Shown: positions 1-64,000 of the stretch, piece after piece
Layout of the letters: the number at the start of each line of letters is the position of its first letter
Numbering within the stretch: position 1 is the stretch's first letter
Source of the DNA: Methylococcus sp. Mc7
GTDB taxonomy: Bacteria; Pseudomonadota; Gammaproteobacteria; Methylococcales; Methylococcaceae
Direction: 5' to 3'
DNA length: 64,000 bases
Assembly: GCF_019285515.1 (NCBI RefSeq)
Contig: NZ_CP079095.1
Coordinates: forward strand, 2,049,501-2,113,500
Position numbers and translations under genes: made by a program
Notes under the pieces: generated by a model
What the model was told of the DNA's origin: nothing
Database searches by the model: none
Seen by the model: the letters and a program-made list of their open reading frames with translations, nothing else

Positions 1-1
1 C

Positions 2-448
2 GAATGCAATGTCTGCCACACCGCGGATTCGTTCGCCAAGAAGGAGGATCTGGACGGCGGCCAGTACAGCGGCGACGCCAAGGCAGGCATCCTGGGCGGA
101 CCGCACGACATGCATCCGGTCAACGACCCGTACTGGTGGAAAGGCGCCCAGGGCGACGGAGCCAACAGCGACGGCACCACCTACGGCGGTTGGCACAACG
201 ACTACGCCAAGCTGCCGGGCATGAAAGGGGAAGACCAGTGCGCGGCCTGCCACGGCAACGACCACAAGGGCACCCGTCTGTCCAAGACGCCGGTGGACCG
301 GGTGTTCGACTTCCGGGGCTTCAACGCCAAGAAGCTGAAGAAGGCCGGGTTCAAGTCGAAGGTCGTGAAAGTGGCCGCCGGCACGCCGATCGGCTGCGAC
401 ACCTGCCACAGCCTGGAGACCAGCTTCATCGGGTCGCCCGGACACTGA
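2..448 (+). CDS. C-terminal part of a large multiheme cytochrome c (5' end outside window)
   Basis: The open frame enters from the left edge and stops at 446-448, giving about 148 residues with three CXXCH haem sites (CNVCH, CAACH, CDTCH). It is a paralogue of the C-terminal haem regions of the cytochromes at 929 and 28103: the shared signature HPVDDPYWWK/HPVNDPYWWK is followed by GGWHN and DQCAACHG. It ends shortly after the last haem and lacks the Ig-like tail of the 28103 protein. A segment around 235-330 is almost base-for-base identical to 31012-31110, which suggests recent duplication or gene conversion. Role inferred: extracytoplasmic electron transfer. A strong terminator follows at 489. 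Confidence 0.9.
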   Translation, partial: ECNVCHTADSFAKKEDLDGGQYSGDAKAGILGGPHDMHPVNDPYWWKGAQGDGANSDGTTYGGWHNDYAKLPGMKGEDQCAACHGNDHKGTRLSKTPVDRVFDFRGFNAKKLKKAGFKSKVVKVAAGTPIGCDTCHSLETSFIGSPGH

Positions 449-488
449 CGGCGTTTCAAGGAATCGGCGCCAGGGAGGGCGGCGATGG

Positions 489-515
489 GCGGGGCACAGA
501 GTGCCCCGCTTTTTT
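489..515 (+). terminator. Rho-independent terminator after the partial cytochrome
   Basis: A perfect 9-bp stem (GCGGGGCAC / GTGCCCCGC, 489-497 and 501-509) with an AGA loop is followed by six T. Confidence 0.9.
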
Positions 516-928
516 GCTCGTCAGTTTTTCGTGCGGACGTATGCCCAGGGGCCATTCGCTTCCGGACGGTCTGCGTCATTTGACTCACAAAGCATGGGAT
601 TTCACTCGCGCTCCAGCGGTAGATGCCGCGTGGCGGCCGTTCGATTTACTCGATCTGGCGACCGCCCTCGATTTCCCCAGGCTCCATCCCCCATTCGCTG
701 ATTATGAAAAAGTGAATCGAAATCAATCGAGTGGTTCTGGCGTGGAGTTCTCGGCGTGAGGATGTCGGGAGGAGACCTCGCCCCATCGAACTGCAGAAAT
801 ACAGCCGGGTACGGGTCTTGCCTCATGCCCTTGGGTCATCGCAATGGCGCCCCGCGTTTTGCGGGAGCCGCTCCTGCGGGATTGGAAGAATCGAAAACAA
901 GAAAAGCGCGTCATTAGAGGGTAGGTAA
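516..928 (+). other. Leader region of the 929 cytochrome; no gene
   Basis: No credible coding region. It holds a weak copy of the GTGAAATC-type element in reverse at 597-608, an AT-rich stretch at 700-725 that could hold a promoter, and a REP-like hairpin at about 852-882 (GCGGGAGCCGCTCCTGCGGGA). A GAGGGTAGG ribosome-binding site lies just upstream of ATG 929. Confidence 0.4.
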
Positions 929-3900
929 ATGAACTCGAAATATCTTCGTAAACCCGGCGGGCCGCTGGGCGTTGCGACAGGTGTCGCGGCGCTGGTGCTC
1001 GCCCTTTGCGGCGGAGGGGCGCAGGCCGCTTCCGTCTCCGGTTCGGCCAAGGTCGATCCCGGGCTGGGCAAGGTGAACGTCAAGGGCAAGGCCGCGGGCC
1101 TTGCGCCAGGCTCGTGGGTTTCGATCTACGATGCCGACAGCAACATGCTTCTTTACACCGCCAAGACCGACGGCAAACGGAAGTTCAAGGTCACACTGCA
1201 GAACGGCGGTGTGCCCTGCCGGCTGCGCCTGGAAACCGGCGACGGCGGCAAGGTCTTGATTCCGGTGGGCGGCGCCGATGCTTCGTGCAAGAAGGCGGCG
1301 GCCTGTTCCATCCAGAGCCCGGCGGGCGACGTGGAAATCAGCGAAGGCCAGTCGGTCGAGTTCGCCGCCGCGGCCAAGGCGAAGAAGAAGGTGACGCTGG
1401 ATTACCTTTGGACCGTGAGCGATGGTTCGGAACCATCCAAGACCTCGAATTTCTCGCATCGGTTCAATCACGCCGGCCAGTACCGGGTGATGCTGAACGT
1501 GGCCGATTCCACCGGCAACCAGTGCGCGGACGACGTGGTCGTCCGGGTGGTGGCGCCGAACGCCAATCCTTATCCCAAGGTTTCCGAGCGGCCGGCGCCC
1601 GCGACCGCCGAAGCATTGAACGCGGCGGACGGAGCCTACGTCGTGATGCCGTTCGAGGAAACCGGCATGCAGGGCGGCAGCCAGGTCACGCTGCCGTACA
1701 ACCCCCTCATTCCCTACAACACGCTGAACGCGCAGGTGTTCAGGAAGGTGAAACAGAAGCCGGCGGTCGTCGATCCCAGCGAGCTCGACGTCTTCTACTC
1801 GGCGGCTTCCAACCCGAAAGACCCGGTGGGGAGCGACTCCATCAACTCGACCAGCCAGAACCGGTTTTCGACCGGGGAATCCGGTGCCAACTGGGATCCC
1901 GCCCAGACCACCGGCAGCCAGACCGTCCTGATCGGCGGCCGCAACTTCGCCGAAGCCACGTTGCGCAAGACCGAGATGTGGGACAAGATCGACCAGCCCA
2001 ACTCGGACCTTTCCGGCAAGCCCAAGAGCGGCAAGTCCATGGCGGAGCAGCAGAACACGTTCAAGCCCGCCAAACCCATGATGCAGTTGGACGAGGGCAT
2101 CCGCGGCAACGCCGACGAAGGCGTTGGCGCCCGCAAGATGCCGGGCGCGGCGAATCCCTACCAGGCCAACGACCCGCAGCCGATCGCCGCCTACGACAAC
2201 GCGTCCAAGACCTTCCTCGCCCAGTTCATCCCGGCGAGCGACGTCGACGACAAGGGGCGGGTCAATCCCTATCCGCTGTTCCGGGTCGAAGCCAAGGAGA
2301 AGGGCGGCAACGTGGTGGCCAAGACCGATGCGGTGTTCTCCACCGCTTCGGAAACCCGCTGCCGCGAATGCCACGCCAAGGGAAATATAGCCGCGGACGA
2401 TACCGTCTGGAGAACGCCGGTGCAGGAAACCGAGTTGGTCAATGCCGACGGGAGTCCGGGGCCGGCCACCGGCGCGGGGAGTTTCTCGGCCGGTAACACC
2501 GGCTACAACGGCATCTGGCCGCCGGCGATCCATAACGTGTTCAACGTCAACGCCTACGACCCCCTGCCGCCGAACAAGCCGGCGACCTACCTGTTGAGCG
2601 GCGCGGTGCCGGCGGATGCTTCCGGCTTGCGCACCGACCGGGTGGCCGAGTCGCGCATCGGCGCGGACGGCAAGCTGCAGATCCGGCTGAAGTTCAAGGA
2701 TCCGTCGGAGTACGGCGATCCGGACGACTGGGTGGCGCAGGAAAAGGCGGCGCTGTTCAACACCCTGGTGCTGCACGACTACATGGTGAAGTACAGCCCG
2801 ACCGGCACCATTTCTTCTCAGGTCGCCGACTACGTCGAAGACAAGCTCAACAGCTCACGTGGGCAGGCGATGTACTTCTGTTCTTCGCATCACACCAGCC
2901 AGTTGAAGTTCGACGCCGGCGTCGCGGGCCGTTCCTATCCTTCCAACCGTTCCGACTATTCGCGGGCTTTCCACGCCTTCCACGGCAAGATGCAGGTCTA
3001 TGCCCAGGACGTCACGTCTTCCGAAAGCGCCGACGGCCAGGAACACAAGAAGGGTGACCTGATCCGCGACGGGCGCGGCCATCCGCTGATGTTCGGCGGC
3101 CGCGGCTGGGATTCGCAGCACAACGACAACAACGGGGTTCCGATCAAGTCGGACGGTTCGGCGACCAGCTACGCCTGGGACGCCGGCAAGAACGACTGGG
3201 CGCCGGACCAGTTCCCCATCCAAGCCAAGGGTGAACTGCTGTACCAGTTCGGCGAGAGCGTGGCGCAGGAGGAGAACTGCGCGAAGTGCCACACCGGCCA
3301 TACCGAGAAGGCCTACCGCGACATCCACTACGCGTCGGGTCTCAAGTGCGACAACTGCCACGGCGACATGCTGGCGGTCGGCAACGCGTACCCCAGCCAT
3401 CGCTACGATGCCAACCTGAGCGGCGCCGGCGCCTATGTCGGCGACTCCATCCACTTCAGAAGGCCCTGGCTGGACGAGCCGGATTGCGGCTCGTGCCACG
3501 TCGGCGACGGCAACCGGAAGGATCCGAATCAGGGCTTCTTCAGCGCCGGCGTGAAGAAAACCGCCTGGCAGGCGAACGATCCGGCCAAGGCCAGCGTTTT
3601 CCCGGACGACGCCCGCTTCGCGGTCATGCCCATCGTCGAGACCCGCAAGGAGAAATCGACCGACCACGACGGCAACACGGTTTACGTGGACAAGCAGGTG
3701 TCGGTCGCGCTGTTCCGCAAGAGCAAGGACGTGCACGGTACCGGATCGGGCGGCGCCATCGCCTGTTCGGCCTGCCACGGCGGATCGCACGCCATCTGGC
3801 CGAACGCCGATCCGGACGCCAACGACAACGTGACGGCCAGGCAGTTGCAAGGCTACGACGGCAACATCGCCGAGTGCTCGGTCTGCCACGTCAAGGACGA

Positions 3901-4405
3901 CTTCAAGGAAGGCCTGGTGGCGACCGACGGCGGCGCCAGCAACAAGGGCGTGGCGCAGGGCGTGCGCGAAGGCAAGGTGGTCGACGCCACCAGCGCGCGG
4001 GCCTACCTGGCAGGTCCCCACGGCATGCATCCGGTCAACGACCCGTACTGGTGGAAGGAGGCCGCGGCTTCCGCACCCAACGGCAGCGGCACCCGCAAGG
4101 GCGGCTGGCACAACGACTTCGCCAAGAAGCCGGGGCCGTTCGGCGAAGACCAGTGCGCCGCCTGCCACGGCAGCGACCACAAGGGTACGCGGTTGTCGAA
4201 GACTTTGACGGCCCGCGAGTTCGTGAACGAGAAGGGCAAGGTGGTGAAAGTGGCCGCCAATACCCCGATCGGCTGCAATCTCTGCCACAGTCTGCAGAAG
4301 AGCTTCACGGGTGTTCCCACGGGACAGCCGCGGGCCTATCCGCCCCCGACGCCCTCGCCGATCCATGGAGGCGGCGGCGGAGGTGGCGGCGGACACAACC
4401 ACTGA
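929..4405 (+). CDS. Giant PKD-domain multiheme cytochrome c (8 CXXCH plus one degenerate site)
   Basis: 1158 residues. A Sec signal peptide ends near GGGAQA/AS. A PKD/Ig-like domain lies at about residues 125-210. Eight canonical haem sites follow: CRECH, CAKCH, CDNCH, CGSCH, CSACH, CSVCH, CAACH and CNLCH. At about residue 651 the motif is CSSHH, where the paralogue at 28103 has CTLCH, so one site has lost its second cysteine. The tail is Gly/His-rich (G9HNH). The start at 929 is supported by GAGGGTAGG 5 bp upstream. Large extracytoplasmic multihaem proteins of this kind are known at the cell surface of Methylococcus; surface location and electron-transfer role are inferred here. It is monocistronic, with a terminator at 4459. 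Confidence 0.9.
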   Translation: MNSKYLRKPGGPLGVATGVAALVLALCGGGAQAASVSGSAKVDPGLGKVNVKGKAAGLAPGSWVSIYDADSNMLLYTAKTDGKRKFKVTLQNGGVPCRLRLETGDGGKVLIPVGGADASCKKAAACSIQSPAGDVEISEGQSVEFAAAAKAKKKVTLDYLWTVSDGSEPSKTSNFSHRFNHAGQYRVMLNVADSTGNQCADDVVVRVVAPNANPYPKVSERPAPATAEALNAADGAYVVMPFEETGMQGGSQVTLPYNPLIPYNTLNAQVFRKVKQKPAVVDPSELDVFYSAASNPKDPVGSDSINSTSQNRFSTGESGANWDPAQTTGSQTVLIGGRNFAEATLRKTEMWDKIDQPNSDLSGKPKSGKSMAEQQNTFKPAKPMMQLDEGIRGNADEGVGARKMPGAANPYQANDPQPIAAYDNASKTFLAQFIPASDVDDKGRVNPYPLFRVEAKEKGGNVVAKTDAVFSTASETRCRECHAKGNIAADDTVWRTPVQETELVNADGSPGPATGAGSFSAGNTGYNGIWPPAIHNVFNVNAYDPLPPNKPATYLLSGAVPADASGLRTDRVAESRIGADGKLQIRLKFKDPSEYGDPDDWVAQEKAALFNTLVLHDYMVKYSPTGTISSQVADYVEDKLNSSRGQAMYFCSSHHTSQLKFDAGVAGRSYPSNRSDYSRAFHAFHGKMQVYAQDVTSSESADGQEHKKGDLIRDGRGHPLMFGGRGWDSQHNDNNGVPIKSDGSATSYAWDAGKNDWAPDQFPIQAKGELLYQFGESVAQEENCAKCHTGHTEKAYRDIHYASGLKCDNCHGDMLAVGNAYPSHRYDANLSGAGAYVGDSIHFRRPWLDEPDCGSCHVGDGNRKDPNQGFFSAGVKKTAWQANDPAKASVFPDDARFAVMPIVETRKEKSTDHDGNTVYVDKQVSVALFRKSKDVHGTGSGGAIACSACHGGSHAIWPNADPDANDNVTARQLQGYDGNIAECSVCHVKDDFKEGLVATDGGASNKGVAQGVREGKVVDATSARAYLAGPHGMHPVNDPYWWKEAAASAPNGSGTRKGGWHNDFAKKPGPFGEDQCAACHGSDHKGTRLSKTLTAREFVNEKGKVVKVAANTPIGCNLCHSLQKSFTGVPTGQPRAYPPPTPSPIHGGGGGGGGGHNH

Positions 4406-4458
4406 GCTTTCCTGTCCAACTCTCCGGGCGGTCCGGTCGGGCCTGCCCGGGGCTCCGC

Positions 4459-4495
4459 AAGCCGGCGCCGGAAACGGCGCCGGCTTCTTTCTTTC
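4459..4495 (+). terminator. Rho-independent terminator after the 929 cytochrome
   Basis: An 11-bp perfect stem (AAGCCGGCGCC / GGCGCCGGCTT, 4459-4469 and 4476-4486) is followed by the pyrimidine run CTTTCTTTC. Confidence 0.85.
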
Positions 4496-4672
4496 AAAAG
4501 CCGATGAGATTTGGTTTACTTACGAAATACGAATCAATATCATTTGTATCGGGTGCGATGGGGCGCGGACGCAGTACCGCGGCGTTCTTCAAAGGGGCTT
4601 CTCTTTTCCTCCGGTGAGGTTTCGGCGCGGGCAAGCGGCCGTCGCCGATCGAGCTTCCGTCCTCCCGCCGGC

Positions 4673-4708
4673 GTGTGCGGCATTTCACGCAATGGCGTGT
4701 GAAATCAC
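4673..4708 (+). promoter_or_regulatory. Candidate operator shared by cytochrome leaders (copy A)
   Basis: GTGTGCGGCATTTCAC, 8 bp, then GTGTGAAATCAC. It contains the inverted pair ATTTCACGC / GCGTGTGAAAT. It aligns with 27912-27945 upstream of the 28103 cytochrome, and its core recurs at 32157 and, rearranged, at 54286-54320. The rest of 4496-4909 holds an AT-rich promoter-like stretch (4505-4555) and no gene. Confidence 0.45.
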
Positions 4709-4909
4709 TTAGATGGCCGGCGTGGGGTGTTCTCCGGGCCGCCGCGGTGTCTGATTTTGAAACATAGTTTGGAATGGTTCGCATTTTGCTTTAGCTCCTC
4801 GCACCCCCCGGAAAACGGCATCGCCGGCATCCCTGGGCGATGGGATGAGACGCCGCCGCGAGCCGGCAACGGCGCCCACGGCGTTGGACGAATGAGAGAG
4901 GCACAACGA

Positions 4910-7666
4910 ATGCGGATTCACCGGCTACAGATCCGCCCATGGCTGTGGGCGGTCTGTCTTTTCGCCGGAATTCTTCCGTCGTATGGCGGAGAGGCGCCGG
5001 CCGACAACGGTTTCGACCGGGCCGTCCTCCATCCCGCCATCCCGCTCCTGGACGAGAGCGGACGCCACGTCGTGGACAGCGGCTTGCCTTATAGTCCCAA
5101 GACCAGTTGCGGCAACGGCTCGGGCAGCGGCTGTCACGACTACGCCAGGATCACCCGCGGCTACCACTTCGAGCAGGGCCGCGACGAAACCCGTGACGGC
5201 TTCGGCAAGAAGCTGGGGCTGCCGCAACTGGCCGGCCCCGGCTATTTCGGCGGTTACAACTGCATGTCCGGCAATGCGCCGGGCTGGCTGGCCAGGAAGA
5301 GCAACGGCGGCGCGGCGGAGTTCGCCGATTTCGGCGCGCCCGATCTCGTCAGGTACTGCGGCTCCTGCCATGCCGGCGGCGGCTGGGGCGAACTCGACCG
5401 CAGCGGCGTGCGCTACGACGAGCAGTCCGCCGAGGCGGTCAAGGCTTTCGACGGCGATTATTTCAGCCGCCAGTTCCAGGATGCCGGCAAGACGGGGCAG
5501 TACGGCGGTTCCGGACCTTCCGAAGTGGCGGCATGGGACTGGAAGAAAAGCGGGGTCCGGGAAGCCGACTGCATGCTTTGCCATGCCGATTTCTCCCGCC
5601 TGAAGAAATTTCCCGCCAGCCGGCTAGGGGATGCCGACGGTTCGGACTCTGCAGCCCTGCAGTTCGCCCGTCTGCGCGACGAGAAATTCATCGCGGGCGG
5701 TTTTTTCCGCTATGCCGCATCGGCCATCTGGGAGTTCCTCGACGTGCGGCCCGATACGGAAGGAGGCGCTGCGCTCTTGGCGGTGGCGCGCAGTCCGACC
5801 GCCGGTACGGCGGCGCCGGATTACCGGCTCGTCCTGGACGATCAGGGCAACCCCAGGCTGCACTGGAACCGGGAGGCTTTCGACGAAGCCGGCAAGATCC
5901 AGGTTCCCATGCTGCGGTTTCCCGCCAGCGACAACTGCATGTATTGCCACAAGACCGGCAATGCTCGGCGCGGATTCTACGGCTTCGGGCCGGAAGTCAG
6001 GATGAGGACCGGGGTCGATGGCGTCGCGATCGCCGACTTCCGCACCGACGTGCACAAAGGCTCCATCTGGACCGAGGACAACGGCCAGGCGCGGTCGATC
6101 GAAAACTGCAACGCCTGCCATGCCAAGCAGTACTACAAGCAGCCTTCAGCCAACGTCGATCTGGATGCCGACCACAATTTCCCGAAGGGCAACGGCGACA
6201 ACGACATCCGCAACGACCTCGACAACATGCCGTCGGCGGCGGCCTGCGAGCATTGCCACGACAAGGCGGTGAACCCGGCATTGCCGTCCGGGCACAAGAA
6301 CGTGCTGGATGCCCACCGTGAAATCTGGAAGGCCAACGGCGACATGCGGGGCTATCCGGAAAACACGCTGAACCGGATCACCCAGACGCACCTCAACGTC
6401 GTCGCCTGCCAAACCTGCCACATTTCCAAGCTGGCCGACAACGGCAAGGCCTTCCCCATGCGCTACCGCTACCGGGTCGGCTATGGCGGGCGGCTGAAGA
6501 TCTTCCCCTACAAGCCGGCCTACCGCTATTTCGTCCAGGACCGGACCAGCGGGCGGGTGCTGAACCGCTACGAGCGCTTCTCCGTGATCGAGGAGCGGAG
6601 CGGTTCGGACGGCGGAAAGTACGGAGCGATCCTCGATCCCGCCAGCGGCAAGGAAGTGGGACAGGTGGCCATGAACGGGGACGAGTTCGGAGAGCCGCCG
6701 ACTCTCGCCGACTACAAGGCGCTGAAACGGGCCTACGACGCTCTGCTGGGGAGGAAGGGATACGCCGCGCCCGACGTCCGCTTCGTCTACATCGAATCCA
6801 ACGAATACGCGCTGAGCCACGCGACGCGGCCATCGCCCCAGGCGGTGCAGTGCGAGGACTGTCACGCGCGCAAGCAGAGCGGGGCCTTCAGCGCGCTGAT
6901 TTCCGCGGAAGGGCTGCTGGGCGAGGCCAACCTGGCCGAAGTCGCGAAGCTGCCGGACCGCAGGCTGGTGGACGCCGGCATCGTCGAACTCGGCATGCCA
7001 TATTTCCGGGTGCAGGACGACGGACGCATCGTCGAGAACGTGGCCGATGTGCTATACGCCAGCCGCCTCGATCCGTCCATGTCGATTCTCAAGTCGGAGA
7101 CCGCCCGGACCGTCGAGAACGAGTTCAAGCCCCTGAGCAATGCCGAGACGCTGTCCTACGCGGACCTGGACGAGGCGGCGGGACAAAAGCTTGCGGCGGA
7201 CCTTGCTTCCGGGGAGGCGCTGCTGTTCGGTTCGAAGGTCGGACACAGCTCCCTGCGCGGATTCGCCCTGATCCAGGCGCGGGGAACCCGCACCGTGGCC
7301 TACGGCGGAATCCTCAAGGGGCGGGTGGAGAGCCGCCAGGCGAAGGCCAAGGACCGTACGCGGATCGTCAGCCAAGGGTTCGGCAATCCGGTCGCGGACA
7401 TCTATTCATTGGCCGTCATGGACGCCAGCGGCAAAACGCTGCAGGGGCTCATCGAAGGTACCGCGCTGGTCAAGCTGCCCTACCGGGGCAAGGCCAAGGC
7501 GCGCGGCCAGATGAACGTGTTGATTTCGAAGAACGGCAAGAGCTGGCAAAGGGTCGGGGGGAAAAACCTGCTGGTGTTCCGCCCGCGCGGCGAAGTAGAC
7601 GGCTACGTGGTGGTCCGGATCAGGCAGCCCGCCGTCTATCTGACCATCGCCGACAAGGCGGGCTGA
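4910..7666 (+). CDS. Large multiheme cytochrome c with CX7CH motif (paralogue 1)
   Basis: 918 residues from ATG 4910, which has GAGAGAGG 8 bp upstream and opens a signal peptide (MRIHRLQIRPWLWAVCLFAG). Seven CXXCH sites are visible: CGSCH, CMLCH, CMYCH, CNACH, CEHCH, CQTCH and CEDCH. Near the N terminus, residues 67-76 read CGNGSGSGCH, a CX7CH arrangement followed by DY, where related cytochromes normally carry a compact haem motif. The last ~230 residues have no haem and may form a beta-rich domain. The 8338 product is a full-length paralogue with the same motif at the same residue numbers. The gene lies upstream of an outer-membrane barrel and periplasmic cytochromes, so a periplasmic or surface redox role is inferred; catalytic activity is unknown. 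Confidence 0.9.
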   Translation: MRIHRLQIRPWLWAVCLFAGILPSYGGEAPADNGFDRAVLHPAIPLLDESGRHVVDSGLPYSPKTSCGNGSGSGCHDYARITRGYHFEQGRDETRDGFGKKLGLPQLAGPGYFGGYNCMSGNAPGWLARKSNGGAAEFADFGAPDLVRYCGSCHAGGGWGELDRSGVRYDEQSAEAVKAFDGDYFSRQFQDAGKTGQYGGSGPSEVAAWDWKKSGVREADCMLCHADFSRLKKFPASRLGDADGSDSAALQFARLRDEKFIAGGFFRYAASAIWEFLDVRPDTEGGAALLAVARSPTAGTAAPDYRLVLDDQGNPRLHWNREAFDEAGKIQVPMLRFPASDNCMYCHKTGNARRGFYGFGPEVRMRTGVDGVAIADFRTDVHKGSIWTEDNGQARSIENCNACHAKQYYKQPSANVDLDADHNFPKGNGDNDIRNDLDNMPSAAACEHCHDKAVNPALPSGHKNVLDAHREIWKANGDMRGYPENTLNRITQTHLNVVACQTCHISKLADNGKAFPMRYRYRVGYGGRLKIFPYKPAYRYFVQDRTSGRVLNRYERFSVIEERSGSDGGKYGAILDPASGKEVGQVAMNGDEFGEPPTLADYKALKRAYDALLGRKGYAAPDVRFVYIESNEYALSHATRPSPQAVQCEDCHARKQSGAFSALISAEGLLGEANLAEVAKLPDRRLVDAGIVELGMPYFRVQDDGRIVENVADVLYASRLDPSMSILKSETARTVENEFKPLSNAETLSYADLDEAAGQKLAADLASGEALLFGSKVGHSSLRGFALIQARGTRTVAYGGILKGRVESRQAKAKDRTRIVSQGFGNPVADIYSLAVMDASGKTLQGLIEGTALVKLPYRGKAKARGQMNVLISKNGKSWQRVGGKNLLVFRPRGEVDGYVVVRIRQPAVYLTIADKAG

Positions 7667-7689
7667 GCCAAGGCCGAGGGGTTCGGCCT

Positions 7690-7862
7690 GCACGGTTTCC
7701 CTACCCAGGAACCTATCGGGATCGGGCGGATAAGCGGCAGCGCATCCGCCAAATGCAGCTCCGCTGCTCTTCGAGTCGGCTCCGCCGCTCTTCGAGTCGG
7801 CGCGGAGGTGGATGCGCTACGCTTATCCACCTTGCCTGTAGGTTCCGGGGAACGAGCCGGTG
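7690..7862. repeat. Palindromic intergenic repeat with a tandem 25-bp repeat in its loop
   Basis: The outer arms GGATAAGCGGCAGCGCATCCGCC (about 7727-7750) and GGTGGATGCGCTACGCTTATCC (about 7808-7830), with further pairing of AGGAACCTA and TAGGTTCC, form a large inverted repeat. The loop holds two tandem copies (7756-7780, 7780-7801) of the dispersed element CAGCTCCGCTGCTCTTCGAG + TCGGC. A repeat nested in a repeat. Confidence 0.75.
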
Positions 7863-7982
7863 CGCATTGCGCACATCGGTCTCTCCCGCCCGCGGGGAGA
7901 GCGCAGCGAGGGGGGCGAAGCCGGGATCGAAGGAGTCGCTACGCGACGTTTTCACGGTAACGATCATACGAGGAGTCATGAC

Positions 7983-8288
7983 ATGCATACCAAGTCTCGC
8001 CGGAGTCAGCTCCGCTGCTCTTCGAGTCCGCTGGTCGCCGAAGACGCGGCCGAATTGCCGCGGGCATCGGGAATGCTTGGCCATCCGCTGGTGCGGAAGA
8101 TCCTGCCCTGGCTCGCCGGGGCGGGAATGGGGCTGGGGCATGCGGCGGTGGCGTCCAGCTGCACCGTCCCCCAGCAGGGACGCTGCAGCAGTTGCGGCAG
8201 TTGCATCCTGGTGGTCGGCTCGTTGGCCGCCTGGGCGTTGTCCAGAAAAAAGGGACAGGGCGCGTTCTACGAGGAGAGCGGGCGGTGA
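7983..8288 (+). CDS. Small Cys-containing membrane protein of unknown function
   Basis: 101 residues from ATG 7983, with AGGAG about 9 bp upstream. I do not recognise the family. The middle is hydrophobic (about residues 33-60), with a cluster of four cysteines in SSCTVPQQGRCSSCGSC followed by a second hydrophobic stretch (ILVVGSLAAWAL) and a basic tail. Residues 9-16 are encoded by the dispersed ~25-bp repeat, so the N-terminal sequence is partly repeat-derived. It sits between two paralogous cytochrome genes in the same orientation. The cysteine cluster could bind metal or form disulphides; this is inference only. Confidence 0.6.
   Translation: MHTKSRRSQLRCSSSPLVAEDAAELPRASGMLGHPLVRKILPWLAGAGMGLGHAAVASSCTVPQQGRCSSCGSCILVVGSLAAWALSRKKGQGAFYEESGR
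8007..8030 (+). repeat. 25-bp dispersed repeat inside the small ORF at 7983
   Basis: CAGCTCCGCTGCTCTTCGAG followed by TCCG, one mismatch from the consensus; read in frame as QLRCSSSP. Confidence 0.8.
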
Positions 8289-8337
8289 GGAGCGCTGCGG
8301 CCGTCGTCGGAATTGGCCGATACCGGGGAGATCGGGC

Positions 8338-11085
8338 ATGAGGGAGCCGAGCGGGCGGGGACGGCGGATCGCTGCGTGGTGCTGGTCGCTGCTGATCGGA
8401 TTCGCGTCCAGCGCGGTGGCGGGAGAGGCCGCCAACGCCTTCGACCGCACCGTCATGCACCCAGCCATCCCGCTGGTGGACGAGGACGGCCGGCACGTGC
8501 TGGAGAGCGGCAAGCCCTACAGCGTCCGGATGAGCTGCGGCAACGGCAGCGGCGGCGGCTGCCACGACTACGACGCGATGAACCACGCCTACCATTTCGA
8601 GCAGGGGCGTGACGAAACCCGCGACGACTACGGCGCCAAGCGCGGCCTGCCCCATCTGGTCGGCCCCGGCTATTTCGGCGGTTTCAACTGCATGCAGGGC
8701 AATGCCGCCGCCGCGCTCGCCCGGAAAGCGAATCCCAACGAGGCGGAATTCGGCGATTACGGCGCGGCGGGCTATGTCAAAGCCTGCAGCACCTGCCATC
8801 TGGGCGGCGGCTGGGAGGAGTCCGACCGCGGCGGCACGCGCTACGACCAGATGCCGGCCGGTTCGATCCCGGCCTGGGACGGCGATTACTACGACCGCAA
8901 CGGCGACGGCCAGGTGGTCCCGTGGGACTGGAAGAAGAGCGGCGTGCGCGAGGCCGACTGCATGATCTGCCATGCCGATTTTTCGCTCTTGAAAAAATTT
9001 CCCGCCAGCGGACTCGGCGGCGACGGCACGGCCGGCGCCCAGGAACACTGGGGCTTGCTGCAGGACGGAAAGTTCGTGGCCCAAGGCTTCTTCCGCTATG
9101 CGAATTCGGCGATGTTCGAGTTTCTCGACGTCCGGCCCGATCTGGCCGGAGGGGCTCAGTTGCTGACGGTGGAGCGGACCGTCAAGCCGGGAACCGCCAA
9201 GCCGGATTACGACCTGGTGCTGGACGACTCTGGCGAACCCGTCCTGCACTGGAACCGGGACGCCTTCGACGACAGAGGCAAGGTGCAGATCCCCATGCGC
9301 CGCTTCCCCGGCAACGACAACTGCATGCTGTGCCATCTGGCGGGGGCCGGCATCAATCGCATCGATGCCGAGGTGAAGAGCAGCCGGCGCGGGTTCTACG
9401 GTTTCGGCGCGGAGGCCGCGGAGACCCCGGGCGAGGATGGAAAGCCCGTCGACGACTACAAGGACGACGTCCACAAGGGGAAGAGCTGGACCGACGACAC
9501 CGGCGAGACCCGGATCATCGACAACTGCAACGCCTGCCATGCCAAGCAGTACTACAAGCCGGCCTACGCCAACATCGACCTCGACGCCGATCACGACTTC
9601 CCCAAGGGCAACGGCGACGCCGACGTCCGCAACGACCTCGATTACCAGCCCGGTCCGGCGGACTGCGAGTATTGCCACAGCACCGCCAAGGCGCCGGCCC
9701 TGCCGTCGGGCCAGCCCACCCTGCTCGATGCCCACCGCGAGCGCTGGAAGTCCTCGGGTTTCATGCGCGGCTATGCCGCGAACTCGTACAACCGGGTGGT
9801 GCAGGTGCATTTCGACGACCTCGCCTGCCAGGCCTGCCACAATCACAAGGCGGTGTACAACGGCAAGACCCTGCCCATGCACTACCGCTACCGGGCGCGT
9901 GCGGACGGGGCGCTGCGGGTCATTCCCTACCTGCCCAACGCCCGCTTCTTCGTCCAGGACCGCAGCAGCGGCCGGGTGCTGTACCGCTACGAAAGACAGT
10001 CGGTGTTCCGCCAGAAGAACGACGGCCAGGCGGCCATCGTCGATCCGGTCGGCGGGCAGGAAACCGGGTCGGTCACCGTCACCGGCGGCCAGTTCGATCC
10101 GCCCTCCACCTACAACGACTTCAAGGCGCTCAAGCAGGCCTACGACGGCCTGCTCAAGGGCAAAGGCTACGCCAGCGCCGACGTGCGCTTCGTCTATGCC
10201 GAGAGCAACGAATACCTCTTCACCCACCAGACCCGGCCGGCGGAGCAGGCGGTAGCCTGCGAGGAGTGCCATACCCGCAGGGCGGACGGCTCGATCAACG
10301 GCGCGGTCGCGGCCAACGGCCTGATGGGCGCCAACCGCGTCATCGAGGTCGCGAGAATCCCGGATTCCCGCCTCGTCGACGAAGGCGTGGTGGAGCTGAC
10401 ATCGGGCTATCACAAGCTGCAGTCCGACGGCAGGATCACCGAGACCGTTGCGGAGGTGCTCAAGGCCACCGAAAAGGCGCCGGACATGTCGATCCTCAAG
10501 GCGGCGACCAGCCGCGCCGTCGGCGGTCCGCTGAGAAAACTGCCGGCCGCCGAGGCCGTGACGCTGGCTTCGCTGGACGAAGACGCCGCCGCAAAGCTCA
10601 CCGCGCAGTGGGGCAGCGGTCTGTCGCTGACCTTTTCCGCCAAGGTCGGCCATGCCTCCGTTCAGGGGGCTGCGCTTTTCATCCCCGGCTCCTCGCTGAA
10701 CCAACTGCTGCTGGACGGCGTCCGGGCGGAACTGAGCAGCAAAGAGCCCACCGCCGCCGAGCGCCGCAAGGTCGGCAAGCTGGGCGCAGGCGCCCTCGCG
10801 TCGGACGTCTACGGCCTGAGCCTGACCCGGAGCGGCGGCAAGACGGTGAAGAATTTCGGCAGCGGCAACGGCTGGGTCAAACTGCCGTATTCGGGCGCCG
10901 CGACCCGGCTCAAGGGCGTCAAGGTCGCGTATTCCGAGGATGGGAAGAACTGGCGCATGCTGCCGCGCGAACGGATCGCCGCCTTCAAGGCCGGCACCGG
11001 CGGCGCGCCGGGCTACGTCCTGTTGCGCCTGAAGCGCCCCGTCGCATCTCTGGCGTTCACGGGCAAGGCGGGAAGCAAGTCCTGA
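8338..11085 (+). CDS. Large multiheme cytochrome c with CX7CH motif (paralogue 2)
   Basis: 915 residues from ATG 8338 (GGGGAG 7 bp upstream; a long open frame extends upstream but without a credible start). The signal peptide ends near SSAVAG/EA. The CX7CH motif CGNGSGGGCH is at residues 67-76, followed by seven CXXCH sites: CSTCH, CMICH, CMLCH, CNACH, CEYCH, CQACH and CEECH. It is collinear with the 4910 product from end to end, including the haem-free C-terminal ~230 residues. Its stop overlaps the start of the outer-membrane barrel gene (TGATG), so the two are translationally coupled, which supports a cytochrome-barrel partnership. Confidence 0.9.
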   Translation: MREPSGRGRRIAAWCWSLLIGFASSAVAGEAANAFDRTVMHPAIPLVDEDGRHVLESGKPYSVRMSCGNGSGGGCHDYDAMNHAYHFEQGRDETRDDYGAKRGLPHLVGPGYFGGFNCMQGNAAAALARKANPNEAEFGDYGAAGYVKACSTCHLGGGWEESDRGGTRYDQMPAGSIPAWDGDYYDRNGDGQVVPWDWKKSGVREADCMICHADFSLLKKFPASGLGGDGTAGAQEHWGLLQDGKFVAQGFFRYANSAMFEFLDVRPDLAGGAQLLTVERTVKPGTAKPDYDLVLDDSGEPVLHWNRDAFDDRGKVQIPMRRFPGNDNCMLCHLAGAGINRIDAEVKSSRRGFYGFGAEAAETPGEDGKPVDDYKDDVHKGKSWTDDTGETRIIDNCNACHAKQYYKPAYANIDLDADHDFPKGNGDADVRNDLDYQPGPADCEYCHSTAKAPALPSGQPTLLDAHRERWKSSGFMRGYAANSYNRVVQVHFDDLACQACHNHKAVYNGKTLPMHYRYRARADGALRVIPYLPNARFFVQDRSSGRVLYRYERQSVFRQKNDGQAAIVDPVGGQETGSVTVTGGQFDPPSTYNDFKALKQAYDGLLKGKGYASADVRFVYAESNEYLFTHQTRPAEQAVACEECHTRRADGSINGAVAANGLMGANRVIEVARIPDSRLVDEGVVELTSGYHKLQSDGRITETVAEVLKATEKAPDMSILKAATSRAVGGPLRKLPAAEAVTLASLDEDAAAKLTAQWGSGLSLTFSAKVGHASVQGAALFIPGSSLNQLLLDGVRAELSSKEPTAAERRKVGKLGAGALASDVYGLSLTRSGGKTVKNFGSGNGWVKLPYSGAATRLKGVKVAYSEDGKNWRMLPRERIAAFKAGTGGAPGYVLLRLKRPVASLAFTGKAGSKS

Positions 11086-12581
11086 TGGTCCGGAGGCGTT
11101 GCTGTTTTGGGAAAGAGGTGCGCCTCCGGCGTGCCTTGGCGTTGCGTCGGGGAGGCGCCGCCCTGCCGATGGCTTGCCTGGTGCTGTGCGGCCTGGGTTC
11201 CTCCCCCGGCCGCTGCGACAACTGGCATGGTTCGGTGCGCAGCAAGGTCCAGGTCGACAACCGTTATACCCTGCGGAATGCGCACGTGTTCGGCGAGCTG
11301 TGGGGCCAGGGGTTTTATGACAACAGCCAGGAGGATCTGCACGGCGCCGTGGAATTCGTGACGCGCACCGGCTATCAGCCCGACGGAGGCGGCGTGGCGG
11401 GGCTGTACCAGGCTTTCGTCGAAAAGGGTTTCGATTCGCTGAACACCCGCGTCAAGCTGGGGCGTTTCCAACGCACCGACAACCTGGGCCTGTACCTGGT
11501 CGACGGCGGCGCCGTCGCCTATGCCTCCGACGACAAGGGATGGGGCTTCGACGCCTATGCCGGCCATCCCAGCCGTTACGACCACGTGATCAGCGTGGAA
11601 GGAAAGTTCGTCGGCGGCCTGGAGGGGCGCGCGCAATGGACGCCGGACTGGGGCTGGGGGAGCGACGGGCCGTCGCTGAGCCGGATCGACGTACGCGGCG
11701 GCTACCAGTATTTCTGGCGCGATCTGTCCCAGAGCGCGTTCGACTATTCCCCGTATACGGGATATGGGGGATCCGCCAGCGGAAACGTGAATTCGGGGGC
11801 GCTGATCGGCGATACCGGCCTGCAAGGCGCGGTCGCTAGCAGTTATTTGGCTTACGGCGGTTCCAAGCCCTGGGGAAGCTCTCTGCAGCGCCTGTATTTC
11901 GCCACCACCGGCGCGGGCAGGCTGGGGCTTTGGCGGAACAGCGATTACGAAATGGGGGTGCTGGGAACCTACCGGGCCGACCGGGAGGCGTTCGAGAACA
12001 TCCGCCTCAACGGCCAGCTCGACCTGACCAATGCGGTACGCGTCCGCGGTTCCTACGAATACTTCCAGCCGCGCGATCCCATCCTGACCTTCCGCGAAAA
12101 GTTCTACAGCGCCTATGCGCTGGGCGAGCAGACCCTGGCGCGGACCCGCATCCAGCACGAGCCGGTGAAGAATTTCAACTACTACGTCGGCGGCCTGGCT
12201 TCGAGCCGCCAGGGTTACGACGGCTACGGCGGCGAGCTCGGGGCGAACTACGTTTTCAATCCCAACTTCGGTCTGATCGGCGAGTTCGACTACATGTCCC
12301 TGGGGCCGGAAACTGCGAGTAGCTTTTACCTCAGCAGCACGCACACCGTGAATTCCCGGCTGCAGATGCGGGTGAACACCGCGCTGCGGTTCGAGGACAA
12401 GATCCTGTACGGGTTCAACCGGGCGGTGGGCGCGGAAATCGAGGCTTTCTACATGCTGCGCAACAATCTCGTGCTCAACGTCGCGGGGAGCTACGTCTGG
12501 TATACCCGCATCCTCGACGAGTACCTGGGGGCGGTCCAGGTGATCTATTACTTCGACAACTTCAAACCGAAGGGGATGTGA
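11085..12581 (+). CDS. Outer-membrane beta-barrel protein, putative cytochrome-conduit porin
   Basis: 498 residues. A basic N terminus and hydrophobic stretch form a probable signal peptide (cleaved near GRC/DN). The mature part has the alternating pattern, many aromatic and Gly residues, and the amphipathic strands typical of outer-membrane barrels, ending in VQVIYYFDNFKPKGM. It overlaps the cytochrome gene upstream and the 7-haem gene downstream by TGATG junctions. In MtrB/PioB-type systems a barrel holds a cytochrome across the outer membrane; I cannot show homology to MtrB from sequence reading, so the conduit role is inferred from context. Confidence 0.7.
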   Translation: MVRRRCCFGKEVRLRRALALRRGGAALPMACLVLCGLGSSPGRCDNWHGSVRSKVQVDNRYTLRNAHVFGELWGQGFYDNSQEDLHGAVEFVTRTGYQPDGGGVAGLYQAFVEKGFDSLNTRVKLGRFQRTDNLGLYLVDGGAVAYASDDKGWGFDAYAGHPSRYDHVISVEGKFVGGLEGRAQWTPDWGWGSDGPSLSRIDVRGGYQYFWRDLSQSAFDYSPYTGYGGSASGNVNSGALIGDTGLQGAVASSYLAYGGSKPWGSSLQRLYFATTGAGRLGLWRNSDYEMGVLGTYRADREAFENIRLNGQLDLTNAVRVRGSYEYFQPRDPILTFREKFYSAYALGEQTLARTRIQHEPVKNFNYYVGGLASSRQGYDGYGGELGANYVFNPNFGLIGEFDYMSLGPETASSFYLSSTHTVNSRLQMRVNTALRFEDKILYGFNRAVGAEIEAFYMLRNNLVLNVAGSYVWYTRILDEYLGAVQVIYYFDNFKPKGM

Positions 12582-13192
12582 TGGCGCGGCTGATACTGGT
12601 TCTGCTCTGGGCCGTGGTCCTCGCTCCCCTCGTCGGCGCCGGTGACCTGCCCGATGCGGTCAAGGACCCCAAGTGGTGGGAGAAGCGGGAGAAACGCACG
12701 GACATCCGCTATCCGCACAACGCCCACATGGAGGTGATGGACGAGGAGGGCGACAGTTGCATGCTGTGCCATTCCTTCGCCCCCAACGCGATGACCGACG
12801 AGAGCAAGCTCAAGCCGCTCACCACGATCTCCAACGAACCGCTCAAGGCGGTCTGCCACGACTGCCACGTGACCGAGCAGCGCGGCCCCTGGCGCTGCAA
12901 CCTGTGCCACGACGACAAGACCAAGATCTGGCCGGAAGACCACCGCTTCGGCTATATCGACCATCATGGTGAGGCCGCGCGTCGGGACGAGGCCGCCTGC
13001 AAGGAGTGCCATCTCGACCTGGCCTTCTGCACCAACTGCCATTTCCGCAGGGACACCATGGGCACCGGCTACCATCCGCTGGGATACCGCACCCTGCACG
13101 GCCTGTCGGTGCGGGTCGACACGCTGGACTGCGGACGCTGCCACAACCAGGTCTATTGCGAGACCTGCCACGCGAGGACCCGATTCCGATGA
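12581..13192 (+). CDS. Periplasmic heptahaem cytochrome c
   Basis: 203 residues with an N-terminal signal peptide (MARLILVLLWAVVLAPLVGA). Seven CXXCH sites: CMLCH, CHDCH, CNLCH, CKECH, CTNCH, CGRCH and CETCH, or one haem per ~29 residues, so the mature protein is almost entirely haem scaffold. The start overlaps the barrel stop (TGATG) and the stop overlaps the next start (ATGA). It is probably an electron shuttle in the periplasm or the component that docks in the barrel; inferred from position. Confidence 0.88.
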   Translation: MARLILVLLWAVVLAPLVGAGDLPDAVKDPKWWEKREKRTDIRYPHNAHMEVMDEEGDSCMLCHSFAPNAMTDESKLKPLTTISNEPLKAVCHDCHVTEQRGPWRCNLCHDDKTKIWPEDHRFGYIDHHGEAARRDEAACKECHLDLAFCTNCHFRRDTMGTGYHPLGYRTLHGLSVRVDTLDCGRCHNQVYCETCHARTRFR

Positions 13193-14187
13193 AAACGACC
13201 CCGAAGCGTCTGGCGACATGGCTGTGCATGGTCGGGTTTGCGGTGCTCTATCCCGCGATGGCCGGTGCCTACACGGTGTCGACCGTGACCGGCAACCTGC
13301 TGCTGACGCCGAAGCATGGCGGCGACGGCACCGCCTGGGGCAGGACCAAATGCGCCAGTTGCCATTTTCTGCAGAACATCCACGAGAAGGCCCCCAACAT
13401 CCGCAACTGGGTGCTCTACAAAGGCACGGCCACCTGCACCGGCTGCCACGGCACCAACGGGACCAACGCGCCGCGGCGCTGCATCATCTGCCACAACGCC
13501 ACCGATCTGGCCACCTCGCCCCGGCAAGGCGGCGCCCACAAGCACGACTTTTCGGTCAAGAAGGTCCGCGCGCTCGGCGACGGCGACTGCCTGACCTGCC
13601 ACGTCAAGCCGGACATGGACGGCCAGTTCGAGCGCGACGTGGATCTGACCGCGATCCGCGACGCCTCCGGCGGCTTCTCGCCGTACACCCGCGATACCGA
13701 CTTCTGCCTGCGCTGCCACAACCGCGACCATCAGCCGGCCGGCGTCCGCATCAAGTCCAGGCCGAGCTACGGGCTCAACGATCCGCTGGTGGCCATCGAG
13801 GATGACTACACGCTCATCGACCGCCACGGCTGGGTCAATGGCGGTACGGGGCCGTACCCCGGCTTGCGCGGCAAGAAATTCCACTATGCCGACGAGGTCG
13901 CCTGCACCGACTGCCACGTCATGCATGGAACCTGCAACCCCAAGCTCATCCTGGACGACACCCGCAAGGGCTCCAACCGGCTGCTGAAGACGCTGCCCAA
14001 GCCTTACAAGGCCCGGGTCCACGGCGGCAACTACGCTCAATTCTGCGTGCTGTGCCACCGGATGGAGGACCCTTCGGTCGAGGAAGGCGCGTATGACGCG
14101 GGCAACGGTCTGTCCGGCGTGCACGACGTCACCTCGGACTGTACCCAGTGCCACACCCACGGGGAGCCGGTGAAGGGGGGATTGTGA
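13189..14187 (+). CDS. Periplasmic octahaem cytochrome c
   Basis: 332 residues with a signal peptide ending near AMAGA/YT. Eight CXXCH sites: CASCH, CTGCH, CIICH, CLTCH, CLRCH, CTDCH, CVLCH and CTQCH. It starts within the stop of the 7-haem gene (ATGA). No hydroxylamine-oxidoreductase or nitrite-reductase signature (CXXCK, cross-link tyrosine) is visible, so an electron-carrier role is more likely than an enzyme. Its stop codon once overlapped the GTG start of the next gene; an inserted element now separates them. Confidence 0.88.
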   Translation: MKTTPKRLATWLCMVGFAVLYPAMAGAYTVSTVTGNLLLTPKHGGDGTAWGRTKCASCHFLQNIHEKAPNIRNWVLYKGTATCTGCHGTNGTNAPRRCIICHNATDLATSPRQGGAHKHDFSVKKVRALGDGDCLTCHVKPDMDGQFERDVDLTAIRDASGGFSPYTRDTDFCLRCHNRDHQPAGVRIKSRPSYGLNDPLVAIEDDYTLIDRHGWVNGGTGPYPGLRGKKFHYADEVACTDCHVMHGTCNPKLILDDTRKGSNRLLKTLPKPYKARVHGGNYAQFCVLCHRMEDPSVEEGAYDAGNGLSGVHDVTSDCTQCHTHGEPVKGGL

Positions 14188-14191
14188 GGGG

Positions 14192-14398
14192 CAATACTGT
14201 TGAATTAAGCCGTCATGCCGGCATGGATTGCCGGCATCCAGGCCACAAGGATGTGATTCGCGCCGGCCATCCCTGGCCACTGGGTTCCGGCACAAATCCG
14301 CCGGGAGCGGATTTGCATTTACCCGCAGGGCGGCAGGCAGGACAGCCTGCCGTGAGTCCATGCCGGAACGACGGGCCAAAACTTATTTCAACATCATT
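14192..14398. mobile_element. ~207-bp MITE-like insertion with 12-bp target duplication
   Basis: The exact 12-bp repeat GATTGTGAGGGG flanks the element (14180-14191 and 14399-14410). The two ends are imperfect inverted repeats: the left end runs CAATACTGTTGAATTAAG... to CCGGCATGGA, and the right end read backwards runs AATGATGTTGAAATAAG... to CCGGCATGGA. It carries no gene. The duplicated bases contain both the TGA of the 8-haem gene and the GTG of the 6-haem gene. Confidence 0.8.
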
Positions 14399-14402
14399 GA
14401 TT

Positions 14403-15335
14403 GTGAGGGGAGGGCGGAGCGCGTGGCCGGAATCGAGCAGGTGGCTGGCGGGAATGCTGCTGTGGGTGCTCGGCACCGGCATCGCGGCTGCGGGCGCCGA
14501 CGACAGCTACGCGACGACGAAGAAGCTGCCCCCCCTGCACCACGTCATCGGCGTCGTGCTGCCCGAGGAGATGAAGACGCCGAAACGCCTGCCGCTGCGG
14601 GAGGACCGCGAGCTGCGCTGTCCGACCTGCCACGGCATCGAGGACATCGACAAGGTGCCGTACCGCCGGATCGACCGCAGCCTGCCGGATTTCCTGCGGG
14701 GCGGGCCTTACGACAAGCTGGAGACCTTCTGTTACGAATGCCACGAGGAAGACAAGTTCAAGCGCCCCAACGTCCACATCATGCTGGACAAGAACGGCAA
14801 GCTCCAGGAGGAGCACTGCACCTACTGCCACGAGGAGGTGCACCGGGAGCGGGACCGGCCGCTGCGCGCGGCGGACTACAGGCTGCGGCTGCCGCCGGAA
14901 CGCCTCTGCTACGGCTGCCATCTGAAGACGCCGCATTTCAATGCGCTGGAGCACCAGGATTCGAAGCCCGACGCCCGGATGAAGCTCCACATGAAAGACT
15001 CGAAGGAGCGTTACGGCATCATTCTGCCCCTGAGCCGGGAGGGCAAGGTCATGTGCCCGACCTGCCACGCCCCTCACCAGCCGGGCGTCATCGATGCGCT
15101 CAACACCGCCGCCGGCCGGGTGGACGACGCCGATCTGGAAACCGGCGTCAGCTACCGCGAGCACCCCTGGGATGCGGTGGTGCGGGAAGACAAGAAGGCG
15201 CGGCTGGAGGCCTTGAGCGAACAAAGCGGACAACGATTCGAGCTGGGATACCGGCGGATCGACAAGGAAGTGTTGCTGAGGCTGCCGGCGAAGGACGGAC
15301 AACTGTGCCTGGCCTGCCATCAGTTCGACGAATGA
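14403..15335 (+). CDS. Periplasmic hexahaem cytochrome c
   Basis: 310 residues from GTG 14403. The signal peptide is WLAGMLLWVLGTGIAAAGA, with cleavage near AAAGA/DD. Six CXXCH sites: CPTCH, CYECH, CTYCH, CYGCH, CPTCH and CLACH. GTG was chosen because its duplicated copy at 14184 overlaps the upstream stop as GTGA, the pattern used throughout this operon. After the insertion no Shine-Dalgarno sequence precedes the start (ACATCATTGATT), so expression may be reduced. Role inferred: periplasmic electron carrier, next to a NapH-like quinol oxidase. Confidence 0.85.
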   Translation: MRGGRSAWPESSRWLAGMLLWVLGTGIAAAGADDSYATTKKLPPLHHVIGVVLPEEMKTPKRLPLREDRELRCPTCHGIEDIDKVPYRRIDRSLPDFLRGGPYDKLETFCYECHEEDKFKRPNVHIMLDKNGKLQEEHCTYCHEEVHRERDRPLRAADYRLRLPPERLCYGCHLKTPHFNALEHQDSKPDARMKLHMKDSKERYGIILPLSREGKVMCPTCHAPHQPGVIDALNTAAGRVDDADLETGVSYREHPWDAVVREDKKARLEALSEQSGQRFELGYRRIDKEVLLRLPAKDGQLCLACHQFDE

Positions 15336-15363
15336 CACCAACCCAACCGCGAGGAGCAAGACC

Positions 15364-16413
15364 ATGAATGCCCTGACCGCGAAATTTTCCGAAAAAGTCC
15401 GATCCGTGCCGAAGATCCAGCGTTACCGCTATTTCTGGATCGCCGTGTCCTGCGCGATGTTCCTGGGGCCGCTGGCGGTGCTGCCGGGCCTGGCCGGCAA
15501 CACCGATCTGTGCGGCAAGCTGTGCATGCGCCGCTTCTATCTGTATTTCCCCGGCATGAACTGGGACGACCTGTTCATGCACGTCTCGGTGGCCCTGATC
15601 GGCGTGGTGGCCTTCTTCGTCATCATCACCTTCACCTTCTTCTTCGGGCGCATCTGGTGTTCCTTCATCTGCCCGGTCGGCGGGTTCTCGGAGCTGGTCA
15701 GCCGGATGCTGAACGACCGCTGGAAGATCGAATACCGCGGGCTGCCCCAGGTCCAGATCCGTTACGGTTACCTCGCGGTCTACATGGGCCTGCTGCCGCT
15801 GCTCGGGGTCAGCGCCTGCACCCTGTGCAACTTCATCACCGTGCCGCGCTTCGTCGAGGCCCTGAGCGGGGGCTTCGTCGGCCTGGCCTTCATCTTCTCC
15901 ACCGTCGGCCTGGTCAACCTGTCCCTGTTGTTCCTGCTCGGCTTCTTCGCCAGCAAGGGGCGCGCCTACTGCCAGTTCCTCTGCCCGATCGGCGCCATCG
16001 ACGGGCTGGTCAACCGCCTGGGCGCGAAATTCCGCTTCACCCATCACATCCGGGTCGACAAGCAGCGCTGCACCGGCTGCACCGATTGCGCGAAGAAGTG
16101 CATGTGCGGCGCCATCAAGATGGTCGACAAGGTCGCCGTGGTCGATCAGTTCTCCTGCATGTCCTGCCACGACTGCGTCGACGCCTGCGACTGGAATGCC
16201 ATCGAATGGACCACGGCGCCCAGGAACAAGACGCCCAAGCGGGTCAAGCGCGGCATCCAGATCCATCCGGAGCCGCAATGGCAGGCGGTGGTGAGGATGC
16301 AGCCGAAGCCGGCGCCGACCGCGCCGGTCATCCACTGGGGGCGAGTGGTCAATGGCGTGATCGTGGCGGGCTTTTCCCTGTTCCTGTTCGCGACCGCGGT
16401 GTGGCTGCACTGA
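15364..16413 (+). CDS. NapH/NosR-like membrane 4Fe-4S protein
   Basis: 349 residues. Several membrane segments are visible, with the motifs CSFICPVG and CQFLCPIG typical of the NapH family. Two ferredoxin-type clusters follow on a soluble loop (CTGCTDCAKKC and CMSCHDCVDAC), and there is a final TM helix near the C terminus. Family members oxidise quinol or pass membrane electrons to periplasmic partners. A good GAGGAG site precedes ATG 15364. Placed among multihaem genes, it is the likely quinol entry point into the cytochrome chain; which partner it reduces is unknown. Confidence 0.9.
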   Translation: MNALTAKFSEKVRSVPKIQRYRYFWIAVSCAMFLGPLAVLPGLAGNTDLCGKLCMRRFYLYFPGMNWDDLFMHVSVALIGVVAFFVIITFTFFFGRIWCSFICPVGGFSELVSRMLNDRWKIEYRGLPQVQIRYGYLAVYMGLLPLLGVSACTLCNFITVPRFVEALSGGFVGLAFIFSTVGLVNLSLLFLLGFFASKGRAYCQFLCPIGAIDGLVNRLGAKFRFTHHIRVDKQRCTGCTDCAKKCMCGAIKMVDKVAVVDQFSCMSCHDCVDACDWNAIEWTTAPRNKTPKRVKRGIQIHPEPQWQAVVRMQPKPAPTAPVIHWGRVVNGVIVAGFSLFLFATAVWLH

Positions 16414-16438
16414 GCTCGAGGAACTTGAATCCGCACCG

Positions 16439-19384
16439 ATGCGGCAGCGATTTTTGAATTCGAAGACGATGCGGTACGCCTGTTCTCTGTGTCTCGCGTG
16501 GCTGATGCTGGCCGCGTGCGGTTCCGTCCTGGCCGCGGAGCGGCACAGCGATCCCGACGGCTGTTTCTCCTGCCATGGCCTGCCGGGGCTCGAATACCTG
16601 GACGACCACGGCGTGCTGCGGGTCGCCACCATCCTCAAGAGCGACTATTACGGATCGCTGCATGGCAGCGTGCCCTGCAAGGACTGCCACCGCAAGATCG
16701 AGCGCTATCCGCACAAGCCGGAGGAAGGCTATGTGGACTGCTCCGAGTCCTGCCATCTGAAGGAGCCGTCCAAGGACAAGGCCTTCACCCACAAGCCGGT
16801 GGTCGACGAGTTCAAGAAATCGGTCCACGGCGCCGGCCATGCGCCGGGAGCGACCACGGATTTCCACGGCGGCAACCGCCTCGAGGAGGAGACCGGCCAG
16901 CAGAATCCCTCCTGCCGGCGCTGCCATTCCAACACCCCGTACATCAAGGACGCCAACCTGGAGCGGTTCAAGCAGGAGCTGCACCACACCGAGACCGAGT
17001 GCGGCACCTGCCACCAGGGCGAAACCTGGCGCAACCAGTTCAGCGGTCACATCCTGCGCCGCCTGGTCGGCAAGAACTACAACAAGATGGAAGCCAACGC
17101 CATGTGCGTGGACTGCCACGGCAATCCTGAAGCCATGGCCAAGGTCGAAATCCAGGACCCGGAAACCAAGGAAAGGAAAAAGGCCAGCTACCGCTTCGCC
17201 CACGCCGCCGACAGTTACGCGAAGACGCTGCATGGCAGGTTCCTCGCGGTCGACGACGAAGCCGGCGCGAGCTGCATCGACTGCCACGCGCCCGACGGTT
17301 TCCGCCACGGCGTCCTGCGGGACGAGTCGAAGGCCGCCTCGACCCACCCGGACCGGCTCGGCGAGACCTGCTCGCAGGCGGGATGCCACGGCTATGCGAA
17401 GAGCCCGCTCAATCTCGGATTCCTCAACACCGACCTGCATGACCTGGATTTCGTGCGCATGAAGGATTCGTCCTTCGCCCTGGACTTCTCCCGCCTCGAT
17501 TCGGCCTGGTACGCCGCCGCATGGGTGCTGGGTCCGCTCGGCCTGATCTTCCTGGTGTCCAGCTTCCTCTCGCCCTTGTCCCATTCCCGGAATTCGCCGG
17601 TCACCGAGGTCGTGGGTTACGACCACTTCCAGCGCGTGATGATCGGCAGCACTTCCGCCAAGACCGGCCTGTGGCGGCGCATCCTGCCGCGGCTGGCCGG
17701 ACGGGTGCCCTCCGCCGCTCCGGCCTCCGCGCCGGCGGTCGAACCCGACGCCCCCGTCACCTCGCTGACCATCCTGTTCGGCTCCCAGACCGGCAACGGC
17801 GAAGGCGTCGCCGCCGATCTCGAGGCGAGGGCCAAGTCCTGGGGCTACAGCGTCAAGCTGGCCGACATGGCGCACTACGATCCGCACGAAATCGTCAACG
17901 AAAGGCTGCTGTTCGTCATCGTCAGCACCCACGGCGAGGGCCAGCCGCCGATCCCGGCGGAGAAGCTGCACGGCTATCTCTATGCCGAAACCGCGCCGCG
18001 GCTGGAGCATCTCAAATTCGCCGTATTCGCCCTCGGCGACAGCAGCTACAAGCATTTCTGCAAGGCCGGCAAGGATTTCGACGCCTTCCTGCAGCGCATG
18101 GGGGCGAGCCGGGTGCTCGACCGGGTGGACGCCGATGCCGATTTCGAGGAACCAGCGGCGGCCTGGATCGAGGCGGTCCTCGGCTGCTGCCGCGCCATCA
18201 TCGGCGACACCGGCATCGAGCAGCCTCTTGAGGCCGAGCCGGCCGATCAGGCGGCCAGGGCCGGCTACGGCAAGACCAATCCCTACCCGGCGGAGGTCCG
18301 GCGCAACGTCAATCTCAACGGGGAGGGCTCCGCCAAGGAAACCCGCCACATCGAAATCGACCTCGGCGATTCCGGCCTGAGCTACGAGCCGGGGGATGCC
18401 CTGGGAGTCTATCCGAAGAACAACCCCGTTTACGTCGAAGCCCTGCTGGCCGCCTTGCGGGCCGACGGCTACGCCGAAGTGAGCCTGGGCAAGGAGACCC
18501 TCACGCTGCGGGAAGCGTTCTACAGGCATCTCGACATCACCGGCCTGAGCCGGGTGCTGGTCGAGAAATACGCGGAACTGTGCGACAGCCGGGTCCTGGC
18601 CGGGCTGCTGGCGGATGCCGACCCCACCCGGCTGGAGGGCTATATGTGGGGCCGGCAGCTCATCGACCTGGTCGAGGATTTCCCGCTCGAGGACGTTCCG
18701 CCCCAGGTTTTCGTCAACGTCCTGCGGCGCATGCCGCCCCGGCTGTATTCGATCGCCTCGAGCATGAAGGCCCATCCCGGCCAGGTGCATCTCACCGTCG
18801 GCGCAGTGCGCTACCACGCCCATGGCCGGGACCGGGAAGGGGTCTGCTCCACCTACCTCGCCGGCCGTGTCGGCGCGGACGAGCGGCTTTCCATCTTCGT
18901 GCAGCCGAACAAGCATTTCCGCCTGCCCGAAGACCCGGCGACGCCGCTGATCATGGTCGGGCCGGGCACCGGCATCGCGCCGTTCCGGGGGTTCGTGGAG
19001 GAACGCGAGGCCACCGGCGCCAGCGGCCGGAACTGGCTGTATTTCGGCGACCAGCGCCGCGCCACCGATTACCTCTACCGGGAGGAATGGGAGGACAAGC
19101 TCGCGCGCGGCGTGCTGACCCGGCTGGATCTCGCCTTCTCGCGCGACCAGGAGTGGAAGGTTTACGTGCAGACCCGGATGCTGGAAAACGCCGGGGAGAT
19201 GTACGCCTGGCTCGAGGAGGGCGCCTGTTTCTACGTCTGCGGCGACGCCTCGCGCATGGCCCAGGACGTCCATCAGGCGCTGCTGACGATCGTGATGCAG
19301 GAGGGCGGAAGGACGCAGGAGCAGGCCGAGGAATACCTCGAGGCCATGGCCGCCTCCCGGCGCTATCTGCGCGACGTGTATTGA
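16439..19384 (+). CDS. Fusion: octahaem cytochrome c - TM - CysJ-type FMN/FAD/NADPH reductase
   Basis: 981 residues. An export signal occurs at 11-33 (contains LAAC, so a lipoprotein site is possible). Haem sites: CXXCH at 42, 80, 159, 188, 223 and 279, a CX3CH (CSESCH, 101) and a CX4CH (CSQAGCH, 311). One TM helix lies at about 356-377. After a Pro/Ala linker comes a flavodoxin domain (FGSQTGNGEG, 447-456), then a ferredoxin-NADP reductase module with PRLYSIASS (FAD), GVCSTYLAGR, GPGTGIAPFRGF and YVCGDASRM (NADPH), ending in RYLRDVY like CysJ. The N-out/C-in topology places haems in the periplasm and flavins in the cytoplasm, so the protein should move NADPH electrons across the membrane. 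ATG 16469 is an alternative start (971 aa). No sulfite-reductase haemoprotein is nearby. Confidence 0.93.
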   Translation: MRQRFLNSKTMRYACSLCLAWLMLAACGSVLAAERHSDPDGCFSCHGLPGLEYLDDHGVLRVATILKSDYYGSLHGSVPCKDCHRKIERYPHKPEEGYVDCSESCHLKEPSKDKAFTHKPVVDEFKKSVHGAGHAPGATTDFHGGNRLEEETGQQNPSCRRCHSNTPYIKDANLERFKQELHHTETECGTCHQGETWRNQFSGHILRRLVGKNYNKMEANAMCVDCHGNPEAMAKVEIQDPETKERKKASYRFAHAADSYAKTLHGRFLAVDDEAGASCIDCHAPDGFRHGVLRDESKAASTHPDRLGETCSQAGCHGYAKSPLNLGFLNTDLHDLDFVRMKDSSFALDFSRLDSAWYAAAWVLGPLGLIFLVSSFLSPLSHSRNSPVTEVVGYDHFQRVMIGSTSAKTGLWRRILPRLAGRVPSAAPASAPAVEPDAPVTSLTILFGSQTGNGEGVAADLEARAKSWGYSVKLADMAHYDPHEIVNERLLFVIVSTHGEGQPPIPAEKLHGYLYAETAPRLEHLKFAVFALGDSSYKHFCKAGKDFDAFLQRMGASRVLDRVDADADFEEPAAAWIEAVLGCCRAIIGDTGIEQPLEAEPADQAARAGYGKTNPYPAEVRRNVNLNGEGSAKETRHIEIDLGDSGLSYEPGDALGVYPKNNPVYVEALLAALRADGYAEVSLGKETLTLREAFYRHLDITGLSRVLVEKYAELCDSRVLAGLLADADPTRLEGYMWGRQLIDLVEDFPLEDVPPQVFVNVLRRMPPRLYSIASSMKAHPGQVHLTVGAVRYHAHGRDREGVCSTYLAGRVGADERLSIFVQPNKHFRLPEDPATPLIMVGPGTGIAPFRGFVEEREATGASGRNWLYFGDQRRATDYLYREEWEDKLARGVLTRLDLAFSRDQEWKVYVQTRMLENAGEMYAWLEEGACFYVCGDASRMAQDVHQALLTIVMQEGGRTQEQAEEYLEAMAASRRYLRDVY

Positions 19385-19411
19385 GCCGGCTTCGCTGAAC
19401 GGTGCTTGGAG

Positions 19412-20218
19412 ATGAAGTTGAAGGGTAAGCTGAGGTTGGGACCCGCGGGTCTGGTGCTGTTCCTCTCGTGCTGGGCGAACGGCGGCTCGTCCTTCGCCGG
19501 CGAGCCGCTGTTCGTCCAGCGGGTCGAGTCGGCCGTGCCGACGCAGGAAGCCATCGGCAAGGCGGAGGAGCAGGTACGCGAGCACAAGGACGTGAAGCTC
19601 CGGGAAAAGATGGCCGTACCGCCGTTCCACAAACGGATGGAGCCGCCGCTGCGCGAGGGCGAAACCTACTGTCAGGGCTGTCACCGTCCCCAGCCGCACG
19701 GCAAGAAACTCCGTACCCGCAGTTTCCTCAACATGCACAGCCGTTATATCGCTTGCGAGACCTGCCATTTCCGGCCCGAGGACGTTCGGCTGGACTACCG
19801 TTGGTTCGACTACGGATCGCGTGCGTCCGCCGACCCTGACGGCAGCAGGTTCCGGACGGGACGGAACATCGACAATTCGGTGCTGATCGACGGTAAATTC
19901 AAGATCGCGCCGTTTTACAAAGGCGAGCCCGCGTTCGCCTTGCCCGGGACGGCGTTCGCCGAACGGGTCGGCCGCGAGTGGAAGGACGGCGACCTGCCCG
20001 CCAGGACGCAGCTCAAGGCCCGTCTGCACACGCCCTTGAGCAAGGAAGGGCCGGCCTGCGCCAAGTGCCATACCGAAGACGCCCCCGTGCTGGATCTCGC
20101 GGCCCTCGGCGCGGATGCCCGCCAAGCCGCGGCCATCCGCAGGCACGTCATCCCGCAGTTCTTCGACCGTTACCAGTCCGACGACGAACGGCTGAAGATC
20201 ATCGACATCCTGCGCTGA
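19412..20218 (+). CDS. Exported trihaem cytochrome c
   Basis: 268 residues, signal peptide cleaved near SSFAG/EP. Three CXXCH sites (CQGCH, CETCH, CAKCH) are spread over the mature protein, with a charged coiled-coil-like stretch (EAIGKAEEQVREHKDVKLRE) near the N terminus. ATG 19412 is preceded by GGAG directly, so the site is close; TTG 19406 is an alternative. It lies 27 bp after the flavoprotein fusion and 7 bp before the NHL cytochrome, so it is part of the same operon. Family not recognised beyond multihaem c-type. Confidence 0.82.
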   Translation: MKLKGKLRLGPAGLVLFLSCWANGGSSFAGEPLFVQRVESAVPTQEAIGKAEEQVREHKDVKLREKMAVPPFHKRMEPPLREGETYCQGCHRPQPHGKKLRTRSFLNMHSRYIACETCHFRPEDVRLDYRWFDYGSRASADPDGSRFRTGRNIDNSVLIDGKFKIAPFYKGEPAFALPGTAFAERVGREWKDGDLPARTQLKARLHTPLSKEGPACAKCHTEDAPVLDLAALGADARQAAAIRRHVIPQFFDRYQSDDERLKIIDILR

Positions 20219-20225
20219 AGCGATC

Positions 20226-23024
20226 ATGGCGAACAATCTTGCGGGAGCACTCGTGCTGCGCTGTGCCGCCGCGATCGCCGCCGGCCTGATCGGGCTGGGG
20301 CCGGCGGCGGCCGGTGCCCTCCAGGCGGTGGTGGCGTCCGATCCGGTTGGGTACGAGGCCGGCTTCGAGCAACCTTCGGCTGTGGCCGCGGATGGCGCGG
20401 GCCGGGTCTACGTGCTCGACGGCGCCCACCACCGGATCGTGGTGCTCACGCCGGACGGGGGAATCCTTCGAACCCTCGGCGGCGCCGAGCTGCTGAAGCT
20501 GCCGATGGACTTCGCTCTCTCCGAGGAAGGGCTGGCGGTCGCCGATACCGGCCATCACCGGCTGGTGCTGTTCCGCCCCGACGGCACGTTGCAAAAGACG
20601 CTGGACCTGCCCAGCGAGTCCTTGCCGGAGCCCTCTCCGAAGCCGGAAGCGTCGCCGCAAACCAGCCCCCCGCCGAGGCTGCCGCCGGAGCCGGTGGCCG
20701 TCATCGTGCAGGACGGCATCGCCTTCTGGGCCGACCGGCGCAGCCACCGCGTGTGCCGGACCCGGCTGGCGGACGGCCTGGACTTGGGCTGTTTCGGCGG
20801 GCGCGGGGAAGAGCCGGGGCAGTTCCAGTACCCGTTCCAGATCGCCCAGGACCGCGACGGTTATTTCAACGTCGTGGACGTCGTCAATGCCCGCATCCAG
20901 GTGTTCGACAAGAGCGGGCGCGCGTTTTCCCAGATCGGCCGGTTCGGCCTCGACGAAGGCGAACTGTTCCGCCCCAACGGCCTCGCCATCGACCGGGAGC
21001 AGGACGCGTTTTTCGTCAGCGACGGCTATTTCGGGACCATCTCGGTGTTCCGCAAGGGCGAGTTCCTGGGACTGCTGCGGACGCCGGACGGCCAGCCGGT
21101 CAAGCTGGATTCGCCCACCGGCCTCCATTTCCGCGACGGCCGGCTTTACGTCGCCGAAACCGGCGCCAGCCGGGTGTGGCGCTACCGGGTGAGCTATCCC
21201 GAGCGTGCCGCGTCAGCCAAGGAAAACGGCGTGCGCACCGAGCTGTCGCAAAAGAATTGCCTGCTGTGCCATCTGTCCTGGGCCGGCGATGCGCCGCCAG
21301 AGGTCCGCGCCGCCGATGCGGAAGGAGCGCTGCCGGAGGCCTCCTACCGCATGTGCTACAGTTGCCACAACGGCGCGGTCATGGATTCGCGCCTGGCCAT
21401 CCATCGGGGCGCGCAGCATCCCACGGTTTACGAAAGCCCCAAGGAGAAAAAACGCCATGCGGGACTCGAACCGCGCAAGGACAAGCTTCCCGACAAGTTT
21501 CCGGTCACCCGGGACAAGCAACTGCTCTGCACCTCCTGCCACACCCCGCATACCGACGCGGAAAAGGCGCAGACGCTGTATCCGGCCCACGGCAACGCCT
21601 GGCTGCGAATACCGAACCGGGGCGGCGATCTGTGCGAGCGCTGCCACGAATCCAAGGTCAAGGGCGCTCGCCTCGACGCGCCGGTGCAGCCCGGGTCCGC
21701 CGAAGGGAAGAAAGGCCCCAAGGGCCTCAACCATCCCTTGGGGATACGCTTCGTGCCGCCGCCTCATCCGGAGGCGAAGGGCTACCCTTCCGAGACCGAA
21801 TTGCGCAAAGGGCTGCCGGAGCGCCTGACCGCCGGCGGCGCGGCGCTCGGCGATCACGAGGAACTGATCTGCCAGACCTGCCACCAGGTCCACGGCGGCC
21901 ACGGCGACGGCAAGACCACGGTCCTGGAAACCGCCAAGGGCGAGCTGTGCGCCGCCTGCCATCGGCGCCAGTTCACCAAGAGCAAGGAGGAGGCCTACGA
22001 GAAGGGCGTCCACCCCGTCAACGTCAAGCGCGAACCGGACGAGTCCGGCGCAAGGCCCGTGTTGTGGAAAGGCAAGCCGGAAATCACCGAGGTCGGCTGT
22101 CAGACCTGCCACCGCGTCCACGACGGCAGCGCGCGGACCCCGCTTCTGCCCGAAGGGGTCGCGAACGCGGAAAGCCTGTGCAAGAACTGCCACGAACGCC
22201 AGCACGCCGAGGACGAGAAGGACGCCAGGAAGAAGGGCGTGCATCCGGTCAACGCCGAGCTGGACGAGCCGGTGCGGATCGGCGGCAAGGAAGTCAGGAC
22301 AGTGGGCTGCCTCAGTTGCCACTCCGTGCACGGCGGCAAACCCCATACCGCCGCCCTGGTGGAGACGGACCGCGACGGCGAGCTGTGCAGCCATTGCCAC
22401 AAACAGAAGCAGACCGTCGTGGGCACCGATCACGACCTGCGCATCACCGCCAAGGACGAGAAGAACGCCCTGGGCAAGCTGCCGTCCGAAACCGGCGTCT
22501 GCGGAAGCTGCCATACCCTGCACCGCGGCAAGGGCGACCGCCGCTTCCTGTTCGCGGCGAGGAAGGTGGAGCCGCAGCCCGGCCCGGCGATGGACGAGAC
22601 GCCTTTCAAGCGGGATGGACTGTGCCTGAACTGCCACCAGAAGGGCGGGATCGGCGAGAAGAAGGTGGTCCCTCATTTCAGCCACCCGCAAAAGGATCTG
22701 GTGCTGCGCTCCGACCAGAAGATCCTGCCGCTGCTGGGCGCCAAGGAAGAGCCCGAGGACTTCGGCGGCATCGCCTGCATCACCTGCCATGAACCGCACG
22801 TCTGGGATGCCGACAGGATTCCGCCGCCCGGCAAGGACGGGACGATCGCACTGTCCGCCAACAGGGAAAACCTGGAGGGCAGCAACCGCGACGCGTTCCT
22901 CCGGGCGAAGGATGCCGACAAGGTGTTCTGTGTCGACTGCCACGGGCTCGGGACCCTGGTGAAGTACAAGTACTATCACGACGCCAGGCGCGCCCGGAAC
23001 GGGGGGGTGGATTATCTGCGGTGA
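20226..23024 (+). CDS. NHL beta-propeller fused to a 14-haem cytochrome c
   Basis: 932 residues with a signal peptide (to about residue 31). Residues ~35-330 carry NHL-type repeats (QPSAVAADGAGRVYVLDGAH, FRPNGLAIDREQDAFFVSD, LDSPTGLHFRDGRLYVAET), a six-bladed propeller, with a Pro-rich insertion at ~135-155. Residues ~340-920 hold fourteen CXXCH sites: CLLCH, CYSCH, CTSCH, CERCH, CQTCH, CAACH, CQTCH, CKNCH, CLSCH, CSHCH, CGSCH, CLNCH, CITCH and CVDCH. Several occur in pairs around a repeated HPVN unit, suggesting internal duplication. A propeller on a long haem wire suggests docking or substrate binding at the end of the chain; role inferred. Confidence 0.9.
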   Translation: MANNLAGALVLRCAAAIAAGLIGLGPAAAGALQAVVASDPVGYEAGFEQPSAVAADGAGRVYVLDGAHHRIVVLTPDGGILRTLGGAELLKLPMDFALSEEGLAVADTGHHRLVLFRPDGTLQKTLDLPSESLPEPSPKPEASPQTSPPPRLPPEPVAVIVQDGIAFWADRRSHRVCRTRLADGLDLGCFGGRGEEPGQFQYPFQIAQDRDGYFNVVDVVNARIQVFDKSGRAFSQIGRFGLDEGELFRPNGLAIDREQDAFFVSDGYFGTISVFRKGEFLGLLRTPDGQPVKLDSPTGLHFRDGRLYVAETGASRVWRYRVSYPERAASAKENGVRTELSQKNCLLCHLSWAGDAPPEVRAADAEGALPEASYRMCYSCHNGAVMDSRLAIHRGAQHPTVYESPKEKKRHAGLEPRKDKLPDKFPVTRDKQLLCTSCHTPHTDAEKAQTLYPAHGNAWLRIPNRGGDLCERCHESKVKGARLDAPVQPGSAEGKKGPKGLNHPLGIRFVPPPHPEAKGYPSETELRKGLPERLTAGGAALGDHEELICQTCHQVHGGHGDGKTTVLETAKGELCAACHRRQFTKSKEEAYEKGVHPVNVKREPDESGARPVLWKGKPEITEVGCQTCHRVHDGSARTPLLPEGVANAESLCKNCHERQHAEDEKDARKKGVHPVNAELDEPVRIGGKEVRTVGCLSCHSVHGGKPHTAALVETDRDGELCSHCHKQKQTVVGTDHDLRITAKDEKNALGKLPSETGVCGSCHTLHRGKGDRRFLFAARKVEPQPGPAMDETPFKRDGLCLNCHQKGGIGEKKVVPHFSHPQKDLVLRSDQKILPLLGAKEEPEDFGGIACITCHEPHVWDADRIPPPGKDGTIALSANRENLEGSNRDAFLRAKDADKVFCVDCHGLGTLVKYKYYHDARRARNGGVDYLR

Positions 23025-23054
23025 AGCGCGGCGGTTTCCAACCCGCGATCGCCG

Positions 23055-23282
23055 CTAAGCGCTTACCCGCCAGTTCTCCAGTTGCAGGCCGAACTCGATT
23101 TCCATCAGCGTGATGGAAGAGATGCCGACCAGTCGCGGAGGTGTCTGCTTGAGTTTCGGCAGGGCCGCGGGATGCCCCTTCACGAAGTCGCTGATGACGT
23201 TGGTATAGAGCAGGTATTGGGTCTTCCGGGGGGGGTGGGCAAGGCTCCGCCGGTGGCTTTCGAAAGGCTCCATGTCGGGCAT
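23055..23282 (-). pseudogene. Remnant of a VapC-type PIN-domain toxin
   Basis: The minus-strand frame contains TQYLLYTNVISDFVKGHPAA and GISSITLMEIEFGLQ, the N-terminal third of a VapC toxin (normally YLLDTNVISD). The first catalytic Asp is Tyr, the initiator is lost within an upstream fused frame that looks like antitoxin tail, and the reading frame stops after WRVSA, removing the rest of the PIN domain. It is not expected to be active. Confidence 0.7.
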
Positions 23283-23561
23283 CCCTTGGAAGGCGATGAC
23301 TTCCTGCGGCCAGCCGGATTTTTCAGCTCCGCCGCTCTTCGAGTCGGAATGGAGTTCGATCCACTCCTTTCAGCGCATTGCGGGATTGTCCTTCGGCCTC
23401 GGCAAGGCTTTTCAAGCGGAAGCCGGTTTCATCGTCCAACTAAATGTTGAAATGCGTGGCACTCCAAGTATCACATATCGATATGTTGGGTTCGCCCAGG
23501 GTGGGTTCAGTCCCCGGTCTTCCCAATTTCCTTTTGCGCCTAACCTCTCAGGAGCCCGGAC
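23283..23561. other. Intergenic debris with one 25-bp dispersed repeat
   Basis: Copy CAGCTCCGCCGCTCTTCGAG + TCGG at 23324-23347. The remainder probably contains decayed antitoxin sequence upstream of the VapC remnant and the promoter of the thioredoxin gene at 23562 (CTCAGGAG ribosome-binding site). No intact gene is seen. Confidence 0.55.
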
Positions 23562-24140
23562 ATGCCCCGTCTCTTTCTCCTTCTTCCGCTGCTGATCTTT
23601 TCCATTCTGGGCTTCCTGTTTTTCCAGGGCATGAACCTCGATCCCAATACGCTCCCCTCACCGCTGCTGGGCAAGCCCTTGCCGGCGTTCGAACTGCCCG
23701 CGCTGCGCGATCCCTCCAGGGTGATCTCGGACAAGGAAATCAAGGGACCCGCGCTGGTCAACTTCTGGGCAAGCTGGTGCGCCGCATGCCGCGATGAGCA
23801 CGCGCTGCTGCTGGACCTCGCCCGCAACGCCGGCGTCACGATCTACGGCATCGACTATGTGGATCGGCGGGAAGCGGCGCTGGACTGGCTGGACCGCCTC
23901 GGCGATCCCTACGCCGCGGTCCTGTTCGACGAACGCGGTACCCTCGGTTCGGAGTTCCAGGTCATGGGGGCGCCCGAGACCTATGCGGTGGACGGCGGCA
24001 ACATCGTCCGCTACCGTCATGTCGGCAGGTTGACCTGGGAGGTCTGGACCGCGATGCAAGCCGCCCTGGCCGGTCCGGCCCCTCACCCCGGCCCGGAGGG
24101 AGAGGGTGAGCAAGGTTGCTGCGACTTTCACGTTGAGTGA
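23562..24140 (+). CDS. ccmG: CcmG/DsbE-type thiol:disulfide oxidoreductase for cytochrome c maturation
   Basis: 192 residues. The N-terminal membrane anchor (LFLLLPLLIFSILGFLFFQG) is followed by the family hallmark PSPLLGKPLPAFELP. The thioredoxin fold has active site WASWCAACRDEH and the cis-Pro region GAPETYAVD. CcmG keeps apocytochrome CXXCH cysteines reduced for haem attachment in the periplasm. Placement after ~60 haem-site codons of cytochrome genes fits a dedicated maturation factor. The active-site pair is AA rather than the common PT/VP. The last ~20 residues (from PHPGPEGEGE) come from an inverted repeat (CTCACCC ... GGGTGAG) that has replaced the original C terminus. Confidence 0.88.
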   Translation: MPRLFLLLPLLIFSILGFLFFQGMNLDPNTLPSPLLGKPLPAFELPALRDPSRVISDKEIKGPALVNFWASWCAACRDEHALLLDLARNAGVTIYGIDYVDRREAALDWLDRLGDPYAAVLFDERGTLGSEFQVMGAPETYAVDGGNIVRYRHVGRLTWEVWTAMQAALAGPAPHPGPEGEGEQGCCDFHVE

Positions 24141-24161
24141 TACAAACAGGGCGAGGTGGCC

Positions 24162-24881
24162 ATGAACCTGCTGGAATCAACCCGCGTGGCCGTCGCGCGG
24201 CGGCGCAATGGCCGGGGCTCTCCCGTTCGATCCGCGGGCATCGGTTTCTCCCGGCCTTTTCTCGCCGGCGTCTTGCTCGCCCTCGGATCTTCCTTGGGCC
24301 TGCCGGCCGTTTCGCCGGCTGCCGACCGGCGCCCGGAGGATCCGGCGCCGTCTGCGGACGTTGCCGACAAAGGGCGGCAGCTCGAAGCGCTCGCCCGTCT
24401 CGATTCAGCTCCGCTGCTCTCCGAGTCGGCGGTTCCCGCGCTCTTGGATGGCGCGGTTGCCGCATTGAGGCAGGGAATCGAGAATGGCCCGCCGTTTTCG
24501 CTGACCGAGCGGAGAAGCCGCATCGCCCGGCTGGAAAAGCTGCTGGGCGAGCCCAATGTCGACGTCGCCGAGAAATACCGCCGCGTTCTGGAGGCTTACC
24601 GGGCGGAGCTCGACTATGGGAAAACCGTGGAGGCATACCGTGACCTGCTGCGGACGGAGGACGGCGAACGCTTGGTGGATTTCCTGAGCATCGGCCGCCT
24701 GGCGCTGTATTACCAGACCCTGGACGGCCGCGAGTCGGGCATCTGGCGCGACCGCGAGAAGCAATGGCGCAGGCTCTCCCCCGAATACAACCGCGCAATC
24801 GCGCTCGGGCTGCGCGCCGCCCGCAAGCTGGAACCCCCGCAGCTCCTCCCCTTGCCCCTGCCGGGGCCGAGATCGCCATGA
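24162..24881 (+). CDS. DUF3450 protein of a TonB2-type energising system
   Basis: 239 residues from ATG 24162 (GGGCGAGG 5 bp upstream; GTG 24156 is possible). Hydrophobic signal near residues 30-50. The C-terminal half has the DUF3450 pattern EKYRRVLEAYRAELDYGKTV and VDFLSIGRLALYYQTLDG, with coiled-coil-forming stretches. DUF3450 proteins accompany ExbB-ExbB2-ExbD-TonB clusters in the periplasm. The usual long N-terminal coiled coil is interrupted: residues ~82-90 (SAPLLSESA) are encoded by the 25-bp dispersed repeat at 24406-24430. The stop overlaps the next start (ATGA). Confidence 0.8.
   Translation: MNLLESTRVAVARRRNGRGSPVRSAGIGFSRPFLAGVLLALGSSLGLPAVSPAADRRPEDPAPSADVADKGRQLEALARLDSAPLLSESAVPALLDGAVAALRQGIENGPPFSLTERRSRIARLEKLLGEPNVDVAEKYRRVLEAYRAELDYGKTVEAYRDLLRTEDGERLVDFLSIGRLALYYQTLDGRESGIWRDREKQWRRLSPEYNRAIALGLRAARKLEPPQLLPLPLPGPRSP
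24406..24430 (+). repeat. 25-bp dispersed repeat inside the DUF3450 gene
   Basis: CAGCTCCGCTGCTCTCCGAG followed by TCGGC, one mismatch from the consensus, read in frame. Confidence 0.8.
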
Positions 24882-26122
24882 AGGGGCTTTCCAGCTTCCG
24901 GAGCCTGGCCTGCGCCGCCGTTTGGGTCGCGCTCGTCGCGGCGGCCCGGCCCGGCTTTCCGGCGCCTTCGCCGGAGCCGTCCCTCGGGGCCGCCCCCGAT
25001 GCGGCGTTGACCGCCGCGCTCGCCGCACACGAAGCGCTGTTCCTCGCGATTCGGGAAAGCGCGGCGAATCTCAAGCTCTTCTACGAGCAGAATTGCCTGG
25101 CCGGTGACGGACCCGGACAGCGGAGACTCCTCGATCGGCTGGCCGATCCCGAGCACCTGCCCGCCGCGAACGAACTGGAGGACCTGTTCGCCAGCTTGCG
25201 GACCCAGTTGGACGCCCTCGGACGCGTTTCGACCTTCCGGGCCCCGGTCTATGCCCCGGATGGGCGGATGGCGGAGCGGGAGGTGCTCCGGCTCGGCGGT
25301 TTCAGTCTTCTCGCCGACGGCCACTATCTGGTTTACGCTCCCGAGGTCGGCAGGCTGGTGGAGCTGGCGCGCCAGCCGTCTTCGGCCCTCGTCGATCTGG
25401 CGCGACGCTTCGCCCAGGCGGACGCGAAATCGCTGGCGCCGGTCGCCATCGACCCCTCCGGCGGCCAGACCTTGCAACTGCTGGTGCAGATACCGGAGCT
25501 GCGGGAGCGCATCGCCCAGGGTGGCGCGGTCGGTTACCTCATTCTGGCTCTGGCCGTGTTCGCGCTGTTCCTCAGCGGCTACCGTTTCGCCGAACTGTCG
25601 CTGGTGGGGCAGCGCATCCGGCGGCAGTTGGAATCGTTCGAAGCGCGGCCCGACAATCCCCTGGGCCGGGTGCTCGCCCGGCTGGAGCAAACGAAGACCG
25701 ATGACGAGGAAGCGCTTTACCTGACGGTGGAGGAAGCCTTGGCCGGCGAGCGTATGCGTTTGGAGCGTGCCCTGGGGCTCCTGAAACTGGTCGCGGCCAT
25801 CGCGCCCATGCTGGGGCTGCTCGGCACGGTGACCGGCATGATCAAGACATTTCAAGCCATAGCCCTGCACGGTTCGGGGGACCCGAAACTGATGTCGGGC
25901 GGGATCTCCGAGGCGCTGGTGACCACCGTCGAAGGCCTGGTGACCGCCATACCGGTCCTGTTGCTCCACAGCCTGCTGGCGGGCAAGAGCCAGGCGCTCG
26001 GCACGATGCTGGAGGCGCATGCTGCCGCCGCCCTGTCCGGGCGCCTCGAACGCAGGCAAACCGCAAGCCGGGGGAACGGAGCGGTTCCGGCAGCCGGCGG
26101 GCCGCAAACCCCCGACCGGTGA
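24878..26122 (+). CDS. MotA/TolQ/ExbB proton-channel family protein (long form)
   Basis: 414 residues from ATG 24878, which overlaps the DUF3450 stop. A signal peptide and a long periplasmic domain (about 30-205) precede TM1 (VGYLILALAVFALFLSGY). The conserved MotA/TolQ/ExbB core follows, with LKLVAAIAPMLGLLGTVTGM and SEALVTTVEGLVTAIPVLLL. The extra periplasmic domain is typical of the large ExbB of TonB2 systems. With the next three genes it should convert proton-motive force into TonB movement. A Pro/Gly-rich cytoplasmic tail ends the protein. Confidence 0.88.
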   Translation: MKGLSSFRSLACAAVWVALVAAARPGFPAPSPEPSLGAAPDAALTAALAAHEALFLAIRESAANLKLFYEQNCLAGDGPGQRRLLDRLADPEHLPAANELEDLFASLRTQLDALGRVSTFRAPVYAPDGRMAEREVLRLGGFSLLADGHYLVYAPEVGRLVELARQPSSALVDLARRFAQADAKSLAPVAIDPSGGQTLQLLVQIPELRERIAQGGAVGYLILALAVFALFLSGYRFAELSLVGQRIRRQLESFEARPDNPLGRVLARLEQTKTDDEEALYLTVEEALAGERMRLERALGLLKLVAAIAPMLGLLGTVTGMIKTFQAIALHGSGDPKLMSGGISEALVTTVEGLVTAIPVLLLHSLLAGKSQALGTMLEAHAAAALSGRLERRQTASRGNGAVPAAGGPQTPDR

Positions 26123-26129
26123 CGGCAAG

Positions 26130-26627
26130 ATGGCGGCGCTCGGGTTTCGATCTCTGGCGGACGCCATGCTGGCCGCGGCTCAGGGCATCCAGGAGCTGAT
26201 GGCCTCGGGCGGTCCGGTGATGTGGCCGCTGCTGGGTGTTTCGCTGCTGCTGTGGGGACTGATCCTGGACCGCTACTGGTATTTCCTCCATACCTTGCCC
26301 AAGGCGCGGGGGAGACACCGTTCGGCCGTGGAGACCGCCGAGGTCCGCATCGCGTTGTGGCGCCACCTCCGCCTCATCAGGACCTTGTCCGGGATCCTTC
26401 CCATGCTGGGCCTGCTGGGAACGGTCACCGGCATCGTGGAGACTTTCGACCTGATCCGGGTGTTCGGCACCGCCGAGACCCGCATCGTCGCCCGCGGCGT
26501 GTCCCAGGCATTGATCACGACGCTGACCGGCCTGGTCATGGGGCTCTCCGGCGTGGGCGCGGGTTACGACCTGAACCGGCGGGCGGAGGCGGGCGAGCGG
26601 GCCATGGCCGGGAGCCGGGCGCCATGA
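26130..26627 (+). CDS. exbB: ExbB-like proton channel subunit (short)
   Basis: 165 residues from ATG 26130. TM1 is at about 27-45 (GPVMWPLLGVSLLLWGLIL). The core GILPMLGLLGTVTGIVETF and the third helix SQALITTLTGLVMGLSGVG are present. This is the second, short ExbB found in TonB2 clusters. It starts 7 bp after the long ExbB gene and its stop overlaps exbD (ATGA). Confidence 0.88.
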   Translation: MAALGFRSLADAMLAAAQGIQELMASGGPVMWPLLGVSLLLWGLILDRYWYFLHTLPKARGRHRSAVETAEVRIALWRHLRLIRTLSGILPMLGLLGTVTGIVETFDLIRVFGTAETRIVARGVSQALITTLTGLVMGLSGVGAGYDLNRRAEAGERAMAGSRAP

Positions 26628-27058
26628 AAAGGCGCGGTTTGTTCAGGTCGCGGACCGGCGGCGCCGAAGACAGCGCCGACGCCATCAATCTCACGCCCCT
26701 GATCGACATGGTGTTCATCCTGCTGATCTTCTTCCTGGTGACGACCTCCTTCATCCGCGAGTCGTCCATTGCGGTGCAGCGCCCCAAGGCCGCGACGGCG
26801 ACGCTCCCGCGCAACGTCGAAGTCGTCGTCACGATCAGCGCGGACGAACAGGTCTGGCTCAACAACGTCTCGGTGGACGTCCGCCTGTTGCGTGCCCGCC
26901 TCGAAGGTTTGGGGCTCGGCAACCCCGCGCGCTCGGCCATCATCCTGGCCGACAGCCGCACGACGACGGGGCTGCTGGTGAAGGTCATGGACCAGCTCCG
27001 GTTGGCCGGCTTCACCAATATTTCGGTGGCGGCCAGTTCCTCCCCCGACACCCCGTGA
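26624..27058 (+). CDS. exbD: ExbD/TolR family biopolymer transport protein
   Basis: 144 residues. A short cytoplasmic N terminus, then INLTPLIDMVFILLIFFLVT containing the conserved Asp of the TM helix, then a periplasmic domain ending in the typical ExbD fold (LVKVMDQLRLAGFTNISVA). Overlaps genes on both sides (ATGA, GTGA). Confidence 0.9.
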   Translation: MKRRGLFRSRTGGAEDSADAINLTPLIDMVFILLIFFLVTTSFIRESSIAVQRPKAATATLPRNVEVVVTISADEQVWLNNVSVDVRLLRARLEGLGLGNPARSAIILADSRTTTGLLVKVMDQLRLAGFTNISVAASSSPDTP

Positions 27059-27864
27059 ACGCAGCGGGTCTCAGCGCACCGCTCCGCGCGTTTCGGGCGC
27101 TGTCGGGACGCTGCGTCGGCGCGCTGGTCGTCAATCTGGCCTTGCTCCTGTTGATCGCCGCGCTGGTCCGCCGGCAAGACTTTATCGGAGAGTCCGAGCC
27201 GCAGCCGGTGCCCGTGGACTTCGTCCGGCTCCCTCCCAAACCCGCCGAGTCCAGGCCGCCACCGCCGCAGACACGGAAGACCGGGATCGAACCGCCCACC
27301 GAGAGCAGGCCGTCAGACGCGCGGTCCGATTCCGCGAAGTCCTCCACGCCATCGGCGCAGCGTTTGTCCCGCAGCAAAGAATCTCCCGGTTCGAAGCGGG
27401 AGACGAAAACTCCCGGCGTGGCCGCTCCCCGGCTGGATATTCCCGCGCGGGGAACCGGCGCGGAATTCCCGGCCGTTCCGGGGGGCGATTCGCGGCTGAC
27501 GGCGCCTCCGGCACAGTGGAATCCCGGGAAGAAGCCGGCAGGCGCTGGAGATTTGGACCGCGGCGCGGAAGGCGAAGGCGGGGCCGGCAACAATCCGTTG
27601 ACCGTCATATTCCGGGTCGTGCCTAAATATCCGGCCGCGGCCCGCCGCAGGGGAATAGAAGGCTGGGTCCGGCTCGAAGTGACAGTGACGGCGACAGGCC
27701 TCCTCGGCGACGCCCGAGTCGTGGATGCCAGCCCCCGGCACACGTTCGACGAGGCCGCGCTCGAAGCGATCCGGCACTGGCGTTTCAAGCCGGCTTTCAA
27801 GGACGGCCGGGCCGTGGAGCAACGGGCGATGCTGACGATGGAGTTCAGGCTCATGCGGCGTTAG
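27055..27864 (+). CDS. tonB: TonB family energy transducer (first cluster)
   Basis: 269 residues from GTG 27055, overlapping the exbD stop. One N-terminal TM helix (VGALVVNLALLLLIAALV), a Pro/Ser-rich periplasmic spacer, then a TonB C-terminal domain with VPKYPAAARRRGIEGWVRLE and ALEAIRHWRFKPA. It links ExbB/D to outer-membrane receptors; the cognate receptor is not adjacent, and the one at 54572 has its own TonB. Confidence 0.88.
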   Translation: MNAAGLSAPLRAFRALSGRCVGALVVNLALLLLIAALVRRQDFIGESEPQPVPVDFVRLPPKPAESRPPPPQTRKTGIEPPTESRPSDARSDSAKSSTPSAQRLSRSKESPGSKRETKTPGVAAPRLDIPARGTGAEFPAVPGGDSRLTAPPAQWNPGKKPAGAGDLDRGAEGEGGAGNNPLTVIFRVVPKYPAAARRRGIEGWVRLEVTVTATGLLGDARVVDASPRHTFDEAALEAIRHWRFKPAFKDGRAVEQRAMLTMEFRLMRR

Positions 27865-27911
27865 GGCGGGGCCGGCATTCCGCCGCCTGCCCGCTTCCGC
27901 CGGTTGGCGCC

Positions 27912-27945
27912 GTGCGCGATATGCCACGGAGTCGTGTGAAACCAC
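27912..27945 (+). promoter_or_regulatory. Candidate operator shared by cytochrome leaders (copy B)
   Basis: GTGCGCGATATGCCAC, 6 bp, GTGTGAAACCAC: collinear with copy A at 4673-4708. The leader then runs AT-rich to 28020. No gene lies between tonB and 28103. Confidence 0.45.
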
Positions 27946-28102
27946 GCGAATTTCCCTGGCGATATTTCCTCGACGACATTTATCGTTATGTTCTGTAACG
28001 GTTTTTTTTCTTGGCTCGAGTGCTGCATTGAAGAGCCTTGGATTCATTGGGACCGGAAGACACCGCCGTCCGGGCGATAAGAACCAAGAAGAAGGAGGAA
28101 CC

Positions 28103-31100
28103 ATGCAGATCGCAAGCCATGCGCCGCCGGCCATATCGTTGACACGGCAGCTTGTCGCAACCCTCATGTTCGCACTCATCGCGGCGCTGGCCCCGGAATA
28201 TGGGCTCGCCGCCGCCAAGCTCAAGATCGCCAAGGCGGCCTGGTCGGACAAGACCGGGATGCTGGTGGTGAAAGGCAGCGCCAAGAACGCCGCCGGCCCC
28301 ATCGAAATCCACGACCTCGCCGGCCGCCTGCTGGGCTCGAGCCCCGGTCCCTCCTTCGTCCTGAAGCTCGATCGCGGCAGCCTCGCCGCCGTCCCGTGCG
28401 CCGTGCGGGTTCAGGCCGGCGGCACGGAAGCCGTCAAGGCCGTCAAAGGCAGCCCCGCCGACTGCAGGAAAGCCCCGGCCTGCCAGATCCTCACCCCGGC
28501 TCAGGAAATCCACGTCGGCGCCAACACCGACGTCAGCTTCGCCGGTACGGCCAGCCTCAACGACCCCGAAGCCCAGCCCCTCAAGCTCGAATGGGACTTC
28601 GCCGGCGGAAGCATGGGCGAGCCCATGCCCAACACCCACCCCACCGCCTACAAGCGACCCGACACCGAAACCACCACCGTCCAGTTTGTGCGCGACAACG
28701 CCAGCTACAAAGTGCGCTTCACCGCCTGGGACCGGAAAAACCGCTACTGCGAAGACAGCGTCATGGTGCACGTCGGCAACCCGCCGGCCAACCTGCCCGA
28801 CGTCTCGGCGCTGGCGAAGCAGGCCCAGGACAGCGCGCCCAGGTTCGGCAGCCAGTTGGCGGGGAACAAGGGCGAGGTGGTGGTGTTGCCGTTTCCCGAC
28901 CTGACTTTCCAGAACGCCGGCGACGCCCGTTATACCCCCAGCTTGTATGTCGCCGCGCCCCTGGGACCTTTCACCAGCCTCAACGCTCAGGTTTACCGGA
29001 AGGACCGCCTGCCCGTGCAATTGACCGGGCAGGACGTGCAGATGAAGTACTCGGCGGCCAGCAATCCGGACGACCCGGTGGGTGCCGATTCCATCAACGC
29101 CACCAGCCAGAACTGGCCGCTTGCCAGCGATATCCGCAAGCCAGCTCCGCTAGCGGAGGCGACGATCCAGAAAACCGACCAGTGGGAATTTCTGGTGCGC
29201 CCGGCCTCCGAGCCGTTGGCGCCTTCCTATGCCAGCCTCAACTGGCTGGATTGGATTGTGGGAGCAACGACGCCGGTCGCTCCCGATGAAGGTTTGATCG
29301 TTGGAAAGCCGCCATTTGCCAAAGGTTATTTCTTTTGGGGAGGAACACCGCCGGCGGTTTACGCCGACGATCATGGCCGCTATATGCCTGGACGTGATCA
29401 ACCCTATGCCGCCAATGCCCAGCAGGACTTCACTGCCTATTTCGAGGAGCAGCGTCGACATACCGCCCGCTTCATTCCCGTGACCGACGTCGATGACGGC
29501 GGGCGGGCCAACCCGTTCCCTCTGATGAGGGCGGAAGCCGTCGACAAGAACACCGGCCAGTCCCTGGCCGCCACCGACGCGGTGTTGAGCACCGGCAAAG
29601 ATTTCCACTGCCGGGAATGCCATGCCAAGGGCAAGATTGCCGCGAACGATCGGCTGGATTGGTCGCAATACAGCCAAGCCTTTCATTCCACTTGGGAGTA
29701 TCCATGTCCTGCAGCGAGGTATCCTTATTGCAGCGACACGTTCGCGCCGCCGACGTTCTACGACGCTGTCGATCGCAACGGCCAGCCGAGCCAGGACTCC
29801 TTCGACCAGGAGTATGCCGCTATCAAGAACGCCTCCAGTTTGCACGATTGGTACGATGCGGTGTATCTCGTCGAACATATGAACGGAGTTTTGAACTTGT
29901 CTAATGGCGCGCATACCCGGGATAGACCGGATAGCTGCACGCTCTGTCATGGCTCCTTGCTGTTCGCGGAAGCGGCAGCTCAAGATACCTTCAACGGCTT
30001 CGGGCAACGCTACGGCGAAGAGGATTACTGGCCTCGTTATTCCCCCGCCATGCACAATTTCCACGCCCTGCTGCAGCGGGACCCCGGCGATCCCAACAAG
30101 ATCCTGCGCGGCGCCGACGGTCGGCCCCTGCGCTGGGACCCGGCCAAGGGCCCCAACCCAAATACCTTGTTTCCGACCGTGGATGCCCAGGGCAACTCCC
30201 TGCCGCAGGAACAAAGCTGTTTGCGCTGCCACGCCGGCCATCGTGACCCGCTGTACCGCGACCGCATGTACACGGCGGGCGTGACCTGCTACGACTGTCA
30301 CGGCGACATGCTGGCGGTGGGCCAGACTTACAATAAGCCGAAACCGGGGCCGGAGGGTTTCGCCACCCGCATGGAGTGGTACGAGCAGCCAGACTGCGGC
30401 TCCTGCCATACCGGCAACGCCAACCGCGGCAAGGACGGAACCAACGGGTTCTACAGCGCCGGGGTGATGAAACGGGCCTTCGACGCTTCGGACCGCTCCT
30501 CCACCCCGCGCACGCCACCATCGCCTCGCTTCGCGGTGCAGCCGACCAAGGCTATCGATACTTATTACACGGATTACGTGGATGTCATGGCAACCCACGG
30601 CAAGCGCAGCAGCATCCTCAGCCTGTCCAGCCCGCTCTACCGCAACAGCCGCGACACCCACGGCGATGTGGCCTGCGCGGCCTGCCACGGCGGCGCCCAC
30701 GAAGTCTGGCCCAACCGCGATCCCAAGGCCAACGACAACGTGACGGCGATGCAGTTACAGGGCCATGCCGGCCACATTCTCGAATGCAACGTCTGCCATA
30801 CCGCCGATGCCTTCAAGAACGAGATGGACCTGGACGGCGGCCAGTACAGCGGTGATCCCATACCCGGTATTCTGGGCGGTCCGCACAACCTGCATCCGGT
30901 CGACGATCCCTATTGGTGGAAATCGAGTGAAGGCGATAAACCCAACGCCGACGGCACGACTTATGGCGGCTGGCACAACAACTACGCCAAAAAGCCCGGC
31001 AAAGACGGCGAGGACCAGTGCGCGGCCTGCCACGGCAACGACCACAAGGGCACCCGTCTTTCCAAGACGCCGGTGGACCGGGTGTTCGACTTCCGGGGCT

Positions 31101-32002
31101 TCGACGCCAGGAAGCTGAAGAAGGCCGGCTTCAAGGCCAAGGTCATCAAGGTGGCCGCCGGCACGCCGATCGGCTGCGACACCTGCCACAGCATCGAGAC
31201 CTCCTGCATCGGCTCGCCCGCCGGCAGCCAATGCGGCGTCGCTTCGGACTTCGTGCCCGATAAGCCCAACCACGATCCGGTCATCACCTCGACGCCGGGC
31301 GTGACCACCGCCGTCATGGGCCAGCCCTACAGCTATCAGGTCATCGCCAGCGATCCGGACGGCGATCCCTTGACCTACAGCCTGGGGCTCAAGCCGGGCT
31401 CCATGACCATCAGCGACCAGGGGCTGGTGACCACCGACTGGCCGGTCGAGACCTTCGGCGGCTATCGCCAGCCTCCCTTTACCTTCCCTTATACCGTCAC
31501 GGTCAAGGACGGCAAGGGCGGTTATGCGACCCAGACCATCACCATGAACCTCCGCTGTCCGGACGGCCAGCACTGGGAATTCGGCAACTTCCCGGGCGGA
31601 GGAGCTGGCGGGCACGATCATGGTCCGGCGCTGCGGGGAACCTGCGTGGCCGACACGGGCGTGACCATCACCTCGCGGCCGGTCATGGGAGTAACGGAAG
31701 GCGAGACCTACACCTATCAGGTGACCGCCGTCAGCGACAAGGGCTTGCCGCTGACCTACAGCGTGACGTCGCCGATGGGAGTGCCTCCCTACAACTTCAA
31801 GGCTTCCGACTATAGCCTCGACCCGAACACCGGCCTGCTCACAGCCAAGACCGGAAAGAAGGGAGAGCCGCTATTCATCAAGAGCCTGTTCTATACGGTG
31901 AAGGCGGAGGACGGCCAGGGCGGCAGCGCCACCCAGACCGTCGTCGCCATCGTATGCAGGTTGCCGAAAACCTGGCATGCCGATCAGGGCAGGTGCATGT
32001 GA
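28103..32002 (+). CDS. Giant nine-haem cytochrome c with PKD-like and two Ig-like domains
   Basis: 1299 residues from ATG 28103 (AAGGAGG 4 bp upstream). A signal peptide ends near GLAAA/KL. A PKD-like domain lies at ~130-235. Nine CXXCH sites: CRECH, CTLCH, CLRCH, CYDCH, CGSCH, CAACH, CNVCH, CAACH and CDTCH. After the last haem two cadherin/He_PIG-like domains follow (HDPVITSTPG... and GVTITSRPVMG..., each with YSYQV/YTYQV and PLTYS), absent from the 929 paralogue. Such Ig-like tails are common in surface adhesive or anchored proteins. Inferred function: surface electron transfer. Strong terminator at 32026. Confidence 0.9.
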   Translation: MQIASHAPPAISLTRQLVATLMFALIAALAPEYGLAAAKLKIAKAAWSDKTGMLVVKGSAKNAAGPIEIHDLAGRLLGSSPGPSFVLKLDRGSLAAVPCAVRVQAGGTEAVKAVKGSPADCRKAPACQILTPAQEIHVGANTDVSFAGTASLNDPEAQPLKLEWDFAGGSMGEPMPNTHPTAYKRPDTETTTVQFVRDNASYKVRFTAWDRKNRYCEDSVMVHVGNPPANLPDVSALAKQAQDSAPRFGSQLAGNKGEVVVLPFPDLTFQNAGDARYTPSLYVAAPLGPFTSLNAQVYRKDRLPVQLTGQDVQMKYSAASNPDDPVGADSINATSQNWPLASDIRKPAPLAEATIQKTDQWEFLVRPASEPLAPSYASLNWLDWIVGATTPVAPDEGLIVGKPPFAKGYFFWGGTPPAVYADDHGRYMPGRDQPYAANAQQDFTAYFEEQRRHTARFIPVTDVDDGGRANPFPLMRAEAVDKNTGQSLAATDAVLSTGKDFHCRECHAKGKIAANDRLDWSQYSQAFHSTWEYPCPAARYPYCSDTFAPPTFYDAVDRNGQPSQDSFDQEYAAIKNASSLHDWYDAVYLVEHMNGVLNLSNGAHTRDRPDSCTLCHGSLLFAEAAAQDTFNGFGQRYGEEDYWPRYSPAMHNFHALLQRDPGDPNKILRGADGRPLRWDPAKGPNPNTLFPTVDAQGNSLPQEQSCLRCHAGHRDPLYRDRMYTAGVTCYDCHGDMLAVGQTYNKPKPGPEGFATRMEWYEQPDCGSCHTGNANRGKDGTNGFYSAGVMKRAFDASDRSSTPRTPPSPRFAVQPTKAIDTYYTDYVDVMATHGKRSSILSLSSPLYRNSRDTHGDVACAACHGGAHEVWPNRDPKANDNVTAMQLQGHAGHILECNVCHTADAFKNEMDLDGGQYSGDPIPGILGGPHNLHPVDDPYWWKSSEGDKPNADGTTYGGWHNNYAKKPGKDGEDQCAACHGNDHKGTRLSKTPVDRVFDFRGFDARKLKKAGFKAKVIKVAAGTPIGCDTCHSIETSCIGSPAGSQCGVASDFVPDKPNHDPVITSTPGVTTAVMGQPYSYQVIASDPDGDPLTYSLGLKPGSMTISDQGLVTTDWPVETFGGYRQPPFTFPYTVTVKDGKGGYATQTITMNLRCPDGQHWEFGNFPGGGAGGHDHGPALRGTCVADTGVTITSRPVMGVTEGETYTYQVTAVSDKGLPLTYSVTSPMGVPPYNFKASDYSLDPNTGLLTAKTGKKGEPLFIKSLFYTVKAEDGQGGSATQTVVAIVCRLPKTWHADQGRCM

Positions 32003-32025
32003 ACCGGAAGGGACAACCCTCTCAT

Positions 32026-32048
32026 GGGGCGCTTCGGCGCCCCTTTTT
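32026..32048 (+). terminator. Rho-independent terminator after the 28103 cytochrome
   Basis: GGGGCGC-TTCG-GCGCCCC followed by five T; a perfect 7-bp stem with a stable tetraloop. Confidence 0.92.
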
Positions 32049-32156
32049 ACAGGGTTCTTTGCATTTCAGTGTCCGATGTCCTCATTTCGCAAAGACAAGC
32101 GCCCCGTCCGTACCCCCCATCCGGAATGGAGTGGTGAGTGAAGACGCGCACGGGAT

Positions 32157-32168
32157 GCGTGAAATCAC
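32157..32168 (+). promoter_or_regulatory. Candidate operator core (copy C)
   Basis: GCGTGAAATCAC within the near-palindrome CGTGAAATCACG. It lies upstream of the truncated cytochrome leader at 32309, at a similar distance to copy B upstream of 28103. Confidence 0.4.
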
Positions 32169-32308
32169 GACGCTGCTATAAGTTCGTCTTCAGATATGTC
32201 TCTGGTTTTATGGTGGTTCTCTTCTTGGCGCGATTGTTGCCGCGCCTCGTTTCGCTCGTATGGTTTTCCCGCGGTGGCGGCCGCACGTAACAAGAGTCTG
32301 GAGGAACC

Positions 32309-32449
32309 ATGAATTTCCTTGACCCAGTCCAGGAGATGCATCCGTTTTGGCGGACGTTTCTCGGCGGTTTGCTGTTCGCCCTGATTTCGGCGGCGGCGGA
32401 GGTGGCCAGGATCAAAATTCCGAAGTGCTTCGGGGCGCCACAGGGCTGA
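32309..32449 (+). pseudogene. Truncated multihaem cytochrome leader (signal peptide only)
   Basis: 46 codons after an excellent ribosome-binding site (CTGGAGGAACC-ATG, the same GGAGGAACC as at 28103). The product has a hydrophobic segment LGGLLFALISAAAEVARIKI that aligns with LMFALIAALA...KLKIAK of the 28103 cytochrome, and the upstream region resembles its promoter. The frame stops where the boundary repeat at 32434 begins. It reads as a cytochrome paralogue cut off after its signal sequence; a functional small membrane protein cannot be excluded. Confidence 0.5.
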
Positions 32450-32496
32450 GGCAGGTCGGCGTCCTGGCCGGCTCACGGTTTTTTTACGTTTCTAAC
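32434..32496 (+). repeat. Boundary direct repeat, left copy
   Basis: GGCGCCACAGGGCTGAG, then TCCTGGCCGGCTCACGG + T-run + CGTTTCTAA. The same order occurs at 54105-54160 in the same orientation, with a 5-bp and a 2-bp length difference. The two copies bracket the accessory segment. Confidence 0.6.
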
Positions 32497-32867
32497 GGGG
32501 TAAGAAGGGCGATCGCGCTATGTTTAACGACAAATCAATAAGATAAATTTTGGTTTTAGGCGATCTGCACGTTGCCGACCACCATTTTGCTTCGCGGGAA
32601 GCCAAACTCCGGGAGCGTGAAGACTCTTGCTCTCGGGGGTCACAAATCACACAGGATTACAAGTCCGTCGTCGTCAGCGAATCAATAGGTTCGCTACACG
32701 ATATAGCGGGATCGCCCTGCCTGGATCATGCAGGCTTTTGAGGTAAGCCGCCAAACCTGCGAGACGCACCGACTGCGGCCGGATTTGCAGGAACAGTCCT
32801 CGGACATGGCCCACAGCGTCTCGCGCTGGCGGGAGACGAACCGGCAACGGGAAGCAAGCGGTTCAGG
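32497..32867. other. Non-coding stretch downstream of the left boundary repeat
   Basis: No gene recognised. It contains small inverted repeats (AGCGAATCAATAGGTTCGCT near 32677; CCTGCCTGGATCATGCAGG near 32716) that may end minus-strand transcription from the TlpA-like gene. Confidence 0.35.
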
Positions 32868-33362
32868 CTATTCGAACTTGGGCTTCGATCGGGCGAGCCA
32901 CGCGTCGATATACTCCGCGGTGAGGGCGCCACTCCGCGAGACGCGTTGATGCCGATGGTCGTAGAAATAGGCGCGCGGCATTTCGCCATACCAGGCCCGG
33001 TCGATCTCATGGCGCAGACGCTGCGCGTCATCTTCCGCGAAGATCCAAGACTGCATCGGGTCGAGGCCATGCCTGGCGAGCATGCGTTCCACGTCCGGCT
33101 GCCGAGACAGTTCGTCGGTGGATACCATAATCAAGGCCATTTCGGGATGGCGCTTGGCCTCCGCAGTCAGCATGTCCAGCTCCCGCAGGCACGCCGTGCA
33201 GTCCAATGACCACACGATCAGCAAGAACGGACGCCCCCTTTGGGCCTTTTCGATCTCGGCGAGACTGCCTGACACGAACTGGCGCGTGTCGGCCAAGGCG
33301 GGGCTTACGCCTATCGCTGCGAAGGCTGCCAAAGTCAACCACCTGAGCGCACAACGCCACAT
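32868..33362 (-). CDS. Exported TlpA/thioredoxin-like protein
   Basis: 164 residues from the ATG at 33362-33360, which opens a signal peptide (LTLAAFAAIGVSPALA/DT). The thioredoxin-like core has WSLDCTACLRE as the CXXC redox site, and AYFYD before the final helix. TlpA-type proteins reduce or oxidise periplasmic thiols, including copper-chaperone cysteines. It is the last gene of a three-gene minus-strand set with a BNR-propeller protein and an outer-membrane barrel, read from the ECF-type promoter at 35991. The substrate is probably the Cys-rich propeller protein next door (inference). Confidence 0.75.
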   Translation of the reverse strand: MWRCALRWLTLAAFAAIGVSPALADTRQFVSGSLAEIEKAQRGRPFLLIVWSLDCTACLRELDMLTAEAKRHPEMALIMVSTDELSRQPDVERMLARHGLDPMQSWIFAEDDAQRLRHEIDRAWYGEMPRAYFYDHRHQRVSRSGALTAEYIDAWLARSKPKFE

Positions 33363-33438
33363 AGCAATTCTCTCGCAAGGCCTATTATAAAATTTCAAAT
33401 ACGGGCGGCTCATTTCCGCCGGCACGTACCGACCGTGT

Positions 33439-34728
33439 TCAAGGCAGATGCAGCAATCGATAGCCGTCGCTTTTCGTGTTCCACGACACAAACAAGGAAC
33501 CGCCATGATTGAGCAGCAGAGGATAGTCAGCCGGCCCGACCGTTTCGGCAACCGTGCGGTCGGCGCTCCATGTGCCACCGTCGTCTTCAGACGATCTGAG
33601 GCGCAACCTATGGCGGGTGCCGTCGAATTCCAGCCAAATCAGCACCACCCGAGGGCCGACCGCGACCACATCGGCGTGACCGGCCAGGTATTCTCGGCTA
33701 CCGACAGGGACGGGCGCGGAGAAAGTCCTGCCCCGGTCCGGCGACCGGGCGTAGAACAGCCCTTGCCGTTTGTCGCCCTGAGTGAACCAGACGATATGGT
33801 AAGTGCCCCTGTCACCGATCGACAACGCCGGTCCGTGCTCGGGACAGGCATCGATCTTCCAATCATCGAACGTAACGCGCCATGTCTTCCAGTCGCCAGC
33901 ATCGCGGCGGATCAGGCCGTGGTCGCGCACTCCTCCCGGATAAATCATCCGACTCAAGACCACCGGCGTTCCATCCGGCTCGAAGGCGGCGGCGATCCGG
34001 CAGCATTCGCAGGTATCGTTCACCACCTTGCGATTGACAAGATTCGGCGTATCCGAAAATTCGAGGAGCGCGTAATACATCGGAAGACCGACCTCGCGAT
34101 AGTCTCGGCGGTCGCGTTCATCATGCCAGTAGACATAAGGGCGACTATCGCCATCAACCACCAGCTTGCTCTGGTAGTCTTTCACCTCCTCCCAGCGCTC
34201 GCTGACGGGCTTGGGTTCGGAGAAATGGCGCCCCCCGTCCCCGGATACCGCAAGATAGGTGGTCATCGCCTGACGCCCTTCCGCCGGATAGGTGACCAGC
34301 ACCCTGCCGGCCCTGTCAACGGCAATCGACGGCCGGTCCTCCGATTGTGCTTTCATGCGTTGCCCGTCTGGATTGACGACCGTCGGAACACTAAACGTCT
34401 TGCCGAAATCCGACGACCGGTCGATCAGGACCAGTGAGTCCGAGATGGAGACTCGCCAGAGCCCGCCTCGCTGGTCGAAAGTTGCAGACATGGGCAGGCC
34501 GCGCTTTTCCGGCCGGGGCCTGGCGCCGGTCGCCGGGATGGGCGAACCGGCCGCGCAAGCAGCCAGCAACGCGCACAAAGTCAGAACGATCCCAAAGCTC
34601 AACGTCAGAGGGACCGCCGCCCTTGCGCCGGAAAGACTCCCGACCGGATCGGGGCCGGGTTCTCCCGCGTTAGAAGGTGATGGATATGCGGTTGACGATT
34701 CGGTAATCGGGTATGTTCTGGTGGCCAT
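33439..34728 (-). CDS. Exported sialidase-like (BNR/Asp-box) beta-propeller protein, probably a lipoprotein
   Basis: Up to 429 residues from the ATG at 34728, but that start lies inside the upstream gene. The real start may be the TTG at 34602 (387 aa), which directly precedes the hydrophobic stretch and lipobox LLAAC. Four Asp-box motifs are visible: SSDFGKTFS, SGDGGRHFS, SPDRGRTFS and SEDDGGTWS, giving a sialidase-type propeller. A conserved cysteine cluster (NDTCECCRIAAAF) and CPEHG lie in the middle. Catalytic residues of true sialidases cannot be confirmed. The CECC cluster and the TlpA neighbour suggest thiol or metal chemistry rather than sugar cleavage. Confidence 0.72.
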   Translation of the reverse strand: MATRTYPITESSTAYPSPSNAGEPGPDPVGSLSGARAAVPLTLSFGIVLTLCALLAACAAGSPIPATGARPRPEKRGLPMSATFDQRGGLWRVSISDSLVLIDRSSDFGKTFSVPTVVNPDGQRMKAQSEDRPSIAVDRAGRVLVTYPAEGRQAMTTYLAVSGDGGRHFSEPKPVSERWEEVKDYQSKLVVDGDSRPYVYWHDERDRRDYREVGLPMYYALLEFSDTPNLVNRKVVNDTCECCRIAAAFEPDGTPVVLSRMIYPGGVRDHGLIRRDAGDWKTWRVTFDDWKIDACPEHGPALSIGDRGTYHIVWFTQGDKRQGLFYARSPDRGRTFSAPVPVGSREYLAGHADVVAVGPRVVLIWLEFDGTRHRLRLRSSEDDGGTWSADRTVAETVGPADYPLLLNHGGSLFVSWNTKSDGYRLLHLP

Positions 34729-35797
34729 ATTCGTTGCGAACAATCGGTGCACCGAAAGAGAATGAGACATTCCAGTTTGCCCCCCCGGCATAGCGAAACC
34801 CCGGGGACAAATAAATAGTGTTACCACCGGTGTTTGGATCGACGACCCCGTGCGTATTTTGACTCGCACGCCACTCACCATTGATTTCCGCCACCAGCAC
34901 CCACGTGGCGCTGTTGGTTTCGGCGTACAAGGGGTTCGGAGCGCTATCCGACAAAGCATATGAAACAGCGACGTTGTACAAAAAGTCATCGCCCTGGTCG
35001 GAGCCCGCCACCCCGGTGCCTTGGAATTGATACTGATAGCTGGTATCCACCGACCATTGACCGAACCCATGGGTAAAGGCCGCCCCCACAAACGGGCTCC
35101 AGGCGCCGGTCCCCGGCTGGAAATGGGGGTCGAATGGCTCGCCCTGTTTGGTCTTCACATGGTCCATGCCCGTGGGCATCTGGAGGCCGAACAAGAGAGA
35201 GGCATGGGTCGAATTGTCCTTGGTATGCCAGAATCGATACTGCCCGAACGCAGTGATGTCCCCGAAACCGGTGGCATCCCCGAGCACGTCGACGTGATCC
35301 CCGTCCTCCGCGGGCGCGCGCACGTTGAATCGGGCCACGGCCGGAAGCCGCAGGCCGACGCTCAGCGTATCGGTGACGCCGTACGCGGCAAAGAGTGCTG
35401 GATTCAGGATGCCGGTCAAGCTGTGCACATCGGCACGCGGACCGTCGCCGAAGGCATTCTTGATTCGAAGCATTTGCGGGTTCGAGAAGCGGTTGAATTG
35501 AACCCACTGTGTTCGTTCTCCCACGACCCACTTACCGTCGGGCAAAGTGATCGCGCTGTCGGTGACGATAGGTGAAGCGATACCGAGACCGACGCCCAGT
35601 CCGCCGTGATCGGCGCGGACGCTGGTGCTGGCGGCGAACATGAACATCGGGGGGAGGGCGAGCACGGCAGCGGCGCCGATACCCGCCTTACCCGTATTCC
35701 TCGATGCCCGCGGTACGACCCTCACCGATGCGATGAATCCTGCCTGTATCCGGCTGACAGCGCGCTTACCGCACCCGATTATCGTGATCATGACCAA
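34670..35797 (-). CDS. Outer-membrane beta-barrel transporter-like protein
   Basis: 375 residues. A long N-terminal export signal is cleaved near TSVRA/DH. The mature part is rich in Gly and aromatic residues, with barrel-like strands and a C-terminal Phe (RIVNRISITF). The pattern (GLGIASPIVTDSAITLPDGKW, GVTDTLSVGLRLP, GFGDITAFGQYRF) resembles the MetA-pathway phenol/transporter barrel family. It is first in the operon with the propeller and TlpA proteins. Cargo unknown. Confidence 0.72.
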   Translation of the reverse strand: MVMITIIGCGKRAVSRIQAGFIASVRVVPRASRNTGKAGIGAAAVLALPPMFMFAASTSVRADHGGLGVGLGIASPIVTDSAITLPDGKWVVGERTQWVQFNRFSNPQMLRIKNAFGDGPRADVHSLTGILNPALFAAYGVTDTLSVGLRLPAVARFNVRAPAEDGDHVDVLGDATGFGDITAFGQYRFWHTKDNSTHASLLFGLQMPTGMDHVKTKQGEPFDPHFQPGTGAWSPFVGAAFTHGFGQWSVDTSYQYQFQGTGVAGSDQGDDFLYNVAVSYALSDSAPNPLYAETNSATWVLVAEINGEWRASQNTHGVVDPNTGGNTIYLSPGFRYAGGANWNVSFSFGAPIVRNEYGHQNIPDYRIVNRISITF

Positions 35798-35966
35798 TCC
35801 TCGGTAAGGTGCGTCCGCCGCGAGGTGTTCGCACGGGCTAATTCACTCATTCGGGAAATCAAGGCGGGGCTGCCGCCAGCGGCGCGGGCCCGCTTATCCC
35901 GTTTATGCACGCGTGGCTCCCGTTCCGAGGACACGCCACCCCCCATCGTGGGTTTACTTACTCTTA

Positions 35967-35991
35967 GTCGTCGGCCGAAGGACATCCTTAC
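35967..35991 (-). promoter_or_regulatory. ECF-type promoter for the barrel-propeller-TlpA operon
   Basis: On the minus strand, TGTAAGG (GTAAGG at 35991-35986), exactly 15 bp, then CGACTAA (CGAC at 35970-35967). Same hexamer-spacer-box as the four plus-strand copies at 38555, 39855, 40192 and 41380. Confidence 0.65.
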
Positions 35992-36031
35992 ACCTTGCCG
36001 GCGCCATTCGGCCCCGCCCGCTACAAAGTGC

Positions 36032-36148
36032 GACCCTGAGATATTCCGGGCGATAGGACCCGGCGGCCGGGTGGCCATTTCGGACATCGTCAGCAATGAA
36101 CCGGTCCCCGCCGAATCGAAGGCCGATCCAGTTCTTTGGAGTGGTTGC
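36032..36148 (+). pseudogene. Fragment of an ArsM-type arsenite methyltransferase
   Basis: The frame reads EIFRAIGPGGRVAISDIVSN and then EPVPAESKADPVLWSGC, closely matching the segment after the SAM-binding core of ArsM methyltransferases (motif PGGR...SDIV, WSGC). No start, N-terminal Rossmann core or C-terminal part is present. It is a remnant only. Confidence 0.65.
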
Positions 36149-36174
36149 CCGGTCAAGCGACGTGGGCCGAACAG

Positions 36175-37131
36175 TCATCGCATCGATTCATCGCTCGCCA
36201 GTGGAATCCGAGCGCACTGCAGGTCCTCGGCGAACCGCACCGGGCCCTGGTAGTGCTGTCGGATCGCCGTCAGACTTTCATCCTCCCGCCCCAGCGTGCG
36301 GCCCATGCGATGGCTGAGCAGCAGCATCTTGACCCCCGCCTCGCCGGCCATGCGGCCGATCTCCCGCGGCGTCGCGTGCAGTCGGCGCGCGACCGGATCG
36401 GCATCGTCCGGGACCGCGTGATCCATCACCAACACGTCGGCACCTCGGGCCAGACGTGCGAACGCCGGGTTGTCGCCGTTTAGATCACCGCTGAAGACGA
36501 TCCGCTTGCCTTCGCTGATGATGCGGTAGGCGAGTGCCGGCAGTGGCCCGTGCCGAACGCCGACCGCGTCGACGCGAAAGGCCGCATGCTCGAAGACGGT
36601 GCGCGGCGTCCCGCTGCGGGACGGAACGGGGTGGACATCCAGCCGGAACAAGCCACCACTGCCGTCCAGGAAGCCCGACAGATAACGGAAAGCGCCCTTC
36701 GCCGGATCGAACAGGATACGGACGAACTCGTCCATGGCGGGCATCACCTCGTTGCCGTCGGGACCCGCCAGTGGCAACGGGCGGCTGCGGCCGGAGAAGA
36801 ACCCGGTCTTCAGAATCGCCGGCAAGTCGGCCACGTGGTCGACATGGAGGTGCGTGATCGCGATCAGCTCGAGATCCTCGATCCGCGCGCCGGCTTCGCC
36901 GAAGCGCACGAACACGCCGCCGCCCGCGTCCACCAGCACGCGCGAGCGGCCGCCCTGCCACAGCAGGTAGCCCGAGGACGCGCGGCCCGGCTCGGCGGCC
37001 GGACCGCCGGAACCGAGGATCTGCACGGCCAGCGCGGCGCCTGCGCAGCCCGCGCTCGCCCTGGCCGCCCCCGGCACGCCGAGTGTGGCCAAGGCGGAAC
37101 ACAGTAGTAACCAGCGCGCGGCGGCCATCAT
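36175..37131 (-). CDS. Exported metallo-beta-lactamase-fold hydrolase
   Basis: 318 residues from ATG 37131, with a signal peptide (WLLLCSALATLGVPGAARA). The MBL signature ITHLHVDHVADL supplies the metal-binding His and Asp; further ligands are probable in VFSGDLNGDN, DHAVPDD and LLSHRMG. The layout (strand with VQILGSGGP at the start, long active-site loops) resembles RNase Z/arylsulfatase-like members, but export argues for an extracytoplasmic substrate. The start overlaps the stop of the GT2 gene (ATGA-like overlap at 37128-37131), so the two are coupled. Confidence 0.82.
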   Translation of the reverse strand: MMAAARWLLLCSALATLGVPGAARASAGCAGAALAVQILGSGGPAAEPGRASSGYLLWQGGRSRVLVDAGGGVFVRFGEAGARIEDLELIAITHLHVDHVADLPAILKTGFFSGRSRPLPLAGPDGNEVMPAMDEFVRILFDPAKGAFRYLSGFLDGSGGLFRLDVHPVPSRSGTPRTVFEHAAFRVDAVGVRHGPLPALAYRIISEGKRIVFSGDLNGDNPAFARLARGADVLVMDHAVPDDADPVARRLHATPREIGRMAGEAGVKMLLLSHRMGRTLGREDESLTAIRQHYQGPVRFAEDLQCARIPLASDESMR

Positions 37132-38333
37132 CGATCTCTGCGGGGTACGCGTGTCGCCGGGTTGCAATCCAGACGGCCACGTGGGTCGAGCCGATAGCGC
37201 CGTCCGCGCCAATCGATCTCGGTGCGGGTGAGTGCCCGGGCGTAAATCAACGGCGCCGCCAGCCAAAGCGCGAATCCGACCCACCGCAGCGACCACGGCA
37301 AAGGCGCGCCGCCCAGGCGCACATGCAGGTCGTGGATCATCCAACCGACCGCGATCGGCACGCTGCCGGACAGAACCGCCACCAGCGGCAGGCTGCGGCC
37401 CGCTGCCACCAGCGCGATCGCCAGGCCAGCCCAGAACGCGCCCCCGACCAGCCAGTGATGCAGCTTGAACGCCAATACCGGCAGACCCGAGCGGGAGAAA
37501 GCGAGCCAGCGCACCAGGATCGGTAAGAATTCATGCAGCGACGCGCCTTGCTGGATGATCGCGACCGGATGCGACGACATCACGTTGCGGTAGCCGTACT
37601 CGTTCAGACGGTGGCCGAGGAACATGTCGTCGACCAGTTGCCCGTCGGCTGTCTCCAAGCCGCCGATGGCTGCGATCGCCTCGCGTTTGAAGGCCATGAA
37701 TTCCCCCATGATGAACGGGAGCTCCCCACCCCGGTCTGCCGCGGCGGCGATCGCGGCCGGCTCGTACAAGCCGTTGATCATCAGAGCGTAACCGGCATCA
37801 CCGACGGTCAGCGGCGGTGCCGTGGCAACCACCGGCGCAAAGGCCGCGCCGGCGCCGGCCGTCCCCAGCAAAGTGTCCACCAGCGTACGCAGCGCGTCAC
37901 GGTCCTGTCGCACATCGGAATCCACGAATGCGACCAACTCGCCCCGCGCTTCGCGCAAGCCGGCGATCATCGCATTGAGCTTGCCGGTACGATTCCCGGC
38001 GGGGCGGCCGCAGAACAGCACTCGAGTGTCGTCCGCATGGCCGCGCTCGGCAAGGACTTTTTCCACCACCGGCCAGGCCGGTTCCCGGTGGTCGTCGAAC
38101 ACGAACAGCGTTTCGACCGGACCGGGATAGCCATGGTCCAGCGCGGCGCGGACGTTCGCTTCGAGACCGGTATCGAGGGCCTTGATCGGGCGAATTACAG
38201 TGATGGAGGGATGGTTCCTGGGTTTTGGTCGCAACGGGAGCCCGCGCAATGCGCGTCGCTGCCAGCAGTAGGTGTGTCCGACCCACACCAGTAGCACGGC
38301 GGCCAACAGGGTGAGTGCAAGTGTCGTGTTCAT
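37128..38333 (-). CDS. Membrane glycosyltransferase, family 2 (ceramide glucosyltransferase-like)
   Basis: 401 residues. An N-terminal TM helix, then a GT-A domain: PSITVIRPIKALD, FVDSDVRQD (the D-x-D site), a second acidic motif DDMFLGHRL, and RWLAFSR as the (Q/R)XXRW-like motif. Three C-terminal hydrophobic segments follow. This arrangement matches GT21/HpnI-type enzymes that glycosylate lipid acceptors such as ceramide or hopanoids. The hopanoid reading is possible in a methanotroph but cannot be decided here. A weak CGACTAAGG box on the minus strand at about 38486-38495 could be its promoter. Confidence 0.8.
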   Translation of the reverse strand: MNTTLALTLLAAVLLVWVGHTYCWQRRALRGLPLRPKPRNHPSITVIRPIKALDTGLEANVRAALDHGYPGPVETLFVFDDHREPAWPVVEKVLAERGHADDTRVLFCGRPAGNRTGKLNAMIAGLREARGELVAFVDSDVRQDRDALRTLVDTLLGTAGAGAAFAPVVATAPPLTVGDAGYALMINGLYEPAAIAAAADRGGELPFIMGEFMAFKREAIAAIGGLETADGQLVDDMFLGHRLNEYGYRNVMSSHPVAIIQQGASLHEFLPILVRWLAFSRSGLPVLAFKLHHWLVGGAFWAGLAIALVAAGRSLPLVAVLSGSVPIAVGWMIHDLHVRLGGAPLPWSLRWVGFALWLAAPLIYARALTRTEIDWRGRRYRLDPRGRLDCNPATRVPRRDR

Positions 38334-38554
38334 GATGCTACTCCTCGTGCCGTCAGCGCGACTGACGATGTTATTCGTTTGCCCCGGCTCGGTGCCGCTT
38401 CTGTTCCTTGAGTGTTGGTCGCGGGAGTGGTTTTCGGCCGGGGGCCTCGGGTGGCCCTCATCCCGACGAAGCCGCCGGGATTGACGACCCTTAGTCGCTC
38501 AATCGCCTCGATCACTTGCAAGTCCGTGGATGCGGTCGGCCCAGCGATCCAGAT

Positions 38555-38579
38555 GTAAGGACTGGCTGCATTCGGCGAC
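38555..38579 (+). promoter_or_regulatory. ECF-type promoter for thioredoxin-ccdA
   Basis: TGTAAGG (GTAAGG 38555-38560), 15 bp, CGACAAA (CGAC 38576-38579), about 65 bp upstream of ATG 38645. Confidence 0.6.
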
Positions 38580-38644
38580 AAACAAATCGTTGCAGCCACA
38601 TTCGCGGCTTCCGCTCGACTCCATTACCCCACAAGGAACCTCCC

Positions 38645-39022
38645 ATGTCTCTTTTAATCCGTAACTTTTTACTGTCCCTGCTTCTCGCCGTCCCGCTCGG
38701 GGCCGGCGCCGAGCCGTACACGCAAACGGCTTTCGAACGACTCCAAAAGGAAGGTGCGCCGGTCCTGGTGTCGATCCATGCCGACTGGTGCCCGACCTGC
38801 CGGGCGCAGGCGCCGATCGTCCAAAGCCTGCTGGAACAGAATCCCTACCGCCGCATTCAACTGCTGCGGGTGGACTTCGATGAGCAGAAGGACATCGTGA
38901 GGGCATTCAGGGCGTCGATGCAGAGCACCTTGATCGTTTTCAAGGAGGGTCGGGAAGTGGGCCGCAGCGTCGGCGACACCAGCGAGGCCGGCATCGCTGC
39001 GCTGCTCGGAAAGGCGCTGTGA
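38645..39022 (+). CDS. Periplasmic thioredoxin-like protein
   Basis: 125 residues with a signal peptide ending near LGAGA/EP and the active site SIHADWCPTCRAQAP. The fold is complete but compact, with the cis-Pro position replaced in the segment ASMQSTLIVFKEG (Thr instead of Pro, so the loop is unusual). It is followed after 10 bp by a CcdA-type membrane reductase that can feed it electrons. The two are under an ECF-type promoter shared with Cys-rich exported peptides, so its likely substrates are those cysteines (inference). Confidence 0.85.
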   Translation: MSLLIRNFLLSLLLAVPLGAGAEPYTQTAFERLQKEGAPVLVSIHADWCPTCRAQAPIVQSLLEQNPYRRIQLLRVDFDEQKDIVRAFRASMQSTLIVFKEGREVGRSVGDTSEAGIAALLGKAL

Positions 39023-39032
39023 GGGTGGTGCG

Positions 39033-39761
39033 ATGTTGGCACAAGCGGGCGTTTACGGCCTCAGCGTCGTCGCGGGCGTGCTGTCCACGCTGTCCCCCTG
39101 CGTGCTGCCATTGATCCCGATTCTGGTCGGGACGGCGCTGAGCGCGCACCGGTTGGGGCCTTTGGTCCTGGCGTTCGGACTGGCCCTGTCGTTCACCGTG
39201 GTCGGTATCTTCGTGGCCAGCGTGGGGGTATTGATCGGACTGGATCAGACCGTCTTCCGCACGATCGCCGCCGGTCTGTTGATCTTGTTCGGTCTGGTAC
39301 TGTTGTCGGGGCGCCTGCAACAGCGATTCGCGGCTGCGACCTCGGGTTTGAGCGGCGCCGGGCAACCACTGCTCGAACGTATCTCCAGCGACAGTCTGAC
39401 CGGTCAGTTCCTGCTCGGCCTGCTGTTGGGCGTGGTGTGGAGCCCCTGCGTCGGCCCGACCTTGGGTGCCACCATCACCTTGGCCAGTCAGGGCGAAAGC
39501 CTGGGTCATGCCGCTGCGGTCATGGCGCTGTTCGGCATCGGCGCCGGACTCCCGCTGATCGCGCTGGGGACCCTGTCCCATCGGGCCATGCTGCGCTTCA
39601 AGAGCAAGCTGTCGGCCACCGGCAAGACCGGCAAAACCCTGCTCGGCGCGTTGCTCCTGATCCTGGGGCTGCTGATCGTCACCGGCTACGACAAGGCGCT
39701 TGAAGCCTGGGTACTGACCCAGGCCCCCGAATGGCTGACGCGGCTGACCATCTCCATCTGA
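39033..39761 (+). CDS. CcdA/DsbD-type transmembrane thiol electron carrier
   Basis: 242 residues with six to seven TM helices. The two half-symmetric redox cysteines sit in STLSPCVLPLIP and VVWSPCVGPTLG, as in CcdA. Family members pass electrons from cytoplasmic thioredoxin to periplasmic thioredoxin-like partners. A GAGGGTGG site precedes ATG 39033. Confidence 0.9.
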   Translation: MLAQAGVYGLSVVAGVLSTLSPCVLPLIPILVGTALSAHRLGPLVLAFGLALSFTVVGIFVASVGVLIGLDQTVFRTIAAGLLILFGLVLLSGRLQQRFAAATSGLSGAGQPLLERISSDSLTGQFLLGLLLGVVWSPCVGPTLGATITLASQGESLGHAAAVMALFGIGAGLPLIALGTLSHRAMLRFKSKLSATGKTGKTLLGALLLILGLLIVTGYDKALEAWVLTQAPEWLTRLTISI

Positions 39762-39854
39762 GCGGATGGGTGGGAAAGCGGATCGGTCCCCGGAGCGCCG
39801 GGCAGGATTATCCGGCGTTTTCGATATCCGCTCGGAGGCGTGGAGAGACCGGCG

Positions 39855-39879
39855 GTAAGGAATGGCTTCTTGCACCGAC
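39855..39879 (+). promoter_or_regulatory. ECF-type promoter for the first NPCAA peptide gene
   Basis: GTAAGG 39855-39860, 15 bp, CGAC 39876-39879 (ACCGACCAAT). About 83 bp upstream of ATG 39963. The rest of 39762-39962 holds no gene. Confidence 0.6.
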
Positions 39880-39962
39880 CAATCGACGGATAACGCTTTT
39901 CCGACCCTTCGGTGAGGCGTCCGCCATCAACCTTAAACTTTTCTTCCACGGAGGATTCGACC

Positions 39963-40169
39963 ATGAACCCGAAAAAATCCCTGCTCTCCGCCGGTCTGCT
40001 CACCCTGACCCTGGGAACCGGCGGCTGCGCCATGATGTGCAGTCCCTGCGCACCGAAAACCCGGTCGACGCAAAAGAACCCTTGTGCGGCAAAAAACCCC
40101 TGCGCCGCCCAGAACCCTTGCTCCGCCAAGAACCCCTGTGCAGGTCGTAATCCCTGCGCGGCCCGGTGA
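39963..40169 (+). CDS. Small exported Cys-rich NPCAA-repeat protein 1
   Basis: 68 residues after a CACGGAGG ribosome-binding site. A hydrophobic leader (LLSAGLLTLTLGTGG) precedes CAMMCSPCAPK and then five tandem NPC units (NPCAAK, NPCAAQ, NPCSAK, NPCAGR, NPCAAR). Eight cysteines lie in the last ~48 residues. I know of no assigned family; low-complexity Cys-rich exported peptides of this type resemble bufferin-class metal-binding peptides in design. It is expressed from the same promoter type as bufA1, with thiol-reducing genes next door. Copper or other thiophilic metal binding is inferred. Confidence 0.75.
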   Translation: MNPKKSLLSAGLLTLTLGTGGCAMMCSPCAPKTRSTQKNPCAAKNPCAAQNPCSAKNPCAGRNPCAAR

Positions 40170-40191
40170 CTCGGCAAAAGAGCCGAAGCCT

Positions 40192-40216
40192 GTAAGGTCT
40201 CCTTCGGGACCGCGAC
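40192..40216 (+). promoter_or_regulatory. ECF-type promoter for the second NPCAA peptide gene
   Basis: TGTAAGG (GTAAGG 40192-40197), 15 bp, CGACTAAT (CGAC 40213-40216), 74 bp upstream of ATG 40290. Confidence 0.68.
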
Positions 40217-40289
40217 TAATGACACGAAGGCGCCGTTCGACCACGCCGGCCGCCTTCACCAATCTCATTCATAAAGCAGGAGACATCCC

Positions 40290-40556
40290 ATGAGTTCGAA
40301 GAAACCGCTATCCGCCACGCTCGCCGCCGGTCTGATCGGTCTGGCCCTCGCCGCACCGGCCGCGCGCGCCGGCAATCCCTGCAGCCCGTGCGCCCCCAAG
40401 GCCCGCTCGGGGCAAAAGGCGCAGATGCAGAATCCCTGTGCGGTCAAGCACCCCTGCGCCGCCAACCCTTGCGCCGGTAAAAACCCCTGTGCGGCTCAGA
40501 ACCCTTGCGCGGCGCAAAATCCCTGCGCCGCCAAGAACCCCTGCGCGGCGAAATAA
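40290..40556 (+). CDS. Small exported Cys-rich NPCAA-repeat protein 2
   Basis: 88 residues with a clear Sec signal (LAAGLIGLALAAPAARA/GN) and GCAGGAG before the start. The mature ~60 residues carry nine cysteines, almost all in NPC or HPC units spaced five to six residues (NPCAAQ, NPCAAK and variants). It is a paralogue of the 39963 product, but with a canonical signal-peptidase I site instead of a membrane-proximal Cys. The regular spacing suggests a repeating metal-thiolate fold. Confidence 0.78.
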   Translation: MSSKKPLSATLAAGLIGLALAAPAARAGNPCSPCAPKARSGQKAQMQNPCAVKHPCAANPCAGKNPCAAQNPCAAQNPCAAKNPCAAK

Positions 40557-40569
40557 GCAGGACCGAAGC

Positions 40570-40595
40570 GGCCGGCGGCACGTTGGCCGCCGGCC
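40570..40595. other. GC-rich hairpin after the second NPCAA gene
   Basis: GGCCGGCGGC / GCCGCCGGCC perfect 10-bp stem, loop ACGTTG. No T-run follows, so it may be a processing or attenuation hairpin; it ends 6 bp before the next start. Confidence 0.5.
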
Positions 40596-40601
40596 ATCTC
40601 G

Positions 40602-41369
40602 ATGACTCTCCGGACCATGGCAAACACACCGAATTCACTCGCAGTCGACACCCCGGATGCCTTGCCCCGCTTCGATCCGGCGGGCCTGGACCCGGCCCGC
40701 CTCGAAACCATGGCCGAGGCCGGCGCGCGCATCCTGGAATGCTACCGCGTGCTGCGCAAGGGCGGGCTCAACATCGTCGGCGAGGTGCTGCGCGATCAGG
40801 GCACGTTCTACGAACTCGATCACTATCCGAAAGACGACGTGTTCGACGACGAGAGCCATTGCCAGTATTACTACCACGCCCATCGCCCCGATTCGGGCGA
40901 GCACGGACATTTCCATACCTTCATCCGGCAGCCGGGCATGCCCGAGGGCGTCGCCCCGGTCGCTTACGAGGGAGAGGAGAAATGGCCCGCCGGCGATCAG
41001 GCGCTCACCCATCTCGTCGCCGTGTCCATGGACGCCTACGGCTTTCCCATAGGCCTCTTCGCCACCAACCGCTGGGTGACGGCCGAAGCCTGGTACCGCG
41101 CCGAGGACGTCATCGGCCTGCTAGACCGCTTTCGCATCGATCACGCCTTTCCCTCCTGGCCGGTGAACATCTGGCTGACCAATCTGCTCATCCTGTTCCG
41201 GCCCGAGGTGGAATGGCTGCTGCGCGAGCGCGATGCGGTGGTGGCTCGCTGGCAGAAGGATCATCCCGGAGTGGACGTGTACGAGGACCGTGCCCTGGAC
41301 GTCACGGGCTATCTGCCGATCGATGTCGAGGCACGCATCCGGGAAATCATGGCGGCCTTGGGCGATTGA
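40602..41369 (+). CDS. Uncharacterised conserved-looking cytoplasmic protein
   Basis: 255 residues from ATG 40602; ATG 40617 (MANTPN) is an alternative, and neither has a clear ribosome-binding site. No signal peptide or TM segment is seen. The sequence is soluble and acidic, rich in His and aromatic residues in the middle (FDDESHCQYYYHAHRPDSGE, HGHFHTF), which could bind metal. Tryptophan-rich TNRWVTAEAWYRAEDV follows. I do not recognise a named family. It lies between the Cys-rich peptide gene and the bufferin operon and may be co-transcribed with the former; a role in handling the same metal or peptide is only contextual inference. Confidence 0.75.
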   Translation: MTLRTMANTPNSLAVDTPDALPRFDPAGLDPARLETMAEAGARILECYRVLRKGGLNIVGEVLRDQGTFYELDHYPKDDVFDDESHCQYYYHAHRPDSGEHGHFHTFIRQPGMPEGVAPVAYEGEEKWPAGDQALTHLVAVSMDAYGFPIGLFATNRWVTAEAWYRAEDVIGLLDRFRIDHAFPSWPVNIWLTNLLILFRPEVEWLLRERDAVVARWQKDHPGVDVYEDRALDVTGYLPIDVEARIREIMAALGD

Positions 41370-41379
41370 ACCGTTCCCT

Positions 41380-41404
41380 GTAAGGAGCCGGACCCAGCCG
41401 CGAC
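41380..41404 (+). promoter_or_regulatory. ECF-type promoter for the bufferin operon
   Basis: TGTAAGG (GTAAGG 41380-41385), 15 bp, CGACTAAT (CGAC 41401-41404), 135 bp upstream of bufA1. The long leader holds two small hairpins (CCGG-TGTAAA-CCGG at 41464-41477; CGGGG-TCACG-CCCCG at 41485-41499, followed by CCTTTTCTT) that could attenuate transcription. Confidence 0.68.
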
Positions 41405-41538
41405 TAATTGGTGAAAGTGCCAAGCCAAACGCGCCATGCGCCCGGTTCGGGCACCGCAAGAATCCGGTGTAAACCGGCCCTGCGCGGGGTCACGCCCCGT
41501 CGCCTTTTCTTAGAAACCTGAAAATTAGGAGTAGCAAA

Positions 41539-41853
41539 ATGACGAACAAATCTCACACCCAACACGCCATTTCCACCATTGCCCTCGCCACGGCGCTCGG
41601 CGCGGCCTTGTCGATGACCAGCGGCCCCCTGGCCGCGGAGGAGGCCGGCAACGAGAAATGCTACGGCGTCGCCCTGAAGGGTAAGAACGACTGCAAGGCC
41701 GGCCCCGGCACCACCTGCGCGGGCACCTCCAAGACCGACTACCAAGGCAATGCCTGGAAGTACGTCCCCCAAGGCACCTGCGAGAAGACCGCCTCGCCCA
41801 CCTCGCCGACGGGTTTCGGTCAGTTGCAGGAATTCAAGGAACAGAAGTCGTGA
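41539..41853 (+). CDS. bufA1: DUF2282 bufferin precursor (copper-binding RiPP)
   Basis: 104 residues after TTAGGAG. A long Sec signal is cleaved near GPLAA/EE. The mature part has exactly four cysteines in the DUF2282 pattern: [13 protein letters not shown], then GTTCAG and [11 protein letters not shown]2282 bufferins are modified by a MNIO enzyme, with cysteine-derived heterocycles, and sequester copper in the periplasm; this is established for the family in Caulobacter. The next two genes are the expected modification partners. Confidence 0.92.
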
Positions 41854-41884
41854 GTTAGATACATCCATCATGGAGGCCCCGCCG

Positions 41885-42793
41885 ATGAAACCTGCACTCC
41901 TCCCGGGAGCCCATTCCGCGGGGGCTCCAAGCTTCTCCCGACGCCTGCCCGCCTGGGCGGGCGTCGGCCTCAAGCCGGAACACTATGCGGAGATTCTGGC
42001 CACCCACCCCAAGCTCGGCTTCTTCGAAATCCACGCGGAAAACTACCTGGGCGCGGGCGGGCCGCCGCATCGCTATCTCGGCCGCATCCGCGAGGATTAT
42101 CCCTTGTCAGTGCATGGCGTAGGGCTGTCGATCGGCTCGGAAGCCGGCATCGATGAGGTCCATCTCAACCGTGTCGCCGCCCTGGTCGACCGTTACCAGC
42201 CGGAATCCTTCTCCGAGCACCTGGCCTGGTCGACCCATGCCGGCGCCTACTTCAACGATCTGCTGCCGCTGCCTTATACCCGGCAGACCCTGGCTCAGGT
42301 CTGCGAGCACATCGACCGGGTACAGGAGCGGCTGAAGCGACGGATGCTGCTGGAAAACCCCTCGACCTATGTCGAGTTCGCCCAAAGCTCGCTGTCCGAG
42401 CCCGAATTCATCGCCGAAGTGCTGAAGCGCACCGGTTGCGGCCTGCTGCTAGACGTCAACAACGCCTACGTCTCCTGCACCAATCATCATCGCGACCCCA
42501 AGGCCTATCTCGACGCCCTGCCTCTTGCGCGGGTCGAGGAAATCCATCTGGCCGGCTTCGCGGAGGACCGCGACGGCGCCGGTACGCGCCTGCTGATCGA
42601 CGCCCACGGCAGCCCCGTCGCCACCGCCGTCTGGAATCTCTATCGCCATGTGCTGGAACGCACCGGGCCGGTGGCCACCCTGATCGAATGGGACAACGAC
42701 GTGCCGCCGTTCGAACGGCTGGTCGAGGAGGCGGGACGCGCGGAGGTCTGTCTGGTGGCGGCCGCCGAGCCGGCCGGGGAGGTCCACGCATGA
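41885..42793 (+). CDS. bufB: DUF692 multinuclear non-haem iron oxidase (MNIO), bufferin maturase
   Basis: 302 residues from ATG 41885 (GGAGG 8 bp upstream; ATG 41870 is in frame but lacks a site). It forms a TIM barrel with the family's metal-ligand segments: [44 protein letters not shown] and LIEWDNDVP. MNIOs use Fe to convert Cys into oxazolone- or thiooxazole-type groups. BufB acts with the DUF2063 partner on the BufA precursor in the cytoplasm before export. The C terminus ends at a junction duplicated by a palindromic repeat insertion. Confidence 0.92.
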
Positions 42794-42896
42794 GCACCGT
42801 AGGATGCGGTGACGATAGGAACCGCATCGATCGCGAACGATGCGGTTCGTGCCTCACCGCATCCTACAGGCAGGCCGAGGAGGTTCACGCATGAGC
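42772..42896. repeat. Palindromic element inserted at the bufB-bufC junction
   Basis: The 24-bp sequence GGCCGGGGAGGTCCACGCAT + GAGC (42772-42795) recurs as GGCCGAGGAGGTTCACGCAT + GAGC (42873-42896), 101 bp later with two mismatches. Between them is a hairpin with arms GTAGGATGCGGTGA (42799-42812) and TCACCGCATCCTAC (42854-42867), extended by GAACCGCATCGAT / AACGATGCGGTTC. The duplicated bases contain the bufB stop and the bufC ribosome-binding site plus ATG. Confidence 0.75.
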
Positions 42897-43667
42897 GCGC
42901 AAGCCGCCTTCGCCGCCGCCCTGCTCGACGCCCAACGGCCTTGCCCGGCAGGGCTCCTGGCCTGGAACGGCTCCGACCCCGCCAAACGCTTCGCCGTCTA
43001 CCGCAACAACGTGGTCAGTTCCTTGATCGACGCGCTGGCCGATACCTTCCCGGTCACCCGCGAACTGGTCGGCGACGAATTCTTCCGGGCGATGGCGCGG
43101 GTCTTCGTCGCGGCCATTCCGCCGCGCTCGCCTGTGCTGGCCGAGTACGGGCAGGAATTTCCGGCCTTCGTCGAAAGCTTTCCGCCCGCGCGCGGCGTCC
43201 CCTATCTCGCCGACGTCGCGCGCCTCGAATGGCTTTATCTGACCGCCTATCACGCGCCCGATGCGGAGCCTTTGTCCGAGGTGGGTTTCCAGGCGGCCTT
43301 AGCCCGCGCCGACGACCTGCCGGGCGCCCGCATCCGGCTGCACCCTTCCGCCGGCCTGCTGCGCTCGCCCTATGCCGTGTTCTCGCTGTGGGCGGCCCAT
43401 CAAGGCGCGCTCGACATCGGCACGGTCGATCCTTATCAGGCGGAGGACGTGCTGGTGGTGCGCCCCCGCTGGGACGTGCTGGTCTTGCCGCTGCGCCCCG
43501 GCGCGGGCCGGTTCGTCGCAGGCCTCGCCGGCGGATCGGCCTTCGGCGAGAGCGCCCGGGCCGCGAGCGAAACACGGCCCGACTTCGACCTCGGCGCCAC
43601 GCTCGCCGACCTGATCGGGGCGGGCGCCGTCGTGGCCCTCGACTTTGCAAAGGAGCACCCGCCATGA
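42891..43667 (+). CDS. bufC: DUF2063 MNIO partner protein
   Basis: 258 residues from ATG 42891 (GGAGG 7 bp upstream). The N-terminal domain has the DUF2063 pattern: LAWNGSDPAKRFAVYRNNVV, ALADTFPVTRELVGDEFF and FPPARGVPYLADVARLEW. The C-terminal part is a smaller alpha/beta domain. DUF2063 proteins act as recognition partners that bring bufferin precursors to the DUF692 enzyme. Its stop overlaps the DoxX gene (ATGA). Confidence 0.9.
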   Translation: MSAQAAFAAALLDAQRPCPAGLLAWNGSDPAKRFAVYRNNVVSSLIDALADTFPVTRELVGDEFFRAMARVFVAAIPPRSPVLAEYGQEFPAFVESFPPARGVPYLADVARLEWLYLTAYHAPDAEPLSEVGFQAALARADDLPGARIRLHPSAGLLRSPYAVFSLWAAHQGALDIGTVDPYQAEDVLVVRPRWDVLVLPLRPGAGRFVAGLAGGSAFGESARAASETRPDFDLGATLADLIGAGAVVALDFAKEHPP

Positions 43668-44230
43668 GCACGCTTCATCCCACAGAGATTGCGTCCACCC
43701 TTGCCGGTGTCGGACGCTCGATTCGATCGATCCATGCCTATGCGGAGCGCATCCCCGATTCGCTGATCGCCGCGCTGGGCCGCTTTTCCATCGCCGCGGT
43801 GTTCTGGAAATCCGGTCAGACCAAGATCGAGGGCTTGGCCATCGACCTGGTCGACCGGACCTTCGAACTGGGCTGGCCGCGCCTGTCGGAATCGGCCGTC
43901 GACCTGTTCCGCGACGAATACCGGTTGCCGTTCATGAGCCCGGAATTCGCCGCCCCGCTCGCCGCGTTCGCCGAACACCTGTTCCCGGTACTGCTCCTAT
44001 TGGGCCTTGCGACCCGCTTCTCCGCCGCGGCCCTGCTGGTCATGACCCTGGTCATCCAGGTGTTCGTCTATCCCGACGCCTATCCCACCCACGGCGTGTG
44101 GGCGACCGTGCTGCTGTACCTGATGGCGCGCGGCGGCGGGGTCCTCTCGGTCGATCACTGGATCGCACGCGGCTGGCCTGGAATGCCTGCGCGGAATCGG
44201 CAAGCCGCCGTGAGTTTGGAACAGCATTGA
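43664..44230 (+). CDS. DoxX family membrane protein of the bufferin operon
   Basis: 188 residues with about four TM helices; DoxX features are LIAALGRFSIAAVFWKSGQTK and AAFAEHLFPVLLLLGLATRF. DoxX proteins often close bufferin operons, and a redox or quinone-linked role in the membrane has been proposed for the family. The TGA stop lies inside the 8-bp target duplication of the adjacent IS1595-family element, so the insertion sits directly after the gene and cuts the operon off from what once followed. Confidence 0.88.
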   Translation: MSTLHPTEIASTLAGVGRSIRSIHAYAERIPDSLIAALGRFSIAAVFWKSGQTKIEGLAIDLVDRTFELGWPRLSESAVDLFRDEYRLPFMSPEFAAPLAAFAEHLFPVLLLLGLATRFSAAALLVMTLVIQVFVYPDAYPTHGVWATVLLYLMARGGGVLSVDHWIARGWPGMPARNRQAAVSLEQH

Positions 44231-44234
44231 ACTA

Positions 44235-45369
44235 AAGGGGTGTCCATGTGAGTGCTGTAACCACTACCGGTTGTGTTCCCGCCATGGGTGTACGAGGGAT
44301 GCCCCAGCAAATGATGAGGTATGCGCTTGATGGTTGATGGGCGGCAGAGGCTTCGTGAGTTTGGGGGCTGGAGCCATGACGAGAACCCTATACGCTATAG
44401 GCTTCACTTGAACCGCTTGCTCAAGGATGCGCCGAAACAGGAGGCCACGGAACTCCGCTTTGCGCCGGTTGAAACGGAAGGCGAACTCGTCAAGGTACGC
44501 TTGAAGATGGTCGGCCTCCACGGCCCCTTGATGGGTTCCGAGCAACCATCGTTTGAGGAGGCTGGCGACACGGTGGACCCCCGGCAAGGCCACATGGGCT
44601 GGGTCGCCGGATCGGGCCACCACGTAGGGCTTGTGGAGGTAGTCGTCTCCGATTGCCTCCGGGTAAGAGGACAAGCCATCGGTGACAATGACGGCCCCAG
44701 GGCTCACATAGTCGAGCAGGAACGCGCGCAATGTCGGCGCTCGGGTATCGGGAATGATGCGCAGGCGGCAACGACCGAAGCCTTTGGGGCGGAGCAACTC
44801 AACGGCCACAGCCACAAGCGTCTTGCCCTCCGCGCCTCGTCCCCGCTTTCCCGGCCTGACGCCACCGATGAAAATCTCGTTGACCTCAACTTCGCCGGTG
44901 AGCGGATCACGGCCCGGCCGCACCATCGCCGCGCGGAAGCGGTGCAGCATGGCCCAGGCCGTTTGATAAGAACCAAAACCGAGGAGCCTATGCAGGGTTT
45001 TGGCAGAGACGCCATTCTTCGCCGAGGTCACATGCCAGGCGGCCGCGAACCAGACCATGAGAGGAATCCGGGTACGGTGGAAGATAGTTCCAGAAGTCAC
45101 CGATACCCGGCGTTGGCATGATGCGCACCAGAACCGTCCGTCGCCCATCCGCCAATGGCCGGGCGTCTCGCATCGCGGGCAGACGAAACCGTTGGGCCAA
45201 CGCAGCCACTCAAGGTAGTCGAGACATGCCGCGTCATCCGGGAACCAGGCGCGCAAATCAGCATAGCTGGGCGGATAATCGCGCCCCGCTCGAAGATCGG
45301 ACGCAGGCGTTTGTGTTGGGGCCGGCATTCCCATATTTTGGGCCTACAGCACTCACATGGATACCCCTT
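44235..45369 (-). mobile_element. IS1595-family insertion sequence, copy 1 (1135 bp)
   Basis: Ends AAGGGGTGTCCATGTGAGTG... and, inverted, AAGGGGTATCCATGTGAGTG...; 8-bp target duplication TTGAACTA (44227-44234, 45370-45377). One transposase on the minus strand. Same length and apparently the same sequence as 62634-63768. Confidence 0.95.
44264..45334 (-). CDS. IS1595-family (ISXO2-like) transposase
   Basis: 356 residues. An N-terminal zinc ribbon (FVCPRCETPGHW, FWCASCQRRV) and a DDE-like core with GEVEVNEIFIGG, IVTDGLSSY and the C-terminal part of the fold. In most family members the first motif reads VDE, with the catalytic Asp; here it is VNE (codon AAC) in both copies. The element nevertheless carries intact 8-bp target duplications, so it has transposed, perhaps with help from another copy. 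Confidence 0.9.
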   Translation of the reverse strand: MGMPAPTQTPASDLRAGRDYPPSYADLRAWFPDDAACLDYLEWLRWPNGFVCPRCETPGHWRMGDGRFWCASCQRRVSVTSGTIFHRTRIPLMVWFAAAWHVTSAKNGVSAKTLHRLLGFGSYQTAWAMLHRFRAAMVRPGRDPLTGEVEVNEIFIGGVRPGKRGRGAEGKTLVAVAVELLRPKGFGRCRLRIIPDTRAPTLRAFLLDYVSPGAVIVTDGLSSYPEAIGDDYLHKPYVVARSGDPAHVALPGVHRVASLLKRWLLGTHQGAVEADHLQAYLDEFAFRFNRRKAEFRGLLFRRILEQAVQVKPIAYRVLVMAPAPKLTKPLPPINHQAHTSSFAGASLVHPWREHNR

Positions 45370-45378
45370 TTGAACTAA

Positions 45379-46670
45379 GGCGTCGTCCGCAAATAAGTTG
45401 AACATTACGCCGATTCATGCTAGATGGAAGGCATGGATGCGAAAGCGGAACAGGCGATTCAGCAGAAGTATGGGGTGCTGAGTGAGATTCTTGATGAGCG
45501 AGGTCGTCGCTTGTGGGCTGCGGTGGAAGCCGGTCAGCTGGGACGAGGGGGTGTGGCGACGGTCGCCCGGGCGACAGGGCTGTCGCGCACGACGATTTAT
45601 CAGGGATTGGAAGAGTTGGCACAGCGCTCGGGACCGGGGTTTTTCCGGCAGGAGCGAACGCGAGCGCCGGGTGGAGGCCGCAAACGATTGGCGGCGAAGG
45701 ATCCGCAGGTATTGGAAAGCTTGGAACGGCTGGTCGATCCGGTGACACGGGGAGACCCGATGTCCCCGTTGCGATGGACGCTCAAGAGTACCCGGCAACT
45801 CGCGGACGTACTGACCCGTCAAGGGCACCCGATCGGGCGACAAAAGGTGTCGGAATTGCTCGGTGAATTGGGGTACAGCCTGCAAGCCAATCGCAAGATG
45901 CGCGAAGGCCGGGATCACGCGGATCGCGATGCGCAGTTTGAGTACATCAACCAGCAGGTCATGGCGTATCAGCTGCGCGGTCAACCGGTCATCTCTGTTG
46001 ATACCAAGAAGAAGGAGTTGGTGGGCGACTTCAAGAATGGTGGTCGGGAATGGCAGCCCCAAGGACAACCGGAAGTGGTGCGGACCCATGATTTCATTGA
46101 TCGTGAACTGGGCAAGGTCAACCCGTACGGGGTGTACGATCCCACGCTGAATGCCGGATGGGTGAGTATCGGCACCGATCATGACACCGCCGAATTCGCC
46201 GTGGAGAGCATTCGCCGCTGGTGGCTCAAAATGGGCGGGCTCGCCTATCCCACCGCCAGCCAATTACTGATCACAGCGGATGGAGGTGGCAGCAATGGCT
46301 ATCGTGTGCGTCTCTGGAAGGTCGCTTTGCAGCGCTTGGCCGATGAGATTGGATTAACGCTTCACGTCTGCCACCTTCCGCCCGGAACGAGTAAATGGAA
46401 CAAGATCGAGCATCGCATGTTCTCTTACATCAGTCTGAATTGGCGTGGCAAGCCACTGATCAGTCATGAAGTCATCGTCAATCTAATCGGCAGTACAACC
46501 AATCGCAAAGGCTTACGCATCCGCGCCGAATTGGACACCGCTAGCTACCCGACCGGCCTCAAGGTTACCGACGAAGAACTCGGCAAGGTCAATTTAACTC
46601 CGGATTCATTTCACGGCGAATGGAACTACACCGTTGCCCCATTTTGTTCAAGTTAATTCCGGACAACGCC
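45379..46670 (+). mobile_element. ISAzo13-family insertion sequence (1292 bp)
   Basis: Inverted ends GGCGTCGTCCGCAAATAAGT + TGAACA and (inverted right end) GGCGTTGTCCGGAATTAACT + TGAACA, flanked by TAA on both sides (possible 3-bp target duplication). It lies 2 bp beyond the target duplication of the IS1595 element. Confidence 0.85.
45424..46656 (+). CDS. ISAzo13-family transposase
   Basis: 410 residues. An N-terminal helix-turn-helix (VATVARATGLSRTTIYQGLEE) and a DDE core with VISVDTKKKELVGDFKNGG, LLITADGGGSNGYR and LPPGTSKWNKIEHRMF. Full length and uninterrupted, so probably active. Confidence 0.92.
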   Translation: MEGMDAKAEQAIQQKYGVLSEILDERGRRLWAAVEAGQLGRGGVATVARATGLSRTTIYQGLEELAQRSGPGFFRQERTRAPGGGRKRLAAKDPQVLESLERLVDPVTRGDPMSPLRWTLKSTRQLADVLTRQGHPIGRQKVSELLGELGYSLQANRKMREGRDHADRDAQFEYINQQVMAYQLRGQPVISVDTKKKELVGDFKNGGREWQPQGQPEVVRTHDFIDRELGKVNPYGVYDPTLNAGWVSIGTDHDTAEFAVESIRRWWLKMGGLAYPTASQLLITADGGGSNGYRVRLWKVALQRLADEIGLTLHVCHLPPGTSKWNKIEHRMFSYISLNWRGKPLISHEVIVNLIGSTTNRKGLRIRAELDTASYPTGLKVTDEELGKVNLTPDSFHGEWNYTVAPFCSS

Positions 46671-46719
46671 TAAGCGAATGCACCATTGCGGGTCGTTTGA
46701 CACTCCCGTTCCCAGAGCC

Positions 46720-46985
46720 TTACGATTTCAATGCTTGCATTGAACCTACATAAAGCAGTTGAACGTACTCGATGGACTTCAAGGCCTTGTCTGCTTTGGC
46801 TATCAGCCTTTCAAGCGCCATCAAACTGCCGGATTTAGGATCATGGTGCGCAGCCCCGCCGGCTTGACCTTCTTTTCCCGCTCCGCGCCGATCAAGGCGC
46901 CGCAGAAGACGGCGGCCAGGGTCAGGGCGATGTCCGCCCAGGGCGCCGGCAACAGGTGATACCAGTCGTCGATCAGCCAGTTCAT
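46720..46985 (-). pseudogene. Truncated MgtC/SapB family gene
   Basis: From ATG 46985 (GGAGGAG 8 bp upstream) the product runs MNWLIDDWYHLLPAPWADIA and on to GALIGAEREKKVKPAGLRTM, the N-terminal quarter of an MgtC membrane protein. It then breaks at about 46838 into unrelated sequence and stops (LNPAV). The adjoining minus-strand piece 46821-46720 encodes 33 residues (MALERLIAKADKALKSIEYV...) that look like the tail of another gene. The 3' part of mgtC is gone, probably through rearrangement next to the ISAzo13 element; 46671-46719 holds nothing recognisable. Confidence 0.75.
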
Positions 46986-47032
46986 ATTTGCACTCCTCCG
47001 CTCCAATCTCGAATCAGGATGCCGCGAACGGT

Positions 47033-48739
47033 TCACCCGTCCGCCTCTCCCAGGCTCCTTTGTCCCGACTGCATGAAGTCCCAGGTCCAGCGACCGCCTT
47101 CCTCGAGTTCCAGCACGGCGTCGTAGAAATCCAGAGGCTCGTCTCCACCGAGAGTGAGGTACGTGATCGAATTTTCCGAGAGCATCCTCAGGACATTCTT
47201 CACTTGCTCCGCTCTGAGCGCGGTGCTCGGCCGCTCCAGGAACACGAAGCGAGGGCTCGCGAGGAGCAAGCGGGCGATGGCGAGCAGTTGCTGTTCGCCG
47301 AGAGAAAGAATGCCGGGCCAGTCCTGCTCGACGTCGAGACCGCCAACGCGAGCTACGACCGGCTCCAGGTTCAAGCGGCGCAGCGTGGAGAGCACCTCAT
47401 CCTCCGAAAGATCAAGTTTTTGACCGGTGCGCATCAACAACTCCCGTAACGAGCAGGGTGGGAGATAAGGACGCTCGGGGAGAAAGAAGATCTGCTTGAG
47501 CCCGGGGCGCACGATCCGCCCTTCCCCTTTCTCCCAGATTCCGGCGGTCGCCCGGAGCAGAGCCCCCTTGGCCGCCTCGTTCGGCCCCCGGACGAAAACC
47601 CTCAAGCCGCACGGCACCGAAACCGAAAGGTCCTCGATCAGCGGCCGGCCGTCTTCCGCACGCAGCGTCAGCCCCTCGTAGCTGATGCAGCCAGGATCCT
47701 TGACGACCTTGATGTAGGTCCGGGCATGGGCGCGCTCGATGCCTTCCCACAGCGAACCCAGCCGGGAGACCACGGCGGCGAAGGAGGAAATGGACTGGAA
47801 CTGGGTCACGATCAGCGAGAACGCCCCGATGAGATGGGCGAACGCCATGGCCGACTGCGGGATCACCCCAAATTCGACCCGCCCGTCGAAGAACAGCGGC
47901 GCGACCACCAAGACCGGAATGATCAGGTTCAGGTAGTTGAACCCCGTGGTGAAGAACCCAAGGTTGCGGTTCACCGCGACGATCCGCCGAAAATTGGCCG
48001 TCAAGGCTTCGAGTCGGCGGAAGAGACCGCCTCTCAGCCGGTCCTCATGGCGGAATAGCGCGATCGATTCCGCGTTCTCCCGGACATGGATGAGGCCGGA
48101 CCGGAAGTCCGCCTCCTTGTCGAGCTGGGTGTAATTCAGACCCACGAGCGGACGCCCCAGGGCGATCTTGGCCAAGGTACCCGCTGCCGCGTAGAGGATC
48201 GTGACGGCGAATAGCAACGGACTGATCGACCACATGACGCCGGAAAAGGCGACCACGGTGATGCTGCCGTTGAGGACCATGAGAACGAACGAGAGCGTCG
48301 TGACGGTCAAGGCGCGCACGTCATCGGCGATGCGCTGGTCCGGATTCTCGACTTCGCCGTTCACCTTCAGACGATAGTAAGTACGGTGGCCGAGATAAAA
48401 GTTGACGAGGCGCCGGGTCTGCCACTCCCGCCAGAGCAGCCCCAGGCGTTCCTCGACGAACCGGTAGATGACGGCTACCACCGTGGAGGCTCCGAACACG
48501 CCGAGGTAGAGCAAGGTTTGCCTGACGAACTCGGACTTGTGGCGGTCGGCGATGGCGGTCATGAAGTCGCGCCCCACGTAGCTGCTGACGACGTTCAAGC
48601 CATTGATCCCGAGCAGCAGCACGATCAGCAGCACGAACATTGCCATGCCCCTTCCGCCTACCTCGGAGGCCGAGAAGGCCTTGACCACCCGCGCGAACCG
48701 GACCCACGTCAAGCGATCGAGGGCGGATCGTTGCATCAT
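47033..48739 (-). CDS. ABC transporter, SbmA/BacA-YddA type fusion, with degenerate nucleotide-binding domain
   Basis: 568 residues from ATG 48739, overlapping the upstream stop (ATGA). The N-terminal ~330 residues form the six-helix membrane domain of this family (EERLGLLWREWQTRRLVNFYLG; NPDQRIADDVRALT). The C-terminal domain keeps the signature LSLGEQQLLAIARLLL, but Walker A reads GPNEAAKGALL (the GKS/T core is lost) and Walker B reads FVFLERPSTAL (normally LDEATSAL). ATP hydrolysis as usual is therefore doubtful. The membrane half resembles SbmA/BacA, which take up peptides using proton-motive force. It is coupled to two carbohydrate-active enzymes. Confidence 0.82.
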   Translation of the reverse strand: MMQRSALDRLTWVRFARVVKAFSASEVGGRGMAMFVLLIVLLLGINGLNVVSSYVGRDFMTAIADRHKSEFVRQTLLYLGVFGASTVVAVIYRFVEERLGLLWREWQTRRLVNFYLGHRTYYRLKVNGEVENPDQRIADDVRALTVTTLSFVLMVLNGSITVVAFSGVMWSISPLLFAVTILYAAAGTLAKIALGRPLVGLNYTQLDKEADFRSGLIHVRENAESIALFRHEDRLRGGLFRRLEALTANFRRIVAVNRNLGFFTTGFNYLNLIIPVLVVAPLFFDGRVEFGVIPQSAMAFAHLIGAFSLIVTQFQSISSFAAVVSRLGSLWEGIERAHARTYIKVVKDPGCISYEGLTLRAEDGRPLIEDLSVSVPCGLRVFVRGPNEAAKGALLRATAGIWEKGEGRIVRPGLKQIFFLPERPYLPPCSLRELLMRTGQKLDLSEDEVLSTLRRLNLEPVVARVGGLDVEQDWPGILSLGEQQLLAIARLLLASPRFVFLERPSTALRAEQVKNVLRMLSENSITYLTLGGDEPLDFYDAVLELEEGGRWTWDFMQSGQRSLGEADG

Positions 48740-51408
48740 GCGCAATCGCCTCCGCGTTCGGGCATGCCCAGCAACAGATTCGCCACCAGTGCCGTCCAGC
48801 CGGTCTGATGGGCCGCCCCCAGTCCCTGGCCGGTCTCGGCGTGGAAGTACTCGTGGAACAAGAGCAGATCCCGCCAGTGAGGGTCACGCTGCAGTGGACT
48901 GTTTCGTGGGAACGCCGGAATCAGCCCGTCGGAACCGCGGCGGAACAGACCGACCAGGCGTTCGGACAAATGGCGCGCCACCTCGCGCAGGGTGAGGGGG
49001 GGCGGCGCCAGGGCGGGGGCCGCAACCCTGAACTCGTCCCCCAGATAACGGTGGAACTTCTCCAGCGCCTCGATCAGCGAGTAATTGGTGGGAAACCACA
49101 CGGGTCCCCGCCAGTTGGAATTGCCCCCGAACAGGCCGCTGTTGGATTCGCCCGGCACATATTCGATGAGCGCCTCGCCGATGCCCGGCAACGCACCCAG
49201 ATCGCGCCGCTGCGCATGGATGCGGCTGAGACTGCGTAGCCCAAAGGGCGAGAGGAACTCCTTTTCGTCCAGCAGGTGGCGGAGAATACCGGGCAGCATG
49301 GTGTGGTCCACCAGGGACAGCAGGTGCTCGCCCCGTGCGTTGGTGTGCTCCGGGCAGGCGCAGATGGTGTGGCCGTCGAACATGCCGCCCCGGTGTTCAT
49401 AGAGCAACCTCCGGAAGCGGGGCACGCGGGTCAGGGTTTCGGCGTCCACGATCTCGCAGGCGAACAGCGGGATGATGCCCACCCAGGAATACACCTCCAG
49501 CCGCTGCCAGCCCTCGTCGGGGGTCAGGATCAGGTCCTTGAAGAACTGGTCCTTAGGGTCCCACAGGGAAATGCCGTGCCCGGAACGGCCGGCGACCGCC
49601 TGGGCGATGGCGAGGAACTGGGCGTAGCACTGGATGGCGATGTCCTCGTATTCGCGCCCCGCGGCGGCCAGTTCCACCGCCATCAGGGTCATGTTGAGGG
49701 CGAGCATGGCCATCCAGCCGGTGGCGTCCGCCTGCTTGAGCGCGTAACCGGGCGGCAGAGGCTTCGAACGGTCGTAGACGGAGATGTTGTCCAACCCCAG
49801 AAAGCCGCCCTCGAACAGGTCGTGATGGCGGCTGTCCTTGCGGTTCAGCCACCAGGCGTAGTTGAGCAGCAGCTTGTTGAGCACGCGCTGCAGGAAATCG
49901 TAATCGGCCGCGCCACGCCGTTCCCGTTCGGTGCGGAACACCCCCAGGGCCGCCGCGGCGTGCAGCGGCGGGTTGGCGTCTCCGAAGGCCCATTCGTAAG
50001 CCGGCACGTGGCCATTGGGATGGAGATAACGCTCGCCGAGCAGCAGTTCGATCTGCCGCTTGGCGAAGTCGGGATCGACCACACAGTAGGCCATGGCCTG
50101 ATAGGCCAGGTCCCAGGCGGCGAACCAAGGGTACTCCCAGCAGTCGGGCATGGAAATGACGTCGTGGGCCTTGAGATGGCGCCAGTAGCGGTTGCGGCCC
50201 CGTTTGCGGGATTCGGGCGGCGCCATGTGGTCGCCGTCCTGCCAGCGGGCCACGTCGAAATGGTAATACTGCTGGTTCCAGATCAGCCCCGCCAGAGCCT
50301 GTCGCATAATCCGACGATCCTCGGCCGAAACTTCGCCCGGCAGGAGATCGCGGTAAAAGGCATCGGCCTCGGCCCGACGCGTTTCGAAGACCGCGTCGGC
50401 GTTTTGGAAAGGCTCGCCGGTCGCTTTTGCGGTCAACAGCAGACCGACGACGGCCTCGGCGCCGGGGGCCAGTTCGAGAACATACCATGCGGCGAACTTG
50501 GTGCCGGTCTGGCGCGGATTGACCGCGCTTTCGTCTCCCTCGACCACGCACCGGTGGAACGCATCCTTGACGTAGCCTTGGGCGTTCGGCAGGTCCCACA
50601 ACCGCTCGGCGTTGCTGTCGTTCTCCGTGAACAGGAGCCGGGCGTCATCGGCACCGTAGAGAAAGTAACGGCCCAGCGTGGCCTCCTCGGCCAGGGCCGC
50701 CCAGGCCGCGCCCCGCGGCGCGTCGATGGCGCGCAGTGATGGCCGCACCGCCCGTTCTTCCCACGACCAGGTGTTGCGGAACCACAAGGTGGGCAGCAGA
50801 TGCAGGGTGGCGGAGTCGGGACCGCGATTGACGACGCGGACGCGGCAGTGGATGGTCGTGGGATCGGCCTTGGCGTGGATCACATCGACGTCGAAATAGC
50901 GCCCGCCATCAAACGCTCCGGTATCCGCCAGTTGATAGGGTGGCTGGTCGTGGCCCCGGCGGGCGTTCTCCTCCAGCAGTTTCCGGTAGGGAAATTCGCC
51001 TTGGGGGTATTTGTAGCGGTAGTGCAGGTAGCCGTGGGTCGGCGTCGCGTCCAGGTAGAAATAGCATTCCTTGACGTCCTCGCCGTGGTTGCCCTGGTTG
51101 CCGGTGAGGCCGAAGGCGCGTTCCTTGAGGAAGGGATCGCGCCCGTTCCACAGGGCCAGCGCCAGGCAGAGACGCTGCTGTTCGTCGCAGATGCCGCCCA
51201 GACCGTCCTCGCTCCAGCGGTAGGCGCGCGATCTCGCCTGCTCGTGATCGAAATGCTCCCAGGCGGCGCCGTCCGGGCTGTAGTCTTCCCGCACCGTGCC
51301 CCAGGCGCGCTCGGAGAGATAGGGCCCCCACAGCCGCCAGTCCGCTTTCCCTGAGCGTTGTTCCTCGAGGCGCAGCCGTTCGGCGTTGGATGTGTTTCCG
51401 GCGCTCAT
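48736..51408 (-). CDS. GH63-like glucosidase
   Basis: 890 residues without a signal peptide. The N-terminal beta-sandwich (WGPYLSERAWGTVREDYSPD; YKYPQGEFPYRKLLEENARR) and the C-terminal (alpha/alpha)6-barrel (WEYPWFAAWDLAYQAMAYCV, GGFLGLDNISVYDRS, SGLFGGNSNWRGPVWFPTNY) match the bacterial GH63 family. Acidic residues in AWDLAYQ and in the C-terminal repeats are candidate catalytic acid/base. It overlaps the debranching-enzyme gene (ATGA). Likely substrate: alpha-glucosides or glucosylglycerate-type compounds; not determinable here. Confidence 0.85.
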   Translation of the reverse strand: MSAGNTSNAERLRLEEQRSGKADWRLWGPYLSERAWGTVREDYSPDGAAWEHFDHEQARSRAYRWSEDGLGGICDEQQRLCLALALWNGRDPFLKERAFGLTGNQGNHGEDVKECYFYLDATPTHGYLHYRYKYPQGEFPYRKLLEENARRGHDQPPYQLADTGAFDGGRYFDVDVIHAKADPTTIHCRVRVVNRGPDSATLHLLPTLWFRNTWSWEERAVRPSLRAIDAPRGAAWAALAEEATLGRYFLYGADDARLLFTENDSNAERLWDLPNAQGYVKDAFHRCVVEGDESAVNPRQTGTKFAAWYVLELAPGAEAVVGLLLTAKATGEPFQNADAVFETRRAEADAFYRDLLPGEVSAEDRRIMRQALAGLIWNQQYYHFDVARWQDGDHMAPPESRKRGRNRYWRHLKAHDVISMPDCWEYPWFAAWDLAYQAMAYCVVDPDFAKRQIELLLGERYLHPNGHVPAYEWAFGDANPPLHAAAALGVFRTERERRGAADYDFLQRVLNKLLLNYAWWLNRKDSRHHDLFEGGFLGLDNISVYDRSKPLPPGYALKQADATGWMAMLALNMTLMAVELAAAGREYEDIAIQCYAQFLAIAQAVAGRSGHGISLWDPKDQFFKDLILTPDEGWQRLEVYSWVGIIPLFACEIVDAETLTRVPRFRRLLYEHRGGMFDGHTICACPEHTNARGEHLLSLVDHTMLPGILRHLLDEKEFLSPFGLRSLSRIHAQRRDLGALPGIGEALIEYVPGESNSGLFGGNSNWRGPVWFPTNYSLIEALEKFHRYLGDEFRVAAPALAPPPLTLREVARHLSERLVGLFRRGSDGLIPAFPRNSPLQRDPHWRDLLLFHEYFHAETGQGLGAAHQTGWTALVANLLLGMPERGGDCA

Positions 51409-53504
51409 CGTTTCACCTCTCGCATTCTTGGAAGACGGGGTCTGTCAATCCGGGCGGCTGCCGCTTCCTTCGCCTCGTTCCGGTTCGTCCGGCGACGCGC
51501 CCGCTCCAATCGCCACCAGGCTTCCAGGATGCAGGCAACCGACCAGGCTTGCGCCGGGCAGCCCCGCGCCACATGGGGCGGATCGCCGTCGAAGATTTCG
51601 CTGACCGTGCCGAGACCGCCATCCAACAGGTGGTCGCGGATGGGCTCCAGCAAGGCAAGGGCCGCCTCGGCGTCGCCGTGCGCCCGGTACTCGGCCCGGG
51701 CGTAATGACCCAAGAGCCAGGCCCAGGCCGTGCCCTGATGATAAGCGCCATCCCGGGCCGTGACATCGCCCGCGTAGCGGGGACGATAGGCCTCGTGGGC
51801 GGGGTCGAGGGAGCGCAGCCCGTGGGAGGTCAAAAGCGCCCGGAGGCACAGGCGGACCACGGCGCTCTGGGTATCCGCCTCCAGCGGGCTGTAGGGCAGG
51901 CTGACCGCGAAAATCTGGTTGGGCCGGATGCTGGCATCGTGCCCCGAGGGACCGTCCAGCACGTCGTACAGTCCGCCATGGGCGGGGTTCAGAAAGCGCT
52001 GAAAGCCTGCTTGGGTCTTCGCCGCCATTTGCTCATGGGCATCGCTGTCGCTATCCAGCCGTTTGGCGAATCCGGACGCGGCGCACAGGGCGTTGTACCA
52101 GAGGGCGTTGATCTCTACCGGCTTGCCGATGCGGGGGGTGACGACCCAGTCGCCCACCTTGGCGTCCATCCAGGTGACCTGAACGCCGGGCTCGCCCGCC
52201 CTGAGCAATCCGTCGGCCTCATCCATGACGATCCCGAACCGGGTCCCCTGGCCGTAATGCCGGATGATGTCCTCAACGACCGGAGACACCATCTTGAGGA
52301 AAGCCCTGTCGTCGACGACCTCCAGATAGGCCCGACAGGCTTCGATGAACCACAGGGCGGCGTCGGCGGCATTGTAGGACGAGGTGTCAGCCGTCGCACC
52401 GAGGGTGTTGGGCAGCATGCCCCGGTCGAAAAACCGGACCCAGGTTTCCAAAATTCGGCGGGCATCCTCGCAGCGGCCGGTGGCCAGGGTCAGACCCGGC
52501 AACGCGATCATGGCGTCGCGCCCCCACTCGTCGAACCAGGGAAAACCGGCGATCACCGAGCGGCCCTCCGGCAGATCGGGCAACGGTCGGCGCAACACGA
52601 AACTGTCCGCGGCCAGCAGCAGTTGGTCGATCCATTCCGGCGCATCGGACAATTCCGGCACGCGCGCCCGGCTCTGGATCAGCAGTCCCAGATCGTAAGC
52701 CTGGGCGCGGCGCAGGGCCTCTCCCAGATAGAGCGAAGCCTCCGTGTCCAGGCTGGCGACCAGCCCGACCCATTCGCCGGCGTCCGGTTCGAGCAACGCC
52801 AAGCCCGCGCAGAGGTGGGCGTCATGGGCCGGCAGCCCTCGATCGCGCTCGACGGGGAGGTCGAAGTTCTCGTACCAGGTGTGATCGCTTTCGATGCGCC
52901 CCCCTCGGGCTTGCAAATGCAGGACGGGTCCGTTCGGCTGCCGTATGCGCAGATGGTGGTCGCCGCCCTCGATGACGGGGTTGAATTCCCAGGGCCGGGC
53001 ATTGCCGTGATGGTCGCGGGCGTTCACCAGGAGCCGGATGCGCAGTTGCAGCCGCGTCGGAGGATCGAGGGCATTCGGCAACAGACGCCAGGCGATGTAG
53101 GTCGCATGGGCGTCCGCTTCCATCCAGATGCGCTGCTCGAGGCGGATGCCGCCGATGGCGAAGCGCCACACCGGCAGCCGTCCCTCCAGCTGGAAGGACT
53201 CGATATGCACCTGACCCTCGGGATTCACGCCGCCGCCGAGCCAGTGATTGGCGTGCAGGGGCCAAGTCCGTTCGCCGTCCGAAAGTTCCGCATCCGCCTT
53301 GGCGAATACCAGGATGCGTTCCCGCAGCGAGTGGAGAGGCGCGATCAGCAGCCCGTGATAACGCCGCGTCAGGGACCCGGCGAGGGTGCCGGCGGCGTAG
53401 GCGCCCAGGCCGTTGGACAGCCACCACTCGCGGCTTTCCGCCTGATTCAGGTCACAGCACGTGGCGCGGCCGAAACGGATGTTCTTGGGAATGTCGGGAG
53501 TCAT
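51405..53504 (-). CDS. Amylo-alpha-1,6-glucosidase (glycogen debranching enzyme type)
   Basis: 699 residues from ATG 53504, chosen for GGAGG 9 bp upstream (upstream ATGs lack a site). The N-terminal GDE domain (EWWLSNGLGAYAAGTLAGSLTRRYHGLL) and the (alpha/alpha)6 catalytic domain with FPWFDEWGRDAMIALPGLTL, DTSSYNAADAALWFIEA and DGAYHQGTAWAWLLGHY are the family hallmarks (Asp in DEWGRD, Glu in SEIFDG). It probably hydrolyses alpha-1,6-glucosyl branches of glycogen in the cytoplasm. First gene of a three-gene coupled unit with GH63 and the ABC protein. Confidence 0.9.
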   Translation of the reverse strand: MTPDIPKNIRFGRATCCDLNQAESREWWLSNGLGAYAAGTLAGSLTRRYHGLLIAPLHSLRERILVFAKADAELSDGERTWPLHANHWLGGGVNPEGQVHIESFQLEGRLPVWRFAIGGIRLEQRIWMEADAHATYIAWRLLPNALDPPTRLQLRIRLLVNARDHHGNARPWEFNPVIEGGDHHLRIRQPNGPVLHLQARGGRIESDHTWYENFDLPVERDRGLPAHDAHLCAGLALLEPDAGEWVGLVASLDTEASLYLGEALRRAQAYDLGLLIQSRARVPELSDAPEWIDQLLLAADSFVLRRPLPDLPEGRSVIAGFPWFDEWGRDAMIALPGLTLATGRCEDARRILETWVRFFDRGMLPNTLGATADTSSYNAADAALWFIEACRAYLEVVDDRAFLKMVSPVVEDIIRHYGQGTRFGIVMDEADGLLRAGEPGVQVTWMDAKVGDWVVTPRIGKPVEINALWYNALCAASGFAKRLDSDSDAHEQMAAKTQAGFQRFLNPAHGGLYDVLDGPSGHDASIRPNQIFAVSLPYSPLEADTQSAVVRLCLRALLTSHGLRSLDPAHEAYRPRYAGDVTARDGAYHQGTAWAWLLGHYARAEYRAHGDAEAALALLEPIRDHLLDGGLGTVSEIFDGDPPHVARGCPAQAWSVACILEAWWRLERARRRTNRNEAKEAAAARIDRPRLPRMREVKR

Positions 53505-53554
53505 GGCATGTTTCCTCCGGGACATGGCGACGGCGTTCATGTCGCCTTTAGCCG

Positions 53555-53989
53555 TCATGGCTTCTCGGCCTGGCGTTTGACCGCCTCATTCATGGCGACG
53601 AAACCTTGCTTGGTGGCACCGTCCAAAGAGCGCCTTAAGAGCGGCACGAGTAATCCGGAGAAAGTTTCGCCTTGACGAAAGGTGGTTCCACCTCCAGGTT
53701 TGGCTTCGAGCTTGAAGTAGTGCTCGCCATCGAATAGTCCGGGCAGGAAGAGCTTTCCTTTCCACCGAAGTTCACGATTGGGTTGTAGCGCGAGCACGGT
53801 CGGACGGAACCACATGCCACTGGCGCCCGGTGGTTGAATGAATACTTTCAGGAACTGGCCGACCTCAAGGGTGCCTTCGACGGAGCGGACAAACGGGTTC
53901 CAGCGGGGATACGACGGAAAGTCGATGAGTAGTGACCAGACTTGTTCGACTGGGGCTTCAATTTCGATCTGCGTTTCGAGTTGGTGCAT
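53555..53989 (-). CDS. SRPBCC (START-like) domain protein
   Basis: 144 residues from ATG 53989 (weak ribosome-binding site). The family pattern is clear: ETQIEIEAPVEQVWSLLIDF, PRWNPFVRSVEG, and LPGLFDGEHYFKLEA with a long C-terminal helix (GATKQGFVAMNEAVKRQAEK). These small proteins bind hydrophobic ligands in a helix-grip fold; ligand unknown. It lies just inside the right boundary repeat. Confidence 0.85.
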   Translation of the reverse strand: MHQLETQIEIEAPVEQVWSLLIDFPSYPRWNPFVRSVEGTLEVGQFLKVFIQPPGASGMWFRPTVLALQPNRELRWKGKLFLPGLFDGEHYFKLEAKPGGGTTFRQGETFSGLLVPLLRRSLDGATKQGFVAMNEAVKRQAEKP

Positions 53990-54104
53990 ATGATGTTGCC
54001 TATCCCCTGTTGATGTGAGCGGCGGTGCCCGAGAGCGTATGCAGTGGCGATCGTTCTTGCACTCACAAGTTTGTCGGGACGGAGGACGATTTTTTACAGA
54101 ACCC

Positions 54105-54160
54105 GGCGCCACAGGGCTGAGAGGGCTTCCTGGCCGGCTCACGGTTTTTGCGTTTCTAAA
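54105..54160 (+). repeat. Boundary direct repeat, right copy
   Basis: GGCGCCACAGGGCTGAG, then TTCCTGGCCGGCTCACGGTT + TTTGCGTTTCTAA; same order and orientation as 32434-32496. Confidence 0.6.
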
Positions 54161-54248
54161 CGATCATGGCGGCCAGCCGCCCTGGACTATGAATGCGACT
54201 GCTCGCCACGATCGTTCCCCGCCTATCCCTCCCCGGCGAAACCGTAGC

Positions 54249-54320
54249 AAATACAGGGTGTTCTGTATTTCGAAAACGGGGTGGGTTAAATCACACAGTT
54301 TTGTGCGCGATATGGCGCAC
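54249..54320 (+). promoter_or_regulatory. Candidate operators upstream of the TonB receptor
   Basis: A perfect inverted repeat AAATACAG-GGTGTT-CTGTATTT (54249-54270) is followed by TTAAATCACAC (54286-54296) and the palindrome GTGCGCGATATGGCGCAC (54303-54320). GTGCGCGATATG also occurs in copy B at 27912. The rest of 54161-54571 has no gene. Confidence 0.5.
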
Positions 54321-54571
54321 TTTTGCGGGGCCAGAGCCGAGACGAGCCATCGCCCGCCGCTCCGGCCCGCCCGGACGGCAAGGGGTGGAAACTGGCGGTG
54401 GGAACGCAAGCCGCTGATTTGCATCCGTCCTCGCCGTCCCGAAGGTCGGAAGGTTCGGCGGCTTGGCGGCGGCGCGCGAGCGGCCGCGGCTGCCGCGTGG
54501 GACCCTGGGGTGTGAGTGGCGCGGAACTTGTAAAGCATTGAAGCCGATTCGTCATCAGGTCCAGGAAACAC

Positions 54572-56836
54572 ATGAATACGCATTCAGATTCAGGTTTGCC
54601 GGCAGCCGGCGCTCGCCGTTCCCGGCTTCGCCGTGATGCGTGGGTGCTGGCGCCGCTCCTCTTCGCTTTCAGCTCCGCTGCTCTTCGAGTCGGCTTCGCC
54701 GAGGCGGCGGAGGACGTCGTGGAACTCGACAAGATCACCGTCTACGGCGAAGAGGACGAGGTTTCTCCGGAAACGACGGATCTTCCCGAGGAGGAGCTGG
54801 AGGAAAAGAAGGCGCAGACCACGGACACCGCCAGCATGTTCAAGGACGTGCCGGGGGTGAGCCTGTACACCGGCGGCGGCGTCTCCAGTCTGCCGGCGAT
54901 CCACGGCATGGCGGACGACCGGGTGAAGGTGCTGGTCAACGGCATGAACATCACCTCCGCCTGCGCCAATCACATGAACCCGCCGCTGTCCTACGTCGCG
55001 CCGGCTTCGGTCGGCAAGGCCTCGATCATGGCCGGGGTCACGCCGGTCAGCCAGGGCGGCGACTCCATCGGCGGAACCATTTCGGTCGATCCGGTGGCGC
55101 CGGGTTTCGCCAAGGCTGGGCAGATGGCCTATACCGGCAAACTGGGCGGCATGTTCCGCAGCAATAGCGACACCTTCGGCAACAACTTCAGCGGCTCCAT
55201 CTCCAGCGAAGACTTCGCTTTCGACTACGGCGGGTCCTGGGCGAAGGGCAACAATTACATGGCCGGCAACGGCGGTCCGACGGTATTGCCGACCCGGTAC
55301 CTGAGCACCAACATGAACCTGCGGGCTTCGACCAGGCTCGACAACGGCTTCTTCTCGGCGGACGTGACCGGCCAGTACATTCCCTACCAAGGCTTCCCGA
55401 ACCAGCGCATGGACATGGCCGAGAACACCGGCCTGCTCGGCGGCTTCAGCTACGAGAACAGCTTCGACTGGGGCAAGCTGGATGCGCGGGTTTACTACCA
55501 TTCCACCTGGCATCTGATGGATATGCTGCCGGAACGCGGCGGTTTCATGCCAATGAAGGCCGACGGGTCCGACCTGGGTTACCGGCTGCGGGCGCATCTG
55601 CCGGTGGATGACGTCCATACCGTGCGGGTCGGCAGCGAATACTTCCAGCAAGGTCTGCAGGACTGGTGGCCGGGCCAGCCGGTCTTTCAGCCGCAGGATT
55701 TCTTGAGCATCAACAACGGCCAGCGCAACCGCCTCGGCACTTTCGCCGAGTGGGAGGCGAACTGGAACAAGGAATGGCTGACTCAGCTCGGTGTGCGCAA
55801 CGACATGGTGTGGATGAACACCGGCCGGGTCCAGGGCTATGACAACGATCCCATTTACACCATCTGGGCCACGCCCTTCAACGCCGCCAACCGCTCGCGG
55901 GTCGATCACAACTTCGACGCCACCGCCACGGCCGCTTTCACGCCGGATGCCAACAGCCGCTACGAACTGGGCCTCTCGCGCAAGCAGCGCTCCCCGAACC
56001 TGTACGAGCGCTACGCCTGGTGGGGCACCAACTCGATGATCACCTGGTTCGGCGACGGCAACGGCTACTTGGGGAATCTGAACCTCAATCCCGAGGCGGC
56101 CTACACGGCGACTTTCACCGCCAACTGGCACGACGAACAGCAGCAGATCTGGAGCGTGACCCTGACGCCCTATTACACGCGGGTGAACGACTACATCTAC
56201 GGCCAACAGATCACGCGGCAGGCCAACGGCTTCCACGGCATGCAGTTCGTCAATCTGAGCCATGCCGACATGTACGGCGGCGACTTCTCGGCCCGCTACG
56301 CCTTCCTGCCGGAATCGCCGGCCGGCAGCTTCGCGGCCAAGGTGGTCGCGGCCTATGTCCGTGGCGTGGGCAACGACGGCCAGCGCTCGATGGGCTGCCC
56401 CTACGTGGGGACCTCACTGGCGAGCTTGTGCAATAACAATCAGCAATTCTGGCCGGTCAACGGCTTTCTGGCGCCGACGTCGGTCAACCTCTACCACATG
56501 ATGCCGCTGAACGCGACCGTGTCGCTGGAGCACAGCATCCCCGCCGGTTCGGCCGTGGTCGACAGCGCGATTTCGGTGAACCTGGTGGACAGCAAGACCG
56601 CGGTGGCCGATGCCTACGCCGAACCGACCACGCCGGGCTACGTCCTGCTCAACCTGCGGACCAGCTACCAGCGTGAGCACCTCAGGGTGGACGTGGGCGC
56701 CGACAACCTGCTCAACAAGCTCTACTACCATCCGCTGGGAGGCGTGGACATCGTCGAAAGCGATAAGGCTAAGGCCGTGGTCAGGCTCCCGGCCATCGGC
56801 CGGTCGGTGTACGTGTCGCTGAACCTGGAGTTCTGA
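54572..56836 (+). CDS. TonB-dependent copper receptor, OprC/NosA type
   Basis: 754 residues. Signal peptide, then a TonB box region (ELDKITVYG), a plug domain (VPGVSLYTGGGVSSLPAIHG, ...DSIGGTISV) and a 22-strand-type barrel ending SVYVSLNLEF. The plug contains ITSACANHMNPPLSY; Cys131 and Met135 form the CXXXM pattern used by OprC to bind copper. Residues 33-41 (FSSAALRVG) in the signal peptide are encoded by the dispersed 25-bp repeat, yet a plausible cleavage site (AEA/AED) remains. The next genes are tonB-exbB-exbD. Likely role: copper import or copper-linked outer-membrane binding. Confidence 0.9.
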   Translation: MNTHSDSGLPAAGARRSRLRRDAWVLAPLLFAFSSAALRVGFAEAAEDVVELDKITVYGEEDEVSPETTDLPEEELEEKKAQTTDTASMFKDVPGVSLYTGGGVSSLPAIHGMADDRVKVLVNGMNITSACANHMNPPLSYVAPASVGKASIMAGVTPVSQGGDSIGGTISVDPVAPGFAKAGQMAYTGKLGGMFRSNSDTFGNNFSGSISSEDFAFDYGGSWAKGNNYMAGNGGPTVLPTRYLSTNMNLRASTRLDNGFFSADVTGQYIPYQGFPNQRMDMAENTGLLGGFSYENSFDWGKLDARVYYHSTWHLMDMLPERGGFMPMKADGSDLGYRLRAHLPVDDVHTVRVGSEYFQQGLQDWWPGQPVFQPQDFLSINNGQRNRLGTFAEWEANWNKEWLTQLGVRNDMVWMNTGRVQGYDNDPIYTIWATPFNAANRSRVDHNFDATATAAFTPDANSRYELGLSRKQRSPNLYERYAWWGTNSMITWFGDGNGYLGNLNLNPEAAYTATFTANWHDEQQQIWSVTLTPYYTRVNDYIYGQQITRQANGFHGMQFVNLSHADMYGGDFSARYAFLPESPAGSFAAKVVAAYVRGVGNDGQRSMGCPYVGTSLASLCNNNQQFWPVNGFLAPTSVNLYHMMPLNATVSLEHSIPAGSAVVDSAISVNLVDSKTAVADAYAEPTTPGYVLLNLRTSYQREHLRVDVGADNLLNKLYYHPLGGVDIVESDKAKAVVRLPAIGRSVYVSLNLEF
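54670..54694 (+). repeat. 25-bp dispersed repeat in the receptor signal peptide
   Basis: CAGCTCCGCTGCTCTTCGAG + TCGGC, exact consensus, in frame. Confidence 0.85.
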
Positions 56837-56859
56837 GCGGGCGTCTTGCCGCAGCAGCC

Positions 56860-57603
56860 ATGGCCGCAGTTCCCCTCGCCCAGACCGACTCGAAGAGCAG
56901 CGGAGCTGACTCCCTGTATCGCCCCGGCAGTGCGATTCTGCTGATCGTGTGCCTGGCGCATCTGGGTGTCTGGTGGAGTTACCGGCAGTTGAAGCTGCTG
57001 GAACCGGAAGCGCGGCCGGCGCAGCCCATCGAGGTGTCGCTGGAAATGATCGCCCCGGCGCCGAAGCCGGCGGAGCCCGCCGCCCAGCCCGCGCCCGCTC
57101 CGACCGCGCCGCCCAAGCCGGTCCCCCCGCCCAAACCCAAGCCCGTCGCCAAGCCGAAGCCCGTGGCCAGGACCCTGCCCAAGCCGCTCCCGGTCCAGCC
57201 CGAGCGGACGGTGGGGGACGCCGCGCCGCGGAGCGAGTCTGCCGCGCCGTCTTCCGAAACCTCGTCCGCCGCGCGCGGCGAAGGCGTGGCAAGCGGGAGC
57301 GGTACGTCCGTACCCGCATCGACTCCCGCGAATTTCAGCGCGAACTATCTGCACAATCCCGTGCCCGACTACCCGGCATTCGCCAGGAAGCAGCGCTGGC
57401 AGGGGAAGGTGACGATGAAGGTTCACGTCATGCCCACCGGCCTTCCTGCGGAAGTCGAGCTGCAAAACAGCAGCGGCCACGACATCCTCGACGAGTCCGC
57501 GATGGAAACGGTCCGCCGCTGGCGCTTCGTCCCGGCCACCAAGGGCGGCAAGGCCGTGGCCAGTTGGGTCGTGGTGCCGCTCGAATTCTCTCTGACTCGT
57601 TGA
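56860..57603 (+). CDS. tonB: TonB energy transducer (second cluster)
   Basis: 247 residues. TM helix SAILLIVCLAHLGVWW, a Pro/Lys-rich rigid spacer (PPKPVPPPKPKPVAKPKPVA), and the C-terminal domain NPVPDYPAFARKQRWQGKV...ETVRRWRFVPATK. Residues 9-17 before the TM helix (TDSKSSGAD) come from the dispersed repeat in reverse orientation (56885-56908). It directly follows the copper-type receptor, so it presumably energises it. Confidence 0.9.
   Translation: MAAVPLAQTDSKSSGADSLYRPGSAILLIVCLAHLGVWWSYRQLKLLEPEARPAQPIEVSLEMIAPAPKPAEPAAQPAPAPTAPPKPVPPPKPKPVAKPKPVARTLPKPLPVQPERTVGDAAPRSESAAPSSETSSAARGEGVASGSGTSVPASTPANFSANYLHNPVPDYPAFARKQRWQGKVTMKVHVMPTGLPAEVELQNSSGHDILDESAMETVRRWRFVPATKGGKAVASWVVVPLEFSLTR
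56885..56908 (-). repeat. 25-bp dispersed repeat inside tonB (reverse orientation)
   Basis: CCGACTCGAAGAGCAGCGGA + GCTG, exact reverse complement of the consensus. Confidence 0.85.
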
Positions 57604-57620
57604 CAGCACTGGCAGGAATC

Positions 57621-58301
57621 ATGGTCACCGATACTTCCACCCTCATCATCAACATCACCCTCTGGGTGCTGATCTCGTTTTCCGTCCTGACCTGGACCGT
57701 CATCCTGCTGAAAGGGGGGCAATACTGGCGGCACGCGGTGGGCAACCGCCTGTTCGAGGAGAAATTCTGGAGTGCGGCCACGCTCGACGAGGCGCGGCTG
57801 AGGATGGGGGAGGCCGGCATCTGTCCCTTGCACAGGCTGGCGAGCGCGGGTTTCCAGGTGTTCGACAGCGGCAACGGGAACGGCGCCCCCAGTTTGAAGC
57901 ACCGCGGGGATCTGGTGGCGACCCTGGAGCGGAAACTGAAACGGCAACTGGAGCGCGAGTCCCGCCTGTCGGATCTGGGGCTCACCGTACTCGCGAGCAT
58001 CGGTTCGACGGCGCCTTTCGTGGGGCTGTTCGGCACCGTCTGGGGCATCATGCATGCCCTGCAGGACATCAGCAAAAGCGGCAAGGCCAGCCTGGACGTG
58101 GTGGCCGGCCCGATCGGCGAAGCGCTGATCGCCACCGCCATCGGCATCGCCGTCGCGGTGCCCGCGGTGCTGGCCTACAACTTCCTGATGCGGCAATCGC
58201 GCCGCCGACAGCAGGCGCTGGAAATCTTCGCCGAAGACTTCCTGCACCTGGTCGCCGCCGAAACCGCCGGCCGCCCCTTCGGCTACGCTCAGGGCGAGTG
58301 A
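57621..58301 (+). CDS. exbB: ExbB proton channel subunit (second cluster)
   Basis: 226 residues from ATG 57621 (GGCAGGAA). Three TM helices; core TVLASIGSTAPFVGLFGTVWGI and GPIGEALIATAIGIAVAVPA. The C-terminal GRPFGYAQGE looks like read-through of another dispersed repeat (GGCTACGCTCAGGGCGAG). Overlaps nothing; exbD starts 12 bp later. Confidence 0.92.
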   Translation: MVTDTSTLIINITLWVLISFSVLTWTVILLKGGQYWRHAVGNRLFEEKFWSAATLDEARLRMGEAGICPLHRLASAGFQVFDSGNGNGAPSLKHRGDLVATLERKLKRQLERESRLSDLGLTVLASIGSTAPFVGLFGTVWGIMHALQDISKSGKASLDVVAGPIGEALIATAIGIAVAVPAVLAYNFLMRQSRRRQQALEIFAEDFLHLVAAETAGRPFGYAQGE

Positions 58302-58313
58302 AGGAGAGACGCC

Positions 58314-58724
58314 ATGGCCATGAAAACCGGGGGCGACAACGACGAAGTGATGAGCGAGATCAACGTCACCCCGCTGGTCGACGTCATGCTGGTGCTGGTG
58401 ATCGTGTTCCTGGTGACGGCGCCGCTGCTGACCCAGAGCATGAACGTCAACCTGCCCAAGACCGGCGCGGTGGCCGCCTCGGACGACAACCAATCGACCC
58501 CGATCGGCATCGACGCCCAGGGACGCATCGTGCTGGACAAGAGCGAGATCGCCGACCTGGCGCAGTTGGAAGCCAGGCTCCGGGATCAGGTGCAGCAGAA
58601 TCCGGAAGGCCTGTACATCGTCCACGCCGACCAGGCGGTGTCCTATGCCGTCGTCGCCAAGGTGCTCGCCACCGCCCACAAGGCCGGGGTCAACCGGCTG
58701 TCTCTGGCGACGGTTCAGGAGTAG
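58314..58724 (+). CDS. exbD: ExbD/TolR family protein (second cluster)
   Basis: 136 residues after AAGGAGAG. MSEINVTPLVDVMLVLVIVF carries the membrane Asp; the periplasmic domain ends AVVAKVLATAHKAGVNRLSL. Completes a canonical receptor-tonB-exbB-exbD unit. Confidence 0.93.
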   Translation: MAMKTGGDNDEVMSEINVTPLVDVMLVLVIVFLVTAPLLTQSMNVNLPKTGAVAASDDNQSTPIGIDAQGRIVLDKSEIADLAQLEARLRDQVQQNPEGLYIVHADQAVSYAVVAKVLATAHKAGVNRLSLATVQE

Positions 58725-59241
58725 ATGCTGCGGAACATGCTCGCCGGTCAGCATTTCTGGCTCGGGTTTACTAAGTAAGCATAGAGAAAATAATTTCATA
58801 CAACGAGCCATCTACCTTTGGGAGAGAGTTGGGTGAGGGCAAGTAAACAGTGGAATTCTTTTTTTAACTATCACGTGAACCCGCCGAATGTTCGCGGGTT
58901 ACCATATAAAGCAATCAGATATCAAAGAATACAGTTCAACCAGAATGATTATCGAACAGCGGCTATGTGCATGATTTCAATTGAGGCTCATGGCGATGAG
59001 CGCGGACTCAGATCCATTAAACCAAATAGAGACGACTTAGGGGTTGGCTAATAAGGCGCGTCTATGGAAAATATTGACATCTGGCGGGGTCATGCTACTG
59101 TGGTAACAGTGTTTTGCGGTTCCCATTTGTATTTCGAATGGTTAATATCTATCTAGTTATGTTGTTCTTGCTTGAGAGAAGGCATGAACGGTATTTTGAG
59201 GGTTTAGTCTGAAAGCGACAACTTATGATACAGGAGCGCAA
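58725..59241 (+). other. AT-rich transition region; no convincing gene
   Basis: Base composition drops sharply after about 58770. A 77-codon frame at 58818 has no ribosome-binding site, signal or recognisable pattern. An AT-rich stretch at 59120-59190 and GATACAGGAG before ATG 59242 suggest promoter and translation start of the next gene. Confidence 0.4.
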
Positions 59242-59808
59242 ATGTTTAAATCATTCCATTGTGTTTCATTATTTTTATGCTTGGTTGTATTCGCTGTAAA
59301 TTGCAAAGCAATACCTGCAAATTTCGCCGACTCCGGATATACTTATTACAAGTATGTAGACACATCTGGACGTAATAAGCAGACCATATATAGCAAATGC
59401 CGCATCTGGCGTAACACAAATAGTCAGACAGATTCATATGGAGAATGCTGGGATTTTGATGCTGGATGCAATCTAAATCCTAGCGCCACCTACATTTACC
59501 AGGGTCCGAGTGATCCTGGTCCTCAAATATATGTATGGGCCCAGCGCGGGAATACATTTAAGGCGAATGGATATCCAGGGCGCAAGCTAGCTATTGCATA
59601 TCCAACCGTAATAATGACTGACTCAACAAATGGAACATATAGTGGTCGCATTGATTCTCAATGGGCTAGCGACAGCGTCACTATTGATCAGCAATTTGGA
59701 GGAACATTCAAAGTTATATCAGCTAGCCAATGGGCGTCCGCTTTAAATTCAGCAAAAACGAGTGCGCCAACTGGTGCGTGTACGGCTCTTTTAAACTGGG
59801 ATTTTTGA
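59242..59808 (+). CDS. Unknown secreted protein, AT-rich paralogue 1
   Basis: 188 residues with a clear Sec signal (FHCVSLFLCLVVFAVNCKA/IP). The mature protein is rich in Tyr, Trp, Ser and Thr, with four cysteines including YGECWDFDAGCN and a final TGACTALLNWDF. No known family recognised. Codon use and GC content are far lower than in the flanks, so horizontal acquisition is likely. It shares the CW-x-FD-xx-CN motif and the SQWASALNSAKTSAP-like segment with the next gene, so the two are tandem paralogues. Confidence 0.78.
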   Translation: MFKSFHCVSLFLCLVVFAVNCKAIPANFADSGYTYYKYVDTSGRNKQTIYSKCRIWRNTNSQTDSYGECWDFDAGCNLNPSATYIYQGPSDPGPQIYVWAQRGNTFKANGYPGRKLAIAYPTVIMTDSTNGTYSGRIDSQWASDSVTIDQQFGGTFKVISASQWASALNSAKTSAPTGACTALLNWDF

Positions 59809-59819
59809 AAGGTATCGAG

Positions 59820-60488
59820 ATGCGAAAATACATTGCTCTTATTTTTGGGGGCTTGGTTATCGAGGGGCAAGTTGCGTACGCAAGCGTTGATGCCGGTATG
59901 ACCTACTGGGCCATAGCGGAAAATGGACCGCCACAAGATCGTGTTTGGGGTGCATGTCACGAGTATAGAAATTCGTCCGGAACAGTTTATAACGGGGTAT
60001 GCTGGCATTTTGATCAAGAATGTAACATCTGGCCAGCGATGAACAGTCGCACTTGGGACAGTGTGTTGGGGGCATGGAGGTTCTTCGGTGCTGCTACAGC
60101 GGGGAATTATATGTCAAAGCCTTCAAGCCCACCACCAATCACGTATCCAGCGCAGAGCACAGTTCTCGTAGAACGAGGCGTGATGTTTTTTCACGAGATC
60201 GGTACGTTGTCTGGGAACATGCCGGGCCTAACAGGGCAGTTTTCATTCACTGGAGCGTCGGCAGACGGCGATATTCTTTATGGCGCAGATGCTATATATG
60301 ACTGGGGAAGTCCGCAAATATTTTGGGGGGCGTCGAGTAATGATGTTGATATAAGGCAAATATCTTTAAGCGAGTTTAATTCTGCCCTTGCTTTGGCTAC
60401 ATCCAATAGCGCGCAAGGTTACGCCATTGGTAACACCTGGGCTCCATATTATATACCACGTCAGTTCCGGGCCTATAATAAATCCTGA
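59820..60488 (+). CDS. Unknown secreted protein, AT-rich paralogue 2, C terminus replaced by IS1380 end
   Basis: 222 residues from ATG 59820 (AAAGG 7 bp upstream), signal peptide cleaved near VAYA/SV. NGVCWHFDQECN and SEFNSALALATSNS correspond to motifs of the 59242 product. The stop TGA at 60486 belongs to the inverted repeat of the IS1380 element. Rejoining across the insertion (TAAAT duplication, 62174 onward) gives a different tail of KCVGFPWTSF, which parallels ACTALLNWDF of the paralogue. The insertion therefore swapped about ten C-terminal residues for a Ser and removed the last Cys. Confidence 0.78.
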   Translation: MRKYIALIFGGLVIEGQVAYASVDAGMTYWAIAENGPPQDRVWGACHEYRNSSGTVYNGVCWHFDQECNIWPAMNSRTWDSVLGAWRFFGAATAGNYMSKPSSPPPITYPAQSTVLVERGVMFFHEIGTLSGNMPGLTGQFSFTGASADGDILYGADAIYDWGSPQIFWGASSNDVDIRQISLSEFNSALALATSNSAQGYAIGNTWAPYYIPRQFRAYNKS

Positions 60489-62173
60489 ATCCGTGTTCCC
60501 ACCCTTTAAATAATTCATAACATATTGAATCCATTGTATAATTAGCCCATTTTCGATGTCACCCATTTGATCATGCCGCGCTTTGAAGTCAAGCAATCCA
60601 GCAAGCTGCAACTGACCTCGTATTCCGGCCTGGCGCTGATTGGCCAGTGCTGCCAGGCGGCGCAGGTGGAGGCGGTCATTGACCCGAAGATCCCGGTGTC
60701 GCAAGGCATGCGTACCTCGGACATCGTCAAGAGCGTGGTCGGGCTGTTGAGTCTGGGCAAGAGCGACTTCGAAGCCATCGAGCCATTCCGGAATGATCGC
60801 TTCTTCAAGGAGTCGCTGGGGCTGACGAAGGTGCCCGGAGCCGTGTGGCTGCGCCAGCGTCTGAATGCCAAGGCGGAAGCCATCCGCGATCTGGCCGATG
60901 AGCTTTCCCTGAGGCTGCTGGAGCGAACCGAGGCGCCGATCACGCCGCACAAGGGCTATGTCTGCTGCGACATCGATACCTTCGCCATGGACAATAGTGG
61001 CACGAAGAAGGAAGCGGTGTCGCGCACCTATCAGGGCTTCGACGGTTACACGCCGATTGCCGCCTATCTCGGCAACGAAGGCTGGAACACCGGGCTGGAA
61101 CTGAGGCCAGGGTCCCGCCACTCGGCGTTCGAGACGCACTACTTCTACGAGCGGCTGTTTCCGCGCATCGAACGCCTGGTCAAACCGGATCAGCCCGTGC
61201 TGCTGCGCGAGGACAGCGGTTTCGACGGCGCACAGCTTCTGTTCGCCAAGGCCGCGGAGCGAGACCGGCAAGCCGCGCTGGGGCGAAGCCTCGACTTCAT
61301 CTGCAAGTGGAACCCCCGCAAGCAGGACAAGGGGGACTGGGTCAAGCGCGCCGAGGAGGCGGGCGCCTTTGCCGAGGCTCGTCCAGGCAAGCGGGTTGCG
61401 TTGCTGTCGTTGGAAGTGGAACGCGCCTGGCACAAGGAGAAGCGCTCCTTCCGCCTGGTCGCCCAGGTGACCGAGCGCACCATCGACAAGAAGGGCCAAC
61501 ACCTGCTGGCCCCGGAGGTCGAACTGGAAGGCTGGTGGACGACGCTCTCCTGTTCCGCCGAGGAAGTGATCGAACTCTACCAGCACCACGGCATGCATGA
61601 GCAGTTCCACTCCGAGTTCAAGACCGACCTTGATCTGGAGCGGCTGCCCTCGGGCAAGTTCGACACCAACGACGTGATCCTGCATCTGGCGGCCTTCGCC
61701 TACAACTGCCTGCGTCTCTTGGGACAGATCGGCCTGACCGGCGAGATTGCGCCGATCCGTCATCCGGCCAAGCGCCGCCGCATCCGGACCGTGCTACAGG
61801 AGATCATGTACCGGGCGGCGAAGTTCGTCGCCCATGCCCGCCGGCTGATCCTCGATTTCGGCCGTGGCGTGGCGGCAAACGTAGCCGTGTTCGTGATGCT
61901 TCAGAATCGGCTGTGGGCGGCGGCGTCCGGATGACGGGAAATGCCTGCCGCACGCCTCGAATCCCTGATTCCGGAACCCCGGAAGGGACAGTCTCGCGCA
62001 TGGAGCGGAAAATGAGCTGACGATAAGCGCACGCCAAGCAGATTGGCCCCGAAACCCCGGTCGAACGTTCCCCGGATCGCCGGTAGCGAGGGCAAATCCC
62101 AAGGGAGAGCGCTCGAAATTCATGCGTTCAGGCTCGATGGGAAGGTGTAAGCCGAGGGGAACACGGATTCAGG
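60484..62173 (+). mobile_element. IS1380-family insertion sequence, copy 1 (1690 bp)
   Basis: Ends CCTGAATCCGTGTTCC and GGAACACGGATTCAGG, target duplication TAAAT (60479-60483 and 62174-62178), one full transposase gene. About 240 bp after the transposase is non-coding. Confidence 0.93.
60573..61934 (+). CDS. IS1380-family transposase
   Basis: 453 residues from ATG 60573 (TTG 60567 is possible). Core motifs: YVCCDIDTFAMDNSGTKKE, PVLLREDSGFDG and the YHHGMHEQFHSEFKTDLDLE-type region carrying the catalytic Glu (YQHHGMHEQFHSEFK). Intact and probably functional. Confidence 0.93.
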   Translation: MPRFEVKQSSKLQLTSYSGLALIGQCCQAAQVEAVIDPKIPVSQGMRTSDIVKSVVGLLSLGKSDFEAIEPFRNDRFFKESLGLTKVPGAVWLRQRLNAKAEAIRDLADELSLRLLERTEAPITPHKGYVCCDIDTFAMDNSGTKKEAVSRTYQGFDGYTPIAAYLGNEGWNTGLELRPGSRHSAFETHYFYERLFPRIERLVKPDQPVLLREDSGFDGAQLLFAKAAERDRQAALGRSLDFICKWNPRKQDKGDWVKRAEEAGAFAEARPGKRVALLSLEVERAWHKEKRSFRLVAQVTERTIDKKGQHLLAPEVELEGWWTTLSCSAEEVIELYQHHGMHEQFHSEFKTDLDLERLPSGKFDTNDVILHLAAFAYNCLRLLGQIGLTGEIAPIRHPAKRRRIRTVLQEIMYRAAKFVAHARRLILDFGRGVAANVAVFVMLQNRLWAAASG

Positions 62174-62322
62174 TAAATGCGTAGGATTTCCATGGACAAG
62201 CTTCTAAAAATAGGTGTGGAGTTTTAGAGTAATCTCATGGTCTGTAAGGTCAGCTGAATCCCTTGGATACATGGTCATAGGGGTTCAGCAGGCTTGCCTT
62301 TAGACAAGGCGAGAATAAAGTA
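62174..62322 (+). pseudogene. Detached 3' end of the secreted-protein gene plus AT-rich spacer
   Basis: TAAAT then TGC GTA GGA TTT CCA TGG ACA AGC TTC TAA, in frame with the gene interrupted at 60484, restores CVGFPWTSF and a stop at 62206. The remainder is AT-rich without a gene. Confidence 0.6.
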
Positions 62323-62633
62323 CCTGAATCCGTGTTCCGCTTGTTCACGATCAATTCCAACCGTATGATTTATTGAGACAAAGCTGCGTCATTGTTCTTC
62401 ACCCAACTGATCATGCCCCGATTTGAAGTACGCCAGACCGGCAAGCTCAACCTGACCTCGTATTCCGGCCTGGCGCTGATTGGGCAGTGCTGCCAGGCGG
62501 CGCAGGTGGAGGCGGTCATTGACCCGAAGATTCCGGTGTCGCAAGGCATGCGCACCTCGGACATCGTCAAGAGCGTGGTCGGGCTGTTGAGTCTGGGCAA
62601 GAGCGACTTCGAAGCCATCGAGCCATTCCGGAA

Positions 62634-63768
62634 AAGGGGTGTCCATGTGAGTGCTGTAACCACTACCGGTTGTGTTCCCGCCATGGGTGTACGAGGGATG
62701 CCCCAGCAAATGATGAGGTATGCGCTTGATGGTTGATGGGCGGCAGAGGCTTCGTGAGTTTGGGGGCTGGAGCCATGACGAGAACCCTATACGCTATAGG
62801 CTTCACTTGAACCGCTTGCTCAAGGATGCGCCGAAACAGGAGGCCACGGAACTCCGCTTTGCGCCGGTTGAAACGGAAGGCGAACTCGTCAAGGTACGCT
62901 TGAAGATGGTCGGCCTCCACGGCCCCTTGATGGGTTCCGAGCAACCATCGTTTGAGGAGGCTGGCGACACGGTGGACCCCCGGCAAGGCCACATGGGCTG
63001 GGTCGCCGGATCGGGCCACCACGTAGGGCTTGTGGAGGTAGTCGTCTCCGATTGCCTCCGGGTAAGAGGACAAGCCATCGGTGACAATGACGGCCCCAGG
63101 GCTCACATAGTCGAGCAGGAACGCGCGCAATGTCGGCGCTCGGGTATCGGGAATGATGCGCAGGCGGCAACGACCGAAGCCTTTGGGGCGGAGCAACTCA
63201 ACGGCCACAGCCACAAGCGTCTTGCCCTCCGCGCCTCGTCCCCGCTTTCCCGGCCTGACGCCACCGATGAAAATCTCGTTGACCTCAACTTCGCCGGTGA
63301 GCGGATCACGGCCCGGCCGCACCATCGCCGCGCGGAAGCGGTGCAGCATGGCCCAGGCCGTTTGATAAGAACCAAAACCGAGGAGCCTATGCAGGGTTTT
63401 GGCAGAGACGCCATTCTTCGCCGAGGTCACATGCCAGGCGGCCGCGAACCAGACCATGAGAGGAATCCGGGTACGGTGGAAGATAGTTCCAGAAGTCACC
63501 GATACCCGGCGTTGGCATGATGCGCACCAGAACCGTCCGTCGCCCATCCGCCAATGGCCGGGCGTCTCGCATCGCGGGCAGACGAAACCGTTGGGCCAAC
63601 GCAGCCACTCAAGGTAGTCGAGACATGCCGCGTCATCCGGGAACCAGGCGCGCAAATCAGCATAGCTGGGCGGATAATCGCGCCCCGCTCGAAGATCGGA
63701 CGCAGGCGTTTGTGTTGGGGCCGGCATTCCCATATTTTGGGCCTACAGCACTCACATGGATACCCCTT
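62634..63768 (-). mobile_element. IS1595-family insertion sequence, copy 2 (1135 bp)
   Basis: Same ends and length as copy 1; 8-bp target duplication TTCCGGAA (62626-62633 and 63769-63776), itself a palindrome in the IS1380 transposase gene. Confidence 0.95.
62663..63733 (-). CDS. IS1595-family transposase, second copy
   Basis: 356 residues, the same protein as at 44264-45334, including VNE in place of VDE at the first catalytic position. Identity of both copies points to recent movement. Confidence 0.92.
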   Translation of the reverse strand: MGMPAPTQTPASDLRAGRDYPPSYADLRAWFPDDAACLDYLEWLRWPNGFVCPRCETPGHWRMGDGRFWCASCQRRVSVTSGTIFHRTRIPLMVWFAAAWHVTSAKNGVSAKTLHRLLGFGSYQTAWAMLHRFRAAMVRPGRDPLTGEVEVNEIFIGGVRPGKRGRGAEGKTLVAVAVELLRPKGFGRCRLRIIPDTRAPTLRAFLLDYVSPGAVIVTDGLSSYPEAIGDDYLHKPYVVARSGDPAHVALPGVHRVASLLKRWLLGTHQGAVEADHLQAYLDEFAFRFNRRKAEFRGLLFRRILEQAVQVKPIAYRVLVMAPAPKLTKPLPPINHQAHTSSFAGASLVHPWREHNR

Positions 63769-64000
63769 TTCCGGAATGATCGCTTCTTCAAGGAGTCGCT
63801 GGGGCTGACGAAGGTGCCCGGAGCCGTGTGGCTGCGCCAGCGTCTGAATGCCAAGGCGGAAGCCATCCGCGATCTGGCCGATGAGCTTTCCCTGAGGCTG
63901 CTGGAGCGAACCGAGGCGCCGATCACGCCGCACAAGGGCTATGTCTGCTGCGACATCGATACCTTCGCCATGGACAATAGTGGCACGAAGAAGGAAGCGG

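Follow-up and report, generated by a model that had tools for sequence, protein, structure and literature searches.

The gene at 16439-19384 (+) of the 64,000-nucleotide stretch of Methylococcus sp. Mc7 analysed here (the window) probably codes for the module through which an inner-membrane electron-export unit takes electrons from NADPH; these would then pass through the clusters of a NapH-like protein to an octahaem cytochrome and a surface conduit. A preliminary description of this DNA had presented the product, an octahaem cytochrome joined by one transmembrane (TM) helix to a CysJ-type diflavin reductase, as a self-contained pump that bypasses the quinone pool. The polypeptide proved to be intact, while the results below make the fusion look like the input module of a surface-cytochrome operon rather than a stand-alone pump.

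The ORF starts with ATG and comprises 981 codons with no internal stop, and three further Methylococcus assemblies (L002, L030 and L031) contain orthologues of 981, 981 and 980 aa. After a signal peptide (16439-16537) with an AxA-type end (..SVLA/AERH..; cleavage site placed by eye on a 23-sequence alignment), alignments delimit the octahaem domain at aa 34-345 (16538-17473). As described before, its eight haem motifs are six CX2CH (CFSCH, CKDCH, CRRCH, CGTCH, CVDCH and CIDCH), one CX3CH (CSESCH) and one CX4CH (CSQAGCH); in the 13-row alignment A1 all eight, together with nine further His, are invariant, and one more His is nearly so. Pfam recognizes an MtrC/MtrF domain II/IV at residues 80-230 (33.0 bits, cut-off 30). 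NCBIfam gave no match to this part of the window protein and weak ones to some relatives, and no solved structure matched the octahaem by sequence at E 0.01 (one chain came in at 0.099). The single TM helix, placed by alignment and hydrophobicity at aa 356-377 (17504-17569; best hydrophobic window, residues 359-377), coincides with the one previously proposed and is also retained in unfused octahaem relatives, and the 23-sequence alignment shows no conserved His or Cys in it. Beyond a linker (aa 381-440, 17579-17758) lie an FMN-binding flavodoxin domain (PF00258, Flavodoxin_1; aa 445-576, 17771-18166), an FAD-binding domain (PF00667, FAD_binding_1; aa 612-806, 18272-18856) and an NADPH-binding domain (PF00175, NAD_binding_1; aa 839-945, 18953-19273), followed by the C terminus RYLRDVY; all these features are on the + strand. 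When the window gene was compared with its three orthologues by the NG86 method, dN/dS was 0.085-0.120 in the octahaem, 0.094-0.103 in the FMN domain and 0.125-0.233 in the FAD/NADPH part, and rose to 0.77-0.94 only in the linker, which is thus weakly constrained. These ratios indicate that both halves are under purifying selection. The open frame, the same-size orthologues and the dN/dS values exclude a frameshift or assembly join, as does the recurrence of the architecture in other genomes (see below). Structure predictions for the fusion and for the NapH-like protein (4 rows each) were uninformative, the two mean pLDDT values being 39.6 and 38.9 in no particular order, and our literature search found no biochemistry on the protein.

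The flavoprotein half was confirmed as a complete FMN-FAD-NADPH module. It shares with CysJ the three domains, their order, the motifs (RLYSIASS in the FAD domain, GPGTGIAPFR and SRDQ..KVYVQ in the NADPH domain) and the C terminus, and the solved CysJ 6EFV aligns to nearly all of it (E 1.4e-143). The NCBIfam cysJ model TIGR01931 scores 677.6 bits, 9.5 above its cut-off of 668.15, with residues 429-981 corresponding to model positions 47-597. The fusion differs from CysJ in that the octahaem and TM helix replace the first 46 model positions, in that no CysI over cut-off accompanies it and in forming a clade of its own. Among 12 fused members, seven exceed the TIGR01931 cut-off and five fall below it (667.8, 659.2, 653.0, 650.1 and 420.1, the last cut by a contig end); in all 12 the match begins at model position 36-60, so that the CysJ N terminus is incomplete. 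It is very improbable that this half still works in assimilatory sulfite reduction, having merely been anchored to the membrane. The TIGR01931 score speaks for such a role, as does the failure to find a second full-length CysJ-type module in the genome, but CysI exceeds its cut-off in none of the 12 fusion-bearing genomes. In the whole Mc7 genome the canonical CysI is absent, as previously claimed, TIGR02041 giving only three weak partial matches, all in one protein; there, where the identification was made, that protein has NirA-like models as its best NCBIfam matches, with every score short of the cut-off. All 40 genomes scanned, including 10 that have no full-length CysJ, hold a protein that gives this weak CysI pattern.

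The gene lies in a conserved (+) strand operon with 58 CX2CH motifs, and these together with a sigma54-like site at 4774-4790, an exact copy of the promoter motif of MCA0424 in the available text of PMC4831470, led us to identify the locus as the match of M. capsulatus Bath MCA0424-0433. Because a general sigma54 scan of the window gave 10 matches against a chance mean of 17, the 17-base identity was used for locus identification only. An exact search of the window for the published MCA0424 Fur box and IHF site found neither, and allowing three mismatches revealed neither that Fur box nor a general Fur consensus. PF22113 (MtrC-like) is over cut-off in the window ORFs starting at 929, 4727 and 6850. 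The seven-haem MtrC-like cytochrome in ORF 4727-7666 (Pfam and motifs; translation probably begins beyond the sigma54-like site) is the counterpart of MCA0424, and that in ORF 6850-11085 (34.2 bits; real start further downstream, the L002 protein having 1036 aa) would by order correspond to MCA0426; PMC4831470 reports both MCA0424 and MCA0426, in the text available, from the surface fraction. ORF 11187-12581 (start approximate), with no Pfam match, is by its conserved position a putative outer-membrane beta-barrel and the counterpart of MCA0427, termed a beta-barrel in the same excerpt. Pfam and motifs then identify cytochromes with seven (12578-13192), eight (13006-14187) and six haems (14148-15335; translation probably begins further into the ORF), and, after the NapH-like gene and the fusion, a three-haem cytochrome (19406-20218) and an NHL-repeat protein with 14 haem motifs (20226-23024). 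Gene order and motif count suggest that the fusion is the counterpart of MCA0431. According to the accessible part of PMC4831470, MCA0424-0433 rose 2.3- to 8.6-fold when sMMO cells were starved of copper, and MCA0431 went undetected by mass spectrometry (table entry ND). M. capsulatus Bath produced current and reduced ferrihydrite, more so when Cu-starved, in the available portion of PMC6281684, where the electron donor was formate and the gene deleted was MCA0421, outside the MCA0424-0433-type operon. Like MtrCAB and other porin-cytochrome conduits, the operon has MtrC-like cytochromes, additional multihaem proteins and a putative barrel whose Bath counterpart is reported to be a beta-barrel. 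However, no MtrA/DmsE-type decahaem (TIGR03508) exceeds the cut-off of 192.2 in it (NHL protein, 61.4; eight-haem, 29.1; six-haem, 28.2 bits), and the inner-membrane input is a NapH-like protein plus octahaem-CysJ instead of CymA.

The NapH-like membrane protein (15364-16413, +; Pfam, NCBIfam and motif parsing) has five hydrophobic segments, two CX3CP motifs (at 99 and 203) and two Fer4, and reaches 78 bits with NapH TIGR02163, below the cut-off of 213.05. Its TM core is of the kind present in the NapH/NosR/RdhC Fe-S proteins, and the CX3CP pair and two Fer4 are as in NapH. In contrast to these proteins, members of its kind have an octahaem cytochrome encoded next to them or joined to them in one chain, and it carries four extra Cys (50, 54, 152 and 155) on the putative periplasmic side, invariant in 27 of 27 partners (L038, whose NapH-like gene is cut by a contig end, was set aside). 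A CX3CP spacing of 104 compares with 92-93 in the parsed NapH that exceed the cut-off and 87-102 in the remaining parsed members. The four-Cys set is missing from all 42 NapH-family controls that could be parsed, a selection of NapH-like matches comprising E. coli NapH and 50 among the matches listed, of which 30 were picked automatically (two unparsed) and 20 by hand (seven unparsed: six lacking the motif pair, and L158 with ferredoxin-type pairs only). The partner would belong to a distinct NapH-like subfamily, and the four Cys are candidates for an outer cluster, although they could form disulfides instead.

Of 48 Methylococcales genomes in which the octahaem found a strong match, 12 have the octahaem-CysJ order and 34 lack an attached CysJ part; G038 and G297 hold fragments of undecided type, and G057 and G132 (about 1e-11) were not taken as relatives. 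In G098 and G229 a TGA lies within the match. An even draw of other Pseudomonadota yielded no match at E 1e-15 in 348 genomes, and a class draw yielded five close matches among 368 other genomes, in four of which NapH and octahaem form a single polypeptide. In all 28 loci read, the octahaem adjoins a NapH-like Fe-S membrane protein or (four loci) is fused to it. These single chains bear on topology: since c-haems are attached outside, Fer4 should be inside, followed by TM5, the octahaem outside, the TM helix and a tail inside, and, as CysJ sits at the position of that tail, this supports the cytoplasmic flavins and periplasmic octahaem previously proposed. Unfused octahaems have a K/R excess after versus before the TM helix in 11 of 12 cases; six of 11 fused members, the window protein among them, show no excess after it. 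Frames of 1288 and 1249 aa in L035 and L036 were considered as triple NapH-octahaem-CysJ fusions and rejected, NapH there being a separate overlapping ORF.

On the cytoplasmic side, NADPH would reduce FAD and then FMN, which would pass electrons to the two cytoplasmic [4Fe-4S] clusters of the NapH-like protein; they would cross its membrane part, with the CX3CP Cys at the cytoplasmic and the four extra Cys at the periplasmic side, to the octahaem, and continue through the 6-, 8- and 7-haem cytochromes and the barrel to the MtrC-like surface cytochromes. That they cross instead by the single TM region of the fusion itself is hardly credible: flavin and haem domains do flank one helix within one chain, but this lone helix has no conserved cofactor ligand and therefore should not conduct electrons, and the NapH-like partner is constant. 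Cofactor-free tunnelling across a whole bilayer is not feasible. The pump can thus not be called self-contained, all the less so as most octahaems have no attached CysJ, and another donor must exist for them. In those lineages the NapH-octahaem unit may, as a guess, be fed by quinol or ferredoxin, and the CysJ graft would be an optional upgrade tying it to NADPH. The need for such a donor also favours a reading, which we consider doubtful, in which the NapH-like protein would act as a quinol dehydrogenase that supplies the octahaem, and CysJ as an NADPH side input into that protein or the pool, which would then not be bypassed. NapH is described as quinol-oxidising in the available text of PMC5928378, so that bypassing of the quinone pool is not established; on the other hand, the extra periplasmic-side Cys, missing from NapH controls, suggest a different electron path. 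Flow in the opposite direction, from periplasmic or outside electrons to NADP+ for biosynthesis, is highly unlikely. Diflavin reductases are reversible in principle, and a sister clade of FwdD-CysJ fusions lies near genes resembling formylmethanofuran dehydrogenase, which would be a natural setting for NADP+ reduction; but the reaction would be uphill from typical surface-haem donors, and the activity published for the organism, in the part of PMC6281684 available, is outward.

Under the preferred reading of an NADPH-oxidising input, the unit would serve electron export, or extracellular Fe/Cu reduction, during copper starvation. NADPH oxidase, FRE, STEAP and MsrQ-type reductases, which carry b-haems within the membrane, share with the fusion a cytoplasmic NAD(P)H-flavin module driving trans-membrane reduction; the fusion differs in its helix free of conserved haem ligands, the Fe-S partner alongside and the c-haems outside. 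It is possible, if short of an even chance, that we are dealing with a transmembrane NADPH-to-outside reductase of new make, in which CysJ flavins reduce a NapH-like protein with Fe-S clusters at both membrane faces (CX3CP set inside, four extra Cys outside), this Fe-S wire replaces the b-haems, and the outside octahaem collects electrons for metal reduction under copper starvation. MsrQ is related to NOX and STEAP in the accessible text of PMC8238504. The preferred reading offers a genetically testable answer, namely that aerobic methanotroph surface cytochromes could be charged from NADPH via a tethered flavin module plus a NapH-like subfamily. If true, extracellular reduction would be tied to the supply of NADPH, with a bearing on low-oxygen methane oxidation, copper acquisition and bioelectrochemistry. 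The natural series of separate NapH-like and octahaem proteins, NapH-octahaem fusions and octahaem-CysJ fusions may also aid the question of NapH-type transmembrane electron transfer.

In the CysJ tree, from which L107 (399 aa, contig end) was left out, the CysJ parts of the fusions form one clade (support 98/97), sister to the FwdD-CysJ fusions of L060-L062, which likewise join a CysJ-type module to another redox module and have no predicted TM helix. A cytochrome b-CysJ protein (L083) of similar principle falls elsewhere in the tree. The CysJ-like genes that stand alone in the f8 genomes were considered as partners of the unfused octahaem and thought unlikely, as they belong to a different clade and have a GltB-like ORF adjacent or within two genes in seven of nine loci read, the GltB-like call coming from Pfam analysis at a single locus (L053).

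The octahaem-CysJ fusion at 16439-19384(+) is one uninterrupted ORF of 981 codons, with six CX2CH, one CX3CH and one CX4CH haem motifs and a hydrophobic helix near residues 356-377, which bears out the intact single polypeptide with eight haem sites and one TM helix of the preliminary description. The complete FMN-FAD-NADPH module proposed there was likewise recovered: Flavodoxin_1, FAD_binding_1 and NAD_binding_1 were matched at residues 445-576, 612-806 and 839-945, the NCBIfam cysJ model scored 677.6 bits over residues 429-981 (cut-off 668.15; the match begins at model position 47), and the solved CysJ 6EFV aligned through to the module end, with SQTGN, RLYSIASS, GPGTGIAPFR, SRDQ..KVYVQ and the aromatic C terminus kept. 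Judged by these comparisons, the diflavin module is complete. Measured against three other Methylococcus genomes, dN/dS was 0.085-0.120 for the octahaem plus FMN domain, 0.125-0.233 for the FAD/NADPH part and 0.77-0.94 for the linker, which points to two constrained halves with a loose tether between them. The Methylococcus signal peptide (16439-16537) carries a lipobox-like xAC (LAAC, LVAC, WIAC) ahead of its AxA end, and none was seen in the other genera aligned.

The source genome is a single 4.0-Mb contig, and Methylococcus capsulatus Texas (90% identical) is its closest named relative among the genomes compared. At 4774-4790 lies an exact match to the 17-base sigma54-like site that PMC4831470 gives for the promoter of MCA0424 in M. 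capsulatus Bath, and the eight operon cytochromes (ORFs 4727, 6850, 12578, 13006, 14148, 16439, 19406 and 20226) total 58 CX2CH, the number published there for the Bath operon, or 60 haem motifs once the CX3CH and CX4CH sites are added; the Fur and IHF sites published for MCA0424 were looked for in the window and not found. From the exact site and the motif count, together with gene order, we infer that the fusion is the counterpart of MCA0431. PMC4831470 reports that sMMO cells starved of copper show a 2.3- to 8.6-fold rise of the eight Bath cytochrome genes (4.3-fold for MCA0431), and that the MCA0431 protein was not detected by mass spectrometry. In Tanaka et al. 2018 (PMC6281684), formate-dependent anodic current was 118 nA per cm2 in Cu-starved vs 22 in Cu-fed cells, with Shewanella an order of magnitude higher, and was lowered by MCA0421 deletion; ferrihydrite was reduced as well, and Fe(III) did not support growth. 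No word of the PMC4831470 main text starts with 'flavo' or 'NADPH', and among the papers listed in the literature searches, outside most subscription papers and all preprints, none was seen to describe the octahaem-TM-CysJ order or an NADPH link. The Methylobacter electron-transfer cluster of 2026 is described in PMC13322032 as a different four-gene set. The operon is flanked by two more multihaem proteins of large size (929-4405 and 28028-32002), which have PKD or Ig-like domains and 8 and 9 CX2CH. Downstream lie ExbB/TolQ-, ExbD/TolR- and TonB-like genes (24764-27864), a TonB-receptor plug protein (54572-56836) and another ExbB-like ORF (56949-58301), the TonB-related genes hinting at metal or haem uptake.

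Among 301 Methylococcales genomes, the source genome included, 50 gave an octahaem match (E <= 1e-10), 48 of them strong. By open frame, 12 of these 48 have the CysJ fusion (families f1 and f5, with one member that ends at a contig end), so that the same domain order does occur in other genomes, 34 are unfused and two are fragments of either type. Close matches (50-55% identity) were found in five genomes outside Methylococcales among 369 gammaproteobacterial ones, the remaining matches there being at 26-33%, and 349 evenly drawn Pseudomonadota genomes gave at 1e-15 none beyond that of the source genome. In all 28 distinct loci read, a NapH-like gene adjoins or is fused with the octahaem. Many share the order MtrC-like / barrel / 7-haem / 8-haem / 6-haem / NapH-like / octahaem / 3-haem / NHL-multihaem; the rest lack some members or stop at a contig end. 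An unfused octahaem in L045 is directly followed, at the usual place of the 3-haem gene, by an ORF (10711-13989(+)) that matches BREX PglX methyltransferases weakly, under the cut-off.

The preliminary description had seen in the fusion, if its topology is right, a self-contained NADPH-to-periplasm pump. This is not supported, since the alignment shows no conserved His or Cys in the octahaem TM helix and the fusion alone should thus not conduct. The C-terminal TM is retained in unfused octahaems, with more K/R after than before it in 11/12 unfused vs 5/11 fused rows. In four of the five non-Methylococcales loci, the NapH-like protein and the octahaem form one polypeptide (743, 722, 739 and 640 aa, the last cut by its contig end), in which TM5 of the NapH part replaces the octahaem signal peptide. 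If the haems are attached outside, these fusions would place the Fer4 clusters of the NapH-like partner (15364-16413(+)) inside, followed by TM5 and haems outside; CX3CP 99/103 and 203/207 would then face the cytoplasm, and Cys50 and Cys54 (first outer loop) and Cys152 and Cys155 (outer end of TM3) the periplasm. These four Cys are invariant, with fixed spacing, in 27/27 octahaem-linked NapH-like proteins, and the set is absent from E. coli NapH, from all 28 parsed NapH-family controls (30 tried) and from all 13 parsed NosR- or NapH-like controls (20 tried; family labels assigned in this analysis). A few controls have a single Cys at these positions (-74 or +26; +6 in six NosR-/NapH-like proteins). 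The electron path would be complete with a cluster at these four Cys but not with disulfides; a two-sided wire with clusters on both membrane faces is our tentative suggestion. Given a helix that should not conduct, the predicted partner topology and the invariant, presumably outer Cys, we consider it rather probable that electrons would pass from NADPH through FAD and FMN to the NapH-like clusters, then to the octahaem and the multihaem conduit. NapH itself is treated as quinol-oxidising in PMC5928378. In L079, a NapH-like protein without predicted TM5 (5360-6304(-)) adjoins an unfused octahaem that has a signal peptide of its own, and the two could be a split NapH-octahaem fusion.

That the CysJ half instead serves sulfite reduction is very improbable. 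As anticipated, no CysI, its usual partner, exceeded the cut-off in the 12 fusion-bearing genomes, source genome included; among 40 genomes scanned one did so in four, none of which has an octahaem match. The source genome's NirA-like reductase has a weak CysI match pattern, and a protein with this pattern was found in 40/40 (broken frames in G130), also in the ten without full-length CysJ.

In a 44-row CysJ tree, where the label 'cysI' denotes ordinary CysJ (CysI neighbour checked for some rows), ten octahaem-fused modules form one clade (98/97) whose sisters are three CysJ modules fused to an FwdD-like domain (100/99 for both together). In a 28-row octahaem tree, the fused octahaems and the unfused L032 form one clade (100/98; branching inside not settled), and the NapH-octahaem fusions do not group as one (2 changes). 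The simplest reading of both trees, not a proven one, would be one fusion and one later loss. A survey of 369 genomes gave at least 62 CysJ-family matches in 55 of them, and among the candidates scored (at most three per genome) only that of the window had a frame > 900 aa.

The FwdD-CysJ genes, with an N-terminal molybdopterin-dinucleotide-binding domain (L060 6150-8351(-), L061 7285-9477(+), L062 3603-5825(+); NF042908 E 1.5e-14 in L061, the one run), have formylmethanofuran dehydrogenase-like genes (identified by eye) as neighbours, of which one gave Amidohydro_3 and another no match in Pfam; an NADP-linked formyl-methanofuran dehydrogenase is possible. In L053 an orphan CysJ-like gene (7237-8979(-)) adjoins an ORF for a GltB-type glutamate synthase (9134-14617(-), ~1825 aa; Pfam run on this locus only), likewise in L054, L057, L059 and L064, and in L058 and L065 the distance is one or two genes; the ORF was not seen in L055 and was ambiguous in L056. 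Such orphans may possibly stand in for GltD. L083, from a gammaproteobacterium, encodes (3672-6212(-)) an 846-aa protein that joins a b/b6-type cytochrome b, at the N terminus, to a CysJ-type diflavin module.
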